The position numbers were made by a program, and so were the translations under genes. A stretch of DNA of 23,444 nucleotides, taken from IMG/VR virus record IMGVR_UViG_3300021425_000195, positions 1 through 23,444 of that record, one strand, 5' to 3'. A model generated the notes under the pieces. That model saw nothing but the letters and a program-made list of their open reading frames with translations, ran no database searches and was not told the origin of the DNA. This DNA comes from a virus. Positions 1 through 23,444 of this stretch are shown here, in pieces. Positions within the stretch are counted from its first letter, which is position 1, and the number at the start of each line of letters is the position of its first letter.

Positions 1-138
1 AAGACGTGGAGACAAATGCGTGCTGTTGGTCACAAACCAGTGCCCAAACAAGATAACGCTCTCAAAGAGGTATGTGTCAAGTTTAATAGCACATACCATG
101 CTAACCTTAACTACGAAAAAATCAACTCTGAACAATGA
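1..138 (+). CDS. 3' end of an unrecognised gene (partial)
   Basis: Open frame from the left edge to TGA at 136-138, giving the last 45 residues of a protein that begins outside the window. The tail is fairly basic and polar (begins KTWRQMRAVGHKPVPK, ends YEKINSEQ). No domain is recognised. Its stop overlaps the next ATG in an ATGA junction, which supports a translated gene in an operon with the following one. The rest of the gene is needed for any assignment. Confidence 0.6.
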   Translation, partial: KTWRQMRAVGHKPVPKQDNALKEVCVKFNSTYHANLNYEKINSEQ

Positions 139-266
139 CTATTTCTGAAGTAATGCTCGACCGCTGGCTCCTGGATCAGATTGAAGAAGAGTACGACGTG
201 ATCGAAGTGGAGAAGGACATGCCAATTGAGGAACTGTCCTATGAGACCTTGGAACTGCTCTCCTAG
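135..266 (+). CDS. Small acidic hypothetical protein (43 aa)
   Basis: ATG at 135 overlaps the upstream stop by four bases (ATGA), implying translational coupling. The 43-residue product is strongly acidic (EEEYDVIEVEKDMPIEEL) with no membrane segment or recognisable motif. Small acidic proteins of this kind are common in cyanophage accessory regions and are often early host-interaction factors, but no function can be assigned. The promoter of the next gene lies in and just after its 3' end. Confidence 0.6.
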   Translation: MTISEVMLDRWLLDQIEEEYDVIEVEKDMPIEELSYETLELLS

Positions 267-276
267 ACCCTATACT
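249..276 (+). promoter_or_regulatory. Sigma-70-type promoter for the 299-523 gene
   Basis: TTGGAA (249-254), 16-nt spacer, TATACT (271-276), preceded directly by GACCC as in several other promoters of this window. The expected start (around 283) leaves a leader of about 16 nt before ATG 299. Confidence 0.5.
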
Positions 277-298
277 AAGTTCATCAACGCAAGAGACC

Positions 299-523
299 AT
301 GACCGTCCAAACCGTGAAGCACTCCTTCTACCGCATTGAGATCGACTTCCCTGAGACCCCTCAGCACCCCATCGTGTATTTCCGCAAGGAAGGCAAGTGC
401 AAGACTGCTAAGGGCATGGAGCGTCAGATGAACCGCGTCACCAATGAGTCTTGTGATGCCTGGAGAGACTACAACTTCCGTCGCCTGACGGTCTCCCGTG
501 TGCCAGCGAGCGAAGTGGCATGA
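299..523 (+). CDS. Small hypothetical protein (74 aa)
   Basis: A 74-residue protein, basic overall (HSFYRIEIDFPETPQ near the N-terminus; then KEGKCKTAKGMERQMNR and FRRLTVSRV). It has two cysteines, no membrane segment and no domain I recognise. It has its own promoter and only a weak purine stretch (AAGAGA) before the ATG, so it is probably a monocistronic early-type gene. Codon use is rich in C-ending codons, unlike the A/T-rich structural genes. The GTGGCA element of the next promoter lies within its last codons. Confidence 0.65.
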   Translation: MTVQTVKHSFYRIEIDFPETPQHPIVYFRKEGKCKTAKGMERQMNRVTNESCDAWRDYNFRRLTVSRVPASEVA

Positions 524-558
524 TCAGTCTCCCAAACCCCACCAAGACCCTTTATACT
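515..558 (+). promoter_or_regulatory. Promoter with upstream GTGGCA box
   Basis: GTGGCA at 515-520 lies 38 nt before a TATACT -10 box (553-558), which is preceded by AGACCCT. No -35 hexamer is evident near 530. The same arrangement occurs at 5345, 6174 and 6539, suggesting an activator-type element. The predicted transcript starts near 565, upstream of the chosen ATG at 580. Confidence 0.5.
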
Positions 559-579
559 GACATCAGTTCAGACAACGAC

Positions 580-1038
580 ATGACCGCCACCATCACCAAG
601 TCCGAATCCTTTGCTGACTTCTGTGCCACTGCTGACGCTCGCAACACTCTCGAACTGAATGTTCGTAAGTGGTGCCTGATGCTGTGTGATGCACTGGAGC
701 AGAACTTCGTTGAAGAGAGCGTCAAGCGCCAGAAGTTCTTCGCTGCTAGTGGTAATGCAGACTACCACAATGCTCGCATCGAAGCATTGAAGAACGGTGA
801 GGACGCTTACAAGTTCATCATCGAGTCTGGTCGCAAGTATCACAAGATCATCATGGTTACTGAGTCTGGTTCTCGCTCTGTCCATGCATTTGTTGATAAG
901 AAGACTGGCGAACTTTACAAGTCTGCATCATTCAAGGCACCTGCTAAGGGAGTTCGTTTCGATCTTCGCATCATCAAAGATCGCGAGTTTGTCCTTGAAA
1001 ACTGTGACTGGGCAGGTGGATATCTCTATAAGAGTTGA
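580..1038 (+). CDS. Conserved cyanophage-type hypothetical protein (152 aa)
   Basis: The frame is open from an ATG at 520, but that start lies upstream of the predicted transcription start (about 565). The ATG at 580, giving MTATITKSESFADF, is therefore the likely start (152 aa). The body is mixed alpha/beta: an N-terminal helical part (ARNTLELNVRKWCLMLCDA, then VEESVKRQKFF) and a C-terminal beta-rich part (KIIMVTESGSRSVHAFVDK, then GVRFDLRIIKDREF). I recall proteins of this type in cyanomyoviruses without a known function. It is cytoplasmic, with no signal or membrane segment. The next promoter's -35 overlaps its stop codon. Confidence 0.7.
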   Translation: MTATITKSESFADFCATADARNTLELNVRKWCLMLCDALEQNFVEESVKRQKFFAASGNADYHNARIEALKNGEDAYKFIIESGRKYHKIIMVTESGSRSVHAFVDKKTGELYKSASFKAPAKGVRFDLRIIKDREFVLENCDWAGGYLYKS

Positions 1039-1063
1039 CAACGCTCTTCATACATACTATACT
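1035..1063 (+). promoter_or_regulatory. Near-consensus sigma-70 promoter of the overlapping-gene operon
   Basis: TTGACA (1035-1040), exactly 17 nt, TATACT (1058-1063). The -35 overlaps the stop codon of the preceding gene. The expected start near 1070 excludes the in-frame ATG at 1035 and supports ATG 1089 for the first gene of the long operon. Confidence 0.7.
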
Positions 1064-1088
1064 GTCACTCCAAGATTCTTTCACTCCC

Positions 1089-1325
1089 ATGTTCTACCTC
1101 GTTGCTGCTGGTAATGCCTACGCGATGGATCATTCAAGTGATACCATGTATGGCATGACGTGTTATGATGATCAAACAGTCGATATTGACGATTGTTATG
1201 ACATCGCCTATGATGAAGTTGATGAAGAAGAGCAAGAATATCTTGCTCACATCGCATACCATCTTCAGCAGATTGCTAAACTGACTGAAGAACACCGCAA
1301 AATTAATGAGGTATTTGTCAAATGA
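1089..1325 (+). CDS. Small acidic hypothetical protein (78 aa), first gene of the long operon
   Basis: ATG 1089 (MFYLVAAGNAYAMDHSSD) is chosen because it is the first ATG after the predicted transcription start; the frame extends upstream to 1035. The middle is extremely acidic (DDQTVDIDDCYDIAYDEVDE), followed by a helical end (YLAHIAYHLQQIAKLTEEHR). No SD is apparent. It overlaps the next gene by four bases (ATGA). Highly acidic small phage proteins are sometimes DNA mimics or inhibitors, but nothing here demonstrates that. Confidence 0.6.
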   Translation: MFYLVAAGNAYAMDHSSDTMYGMTCYDDQTVDIDDCYDIAYDEVDEEEQEYLAHIAYHLQQIAKLTEEHRKINEVFVK

Positions 1326-1570
1326 ATCTGCTACAAGATCACATCCGCGAGTTCATCAACCCATATCCTAACAGATACACTCGTGGTGCGTGGGAGATCC
1401 GTATTCTTCCGCACGAAGATCTAGATTATGATGGTGTTCAGAAGTTCTGGCGTCTCTTCAAGAAGTTTCCTAACGATTTTGCTGCTGCCGCTGTCTCTCT
1501 ACTCCCTGATGATGTAGAATTCATCCAGTACGACCACCTCAACAACGTTCTCTTCGCTAACAAACTATGA
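1322..1570 (+). CDS. Small hypothetical protein (82 aa)
   Basis: Starts in an ATGA overlap with the preceding gene and ends in an ATGA overlap with the next, so it is translationally coupled on both sides. The 82 residues include an aromatic-rich centre (VQKFWRLFKKFPNDF) and an acidic C-terminal third (LLPDDVEFIQYDHLNN). No signal peptide, membrane helix or known domain is seen. Confidence 0.65.
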   Translation: MNLLQDHIREFINPYPNRYTRGAWEIRILPHEDLDYDGVQKFWRLFKKFPNDFAAAAVSLLPDDVEFIQYDHLNNVLFANKL

Positions 1571-1794
1571 GCACTGATACCGAACGCCTGTCCTACCAGC
1601 GTGATCTTGTTTATGATTACTGCTGTGAGCGTTTTAAGGAACATATGGCAGCAGATGATCATGACTCTGCATTGGCACTTGCTGATGAATTCTTTGAGTG
1701 GTTAGACCCTGAGCAACTGGAAGATGAAGAAACACTGTACTACAATGAAGAAGAACTCCTCCAACTCTACGCCCAACGCATATCCGATCAGTGA
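1567..1794 (+). CDS. Small acidic hypothetical protein (75 aa)
   Basis: ATGA-coupled to the upstream gene. The protein is helical and strongly acidic, with a C-terminal run ending in RISDQ after many Glu and Asp residues. Its last 50 bases are shared out of frame with the next gene (ATG 1745). No domain is recognised. The acidic composition and position match the other small proteins of this operon. Confidence 0.65.
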   Translation: MSTDTERLSYQRDLVYDYCCERFKEHMAADDHDSALALADEFFEWLDPEQLEDEETLYYNEEELLQLYAQRISDQ

Positions 1795-1921
1795 TGAAAT
1801 GCGTGATCTCATTGTGCGTTACATGGAAGCATGTAACAAAGGTGAGACTAAACAAGCAGATGCTCTATTGACTCAAATTAAAAATGAAAGCAACAATTCT
1901 ACCTCTCCTGACAGCAATTAG
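1745..1921 (+). CDS. Small hypothetical protein (58 aa) overlapping both neighbours
   Basis: The frame is open from an ATG at 1724, but ATG 1745 (MKKNSSNSTPNAYPISDEM) gives the more economical start. The centre is a helix (EMRDLIVRYMEACNKGETKQ, then ADALLTQIKN). It overlaps the upstream gene by 50 nt and the protease gene by 38 nt, so only about 89 nt are uniquely its own. Those unshared codons read as a sensible amphipathic helix, which argues that it is real. Function unknown. Confidence 0.55.
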   Translation: MKKNSSNSTPNAYPISDEMRDLIVRYMEACNKGETKQADALLTQIKNESNNSTSPDSN

Positions 1922-2561
1922 TCTAGGAACAGCGCATGTAGCACTTGCCAATGAGGACAAGATCACCAAAGGTTTCTATTCTTATGATGCCATGGGATGT
2001 ATGCTCATGCGTGAGTGTAAGAAAGATGTGGATGAAGTGTTCAGCATGTTAGACATTAGTTCTAACTATGAGAACATGGAAGCATTCACACCAGTAACAC
2101 AAGAGTTCAATAATATGCTCATGACACTCAATCAAATTGGTGTCAAAGTATATCTTGCTGATGAGAGATACTTTCCAGCAGGGCATCGTGGTGTCTATCA
2201 CACTGTGAGCAATGCATTCTTCTTGAACAAAGCATTTATGGGTCGCCCATCTACATTGATGAGTGTAATGCGTCATGAAGGATGGCATGTAGCACAAGAT
2301 TGTATGGCAGGTAGTATTAAGAATAGCATGATTGCTATCATTTTACCTGAAGAGGACGTGCCACCTCTGTGGAGAGAAATGGTAGAGCGTACCTACCCAC
2401 CGTCTGCTGTGCCATGGGAGGCAGAGGCAACATGGGCAGGAAAGACCGCTGGAATGACCCAGAAGGCACTCCAAGCGTGTGCTGAGGGTAGCATGTGGGA
2501 GACCTATGAGCCAACCCCTCTCACGCGCCAATGGTTGGAGGAAGAGGGTTTCATCAAATGA
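1884..2561 (+). CDS. Exported HExxH (zincin-like) metalloprotease
   Basis: A 225-aa protein with a clear Sec signal peptide: MKAT, then a hydrophobic stretch, with a likely cleavage after ALA at residue 22. The motif HEGWH at residues 131-135 fits the zinc-binding HExxH of zincins. WEAEATW at 178-184 supplies Glu179 or Glu181 as a candidate third ligand, as in gluzincins. Cysteines near residues 39, 45 and 140 suit an exported protein. The substrate is unknown; the mature enzyme should act in the host periplasm or envelope, where it could affect lysis, superinfection or envelope proteins (inference). It begins inside the preceding gene (38-nt overlap) and ends in an ATGA overlap with a membrane microprotein. 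Confidence 0.7.
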   Translation: MKATILPLLTAISLGTAHVALANEDKITKGFYSYDAMGCMLMRECKKDVDEVFSMLDISSNYENMEAFTPVTQEFNNMLMTLNQIGVKVYLADERYFPAGHRGVYHTVSNAFFLNKAFMGRPSTLMSVMRHEGWHVAQDCMAGSIKNSMIAIILPEEDVPPLWREMVERTYPPSAVPWEAEATWAGKTAGMTQKALQACAEGSMWETYEPTPLTRQWLEEEGFIK

Positions 2562-2644
2562 GCACGGTGTTCATTTTTGCATTTGTTATTCTACTTACCA
2601 TTACACTTGAATTGACATGGGGTATCAAAAAGAACAAATTATAG
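2558..2644 (+). CDS. 28-aa single-pass membrane microprotein
   Basis: ATG 2558 overlaps the protease stop as ATGA. The product starts MSTVFIFAFVILLTITLEL and ends WGIKKNKL: one hydrophobic segment (about residues 4-20) and a basic tail, giving a likely N-out/C-in orientation by the positive-inside rule. Its end overlaps the next gene by 28 nt. Without it there would be a 55-nt gap in an operon that otherwise has none. Coupling to the exported protease suggests the two may work together at the inner membrane, but this is inference. Confidence 0.5.
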   Translation: MSTVFIFAFVILLTITLELTWGIKKNKL

Positions 2645-2820
2645 ATGCATTGGTCAAAGAGTATGAGTGGTTATGCCATGATGACTTTGACCCTGATAAT
2701 GATCCCACACCAGAAGAATACCTTGACAGCATCAAGGATCTATCCTATGATGAACTGGTAGAAGAGACACAGACTGACGACATCTTCACCCTTGATCAAT
2801 TCATGAGGACATATTCATGA
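2617..2820 (+). CDS. Small acidic hypothetical protein (67 aa)
   Basis: A 67-residue acidic protein (MGYQKEQIIDALVKEYEWL, then a Pro/Asp-rich turn and LDSIKDLSYDELVEE). Predicted to be helical and cytoplasmic. It overlaps the microprotein by 28 nt upstream and the next gene by four nt (ATGA). The family is unknown to me. Confidence 0.65.
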   Translation: MGYQKEQIIDALVKEYEWLCHDDFDPDNDPTPEEYLDSIKDLSYDELVEETQTDDIFTLDQFMRTYS

Positions 2821-3209
2821 CCTACGAAGCAGAAGTTCAATTCAAGTTTGATGCTACCTTCACTCCCACCTATGGTACATCATCCTGGACTGATGATGAC
2901 TTTATCCCTGAAGAGCATTACCTGATCACTGCACCTGCTGCTGATCTCAGCTGCAAACAGTATTTTAAGTTATTTGAGAAGTTCATGCTATGTGTAGGCA
3001 TGGACCCACAATCTATTCGCAGTGGTGCTATGTCATTGGTATTCAATGACTGTGTGCGTGAGGAAGATCAGCGTAAGGTGTGCAGTGAGTATGAACTCGT
3101 TATGTATGAAGACCTGGAGAAGAAATACCAGGAGTGGAAAGAGCGTGATGCTCAATGGGCAAAGATGAATGCTCAATATGAAAAGAACTTTGGTGAGGCA
3201 CAACAATGA
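2817..3209 (+). CDS. Hypothetical protein (130 aa)
   Basis: ATGA-coupled on both sides. The N-terminal half is beta-prone (YEAEVQFKFDATFTPTYG, then EHYLITAPAADLSC). The C-terminal third is a charged helix (YEDLEKKYQEWKERDAQW) that may form a coiled coil, suggesting a protein-protein interaction role. No catalytic motif, signal or membrane segment is seen. No family is recognised. Confidence 0.65.
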   Translation: MTYEAEVQFKFDATFTPTYGTSSWTDDDFIPEEHYLITAPAADLSCKQYFKLFEKFMLCVGMDPQSIRSGAMSLVFNDCVREEDQRKVCSEYELVMYEDLEKKYQEWKERDAQWAKMNAQYEKNFGEAQQ

Positions 3210-3592
3210 GTATCCCTGATTTTCAAACTGAAGAGCACCAACAAGAGTTTGAGGCACTATTTGAGCAGAAAGCAACCACCTACATCAATCTGATGAACAA
3301 GGTAAAGGACATGATGTATGGCACTGGTGCTGGTAATTATGCTAATCTACCAGGCACATGTCAAGAAGTTCTCAGAGACATTACACAATCATTGATGTAT
3401 GATACTGAGTATGCATTCAAGGATGCTCACCCAGAGTATAAGAACTCAGAGGATGAACTGTTCATTCCTTATCGTTCATTCAAGGAGAATGTGACAGAGG
3501 CACTTAAAGAAGCAATGCCATGTGCTCTCGAACAACACAATCAAGAAGTTCTTGCTAAATTAGCATGTGCGGACCATTTGACCAATGATTAA
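3206..3592 (+). CDS. Hypothetical protein (128 aa), mostly helical
   Basis: ATGA overlap with the upstream gene and an 8-nt overlap with the next. The 128 residues are largely helical (EEHQQEFEALFEQK near the N-terminus; ENVTEALKEAMPCALEQHNQ near the end), acidic overall and cytoplasmic. No motif allows a functional assignment. Confidence 0.65.
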   Translation: MSIPDFQTEEHQQEFEALFEQKATTYINLMNKVKDMMYGTGAGNYANLPGTCQEVLRDITQSLMYDTEYAFKDAHPEYKNSEDELFIPYRSFKENVTEALKEAMPCALEQHNQEVLAKLACADHLTND

Positions 3593-3965
3593 AGTAACAC
3601 AAGATGGCGAGAACAAATTCACAATCGAGTGGGACGAAAACGACCCCAACGAAAAGATGTTCAACAACTGGACAGAAGAAGACTTCATCAACGCAATCCA
3701 AGACAAACTCCAATCTCTCGAAGAACTTGGAGTGCTTGACAACGCAACCGAAGCAATCAACCAAATCAACGACCACATCGAAGACACCACGCTCCACGAG
3801 TTCATCGACCAAACAGCAGAAGAACTCTTCGAAGACATCAGTAACGCGGAGAAAATCCACGACTGGTACTCAGTCAAAGAAGAAGCAATCCGAGAGTATC
3901 AAAGTGATGAACTCTCGCAAGGTGGAGATGTTCCCCCACCACCCAACTTTCCCCTATTTCCTTGA
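3585..3965 (+). CDS. Very acidic hypothetical protein (126 aa)
   Basis: 126 residues, dominated by Glu, Asp, Asn and Gln (EWDENDPNEKMFNNWTEEDF; LQSLEELGVLDNATEAINQ), ending in a proline tail (GDVPPPPNFPLFP). Probably a helical, highly negative protein. The complementary strand also has long open frames here, a side effect of the composition; this frame is preferred because it sits in the operon and gives an ordinary acidic protein. The last 59 nt are shared with the 3907-4080 frame, so the proline-rich tail may partly reflect dual-coding constraint. Confidence 0.65.
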   Translation: MIKVTQDGENKFTIEWDENDPNEKMFNNWTEEDFINAIQDKLQSLEELGVLDNATEAINQINDHIEDTTLHEFIDQTAEELFEDISNAEKIHDWYSVKEEAIREYQSDELSQGGDVPPPPNFPLFP

Positions 3966-4080
3966 GGATCAAAGTGAAAATAAGAAATGCTGGTTCACCT
4001 GTGAAGAACATGCCCGAAAGTACATCGAACGATACAATCCAAAATACAAACTATACTGTTACACTGGAGGAGGACGGTGA
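3907..4080 (+). CDS. Small basic protein (57 aa), overlapped at both ends
   Basis: The frame is open much further upstream, but ATG 3907 (MNSRKVEMFPHHPTFPYF) gives a plausible 57-aa protein; the upstream extension is a Ser/Thr/Lys-rich shadow of the acidic gene. Tryptophan, two cysteines and many aromatic residues (CWFTCEEHARKYIERYNPKY) suggest a small folded unit, perhaps metal-binding through the Cys and His residues. It shares 59 nt with the upstream gene and 71 nt with the AbrB-like gene, leaving only 44 nt unshared. Confidence 0.5.
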   Translation: MNSRKVEMFPHHPTFPYFLEDQSENKKCWFTCEEHARKYIERYNPKYKLYCYTGGGR

Positions 4081-4198
4081 TGATTGTATTCTCCCCCTAC
4101 CACAACAACTTCTTAATGAATTAGGTTGGCAAGAAGGTGACATGCTAGAATGGATTATAAATGATGATGACACCATTACGATTAAAAAAGAACAATGA
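4010..4198 (+). CDS. AbrB/SpoVT-like swapped-hairpin DNA-binding protein
   Basis: 62 aa from ATG 4010. The frame extends to a TTG at 3962, but that part is unlike the family. Residues from about 15 on match the AbrB/SpoVT N-terminal fold: a beta strand (YTVTLEED), then DCILPLPQQLLNELGWQEGD, then a last strand (TITIKK). The pattern 'strand - LP..ll..lGw.eGD.l.w - strand' is characteristic of AbrB-type antitoxins and regulators, which dimerise to bind DNA. No toxin partner follows directly; the next genes are a 47-aa basic helical protein and an oxygenase. It may regulate phage or host transcription (inference). The first 71 nt also encode the end of the preceding protein. Confidence 0.65.
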   Translation: MPESTSNDTIQNTNYTVTLEEDGDDCILPLPQQLLNELGWQEGDMLEWIINDDDTITIKKEQ

Positions 4199-4338
4199 AT
4201 CAACGTCAATGGCAAGAAGTGGAGTCAATCGTTCGTAAAGAACAACAACGTGCTCTCCAACACTTAAACAATGCTCGTTACTATGAGTTAGCACCAATCC
4301 TTGATCATCTCTACAAACTAGCACATACACAAGAATGA
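4195..4338 (+). CDS. Small basic helical protein (47 aa)
   Basis: ATGA overlaps at both ends place it between the AbrB-like gene and the oxygenase gene. The product (MNQRQWQEVESIVRKEQQRA, ending YKLAHTQE) is almost certainly a single long helix or helical hairpin, rich in Gln, Arg and Leu. Its position after an AbrB-type gene invites comparison with a toxin, but there is no toxin motif. No function assigned. Confidence 0.6.
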   Translation: MNQRQWQEVESIVRKEQQRALQHLNNARYYELAPILDHLYKLAHTQE

Positions 4339-4955
4339 TCGTCCCATTATTCTCTTCACCCCTATATCAAACAATCGTCCCAGTAGATCAACACGACATT
4401 GATCTTGTAACTAACACTCAATACAATAGGTCTGAAGGGAATAATGGTTATATCTCTATCAACCAACAACTAATAAACAAAACACTAGAAGATAAGTTAG
4501 ATCCACATATCTCCCATTACATACACAACGAACTACAAATACAACAGTCATTCACTATCATCAACAGTTGGTGTAATAAACACATCAAAGGAGATTATCT
4601 ACCATCACACTCACATGCTAACTCTATCTTCACTGGCATATATTACATCCAAGTTCCCCCACAATCAGGTAACATACTCTCATTACATCAATCACCATTC
4701 ATACCATCATTTGTACCAGGAACAATAATACCAACAGTTAATCAGTCAAACATATACAACTCTAAATCAATAGACATTCATCTAGAAGAAGGAACATTAC
4801 TACTATTCCCATCACATATTGAACACTCAGCACCACAATCACAATCAGATCAAGTAAGATACGCTATCTCTTTTAATATATTCTTACACGGTGACTTTGG
4901 TGATTCAACTAATAGATTATCCATATCATGTCACAATACTCACATGGTGGATTAA
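4335..4955 (+). CDS. Putative 2OG-Fe(II) oxygenase (TIGR02466/2OG-FeII_Oxy_5-like)
   Basis: A 206-aa protein resembling the small 2OG-Fe(II) oxygenases widespread in T4-like cyanophages. HSHANSIFTGIYYIQVPP (residues 92-109) matches the 'H.H....SGvYYv..P' block with metal-binding His candidates at 92 and 94. LLLFPSHIEHSAP (155-167) supplies the distal His (161 or 164). VRYAISFN (174-181) supplies Arg175, the expected 2-oxoglutarate anchor. Such enzymes hydroxylate a substrate using O2 and 2-oxoglutarate; the substrate here is unknown. The coding strand is notably poor in G compared with neighbours. ATGA-coupled upstream; 28-nt overlap downstream. Confidence 0.7.
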   Translation: MIVPLFSSPLYQTIVPVDQHDIDLVTNTQYNRSEGNNGYISINQQLINKTLEDKLDPHISHYIHNELQIQQSFTIINSWCNKHIKGDYLPSHSHANSIFTGIYYIQVPPQSGNILSLHQSPFIPSFVPGTIIPTVNQSNIYNSKSIDIHLEEGTLLLFPSHIEHSAPQSQSDQVRYAISFNIFLHGDFGDSTNRLSISCHNTHMVD

Positions 4956-5131
4956 AACCATCATCAATTAATATACTACGTCTATTGTCTGAACTAGAAG
5001 GAGCATACCAATTAACCAAGTATATGGCATTTGATGATGATAACAAACTACTCACACAAATGAAGAACAAATACTATAAACTGTACTATAAGACAGTAAA
5101 AGAAGAACGTAATGCAATTGATTCTCAATAG
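4928..5131 (+). CDS. Small hypothetical protein (67 aa), last gene of the overlapping operon
   Basis: Starts 28 nt inside the oxygenase gene. The 67-residue product has a short N-terminal arm (MSQYSHGGLKPSSINILRLL) and a Tyr/Lys-rich helical body (MKNKYYKLYYKTVKEERNA). Cytoplasmic, basic, unknown family. A TTCTCAATA sequence in its last codons is repeated in the hairpin 60 nt downstream. Confidence 0.6.
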   Translation: MSQYSHGGLKPSSINILRLLSELEGAYQLTKYMAFDDDNKLLTQMKNKYYKLYYKTVKEERNAIDSQ

Positions 5132-5180
5132 CAATAAATCTTATGTTGTCAAGGTGCATCCGCGTCAATGATACCAAGGG

Positions 5181-5207
5181 TTCTCAATAAGCATACACTA
5201 TTGAGAA
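5181..5207 (+). repeat. Perfect 9-bp inverted repeat (hairpin)
   Basis: TTCTCAATA (5181-5189) and TATTGAGAA (5199-5207) flank a 9-nt loop. No T-run follows on either strand, so it is not a canonical terminator. It may protect the operon mRNA 3' end or act as a processing signal. A third copy of TTCTCAATA lies at the end of the preceding gene. Confidence 0.6.
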
Positions 5208-5344
5208 TGAATAATTAAAAAAGGTTAATTAAATACCCCTAGGTAGCTCGGTAGATACTGTGAAGTGTCTCAGAAGGTGCTCTGAGGATGTTGGCTTAGC
5301 ACGCAACCTATCGAAAGTCAAGAAAGCATGTGACAGGTCTCAAA

Positions 5345-5387
5345 GTGGCACAGAACCCCTCCCAGGCACCTCAGAAGGGTTTATAAT
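5345..5387 (+). promoter_or_regulatory. Promoter with upstream GTGGCACA box
   Basis: GTGGCACA (5345-5352) is followed 37 nt after its first base by TATAAT (5382-5387); no -35 hexamer is evident. It should drive the 5496 gene through a leader of about 100 nt, the longest in this region. Confidence 0.5.
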
Positions 5388-5411
5388 AATCTCAAGAACA
5401 CAGAAATCTCA

Positions 5412-5480
5412 CTTTTTGAGTTTTTTGAGTTTTTGAGAAATCTTAAAAAGTCATTTTTTTAAGATTTTGAGTTTTTTCCA
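5412..5480 (+). promoter_or_regulatory. T-rich leader with TTTTTGAG repeats and an A/T hairpin
   Basis: Three adjacent (T)5-6GAG units at about 5413-5437 and a further one at 5466-5477 flank a 12-bp perfect stem: AAATCTTAAAAA (5438-5449) with TTTTTAAGATTT (5456-5467), loop GTCATT. It lies between the predicted transcription start and the 5496 ATG, so it could modulate transcription (weak attenuator) or translation. Confidence 0.45.
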
Positions 5481-5495
5481 TTTTTTAACTTTTTA

Positions 5496-5732
5496 ATGTT
5501 TGTGAAAACCTACGAAAACCTTAATAGTTCAGCTATTAATACACTTAAAGTTAATAAAGAGAGTGTATATGTAGTGTATAATAGTAATATTGACAAAGAA
5601 TACGAGTTTAAGTGTGATAATACACAAGAATTCGATGATAAAGTGTCAAAAACTCTAGAGAACAAAGAATCACTTGGCAAACTGTTGAATTCTTGTATTA
5701 AACAGCAAGAACTAGTTGCTGTTACTAAATAA
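5496..5732 (+). CDS. Small conserved-type protein (78 aa)
   Basis: 78 aa from ATG 5496, after a T-rich leader without a Shine-Dalgarno. The N-terminus (MFVKTYENLNSSAINTLKV) followed by a YNSNIDKEYEFKCDN strand pair and a helix (ESLGKLLNSCIKQQEL) resembles, weakly, the small KTSC-type beta-hairpin-helix fold. I recall similar cyanophage proteins but no function. It has its own promoter, with the next small gene 34 nt downstream. Confidence 0.6.
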   Translation: MFVKTYENLNSSAINTLKVNKESVYVVYNSNIDKEYEFKCDNTQEFDDKVSKTLENKESLGKLLNSCIKQQELVAVTK

Positions 5733-5766
5733 TCACACAGTTTGAGTAAAGAATCACTCTAAATCA

Positions 5767-5925
5767 ATGAGCAAACGTTTTAATCAGTCTTCCGACAGTA
5801 AGTATCAACAATTCGATGATGACTTTGAAGACTTTGGATATGAAGTAAAGAATATTCGCAGACAGACCAAAAAGAAAGTTACCAAATTCAAGCGTGAAGT
5901 CGATGAGTATGGTGACACTTATTGA
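5767..5925 (+). CDS. Small bipolar protein (52 aa)
   Basis: 52 aa, MSKRFNQSSDSKYQQFDDD at the start. An acidic segment (FDDDFEDFGYE) is followed by a strongly basic one (NIRRQTKKKVTKFKREV), a pattern common in small nucleic-acid or protein-binding phage factors. No domain is recognised. It is followed 25 nt later by a strong intrinsic terminator, so it is probably the last gene of the 5496 transcript. Confidence 0.6.
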   Translation: MSKRFNQSSDSKYQQFDDDFEDFGYEVKNIRRQTKKKVTKFKREVDEYGDTY

Positions 5926-5950
5926 ACTGTCCATAATCACTTGATTTTCT

Positions 5951-5989
5951 ATCCCGATCGTGTATTCTATACATGTTCGGGATTTTTTT
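5951..5989 (+). terminator. Strong Rho-independent terminator
   Basis: A 33-nt hairpin (5951-5983): ATCCCGA pairs with TCGGGAT, one T-T mismatch, then a second 7-bp stem (CGTGTAT with ATACATG, one G-T wobble) and a TCT loop, followed directly by a run of seven T (5983-5989). It ends the 5496-5925 transcript. Confidence 0.85.
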
Positions 5990-6139
5990 ATGTCTGATCA
6001 ACTCGAAATGCTCATGGCGAGAGAACAATTAATGGAGGATATCATCTCCATTGTTGAATCTCAACTGCCTGATCAAAATGTTGGTCAATTGGAACAATTG
6101 CTCTGTGATGCTGTATGTAACCATTTCCCTGCTAAGTGA
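5990..6139 (+). CDS. Small acidic helical protein (49 aa) starting at the terminator
   Basis: ATG 5990 lies immediately after the terminator T-run; the product is MSDQLEMLMAREQLMEDIIS and continues to CNHFPAK. It is amphipathic, acidic and probably all-helical, with two Cys near the C-terminus. It has no obvious SD and no own promoter, so it would depend on read-through of the terminator. Real coding potential is likely but not certain. Confidence 0.5.
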   Translation: MSDQLEMLMAREQLMEDIISIVESQLPDQNVGQLEQLLCDAVCNHFPAK

Positions 6140-6143
6140 TACA

Positions 6144-6167
6144 AACTGGTCAGCCGCCCAACCAGTT
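6144..6167 (+). repeat. 7-bp inverted repeat upstream of the 6225 promoter
   Basis: AACTGGT (6144-6150) and ACCAGTT (6161-6167) with a 10-nt GC-rich loop. There is no T-run. It sits just upstream of the GTGGCACA box, a hairpin-promoter order like the PeSL (promoter-early stem-loop) cassettes described for T4-type phages. Confidence 0.5.
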
Positions 6168-6173
6168 GGCAAA

Positions 6174-6218
6174 GTGGCACACTAGAGGTCGCGATCTGCC
6201 AGACCCTGTGCTTATAAT
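6174..6218 (+). promoter_or_regulatory. Promoter with upstream GTGGCACA box
   Basis: GTGGCACA (6174-6181), 39 nt from its first base to TATAAT (6213-6218), preceded by AGACCCTGTGC. No -35 is recognisable. The ATG at 6225 is six bases after the -10, so the mRNA is probably leaderless or nearly so. Confidence 0.6.
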
Positions 6219-6224
6219 AGGTGC

Positions 6225-6410
6225 ATGAAAACAAAAACCCTTCTCTCCTCTCCTCAGACCCTGCAAGACCTGCAGGATTTCATGTTCGATACCATGTGCT
6301 CTGCTGATATGGCAGTCGATTGGTTCTGCGATCGTTTCGATGTTAATGCAACGGATGAAGTGATCGATTTTGTTGTTGATGCCCACTTCGGAATGTTTGC
6401 TGATCAGTGA
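6225..6410 (+). CDS. Small acidic protein (61 aa), probably leaderless mRNA
   Basis: 61 aa, MKTKTLLSSPQTLQDLQDF at the start, then an acidic and hydrophobic body (VNATDEVIDFVVDAHFGMF). Predicted helical and cytoplasmic. The ATG falls at the expected transcription start, implying leaderless translation, which is possible for cyanobacterial ribosomes. It overlaps the next gene by one base (TGATG). No family recognised. Confidence 0.65.
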   Translation: MKTKTLLSSPQTLQDLQDFMFDTMCSADMAVDWFCDRFDVNATDEVIDFVVDAHFGMFADQ

Positions 6411-6553
6411 TGCTTTACTCTGAAATTCTCAAAGTTTGGAATAGCGAAACGCCTGACGATTTCGCTATCTTCAATGACTTCTACTATCAAATGTTCGGGG
6501 AAGATTTTGATATCCCCTACAACATGCCAATCGACAAGGTGGCACAAGACTGA
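6410..6553 (+). CDS. Small acidic protein (47 aa)
   Basis: ATG 6410 overlaps the preceding stop (TGATG). The 47-residue product (MLYSEILKVWNSETPDDFAI, ending PIDKVAQD) is aromatic-rich and acidic, with no membrane segment or known motif. Its final codons contain the GTGGCACA element of the next promoter, so the regulatory site is embedded in coding sequence. Confidence 0.6.
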   Translation: MLYSEILKVWNSETPDDFAIFNDFYYQMFGEDFDIPYNMPIDKVAQD

Positions 6554-6583
6554 CCCCAAACGGTCTGACCCTGTGCCTATAAT
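6539..6583 (+). promoter_or_regulatory. Promoter with upstream GTGGCACA box
   Basis: GTGGCACA (6539-6546), 39 nt to TATAAT (6578-6583), preceded by TGACCCTGTGC. No -35. The sequence after the -10 (GACTTCAGTTCA) closely matches that after the 553 promoter (GACATCAGTTCA). Confidence 0.6.
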
Positions 6584-6615
6584 GACTTCAGTTCAACCAA
6601 ACCGCTTTCATTCTC

Positions 6616-6969
6616 ATGCGTAAGATCGAACGACTCATGAACGATGCCATCACTGAGGGCAAAGATTTCTACAAAGATAACACTCGTGTCTGGACAGTTA
6701 ACGGTGTTTCTTATGTCTCTCTGCATGGCAATCTGATTGCCGAAGTTGATGACAATGGCATCAAACTTTACGACGGTGGTTGGCAATCTAACACCACTAA
6801 GTCTCGCCTGAATGCTATTCTGACTGAGCATGGAATTGCAGGCGAAGGTGTATTCCAGAAAGACTATCAGTGGTTCATTCGTTTGTACAATGGCACTGAA
6901 TTCTTTGTGACTGAGTTTCGCTCTGGTATGCGATTGGGTGCTCTCGCTATCACTGACCTGCTGGTCTGA
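6616..6969 (+). CDS. Conserved cyanophage hypothetical protein (117 aa)
   Basis: 117 aa. MRKIERLMNDAITEGKDFYK followed by HGNLIAEVDDNGIKLYDGGW and QSNTTKSRLNAILTEHGIAG is a pattern I recall from many cyanophage and marine phage hypothetical proteins. The body is beta-rich around residues 25-55, then helical, then aromatic (FQKDYQWFIRLYNG). No catalytic residues are obvious. It has its own promoter with a leader of about 25 nt and no SD. The long open frame on the opposite strand is a composition shadow. Confidence 0.75.
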   Translation: MRKIERLMNDAITEGKDFYKDNTRVWTVNGVSYVSLHGNLIAEVDDNGIKLYDGGWQSNTTKSRLNAILTEHGIAGEGVFQKDYQWFIRLYNGTEFFVTEFRSGMRLGALAITDLLV

Positions 6970-6971
6970 GT

Positions 6972-6977
6972 TACACT
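6972..6977 (+). promoter_or_regulatory. Possible -10 box (TACACT) for the 7003 gene
   Basis: TACACT lies 25 nt before ATG 7003, the same spacing as the other promoters here, and follows GGTCTGAG. No upstream GTGGCA box or -35 is found, so this is weak. Confidence 0.3.
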
Positions 6978-7002
6978 TAGTCCCAACAATCATCACATCA
7001 TC

Positions 7003-7209
7003 ATGATCACTAACAAGGACACATCTGCACTGGTTGATAACTACGTCAACCACATTATCGATGGCATGGATATGGATTGCCTGCTGCAAATGTGCCATGA
7101 TTTGTTAACACGAGAGTATGAGAAGTTGTCATGGGATGAGATCACTGAAGAGATCGTAGATCTCTATGATGAAGATACATTGATCGATCTAATCCCTGAC
7201 GCAAACTAA
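7003..7209 (+). CDS. Small conserved phage-type acidic protein (68 aa)
   Basis: 68 aa, MITNKDTSALVDNYVNHIID at the start, then a helical acidic body (LLQMCHDLLTREYEKLSWDE and EEIVDLYDEDTLIDL). I recall close relatives in cyanophages and other marine phages (the NKDTSALVDNYV opening is distinctive), without known function. Cytoplasmic. The start follows a His/Ile-codon repeat-like leader (ATCATCACATCATC) with no SD. Confidence 0.7.
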   Translation: MITNKDTSALVDNYVNHIIDGMDMDCLLQMCHDLLTREYEKLSWDEITEEIVDLYDEDTLIDLIPDAN

Positions 7210-7214
7210 ACACA

Positions 7215-7340
7215 ATGGCACACTTTACCATGCCTTACCTGCCAACCATTGGTCAGGGTCCAGTGAGCAGACTGTCCACCTACGTCGCCATTGGCAAGGG
7301 TCTTGCCTCTATAATTAGATCAATCAAACGAAACGCATGA
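7215..7340 (+). CDS. Possible small basic protein (41 aa)
   Basis: ATG 7215 begins five bases after the previous stop, and the frame ends in an ATGA overlap with the 7337 gene. The product (MAHFTMPYLPTIGQGPVSRL, then STYVAIGKGLASIIRSIKRN plus Ala) has a hydrophobic/basic amphipathic C-terminal half. Against it: the -10 box of the next gene lies inside, and the region may be purely regulatory. Tentative. Confidence 0.35.
   Translation: MAHFTMPYLPTIGQGPVSRLSTYVAIGKGLASIIRSIKRNA
7310..7315 (+). promoter_or_regulatory. TATAAT -10 box for the 7337 gene
   Basis: TATAAT 21 nt before ATG 7337, preceded by TTGGCA at 7291-7296 (only 13 nt away, too close for a normal -35) and GGGTCTTGCC. Two related palindromes lie upstream: ACCATTGGT (about 7239-7247) and GCCATTGGC (about 7287-7295), possible operator sites. 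Confidence 0.45.
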
Positions 7341-7552
7341 CCAACGCCATCGCAGTTCAACCCACAGCATGGGGCAAGTTCGATCCTAACGGGTGCGACT
7401 GGGCGACCGATATGAACCACGCTTTTAAGATCGGCAAGGCATGGGGTGAGGAGTGCATGATCTGGATGTGCCCTCCTAACGGTGACCCCATCCGCTGGTG
7501 TCGCACCGATGCTAACACCAACGCCATCGCTGATCTGGTGTTCGGTTGCTGA
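7337..7552 (+). CDS. Small Cys/Trp-rich hypothetical protein (71 aa)
   Basis: 71 aa with five Trp and five Cys (WGKFDPNGCDWATDMNHAF; WGEECMIWMCPPNGDPIRWC; ending in VFGC). The Cys spacing could bind a metal, but no standard zinc-finger pattern is complete. GC-rich with C-ending codons, unlike the structural genes. It has its own promoter and no SD. Function unknown. Confidence 0.65.
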   Translation: MTNAIAVQPTAWGKFDPNGCDWATDMNHAFKIGKAWGEECMIWMCPPNGDPIRWCRTDANTNAIADLVFGC

Positions 7553-7591
7553 ACTGCACACCATCACCCCCAGACTGCGCCCCTGACCCTG

Positions 7592-7597
7592 TAGAAT
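7592..7597 (+). promoter_or_regulatory. Probable -10 box (TAGAAT) for the 7604 gene
   Basis: TAGAAT preceded by TGACCCTG, matching the GACCCT-type -10 contexts at 553, 6213 and 6578. CTGCACA lies 38 nt upstream, a poor match to GTGGCACA. The ATG is six bases after the box. Confidence 0.4.
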
Positions 7598-7603
7598 CAA
7601 AGC

Positions 7604-7795
7604 ATGATCAAACAACACAACGGAATGTTTCTCGTCAATGAGACCGCTGCAAACGACCCCATCTGCCAGCAGGTCATGGCATCCTACATTGCAGAACTGA
7701 AAGCAGAGACCGCTAGGCGTGATCGCATCCGTCAGGGTCTGGAGGCAGCACCCGAAGGACAGTGGGGGAACTGGTCTATCAGTGACCGCCACTGA
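7604..7795 (+). CDS. Small hypothetical protein (63 aa), possibly leaderless mRNA
   Basis: 63 aa, MIKQHNGMFLVNETAANDPI, then a helix (MASYIAELKAETARRDRIRQ) and a Trp/Gly C-terminus (EGQWGNWSISDRH). The start is at the predicted transcription start. GC-rich, cytoplasmic, unknown. A long open frame on the opposite strand spans this and the preceding gene and is judged a shadow. Confidence 0.6.
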   Translation: MIKQHNGMFLVNETAANDPICQQVMASYIAELKAETARRDRIRQGLEAAPEGQWGNWSISDRH

Positions 7796-7814
7796 GGCAC
7801 AGACCGCCTAGGAT

Positions 7815-7845
7815 ACACACAACAAACAAACACACACAACACACC
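7815..7845 (+). promoter_or_regulatory. CA-rich unstructured leader
   Basis: The bases before ATG 7846 are almost only A and C (ACACACAACAAACAAAC and similar), with no G and almost no T, hence no secondary structure and no SD. A TAGGAT (7809-7814) could be the -10. Such leaders can support efficient SD-independent initiation. Confidence 0.4.
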
Positions 7846-8097
7846 ATGAACGGTTGGGCAAACTACGAAACTTGGAACGCTGCCCTGTGGATCGGCAACG
7901 ATGAGTTTCTCTACAACACTGCTAAGGCATGTGTGACCTATAGAGAGGCAGGCATTGAGACCCCTTGGGAGAAGTTCGTGCGCTGCATGACTGACGGGCA
8001 GATCGGTCGCCACCTCGTCAAGACTGGCGACGGTGTGCGTTGGGATGATCCTGCAATTGATGCAGACGAGATGAACGAAATGCTGTGGGATCTTTGA
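7846..8097 (+). CDS. YETWN-type small protein (83 aa; DUF7249-like)
   Basis: 83 aa opening MNGWANYETWNAALWIGNDE, the signature of a small family widespread in phages and cyanobacteria, which I believe is catalogued as DUF7249. A helical middle (LYNTAKACVTYREAGIETPW) and an acidic end (DPAIDADEMNEMLWDL) follow. The function of the family is unknown. The CA-rich leader and the tight arrangement with the next gene (three-base gap) suggest a two-gene transcript ending at the 8306 terminator. Confidence 0.75.
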   Translation: MNGWANYETWNAALWIGNDEFLYNTAKACVTYREAGIETPWEKFVRCMTDGQIGRHLVKTGDGVRWDDPAIDADEMNEMLWDL

Positions 8098-8099
8098 TC

Positions 8100-8300
8100 A
8101 TGAACATCAGAAAGTATCGCAAGATTGTCGACACCATCATGGCAGAGAATGACTTCTACATTCATGACGAATCCAAACACTTAAAATACAAACACAGAAA
8201 ACTAGGTATCATTCAGACATGCTCAAAGACACCTAGTGATAACTATGCCATCGCACAGATTAAGCGCCAAGTGAGACGCTCACTGGCAACAGTTAAGTAA
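8100..8300 (+). CDS. Small basic protein, possibly HicA-like fold (66 aa)
   Basis: ATG 8100 is preferred over an in-frame GTG at 8085 inside the previous gene. The 66-aa basic product (MNIRKYRKIVDTIMAENDFY; then KHLKYKHRKLGIIQTC; then TPSDNYAIAQIKRQVRRSL) has a helix - beta hairpin - TPSD - helix order that resembles the compact RNA-binding fold of HicA/YcfA proteins, with a KH in place of the usual GSH catalytic-His region. This is a weak resemblance; no HicB partner is adjacent. Confidence 0.6.
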   Translation: MNIRKYRKIVDTIMAENDFYIHDESKHLKYKHRKLGIIQTCSKTPSDNYAIAQIKRQVRRSLATVK

Positions 8301-8305
8301 CACTG

Positions 8306-8338
8306 AGGGGCAGTTAATTTGCCCCCTTATTTGTTAGT
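8306..8338 (+). terminator. Probable Rho-independent terminator
   Basis: GGGGCA (8307-8312) pairs with TGCCCC (8320-8325) around a short AT-rich loop, followed by CTTATTTGTT. It ends the 7846-8300 transcript and separates the small-gene zone from the structural module. Confidence 0.65.
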
Positions 8339-8403
8339 TAAGGTCGCCAAGCGGTTTCCAAAAACGCATGACTCCCCTAACCTACAAAAGTATCCAGACG
8401 ATC

Positions 8404-8411
8404 GATAAATA
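8404..8411 (+). promoter_or_regulatory. Late promoter-like box (GATAAATA)
   Basis: GATAAATA matches the core of T4-type late promoters (TATAAATA) recognised by the gp55 sigma-like factor in this phage group. It lies 58 nt before ATG 8469 and opens the structural module. A small hairpin (GGTTTTT...AAAACC, 8424-8437) sits in the leader. Confidence 0.5.
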
Positions 8412-8468
8412 TTTTACGAAATTGGTTTTTCAAAACCTTGAATTCTAAAAAAATTTCCCAGCAAAAAA

Positions 8469-8705
8469 ATGACCGAAAAACCCGACTTTGAGAACTTCGA
8501 TAGTATCTTAGAAAACTTCGACAAGTTCTGTGATGAGTTTGAGACACGCGCCGCTGAGGCATTTATGAGAGGAGACCAGAATAATGGAAAAGTCGTTAGA
8601 GCAGCAACAGAAAAACTTGGAGGAGAAACTCCTAGTGCTGTTGCAGAGATTGGAGAGTCTGGAGCAGAGGGTGGGGAACCTGGAGAGACCGACGATAGCG
8701 TATAG
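8469..8705 (+). CDS. Small acidic protein (78 aa), overlaps the next gene out of frame
   Basis: 78 aa. The N-terminal half (MTEKPDFENFDSILENFDKF and EFETRAAEAFM) is a well-formed acidic helix region. The C-terminal third is Gly/Glu/Ser-rich and low in complexity, corresponding exactly to the 122 nt shared with the 8584 gene. It follows the late promoter-like box and an A-rich stretch but has no SD. Probably a structural-module accessory protein; unrecognised family. Confidence 0.6.
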   Translation: MTEKPDFENFDSILENFDKFCDEFETRAAEAFMRGDQNNGKVVRAATEKLGGETPSAVAEIGESGAEGGEPGETDDSV

Positions 8706-8814
8706 ACGCCCCACAGGGAAAGACTACGAAACACTGTCAGACACTTTAGATTATCTTCACAATAATGTAGAAGGAATTAAACAAGATTTGTTAAAAGTAG
8801 CACAATCAGTCTAA
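8584..8814 (+). CDS. Coiled-coil protein (76 aa)
   Basis: 76 aa from ATG 8584, with AGAGGAG ten bases upstream as a good SD. Residues 1-35 form a clear heptad coiled coil (LEQQQKNLEEKLLVLLQRLE, then SLEQRVGNLE), followed by a YRRPTGKDYETL linker and another helix. The first 122 nt overlap the 8469 gene. It is coupled to the next gene by TAATG. A trimerisation or adaptor role in the tail is plausible but unproven. Confidence 0.7.
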   Translation: MEKSLEQQQKNLEEKLLVLLQRLESLEQRVGNLERPTIAYRRPTGKDYETLSDTLDYLHNNVEGIKQDLLKVAQSV

Positions 8815-9923
8815 TGGCAGTACCCTGGATAAATTTCTTAGCACCATCGATGGGCGGTATAGGACCCATTGAGTTATCGGACCAACCGAAACTCGATGAA
8901 CTTACCAAGAAGAACAACATACCATTCTATGCTGGGAGATTTTATCCAAAGGACTCGCAGGCAATTATTGATGGTACTCTCCAACTTGGATTAATTTCTC
9001 AGACACCACCATGGCTTACGTGGGAGGAGATCGAGAGCACTCAGATTTGGATGATTCCGATCTTTGAGGATGAGAGGGTAGTCTCTACGGTAACTACTAT
9101 AGAGAGGGTTGATTTATGGCCTAGAGACCCTGAGGAGGGTCTTCCAGAGTGGGAGCAGACATTTTATGATGAGCAGATCCAAAGCGAGGCATGGGGATGG
9201 GGAGGAGGTCTTGTAGGCGTCAATATCGACCCAGGTCTTGTAGTCACTCAGAATGTTGTACCACCAGTTTTGTTTCTGGGATATGTAGGTATTTCTGCCA
9301 TCAGTGGGAGGATCACCGAGTATGCGTTTTATGATCAGGAGATGACGTATATCAAAGCACCTCAGTATAACATGCCAGGGTTAGCGGGAGGTGACTATGA
9401 GTACACCGAGATTACTAGAGTAAGGGGTGATGGTATATGGCAGCAAGTTCCTGCAGATTTACCAGAAGCGGGCGAACCATTTGAGATTGAAGAGAATGGA
9501 GGGTATCCAGGAAACTTTACTCACCTAACGCCGAACAGTGGGTATTCACAATGGGCAATGAGTTCTAATATAGCGGAAGCGCGAACATGGGGTAATGAGA
9601 CATGGGATGCGCTGACAAAGTTTAATGATGATGGCAAACCTCAAATTGGTACATTCCAAGAATTTAAGACGAGTGAATTAGACACTGTTGTATTTACGAT
9701 CAAGGTATCTGCAATAACTGTTGTTGTACCTGATGAACCATTCCCCGATGATGTTGCAACAGGATTAGCAGATTATGCACAAATCGCGTTAGAGACCCTT
9801 GGTTCTAACTTATCGAATAATATTTGGTATTTCTATCTTCCAGTGAGATATAACGGAGAAATCCCTGCTGAGAGGATACAGTACCTTCTAAATAGAGCAG
9901 CAATCAACCAACCTGACGCATGA
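8814..9923 (+). CDS. Probable tail/baseplate-region protein, unrecognised (369 aa)
   Basis: 369 aa, MAVPWINFLAPSMGGIGPIE at the start, rich in Trp, Pro, Gly and acidic residues, with no signal peptide. A Gly/Val-rich stretch at about 125-168 (WGWGGGLVGVN and PPVLFLGYVGISAIS) suggests beta structure, and the C-terminal part carries helices (LADYAQIALETLGSNL). It lies in the late-type structural module directly before a PAAR gene (ATGA overlap), which favours a virion component near the spike, but no homologous family is recognised. It does not look like gp5 (no lysozyme motif), gp53 or gp48. Confidence 0.65.
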   Translation: MAVPWINFLAPSMGGIGPIELSDQPKLDELTKKNNIPFYAGRFYPKDSQAIIDGTLQLGLISQTPPWLTWEEIESTQIWMIPIFEDERVVSTVTTIERVDLWPRDPEEGLPEWEQTFYDEQIQSEAWGWGGGLVGVNIDPGLVVTQNVVPPVLFLGYVGISAISGRITEYAFYDQEMTYIKAPQYNMPGLAGGDYEYTEITRVRGDGIWQQVPADLPEAGEPFEIEENGGYPGNFTHLTPNSGYSQWAMSSNIAEARTWGNETWDALTKFNDDGKPQIGTFQEFKTSELDTVVFTIKVSAITVVVPDEPFPDDVATGLADYAQIALETLGSNLSNNIWYFYLPVRYNGEIPAERIQYLLNRAAINQPDA

Positions 9924-10333
9924 AACCAATTGGATTGCTTGGTGCTTATAGTAACCACGATATACATCCAGTTCCCGTGCCGAAACCAGCACCCGTAGGT
10001 GTTTCTGCAAATGTCTATATTAACGGCAGAGCAGCACATCATGCAGGGAATACATTTGTGGAGCATACTATTCCTATGATTCCTCCACCACCATTGCATA
10101 GTGATATAATTATATCAGGGCATCCTACTGTATGGATCAATGGTGCCCCTGCAGCGATGCAAATCGAGAGTGAGATAGTTGCACTACCTCCTGGCATTGG
10201 AGTGGGGTCTCTGATCCTTACAGGGTCGCATACGGTCTTCATGGGGGATGCAGCACCATTGGTTGGTACAATCTCTGATGAAGAAGTTTCTTTTCCAGAA
10301 CCAGAACCACCTGCTACCCCACCAGCAGCATAA
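9920..10333 (+). CDS. PAAR-domain spike-tip protein (gp5.4-like)
   Basis: A 137-aa PAAR-type protein. Repeated beta motifs with His at 40, 41, 49, 60, 68 and 104 (VYINGRAAHHAGNTF; SGHPTVWINGAPAA; LTGSHTVFMGDAAP) match the cone-shaped zinc-binding PAAR fold that sharpens the T4 gp5 spike and T6SS VgrG spikes. The C-terminus is a short Pro/Glu tail. Known biology places it at the very tip of the central spike, reaching the host envelope first. It overlaps the preceding gene (ATGA), consistent with co-assembly. Confidence 0.85.
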   Translation: MKPIGLLGAYSNHDIHPVPVPKPAPVGVSANVYINGRAAHHAGNTFVEHTIPMIPPPPLHSDIIISGHPTVWINGAPAAMQIESEIVALPPGIGVGSLILTGSHTVFMGDAAPLVGTISDEEVSFPEPEPPATPPAA

Positions 10334-10338
10334 TATGC

Positions 10339-10344
10339 TATAAT
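10339..10344 (+). promoter_or_regulatory. TATAAT promoter box before the basic 48-aa gene
   Basis: GCTATAATATT lies 24 nt upstream of ATG 10369. It could be a sigma-70-type -10 or a variant late box (CTATAATA). No -35 is seen. Confidence 0.4.
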
Positions 10345-10368
10345 ATTAGAGTCAATTGATAAAACACT

Positions 10369-10515
10369 ATGGCACGAGCAAAAGTCGGACTGAGCGGCAA
10401 GAAAGTTATTGAGACTCAACCTAAGAATACTCGTCAAGGTATGGGAAAGAATACAAAGTATGCTGCAACTTCACGTAACAAAGCACGTAAAAAGTATCGC
10501 GGTCAAGGTCGATGA
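10369..10515 (+). CDS. Very basic 48-aa protein
   Basis: MARAKVGLSGKKVIETQPKN continuing to ARKKYRGQGR: about a third Lys/Arg, no acidic cluster, with Gly-rich turns, so very high pI and probably nucleic-acid binding. I recall near-identical short proteins at this position in T4-like cyanophages. It is too short for most gene callers. It has its own TATAAT box 24 nt upstream and an ATGA overlap into the next gene. Confidence 0.7.
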   Translation: MARAKVGLSGKKVIETQPKNTRQGMGKNTKYAATSRNKARKKYRGQGR

Positions 10516-11177
10516 ATTTAATCTGCAACCTTCCCGCTGAGAAAGTCTGGGTACGTAAAGAATATTTACGAGATCATCAAGATGGTCATGGGGAGTTTGT
10601 AGAGGGCGTCTGGGTATGTGCAAAAAGCATACCTGGACGTGCTTTTTATTTTGAGACGTACCTACCAGAGTATGGTGCAATGTATGACAAACTTCCTATT
10701 AGTGCGTTTGTACGATCCCCCGAAACCCCAGTCATAGACATGAGTTTGGAGAATCTACAATTTTGGAATTGCATGGACTATGGTGTTGCATGTATGAACA
10801 AAGGTTTTATATCATCCATGGATTGTGAAATCTTTACTAGAGATCATGGACTGATGAAAGGTCAGTATTTGTTCACTCTTGACAACTATCATGCAAATCC
10901 AGATGTGATAGATAATAATGTAAGTGAAGTGCCACAAGAGCATAAGTCTCATAATTGTATTGCTTTAGAGAATGGTCAATATGCTTTGTATCCTAATAAC
11001 AGGATGCGTCTGTATGACCTCTCTATCACCCCTGAGAACCCCCAATTCCCCGATTTCAAGGTATCTACCATAGAATATCAAGTAGAGGCAGGAATCGACT
11101 GGGGACGCCTTGGAGACACTGATGATTATTTCTGGCAAACACCAAAGGAGAAAAACGATGGGCAACAGCAGAGTTGA
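10512..11177 (+). CDS. Conserved cyanophage-type structural-region protein (221 aa)
   Basis: 221 aa, MNLICNLPAEKVWVRKEYLR at the start, beta-rich with many aromatics (GRAFYFETYLPEYGAMYDKL) and a C-terminal segment ending DTDDYFWQTPKEKNDGQQQS. I recall it as a conserved hypothetical protein between the PAAR region and gene 25 in cyanomyoviruses; function not established. It overlaps the basic gene upstream (ATGA) and the next gene by 20 nt. Confidence 0.65.
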   Translation: MNLICNLPAEKVWVRKEYLRDHQDGHGEFVEGVWVCAKSIPGRAFYFETYLPEYGAMYDKLPISAFVRSPETPVIDMSLENLQFWNCMDYGVACMNKGFISSMDCEIFTRDHGLMKGQYLFTLDNYHANPDVIDNNVSEVPQEHKSHNCIALENGQYALYPNNRMRLYDLSITPENPQFPDFKVSTIEYQVEAGIDWGRLGDTDDYFWQTPKEKNDGQQQS

Positions 11178-11331
11178 TAAAGGACAAAACTTTATTGATG
11201 AAGGAATGACTCTTATCACTGAAGTTGAGAGTGATAAGTATCTAAGGAAAGTAGGTAAAAGAAAGACTGTCAAGGAAGGTGAAATCTTTGATAATCAAGA
11301 GGAGTGGGCGGACGGATTCTGTGGTAAGTGA
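11158..11331 (+). CDS. Small charged protein (57 aa)
   Basis: 57 aa (MGNSRVDKGQNFIDEGMTLI; then a Lys-rich segment ending EWADGFCGK). The ATG has a textbook SD, AAAGGAG, about seven bases upstream, one of the few in the window, which fixes the start at 11158 rather than the in-frame ATG 11110. Charged, soluble, unknown function. A late promoter-like box overlaps its stop. Confidence 0.65.
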   Translation: MGNSRVDKGQNFIDEGMTLITEVESDKYLRKVGKRKTVKEGEIFDNQEEWADGFCGK

Positions 11332-11337
11332 TAAATA
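11331..11337 (+). promoter_or_regulatory. Late promoter-like box before gene 25
   Basis: GTGATAAATAG, with ATAAATA at 11331-11337, resembles the T4-type late promoter core. It lies 24 nt before ATG 11362 and would drive the 25-6-giant gene transcript. Confidence 0.6.
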
Positions 11338-11361
11338 GAAACAGCCTACTGTTGTGTCTAA

Positions 11362-11754
11362 ATGCCAACCTTTCAGACATTCAAAGATTTGAGTGTTACG
11401 TTTAAGAAGCATCCTGTTACCGATGATTTGGTAACAGTGAAAGATAAGGCAGCTATTGTGCAGTCTATTTCTAATTTGCTTCTTACAAATAAAGGCGAAA
11501 GACCATTTCAACCAGATCTAGGGTGCGGACTACGAAATGTATTATTCGAACCACTAGATTTTGCTTCTGCTGGTATTATTCGTTCAGAAGTTACGGATAC
11601 ACTTAAAAAGTATGAACCAAGAATTGTGGTTAATACAATTCGTGTTTATCCTGATGAAATGAATAATGGATATGATGTTGAAATTTCTTACACCATTGTT
11701 GGTAGAGATGATGCACCAGTAACTATAGACATCTTTCTAGAGCGTACACGATAA
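11362..11754 (+). CDS. 25: gp25 baseplate wedge protein
   Basis: 130 aa, nearly the length of T4 gp25 (132). The GPW_gp25 signature NLLLTNKGERPFQPDLGCGL occupies about residues 38-57, with Glu46-Arg47 of the conserved 'GeR.f.P..G' block. gp25 is the conserved wedge core that bundles with the gp6-gp7 heterotrimer and contacts the sheath-initiating region in contractile tails. It follows a late promoter-like box and joins gene 6 as TAATG. Confidence 0.9.
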   Translation: MPTFQTFKDLSVTFKKHPVTDDLVTVKDKAAIVQSISNLLLTNKGERPFQPDLGCGLRNVLFEPLDFASAGIIRSEVTDTLKKYEPRIVVNTIRVYPDEMNNGYDVEISYTIVGRDDAPVTIDIFLERTR

Positions 11755-13550
11755 TGCCTTATACTCAGGTTGCAAACTTAGATTTTGATGATATCAAATC
11801 TGCTCTAAAAGACTACCTTAGAGCACAGTCAGATTTTACTGACTATGACTTCGAGGGTTCGGTATTATCAACATTGATTGATACTCTTGCCTATAACACC
11901 TACTACACGGCGTTTAACACCAATATGGTGGTCAATGAACTATTCATTGATTCAGCGACCCTTAGGGACAACGTAGTAGCGATTGCGAAGCAATTAGGTT
12001 ATAGACCCAAGAGTATCACTTCACCTACAGCCCAGATTTCATTTACTGCATCATATACAAATCCAACACTAGATACTGAATTAATTCTAAAAAGAGGAAC
12101 AGGATTTATTGCCAATTATGACAATACAATCTATCAGTATGTTACTATCGAGGATACTAAAGCACAAGTAGCAAATGATAGAGCAGTATTTACGGATGTA
12201 GAAATTAAAGAAGGAACTATAGTTGTTAATAATTTTACTGTTGATAATTCACTATCTTCACAGAGATTTATTCTTGACAACCAAAACATTGATGTTAATA
12301 CTATCAGAGTAAAGGTTTATCCAACTGGAGGAACGTTTAACGAACCTTATCTGTTAGCAGAAAATATTCTCGGTATAGATGGAAACTCGAAGATCTTCTT
12401 CTTAGAAGAAACCGAAGATGATAGATACGAGATGATATTTGGCGATGGAGTTTTAGGTAAGGCACTAGAGAATGGTGCGAGAATAGAAGTGTCTTACCTA
12501 ACTACTTCTGGACCAGACTCAAATGGAGTTAAGAGTTTTGTATTCACTGGAGTATTAGAAAATCCAAGTGGAGTTTCTCCAAGTGCTATTAGTGTAGATA
12601 TTAATTCAAGTGTTTCATCTTCTGGTGGAGAGTTACCAGAGTCTGTAAAGAGTATTAAATTCAATGCTCCAAAGATATATGGAACTCAGGATCGTGCAGT
12701 TACATCTGAAGACTATGCTGCTATCGTTCGCAAGATTTATCCATCAGTTAGTGACATTATTACATTTGGTGGAGAAGATCAAGATCCACCAGAATATGGA
12801 AAAGTATTCATTGTACTCAAACCAGTTGATGCTTCATATTTGACTTCACTAACAAAAAGACAAATTACGGATGAATTAAAAAAATATGTTGTTGCTTCTG
12901 TAGAACCAGTTATTGTTGATCCTTCTATACTCTATGTTGAATTAACAAGTAAGATTTACTATAACGGAAATATTACAGATCAAACACCTTCACAGATTAG
13001 AGACAAGGTTATTGGATCTGTGCAAACCTATACTAGAAACTCTGATACAGAAAAGTTCAACGGTAAATTTAGATACAGTAAATTTGTTGGTGTAATTGAT
13101 GATGCAGATCGTACCATTAACTCCAACTTAACAGAAGTTACAATGAGGAAAGATTTCTATCCTCAGTTGAATTCTACATTCTATTATGAGATATGTTTCC
13201 AAAATGCTTTTGATGAGGAATGTGATGGACCAACCCTCTCTAGTACAGGATTTAGAGTAACTGAATATCCTACTTTTGATGTCTATCTTGAAGATAGGGA
13301 TGGCAAAATTGTCCTATATAGACTAGACACTGTGACTGGCGAAAAAGTTGTTCTCAACAGGGATGTTGGGGACATTGATTATGCTAGAGGCGAACTTAAA
13401 ATTTATGATCAAACTATCATCAAAGGTAGTTTCTTTGATAATCGTATTTCAGTTAGAGTAAAACCACTGTCTAATGATGTTCAGGCACTCCGTGAGGTTT
13501 ATCTGGACGTTGATGTAGCGAATTCAAGTTTCACCGCATATAAAGAGTAA
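11754..13550 (+). CDS. 6: gp6 baseplate wedge protein
   Basis: 598 aa, close to T4 gp6 (660). The N-terminal region (VANLDFDDIKSALKDYLRAQ; later FEGSVLSTLIDTLAYNTYY) and the Baseplate_J-type block NAPKIYGTQDRAVTSEDYAA (starting at about residue 304) are characteristic of gp6/gpJ family members. gp6 dimerises to link neighbouring wedges into the baseplate ring and pairs with gp7. It begins in the TAATG of gene 25 and ends four bases before the giant gene. Confidence 0.9.
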   Translation: MPYTQVANLDFDDIKSALKDYLRAQSDFTDYDFEGSVLSTLIDTLAYNTYYTAFNTNMVVNELFIDSATLRDNVVAIAKQLGYRPKSITSPTAQISFTASYTNPTLDTELILKRGTGFIANYDNTIYQYVTIEDTKAQVANDRAVFTDVEIKEGTIVVNNFTVDNSLSSQRFILDNQNIDVNTIRVKVYPTGGTFNEPYLLAENILGIDGNSKIFFLEETEDDRYEMIFGDGVLGKALENGARIEVSYLTTSGPDSNGVKSFVFTGVLENPSGVSPSAISVDINSSVSSSGGELPESVKSIKFNAPKIYGTQDRAVTSEDYAAIVRKIYPSVSDIITFGGEDQDPPEYGKVFIVLKPVDASYLTSLTKRQITDELKKYVVASVEPVIVDPSILYVELTSKIYYNGNITDQTPSQIRDKVIGSVQTYTRNSDTEKFNGKFRYSKFVGVIDDADRTINSNLTEVTMRKDFYPQLNSTFYYEICFQNAFDEECDGPTLSSTGFRVTEYPTFDVYLEDRDGKIVLYRLDTVTGEKVVLNRDVGDIDYARGELKIYDQTIIKGSFFDNRISVRVKPLSNDVQALREVYLDVDVANSSFTAYKE

Positions 13551-13554
13551 GTAA

Positions 13555-16500
13555 ATGGCTGCTGTTAAGACCAAGAGAATTTCAACTCTAATTGAGTCCC
13601 AGCTCCCTGAATTCATTACTGATGAATACGAACTATTTTCTAAGTTCGTTCAGAAGTATTATGAAGCACAGGAAGTTCAAGGCGGTGCTTTGGATATCAT
13701 TAGCAATATCCAAAAATATGCAGACATTGATTTTTATGAAAAGAATTTATTAAAGCAGAACGACATTCTTTCTGCAACCATTTCTGCTACAGATACAACA
13801 ATTACTGTAAATGATGCGCGTTCATTTCCAGAAAAAAATGGTTACATTAGAATCAATGACGAGATTATTTTTTATGCCACCAGAACAGACACACAGTTTT
13901 TAGAGTGCTCTAGAGGTGTAAGTGGTAACACTACACTTGGAGATCTTTACAATACTTCTAATTTTAGCAGCACTGAGGCAAGTTCCCACCAGTCTGGAGA
14001 AACAGTATTTAATGTTAGTAATCTTTTCTTATATGCACTTGTAAGGAATTTCGAAAGTCAATATTTAAGTTCTTTTCCAGAGAAGTATCTCAAAGGAGAA
14101 ATTGACAAGAGAACTTTAATCAAGAATATCCAAAAGTTCTATAAGGCAAAGGGAACACAAAGTTCAATTAAATTTATTTTCAATACTATTGTCGCTAAAG
14201 ATATTGAAAATAAACCAGAGGTTTATAACCCAAAAGACTTTACATATAAAGCATCTAAGTCTGATTGGACTAATGTTTTTGCTATCAAGGCAAAAGTAGT
14301 TACTGGAGATCCAAAAAATCTTATTGGAAAGCAAATTGTTCAGCAACCAACTGATGAGTATGGATATGCCTCTGCAACAATTGATAATGTATATGCAGAA
14401 GGAACCAGTGATGGAGAACAAATCTGGAATCTAGTTGTTGCCCCAGAGACTGTCAATGGTATCTTTGAGATCTCAACTAAGACTAAACTAGAGAATGAAC
14501 TTCCTTCGACTTATGGTGCTGGAAAAAGAGTTGATGTATTTTCAACAATTGGTTGGGACACCACGGGATCATTCCTAATTGGAGATGAAGTTATTGAATT
14601 TGATGATAAAAATGTAACTCAATTCATCATTAAAGAAAGAGGTGACATCCCCACTACTTATGCAGCAGGATCTTCTGTATATAAACCAGTAACTATTGAG
14701 GGATCTGGAGTAACGTTACTAACATTTGGTGTAGTATATGGTCTTGCTCCAGTTGCAAGAAACCCATACTCATCAGTAGGTGATCAAATTCAAGTATCAA
14801 ATCCTGGATTTGAGACAACTGATCCAAAAATTATAAAGACTGGATTAAATCAGACTAGATGGTTGCTTTCGCAAGGTGCTTCTGTCAATTCTCCAACTGT
14901 CCCATATGTTGCAACCGCATTAGATCAAGTTTCTACTAACGTTTCTGCTATTTTTGCAGATGAACAATATTACTATATTACCAGTTCTTCTTTTCCATCT
15001 TACAAAATCCTAGATGGTTCTATCACTACAGATACTGTTGCTGATCAGAAGATTCTAAGAATTATTAGACAGAAAGCAACTAATACTACAGAAATCTATA
15101 AAACACCAAAACGTGACGTAGGCATCCTACTGAACGGTGTTCCAATTTATGGATATAAAGATCCCGAAAGCGTTAGGTATGGCAAATTAGAAAAAATTGA
15201 TGTTAATACTCAAGGTAATGGATATGCAAAACCCCCATTTGTCCTTATTGATGATCTACCAAACAAAGCAAGAGCATTTCTTGCTGGTCAGGTAGTTGAT
15301 AGTATTGAAGTAACTACTGAAGAGACATTCATTTCAACTCCAAAAATTACAATTACTTCAGGAAGAAATGCTAAAGTCAGAGCAGTTGTAACAGGAGGAA
15401 AAGTTACTAGTCTAGTAATTGACGACCCTGGAGAGTTTTATTCATCTCCACCAATCGTCAATATCAGAGATAATTTAGGAAGAGGAAGATTTGCTAATTA
15501 TCAAGCAGTTGTTAATAGTGCAGGTGAGATTACTGGATTTGAAAAAATTGAAGAAGGCAACTTCTATAATCAAAATTCTGTAGTTGTAGATATTATTCCT
15601 GTTGGGTCAAACGCTACTGGAACTCCTTCTCTTAAAGAGTGGAACTTTAATAGATTCCAAAAGTTATCTAACAACTTGGATACTGATTATGGTCATCTAT
15701 TTGAGAACTATAATCCTGCTAATGACTATGGATATGGTCATGTTGGAAATCCAAAAACTCTTCGTATTAGTCTTAGCGACAATATCGACAATGCTGGATC
15801 AGAACCAACTGTAAAAACGCACTCTCCAATCATTGGTTTTGCTTATGATGGCAATCCAATTTATGGTCCCTTTGGATATGAAAATCCACTAAATCCACAA
15901 TCTTCAATTGTGAGAATGACTTCCAGTTATTCTCTTAATGGTACTAGATCTGGTGGTCCCTCAACTAGAGAATATGCATTAGGAACGTTTGTAAATGATT
16001 ACACCTATGCTCACAAAAGCGGTTCTTTAGACGAAAATAATGGAAGATTCTGTGTCACTCCAGATTTCCCAGAAGGAACTTATGCTTATTTCCTTACTAT
16101 TAATAGCAATCAAATACCACAATTCCCATATTTTCTAGGTGACAACTATTATTCACTGCCAGTAGATAGCAATTACAATTCTAGCATAAATCAAAACGAT
16201 GTTCCAAAAAATGCAAAAAGATTTTATCTTCCAGGAATGTCACGAAATGGCGAGGGTCTTATCGCTACAGTCTCGGAAGTAAAATCTGGAACAGTTGATG
16301 GCATTTTACTTGATAGATCATCAAGCAACTTCTCAGTCAATTCTAAATTATACTTTGATGAAAAAGGTACAGACGGATCTGGTGCAGAAGCATCTGTATC
16401 TTCTGTTAAGGGAAAATCTGTAAGTTATCTAGAAAGTAAAGAAGATAAGGTTGTAAAACTTACAACAATTCAGAACGCATACTTATTTGCAGATGATACT

Positions 16501-19500
16501 CTAAGACAACCAGCGTCTGGAGCTTCTGGTGACATTGTTGGTACTGTACAGAATGACAATGTGATTGTTTTAAGAAATGTCATTGGCACTTTTAATAATA
16601 CTGGTACTTTCTCTGCAGATATCAAAACCTTTACTCTTTTCTTAGATAAGAATAGCACATATACTGAGGGAGCAACTCTTTCTCTGACTGATGGTATTAA
16701 TCCACCAATTGCAACAGCAGAAGTATTAGATGGATCTAATAATCAGAATATTATTAGAATCAAAGTTCTAACAGGAACCTGGATTATTGATGATGATTAT
16801 TTCTTGCAATCAAGTGACTTGTTCAATACCTCAGGAACAAAGATTGTAAATCTTACATCTCTTAGTGATAACCTAGAACCATTTGATGTAAATCAAAATG
16901 TAGCATTAATTGAGACTGCTGAGAATCATGGTTTGGGTATTGGTGATAATGTAATCGTTGATATAAATCCCGACGATAATACAAAAACCAAAACATATTA
17001 TCTAAGAAAGAGATTATATCAAGAAGTTGTTTTTAGAACTCCTGTATTTGACACTACAATTGACTTTACTGGAATTGGTAAATTTACGATTCTAAATGGT
17101 GGAGCAGACTATGCACCAGGACAATACCAAGATGTGCCATTGACTGGCGGATCAGGGTCTGGTGCTACAGCAAGCATCACTGTATCTGATGCTGGATTAG
17201 TATCCAGCATTCAGATTCAATCTCTTGGTGAAGATTACAGGAGAGGAGATTACTTGTCTGTAGATGATGAAAGTCTATCAAGGTCTTTAGCATCACTAAG
17301 CACAGCAAGATTTACTGTATATGTTGATCATGTTGGATTTGCAGCAGGATCTAGTAAAGTTATTGTCAAAGACGCAAAGGGATATGCAGAAGGTGATTTA
17401 ATACAGATAGGAGAAGAAGTTGTAGAAATTTCTTCTATCAATGGTACAGAACTTACTGTTATTAGAGCAAGAGAGAATACGAAGGATGTAGATCACTTTG
17501 ATGGACAAAGAGTATCTCTCTACAATGGAAGATATAACTTTACCGATAATTATCAAGTACAATCTGGTATTGGAACTGGTTATATTAAAACATATGATCC
17601 ATCTACACAAACTGCTACGATTGTGTTTGATTATGGAACGCTGAAGAGCACTGCAAACCCAGTTGCTCTTAGCACTACATTTTTTGATTCGAGTAATCCT
17701 AATAGACTTGTAACTGTAGTATCAGTCAGCGATGTAGATTACAAATTTGAGTTCTCTGAAGATAATCAAACATTTGATCCCAATCCTAACATTGATTTAC
17801 AGGAATATTATCGTTATCTTTTCGATACTTCACACTCATCTCTAACTGGAACTTTCTTTGATGTAAGTCCAAGTGGAAGATTCAATCTAATAACATTAGA
17901 AAAACTTTCCAGTTCTGTTCTACCAGGAAACCCAGGAGCATTTACTGATCTTAAATTTGGTTTTGGATCTAGATTAGAAGGTAATACGTATCAAGAAAAA
18001 GTAGGAACTAATTTTACAAATTTCTACTACTTTGACAAAAATGGTATTGTAAATGCTGAAGGAAAGTACTTTAAGATTGTACAAGATCCTTTGCAAGGAG
18101 CAAAGACTGTAAATTATGTAACACCAAACAGATTTGTTTATGACTTAACAACTGTTCCACTTTGGGATGGATCTGGAAGCATTACATACACTACATCTGG
18201 ACAATTTGCTGTTGGCGAGATCAATTCTATTAACGTCTCGAATTTGGGTCTGAATTATAAAAAGGTTCCTATTGTTTTAGGTTGTGATCTAAGTTCCAAT
18301 TTTATCGCTAAAGCAACGGTATTGTTTGATACATCTACTCAAACAATAACTGGTGTGAATATTGATAATAAAGGATCTAATTATGTAAATCCAAAAGTTG
18401 TTATTATTGATGGAGATGGTTCTGATGCAACATTTAATGTTGTTGCAAGAAATGGTGAGATCTTCTCCATCACTGTAGATAATCCTGGAAGAGGATATAC
18501 TTACGCTCCAGTAATTCAAATCATTGAATCTGATGTAGAAGCATATGTTGATAGTAATACTATTGGAAATCCACAGAGTATTAACATCTTTAGAAATGGT
18601 GGAGCATACCATTTAGACAAAACCGTATCTTCTACCTTTACGACAAAATACGTAATCTCATTAAAAGATTTTAATGGAAATTTCTTAAAAGGAGAGACGG
18701 TATCTCAATCTATTAATGGCGTTAAAGTATTTACTGCTAAGGTTGCAGAATGGAGATTTGGATCTAATTTACTCAAATTAGAAAACACTGTAGGAAGTAT
18801 AAGAAATACAGTTCCTTTTGTAGGAAAGATTTCTAATGCTTCTGGAATGCTTAGAGCAGTATATGTAACTTCTCTTGCAGAAGAGATTACATCATTCTAT
18901 GACAATATTGGATCTTATCAGTCTGATAGAGGAAAAATTGGTGTTGCTAATCAAAAACTAACTGACAGTTTCTTCTATCAAGATTATTCATATGTTGTAA
19001 AATCTAAGACTCCAATTGATCAATGGAGAGACCTGATTAAATCTACAACTCATCCAGCTGGATTCAAGTTGTTTGGTCAAGTTGATATTGAAACTGACGC
19101 TGAGACCAGAATGCCAGCGCAGTCTCCAAAGTCTGATAATTTTTCTATTATACAACTTTGGGATCCAGAAAAAAATAAAATTACTGTAGAAAGCACCAGA
19201 AGAATTGTAACTCAAACTATAACCAGCACAAAGAGCAGTAAAGAAATTAAAGGTGTTGGTTCTGCCCATGCATCAGAATTTAATTTTTCTGAGACAAGAG
19301 CATTTGAGGTTACTCTTGCTGCTCCTTTTGACGGAGTTAATGGTGTAGATGCAACAGCTGGATATACTGGTGGAGCAGAGAATGTTGGAACAAAAATTTT
19401 CCAACTTCTGGATGATGAAGGCAATCCTTTCACTCCAGTCAGTGCGAAAAACCTTATTATTACATTAAATGGTATTTTACAAGAACCAGAAGTTTCTTAT

Positions 19501-22500
19501 ACAGTATCAGGTGATAAAATTATCTTCTCCCAAGCACCTTTGGGTCCATCATCTAAATTAACTGGAACAAATCTTTCAGATTTAACTTCGTATGATGGCA
19601 CAAAGTTTTATGGAAGATATATTGAGTTTAAGGATAATCAATATAATACACAGTATTTCAAGAAACTAAGAAACATCTTCCAAAGAAATGGAAGGTGGTT
19701 AGATGCTGCAAATCAGATTCAGAGAAACAGAGAATTTATTGTCGAAGAATCTGTAGGATATGGCAGAGAGAAATATCCAAATTTAGATTGGAGCACCAAG
19801 ATTGATGATTATCTAGAAGATGTTGGTCATATCATCGATGCATATGAGCACGATGTACGTTTTGGTGGAAATGTTAAAACTGTAGATTATCTTTCAATAT
19901 TCAGTTCAGATGATGATTATGATTACATAACAACAAATAAAACCGAATCTTTAGATATATTTAAGTATGCTACAAACCTTTCTAAGTTATCAGTTAGGAA
20001 CTGGGATGTTGTAGAAGAAAATGTTTCATACATTCAAGGATCTAGACAAGTAACAGTTGCTGATACTAATAATCTAGCTATTGGAATGTTTATTAGTTCT
20101 GGTACTGCATTTGCATCTGGAACTAAAATTGTTTCTATTGATAGTAATACACAAATTACTCTAAACAATGCTGCTCTAGCAAACTCTGGTGGAGCAGGTG
20201 GTGCTGCAGCAGGAGTTACTGATCTAAATGGATCAACAGGAGGCAGTGATTTTATCATGCCTACAAGTACAGGTGCAGTTCAACCAGGAAATCAGTATGC
20301 TGTTGATCCTGGTGATGTTTTACAAGCACCCATTTCATTCTCTGCTTCTGATAGTGCAACTTTCTATTTCAGTGGCATCAATAATGGAACTTTCTGGGAT
20401 GCATCAGATTTAATTGCTGGCAATAAAGAATATTTCAAGGAAGAAATTGCTGGATGGTTTGCTGCACAATATCCTAATATTACCTGGACGGATCTAGAAA
20501 AAGACATAGACATTTATACTGATGCTACTGTTTATCATTTAAGATTTGGTGGAAATGAAAAAGTAGTTGATCATGCACAACTATACTATGAGAGAAATCT
20601 ATATCCATATCCAGAGCAATTAAAAGCAGGTGTAAGTCCTGCGGAATTTGCTGCTGCATACAATCAATTAAAAGTTCTTATGGTCGATGCCATGAGAAAT
20701 GCTTTAGGAGCAGGAACATATACTTCCATTCCTCCATTCACAGATAGTAATGTAGCAACAGATACTTCTTTCCCATACTGTGCTCAGGTAGAAAGTGCTC
20801 TTAATAATTTCTATAGCATAATCTATACTATATTGAATGAAGGTAAAGGTTTGATTGAAAAGACCAGTATTAATGCAAACTATGCTGGAAACTGGAGTAG
20901 AACCTTAACATATTCTAATTATAACATAATTCCCGATCCTCTCTTGTCATCACAGGAGTGCAACGATGTTATTTCATCTATAGATTCATTGTTTGACAAT
21001 GTAAATGATATTCTTAATAACACTAGTGTTACTAGATCTACTCCAGACTTCTTGGATGGAGAAACCACTACTTTTGATATGTATTGGGATGATGACACAG
21101 CAGTTAATACTGAAGAAGATGAAGATCTATTCCTAACATTAAATGCTGTCTTACAGAGACCAAAATACACTCCATCATATCCACTTTCTGATGCATACTA
21201 TATTGACAGAACAACTATTCCAAACAAATTAGTATTTGATGTTGCTCCCATTTGGGATCAAGATTTTAGTGCTAAGAGCATTGGAGAACCAACAGCAGTA
21301 GAATTAGTTGCTGGTATTGGAGTAGGAAACTATAAGAGATTGACTATTGATTTTGCATTAGTAGATGAAGTCAGAGGTGGTCCTTTCCTAATCCTAGACG
21401 TTGAGGACAACACATCACAAGAAATTGAGCAGCAAGATTACTTGTTTGTATTCTTGGATGGAGTTTTACAGAGAAGAGAATATTCTTATACTATAGCAGG
21501 ATCTACAATTTCTTTCAACGTTCCGATTAAGAAAGATACTAAAATTGATATGAGATATCTCTATGGAAGAGATTTAGATCAAATTATCAATTTCCATGAT
21601 TTTGTTCAGGATGCGTTCTATGCACAGGGTTTAGTAACATTTGATGTTGCCTCTGGAGCAACTGAGTTGTTAAACTGGATTGGTCTAAACACTGCAGAGA
21701 CTTTCCATGCATGGCAAGTCAATCCCAATGGATCTTTTAACGTTATTGGAAAACTTACAAATCCTTTACAATCTTCTAATTTAGTATCTTTTACTCTTGA
21801 AGGTCAGAAATGCGATTTAATTCAAGGTGTTGATGTTGTAGTAGCAACTAAAGGAAATTATTCTAATAATAGAATTATTTCATTGAACTCTTCTGGATCT
21901 AGCATATCTTATGTCACTGATGAAGAAGGAAGACTTGAACTTGGATATCCACAATCAGAAAATGCTTGGCGTGGAACATTTATTAGAAAGTTCTATAAAG
22001 ATCCTTTTGTTTCTTTATCAGATGGAGACTATGTAAAAATTGAGGGAGAGAGTGACTTTAGAAGAGTTAAGAAAGCACCCGAAAAAACAACCTCTAAAGA
22101 ACATAGAAATCAAGGATATGTCACGGGTTCCAATTTTGGTATTGCTCAAGTAGAAGCATATAATGGCGTAACTAGAGGCGAAGGACTAAGCATCGTCGCC
22201 AAGATTGAAAACGGATCAGTTGTAAGTCTTGAGTGGAATCAGCGTAGTTATGATCCTTTGACTCAACCAACTGCATATCAATATTATACACCACCAGTAT
22301 TACATTTTATTCCAAAAAATGGAAATGGTGGCGGTGCTAAAGCAGTAGTTCTTGTAAGTAAAGGTCAAGTTATCAGTGTTGATCTTCTTGATGGTGGATC
22401 TGGATATACAGAAGCACCAAGAGTTGTTGTTGCAAGAAGATATGACATCTTGCAAGGAAGAGGATTTGGTGTATCTGCTATTGGTGGTGGAATTAATTCT

Positions 22501-23444
22501 ATTCTACCAGCATTTACCATGTCATCAACTTCATTAGTTGATGTTGTTGGAAACCAAGTTCCTGGTGTATCCACATTCACTACAGTTCTTTTTGATAGTC
22601 CTTTCGAGATTAATAGAAAGATTGAAGCTGAGATTCAATTAATAAAGAACGTTGGAGATGGTCTCATTTGTGGTGTTGATGCTGTTACAGTCACCTCGGG
22701 TGGTGTAGGTACAATCGTTACTGTTGAGGCAACAACAGCACCAAATGAATACTTATCTATTATATCTGGTCGTATTGATGACATTATTTCTACTTCTGTT
22801 CTTGTTTCTTCTAGACAACTTACTTCTATAGTAACTAACGAGATTGACAATACTGATATCAGTGCTGGTCATTACCATGCTGTTGGTGCATTCTTGTCTA
22901 TTGATTTGGATCCAACCGACAATATTGTATTTGTTCCTGACATTTCTAGGTTTAGTTCCAATGGATACTTACAAATTGGAACAGAGGTAGTTAGATACTA
23001 TCGTAAATCTTTTGGAAGATTCTTAAATGTCCAAAGAGGTCAAGAGGGAACAACCGCGCAGTTCCATCCAGCAGGAACATTTGTTGTACAGATTCCAGAT
23101 CCAGTATCTGTAGCATACGGCGGTATCTCTAGAATTGAATCTGAGTCTCAAATTGTTACTCTGAAAGGAGGAGCAGATGTAGGCAGAACTGAGAAAGTTG
23201 CTATTATTCAATCGGTTTCTCCTGGTGTAACAATACAAAACATCCATAGAGATGTAATTACTGAAGTACAAGCACAATTAAGTATTCAGTCCATATCTAA
23301 TGTTAATACTGTAATCAACTATGAGGTAGAAACTAAATTATTTAATGTAAAATCTTTTAATACAACACATAAGGAAACTACAGTCGAGGGCGAAATTCAA
23401 TTACAAATTGAAAATTCATCCGAATTGAAGATTGAACAAACAAT
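13555..23444 (+). CDS. Giant gp7/gpI-like baseplate wedge protein with YHYH and beta-repeat modules (5' partial of the gene, over 3,296 codons)
   Basis: Open from ATG 13555 to the right edge with no stop. N-terminus: LPEFITDEYELFSKFVQKYY (17-36) and FYKAKGTQSSIKFIF (195-209) match the 'lPeF...Fv.YYe' and 'KGT..Sikf' features of the gpI/gp7 wedge group, and the position after gene 6 is that of T4 gene 7 (1,032 aa). Modules follow: 'E.i.y...RG' units near residues 103, 343, 1283 and 3143; 'GxGY..pP.v.i' units near 551, 623, 1183, 1223, 1563, 1603, 1643 and 2943; a YHYH-like domain at about 755-855 (SPIIGFAYDGNPIYGPFGY); 'LNGiLQ/LDGVLQR' modules near 1970, 2530 and 2635; and two 'FGGN' modules near 2100 and 2335. 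The periphery of the baseplate, possibly with receptor or glycan contact, is its likely place (inference). Confidence 0.75.
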   Translation, partial: MAAVKTKRISTLIESQLPEFITDEYELFSKFVQKYYEAQEVQGGALDIISNIQKYADIDFYEKNLLKQNDILSATISATDTTITVNDARSFPEKNGYIRINDEIIFYATRTDTQFLECSRGVSGNTTLGDLYNTSNFSSTEASSHQSGETVFNVSNLFLYALVRNFESQYLSSFPEKYLKGEIDKRTLIKNIQKFYKAKGTQSSIKFIFNTIVAKDIENKPEVYNPKDFTYKASKSDWTNVFAIKAKVVTGDPKNLIGKQIVQQPTDEYGYASATIDNVYAEGTSDGEQIWNLVVAPETVNGIFEISTKTKLENELPSTYGAGKRVDVFSTIGWDTTGSFLIGDEVIEFDDKNVTQFIIKERGDIPTTYAAGSSVYKPVTIEGSGVTLLTFGVVYGLAPVARNPYSSVGDQIQVSNPGFETTDPKIIKTGLNQTRWLLSQGASVNSPTVPYVATALDQVSTNVSAIFADEQYYYITSSSFPSYKILDGSITTDTVADQKILRIIRQKATNTTEIYKTPKRDVGILLNGVPIYGYKDPESVRYGKLEKIDVNTQGNGYAKPPFVLIDDLPNKARAFLAGQVVDSIEVTTEETFISTPKITITSGRNAKVRAVVTGGKVTSLVIDDPGEFYSSPPIVNIRDNLGRGRFANYQAVVNSAGEITGFEKIEEGNFYNQNSVVVDIIPVGSNATGTPSLKEWNFNRFQKLSNNLDTDYGHLFENYNPANDYGYGHVGNPKTLRISLSDNIDNAGSEPTVKTHSPIIGFAYDGNPIYGPFGYENPLNPQSSIVRMTSSYSLNGTRSGGPSTREYALGTFVNDYTYAHKSGSLDENNGRFCVTPDFPEGTYAYFLTINSNQIPQFPYFLGDNYYSLPVDSNYNSSINQNDVPKNAKRFYLPGMSRNGEGLIATVSEVKSGTVDGILLDRSSSNFSVNSKLYFDEKGTDGSGAEASVSSVKGKSVSYLESKEDKVVKLTTIQNAYLFADDTLRQPASGASGDIVGTVQNDNVIVLRNVIGTFNNTGTFSADIKTFTLFLDKNSTYTEGATLSLTDGINPPIATAEVLDGSNNQNIIRIKVLTGTWIIDDDYFLQSSDLFNTSGTKIVNLTSLSDNLEPFDVNQNVALIETAENHGLGIGDNVIVDINPDDNTKTKTYYLRKRLYQEVVFRTPVFDTTIDFTGIGKFTILNGGADYAPGQYQDVPLTGGSGSGATASITVSDAGLVSSIQIQSLGEDYRRGDYLSVDDESLSRSLASLSTARFTVYVDHVGFAAGSSKVIVKDAKGYAEGDLIQIGEEVVEISSINGTELTVIRARENTKDVDHFDGQRVSLYNGRYNFTDNYQVQSGIGTGYIKTYDPSTQTATIVFDYGTLKSTANPVALSTTFFDSSNPNRLVTVVSVSDVDYKFEFSEDNQTFDPNPNIDLQEYYRYLFDTSHSSLTGTFFDVSPSGRFNLITLEKLSSSVLPGNPGAFTDLKFGFGSRLEGNTYQEKVGTNFTNFYYFDKNGIVNAEGKYFKIVQDPLQGAKTVNYVTPNRFVYDLTTVPLWDGSGSITYTTSGQFAVGEINSINVSNLGLNYKKVPIVLGCDLSSNFIAKATVLFDTSTQTITGVNIDNKGSNYVNPKVVIIDGDGSDATFNVVARNGEIFSITVDNPGRGYTYAPVIQIIESDVEAYVDSNTIGNPQSINIFRNGGAYHLDKTVSSTFTTKYVISLKDFNGNFLKGETVSQSINGVKVFTAKVAEWRFGSNLLKLENTVGSIRNTVPFVGKISNASGMLRAVYVTSLAEEITSFYDNIGSYQSDRGKIGVANQKLTDSFFYQDYSYVVKSKTPIDQWRDLIKSTTHPAGFKLFGQVDIETDAETRMPAQSPKSDNFSIIQLWDPEKNKITVESTRRIVTQTITSTKSSKEIKGVGSAHASEFNFSETRAFEVTLAAPFDGVNGVDATAGYTGGAENVGTKIFQLLDDEGNPFTPVSAKNLIITLNGILQEPEVSYTVSGDKIIFSQAPLGPSSKLTGTNLSDLTSYDGTKFYGRYIEFKDNQYNTQYFKKLRNIFQRNGRWLDAANQIQRNREFIVEESVGYGREKYPNLDWSTKIDDYLEDVGHIIDAYEHDVRFGGNVKTVDYLSIFSSDDDYDYITTNKTESLDIFKYATNLSKLSVRNWDVVEENVSYIQGSRQVTVADTNNLAIGMFISSGTAFASGTKIVSIDSNTQITLNNAALANSGGAGGAAAGVTDLNGSTGGSDFIMPTSTGAVQPGNQYAVDPGDVLQAPISFSASDSATFYFSGINNGTFWDASDLIAGNKEYFKEEIAGWFAAQYPNITWTDLEKDIDIYTDATVYHLRFGGNEKVVDHAQLYYERNLYPYPEQLKAGVSPAEFAAAYNQLKVLMVDAMRNALGAGTYTSIPPFTDSNVATDTSFPYCAQVESALNNFYSIIYTILNEGKGLIEKTSINANYAGNWSRTLTYSNYNIIPDPLLSSQECNDVISSIDSLFDNVNDILNNTSVTRSTPDFLDGETTTFDMYWDDDTAVNTEEDEDLFLTLNAVLQRPKYTPSYPLSDAYYIDRTTIPNKLVFDVAPIWDQDFSAKSIGEPTAVELVAGIGVGNYKRLTIDFALVDEVRGGPFLILDVEDNTSQEIEQQDYLFVFLDGVLQRREYSYTIAGSTISFNVPIKKDTKIDMRYLYGRDLDQIINFHDFVQDAFYAQGLVTFDVASGATELLNWIGLNTAETFHAWQVNPNGSFNVIGKLTNPLQSSNLVSFTLEGQKCDLIQGVDVVVATKGNYSNNRIISLNSSGSSISYVTDEEGRLELGYPQSENAWRGTFIRKFYKDPFVSLSDGDYVKIEGESDFRRVKKAPEKTTSKEHRNQGYVTGSNFGIAQVEAYNGVTRGEGLSIVAKIENGSVVSLEWNQRSYDPLTQPTAYQYYTPPVLHFIPKNGNGGGAKAVVLVSKGQVISVDLLDGGSGYTEAPRVVVARRYDILQGRGFGVSAIGGGINSILPAFTMSSTSLVDVVGNQVPGVSTFTTVLFDSPFEINRKIEAEIQLIKNVGDGLICGVDAVTVTSGGVGTIVTVEATTAPNEYLSIISGRIDDIISTSVLVSSRQLTSIVTNEIDNTDISAGHYHAVGAFLSIDLDPTDNIVFVPDISRFSSNGYLQIGTEVVRYYRKSFGRFLNVQRGQEGTTAQFHPAGTFVVQIPDPVSVAYGGISRIESESQIVTLKGGADVGRTEKVAIIQSVSPGVTIQNIHRDVITEVQAQLSIQSISNVNTVINYEVETKLFNVKSFNTTHKETTVEGEIQLQIENSSELKIEQT

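Follow-up and report, generated by a model that had tools for sequence, protein, structure and literature searches.

A probable giant gp7 baseplate protein in a viral genome fragment, with growth inside and after its core and phycobiliprotein-like helical modules

The locus and its reading frame

The DNA analysed here, in the following simply called the window, is the whole of IMG/VR record IMGVR_UViG_3300021425_000195, a viral fragment of 23,444 bases. Its last gene lies directly after gp6 in a run of baseplate genes (Table 1). The frame (13555..>23442, plus strand) stays open for 3,296 codons and leaves the record at the 3' end; its PHROG match is phrog_4406 'virion structural protein' (residues 4-3283, E=0). 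Ahead of the structural genes, positions 4955-8800 hold many short ORFs on both strands, and the relatives are likewise rich in small genes. A 221-aa protein at 10512-11177 bears the PHROG label 'ferredoxin' (phrog_3704) and has a relative called PurM in GenBank; the label looks doubtful.

A sequence-only reading of this DNA had claimed a single frame of at least 3,296 codons after gene 6, over three times the size of T4 gp7, and both statements hold. The sequencing error hiding a stop for which it had allowed is excluded by the nearest relative (L006, IMG/VR), whose 3,499-aa ORF aligns without gaps up to window residue 3250, with an identity of about 90-95% over most of the length. In addition, ORFs of the window's class are closed at 3,419-3,569 aa at 23 loci, from which it follows that the frame is real and that, by size comparison, some 130-270 residues are missing at its end. 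Where a locus of this class reaches gp8, that gene starts 55-61 bases after the closed giant ORF. At one further locus (L019:3367-5574) the window-class gp7 stops after 736 codons within the YHYH domain and D modules follow further along the contig; this is probably an assembly frameshift or a broken gene.

A search with the first 248 residues matched 476 phage records, of which nearly all are from cyanophages; ACG-2014e and S-RSM4 stand at 81%. The ACG-2014e homologue, 3,495 aa long, is flanked by gp6 and gp8. Beyond gp8 come a structural protein of 2,706 aa at the VrlC position, then two virion proteins of lesser length and a fibre of 3,114 aa. A giant gp7-like ORF was also seen in each of two MAGs labelled Planctomycetaceae and Euryarchaeota (L341 and L342); in both cases phage DNA has probably been binned with a bacterial or archaeal genome.

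Table 1. Features of the window, with positions in the DNA and residues of the giant protein
Feature	Residues	Position	Strand	Evidence or remark
PAAR gene		9920-10333		
gp25, baseplate wedge / sheath initiator		11362..11754	+	phrog_261 E 2e-55; PF04965
gp6, baseplate wedge		11754..13550	+	phrog_219 E 1e-211; PF21379
Giant gene, very probably gp7 (baseplate wedge initiator)		13555..23444	+	3,296 codons, 3' end missing
gp7 core head, first half	7-68	13573..13758	+	family HMM; collinear with T4 gp7 from 641
Head insert including A module 1		13759..13947	+	not in 590-aa gp7; head split in all giants
A module 1 (RG-beta)	80-126		+	within head insert
gp7 core head, second half	132/134-307	13948..14475	+	family HMM; T4 gp7 to about 831
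A module 2	323-368	14521..14658	+	
B module 1 (GxGY)		15181..15255	+	
B module 2 (GxGY)		15397..15471	+	
YHYH domain	671-884	15565..16206	+	PF14240 E 7e-31; most metal-site histidines lost
A module 3	1266-1309	17350..17481	+	
B modules 3 and 4	1598-1658	18346..18528	+	
Closing domain, HPAG motif, ancestral C-terminus	1786-1847	18910..19095	+	family HMM; T4 gp7 about 850-905
C module 1 (DGxxQ)		19426..19557	+	
Phycobiliprotein-like region	2041-2488	19675..21018	+	D modules 2044-2116, 2276-2345
C module 2	2627-2663	21433..21543	+	
B module 5	2937-2959	22363..22431	+	
Hypervariable patch 1	2971-3120	22465..22914	+	dN/dS about 1 vs 0.10 elsewhere in gene
A module 4	3122-3167	22918..23055	+	
Hypervariable patch 2	3201-3296	23155..23442	+	

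The gp7 core and its sites of growth

BLASTP of the giants against T4 gp7 gave no match, so that profiles were required. A search of PDB sequences with the whole window protein found nothing. Using hhalign, the core profile scored 112 against the T4 gp7 profile (columns 636-899, T4 residues about 641-905), compared with at most 25 for decoys, namely reversed and column-shuffled profiles and other T4 baseplate proteins. The head alone scored 88, the closing domain alone a modest 30 versus at most 21 for decoys. Early hhalign output from gappy alignments (two runs) was discarded, since every alignment in it received a high probability.

The fold of the gp7 core was compared on a minimal homologue of 590 aa (L299) and not on the window protein. 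In Foldseek, the top three PDB matches of its AlphaFold model (mean pLDDT 74) were all T4-type gp7: 5iv5, 9f4a and 5hx2, with E from 2e-6 to 5e-4. VIA gave Z values of 10.7, 10.5 and 8.0 for these entries over 152, 153 and 147 aligned residues, placing model residues 79-572 on T4 720-895; the rmsd of 15.9-16.8 arises because the domains are differently placed. The head helices of the model have low pLDDT and lie outside the structural alignment, and no gpI-type chain is among the fold matches listed. The gpI-like bundle of the head is an assignment made at the level of sequence, and its relation to P2 gpI runs through T4 gp7. Matches of the beta part to EF-Tu/eIF2-gamma at Z 6.5 were rejected as lying within the stated noise.

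Regarding genome order, gp8 comes next in relatives of the same size class, and some GenBank records (S-SSM7, P-HM2) already use the name gp7 for homologues. Large proteins from this position are found in virions: 91 unique peptides were reported for ORF122 of S-CREM2 (PMC10665884), and S-SM1 virions contain a protein of cluster T4-GC969 (PMC3037559), to which the 6,483-aa gp7 of Syn19 belongs. Overall, the profile score and the folds of the minimal homologue uphold the earlier identification of the ORF as gp7. It was published in 2020 that cyano- and pelagimyophages lack gp7 and have VrlC in its stead (PMC7029224). The failure of BLAST to find T4 gp7 similarity in the giants would agree with this, as would the label 'VrlC' that the giant carries in some records. 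However, a gp7 core is found between gp6 and gp8 by profile and fold comparison (made for cyanomyophages), and VrlC genes are found after gp8, alongside gp7, in phiN3, DLP6, Syn19 and P-HM2. An absence of gp7 from cyanophages is consequently extremely improbable.

In the window protein the core comprises residues 7-68, 134-307 and 1786-1847, collinear with T4 gp7 641-905, and the 590-aa gp7 matches window residues 7-67, 148-261 and 1634-1867 in the same order. The mosaic build proposed earlier is borne out. The wedge-like part is not, however, confined to the N-terminal 210 residues as that reading had it: core sequence is also found at 220-307 and 1786-1847. Family HMMs detect one head and one closing domain in every complete family member, with a single exception, an ORF that is truncated within the YHYH domain. 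Cyanophage giants have a split head, interrupted after residue about 60-68 by an insert of ~64 aa in the window and of 579 aa in Syn19. The spacing of head and closing domain varies across the family from about 245 aa to more than 2,600 aa, and beyond the closing domain 15 to over 2,600 aa follow as a tail. By these alignments, length is gained at three places: inside the head, between the head and the closing domain, and after the closing domain.

Altogether, post-gp6 genes with a gp7 head form a size series of 590, 742, 902, 1,006 (phiN3), 1,288 (DLP6), 1,454 (S-CRM01), 3,007 (S-SSM7), 3,048 (S-PM2), about 3,500 (window class), 4,454 (P-HM2, included because it is annotated as gp7 and has D modules) and 6,483 aa (Syn19). 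With S-CRM01 as query, only two loci were found in viral contigs. In most of the series gp8 adjoins gp7; one or two extra genes stand ahead of gp8 in Syn19, S-PM2 and S-CRM01, and at least two in S-SSM7. A second large gene annotated as gp7 is present further downstream in S-SSM7 (L085, 25090 onward) and P-HM2 (L358, 25551-32822).

Repeat modules, helical region and C-terminal tip

Regarding the inserted material, the sequence-only reading had described at least four repeated types of beta-repeat modules. Four types are present, namely A (RG-beta, four copies), B (GxGY, five copies), C (DGxxQ, two copies plus one weak) and D (two copies), but the D type is helical, and the modules together make up ~550 residues or only ~17% of the length. 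The window protein also contains a match to the YHYH proteins (PF14240), for which a role as metal hydrolases has been proposed (PMC7824862). Among the forms tested, this domain is present in the giants of ACG-2014e, S-SSM7, S-PM2 and Syn19 and not in the smaller forms. Five copies, all from Bacteroidota, served as cellular comparators; they share 7 invariant histidines. Of these, 30 phage copies keep only one throughout, namely window residue 756, which lies in THSPIIG. The phage copies differ in this respect from the cellular ones, and with one of seven site histidines kept, catalysis by the phage domain is unlikely.

Of the arm, window residues 1868-3050 were folded, which gave a model that is weak overall (mean pLDDT 53), though values of 65-87 are reached in much of the D region. 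In Foldseek, the leading rows were nearly all phycobiliproteins, the best at E 0.015 and none below 0.001. In VIA, the best 50 entries listed, with Z from 17.7 to 14.4, all had the phycobiliprotein fold; the top two combined Z 17.7 with an rmsd of 4.4 over 153 residues and Z 17.6 with an rmsd of 2.1 over 135 residues, and across all rows the rmsd was 2.1-2.5 (124-137 residues aligned) or 4-5 (150-161 residues). In this model, the aligned span of 174-621 (135 residues) suggests that D copy 1 may be completed by a helix after copy 2. At the sequence level, a profile of the module family searched against PDB sequences returned only phycobiliproteins among the 60 matches listed (best E 7e-7), with an alignment that covers the chromophore motif. 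In S-WAM2, a PF00502 match is above the cut-off (E 6e-7). A Pfam search with a window D copy alone had no match. By hhalign, the D modules scored a modest 25.4 against five phycobiliproteins (shuffled maximum 16.9, T4 proteins at most 20.2); the calibrated PDB profile search is the stronger evidence. A Pfam match to tRNA-synt_1c overlapping D1 (E 0.006, below cut-off) was taken as spurious.

Since helical folds often give middling matches, and identity in the D-module structural alignments is only 11-19%, the likeness might be due to convergence only. This is highly improbable in view of the exclusive listing of phycobiliproteins among the PDB sequence matches, the PF00502 hit above cut-off, the low rmsd at Z 17, and the occurrence of the modules in cyanophage records only: all 391 phage records are labelled Synechococcus, Prochlorococcus, cyanophage or, in one case, marine. 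Judged by profile and predicted fold, the helical D modules are homologous to the phycobiliproteins (PF00502: phycocyanin, phycoerythrin, allophycocyanin), which they resemble in fold and in the sequence around the chromophore site. Unlike these, they are embedded in a virion protein, their counterparts of the N-terminal helices are mostly unmatched, and the window copies have no bilin cysteine. The modules occur many times per genome, fibre proteins included. In a partial literature search, judged by titles and abstracts, no phycobiliprotein-like domain was reported in virion proteins.

The C-terminal tip shows a different rate of evolution. Compared with the two nearest relatives, residues 1-2950 have a dN/dS of about 0.10-0.12, whereas residues 2971-3120 reach about 0.7-1.1 in three pairs (Fisher 3e-15, 3e-9 and 6e-10); the three comparisons are interdependent and the choice of region followed inspection of the data, but the excess is far above the number of windows scanned. 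The ratio is raised at residues 3201-3250 as well, and a conserved A module lies between the two hypervariable patches. A first dN/dS value for residues 3121-3296, from a forced global alignment, was replaced. When 18 close pairs were pooled, dN/dS was 0.45 at 2971-3120, while the core and the greater part of the arm gave 0.08-0.12. This pooled value, together with the restriction of dN/dS > 1 to some windows of the closest pairs, means that the fast tip could also reflect relaxed constraint. The pattern of substitution suggests contact with the host or with a changing fibre.

Baseplate role and the bilin question

The sequence-only reading had further proposed that gp10, gp11 and gp12 were absorbed into gp7, bringing peripheral jobs onto one chain. 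The window protein holds none of the gp9/10, gp11 and gp12 Pfam families, which the same library detects in T4. Gp9/10-type and gp11 domains are missing from ACG-2014e and S-PM2, as absorption would have it, and the arm has PHROG matches to 'short tail fiber' and 'tail fiber' families. These matches, however, correspond to the D modules (2047-2188, 2276-2491), which are common to several proteins. In whole-genome searches, the gp11 domain was found in T4 only, and the gp9/10 domain was not found in ACG-2014e, S-PM2, S-CRM01, phiN3 or DLP6. The gp7 of phiN3 and DLP6 is T4-sized (1,006-1,288 aa), yet both phages lack the two domains, whereas S-SSM7 and Syn19 encode the T4 gp9/10 N-terminal domain in separate gp9-like genes next to giant gp7. 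The loss of gp10/11 therefore does not track gp7 size. Collar domains are present elsewhere in the genomes of ACG-2014e, S-PM2, S-CRM01 and phiN3, and in ACG-2014e long VrlC-like and fibre genes follow gp8. The fold search with the arm listed no gp10, gp11 or gp12, an absence from which, given the weak model, nothing is inferred. Overall, absorption of these proteins is very unlikely.

In T4-type phages, the gp7 core joins two gp6 to form the wedge. On the best overall explanation, the window ORF very probably encodes the gp7 of a T4-type cyanomyovirus, which initiates the baseplate wedge, and its core would join two gp6 in the same way. By sequence, the protein consists of a conserved core (helical head, beta part and HPxG closing domain) with lineage-specific inserts at three sites. 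The inserts and the C-terminal arm of 1,450 or more residues may project outward, with the fast-evolving tip meeting the host surface or anchoring a changing fibre. The phycobiliprotein-homologous region in the arm was probably captured from a cyanobacterial host gene and would be reused as a structural module.

With T4 gp7 (PDB 5iv5, 5hx2), the window protein shares the place in the genome, the core and the partner genes gp25, gp6 and, in relatives, gp8. In the case of T4, however, the extra mass of about 640 aa lies ahead of the core, whereas that of the window protein lies inside and after it. The gp7 or virion structural proteins of S-SSM7, P-HM2, S-PM2 and Syn19 (phrog_4406) agree in gene, place and giant size, and in those checked (S-SSM7, S-PM2, Syn19) the YHYH domain is shared; they differ in size and arm modules, the window belonging to the 3,400-3,600-aa class of ACG-2014e. 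A loop within the first domain and a C-terminal tail past the core are also found in the gp7 orthologue of Vibrio phage XM1, gp17, where the loop and the C-terminus hold tail spikes (PMC10457771). Gp17 has only 242 aa, and its short loop and tail hold separate spikes. By analogy with XM1, growth at the head-loop and C-terminal sites plausibly serves attachment.

Whether the D modules carry bilins is a separate matter. In named phages, the attachment-site Cys is present in 24 of 28 module copies, the Asp in 26 and the full Cys-x-Arg-Asp in 17, in proteins where Cys makes up just 0.2-0.6% of residues (two proteins counted). Moreover, cpeT, which is bilin-lyase-like, is found in 7 of 8 genomes with modules versus 0 of 10 without (Fisher 2.5e-4). 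In ACG-2014e, cpeT lies directly upstream of a module-rich fibre gene: NC_026928 (18240-31357, L367) shows cpeT and then a gene for a 4,075-aa 'short tail fiber' rich in phycobiliprotein-like modules. The modules might thus be working chromoproteins in most cyanophages, loaded by phage CpeT with phage- or host-made bilins, the window copies being degenerate. However, phylogeny may account for the co-occurrence, as the two groups of genomes may be different phage lineages, and bilin reductases occur in only some genomes with modules and also in some without. T-type (CpeT-type) lyases are reported to act on Cys-153 rather than Cys-84 (PMC10452541), for which reason we treat the link between cpeT and the modules as a hypothesis. 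In the window, both D copies have lost the attachment Cys (DDYLEDVG, DLEKDIDIY), which makes attachment of a bilin through the usual bond hardly possible. Working chromoproteins are for these reasons unlikely. The fuller scenario, in which a host phycobiliprotein gene was captured, copied into baseplate and fibre proteins and bilin-loaded with the help of phage CpeT, is unlikely. If true, it would place chromophores on virions or assembling tails and would explain why phages, those of Prochlorococcus included, keep bilin genes.

In conclusion, there is strong sequence and fold evidence that the giant 'virion structural proteins' after gp6 in cyanophages are gp7, contrary to its published absence, and the sites at which gp7 grows are now mapped. 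The phycobiliprotein-like module, in turn, opens to direct test, on purified virions, the question why cyanophages carry cpeT and genes for bilin synthesis.
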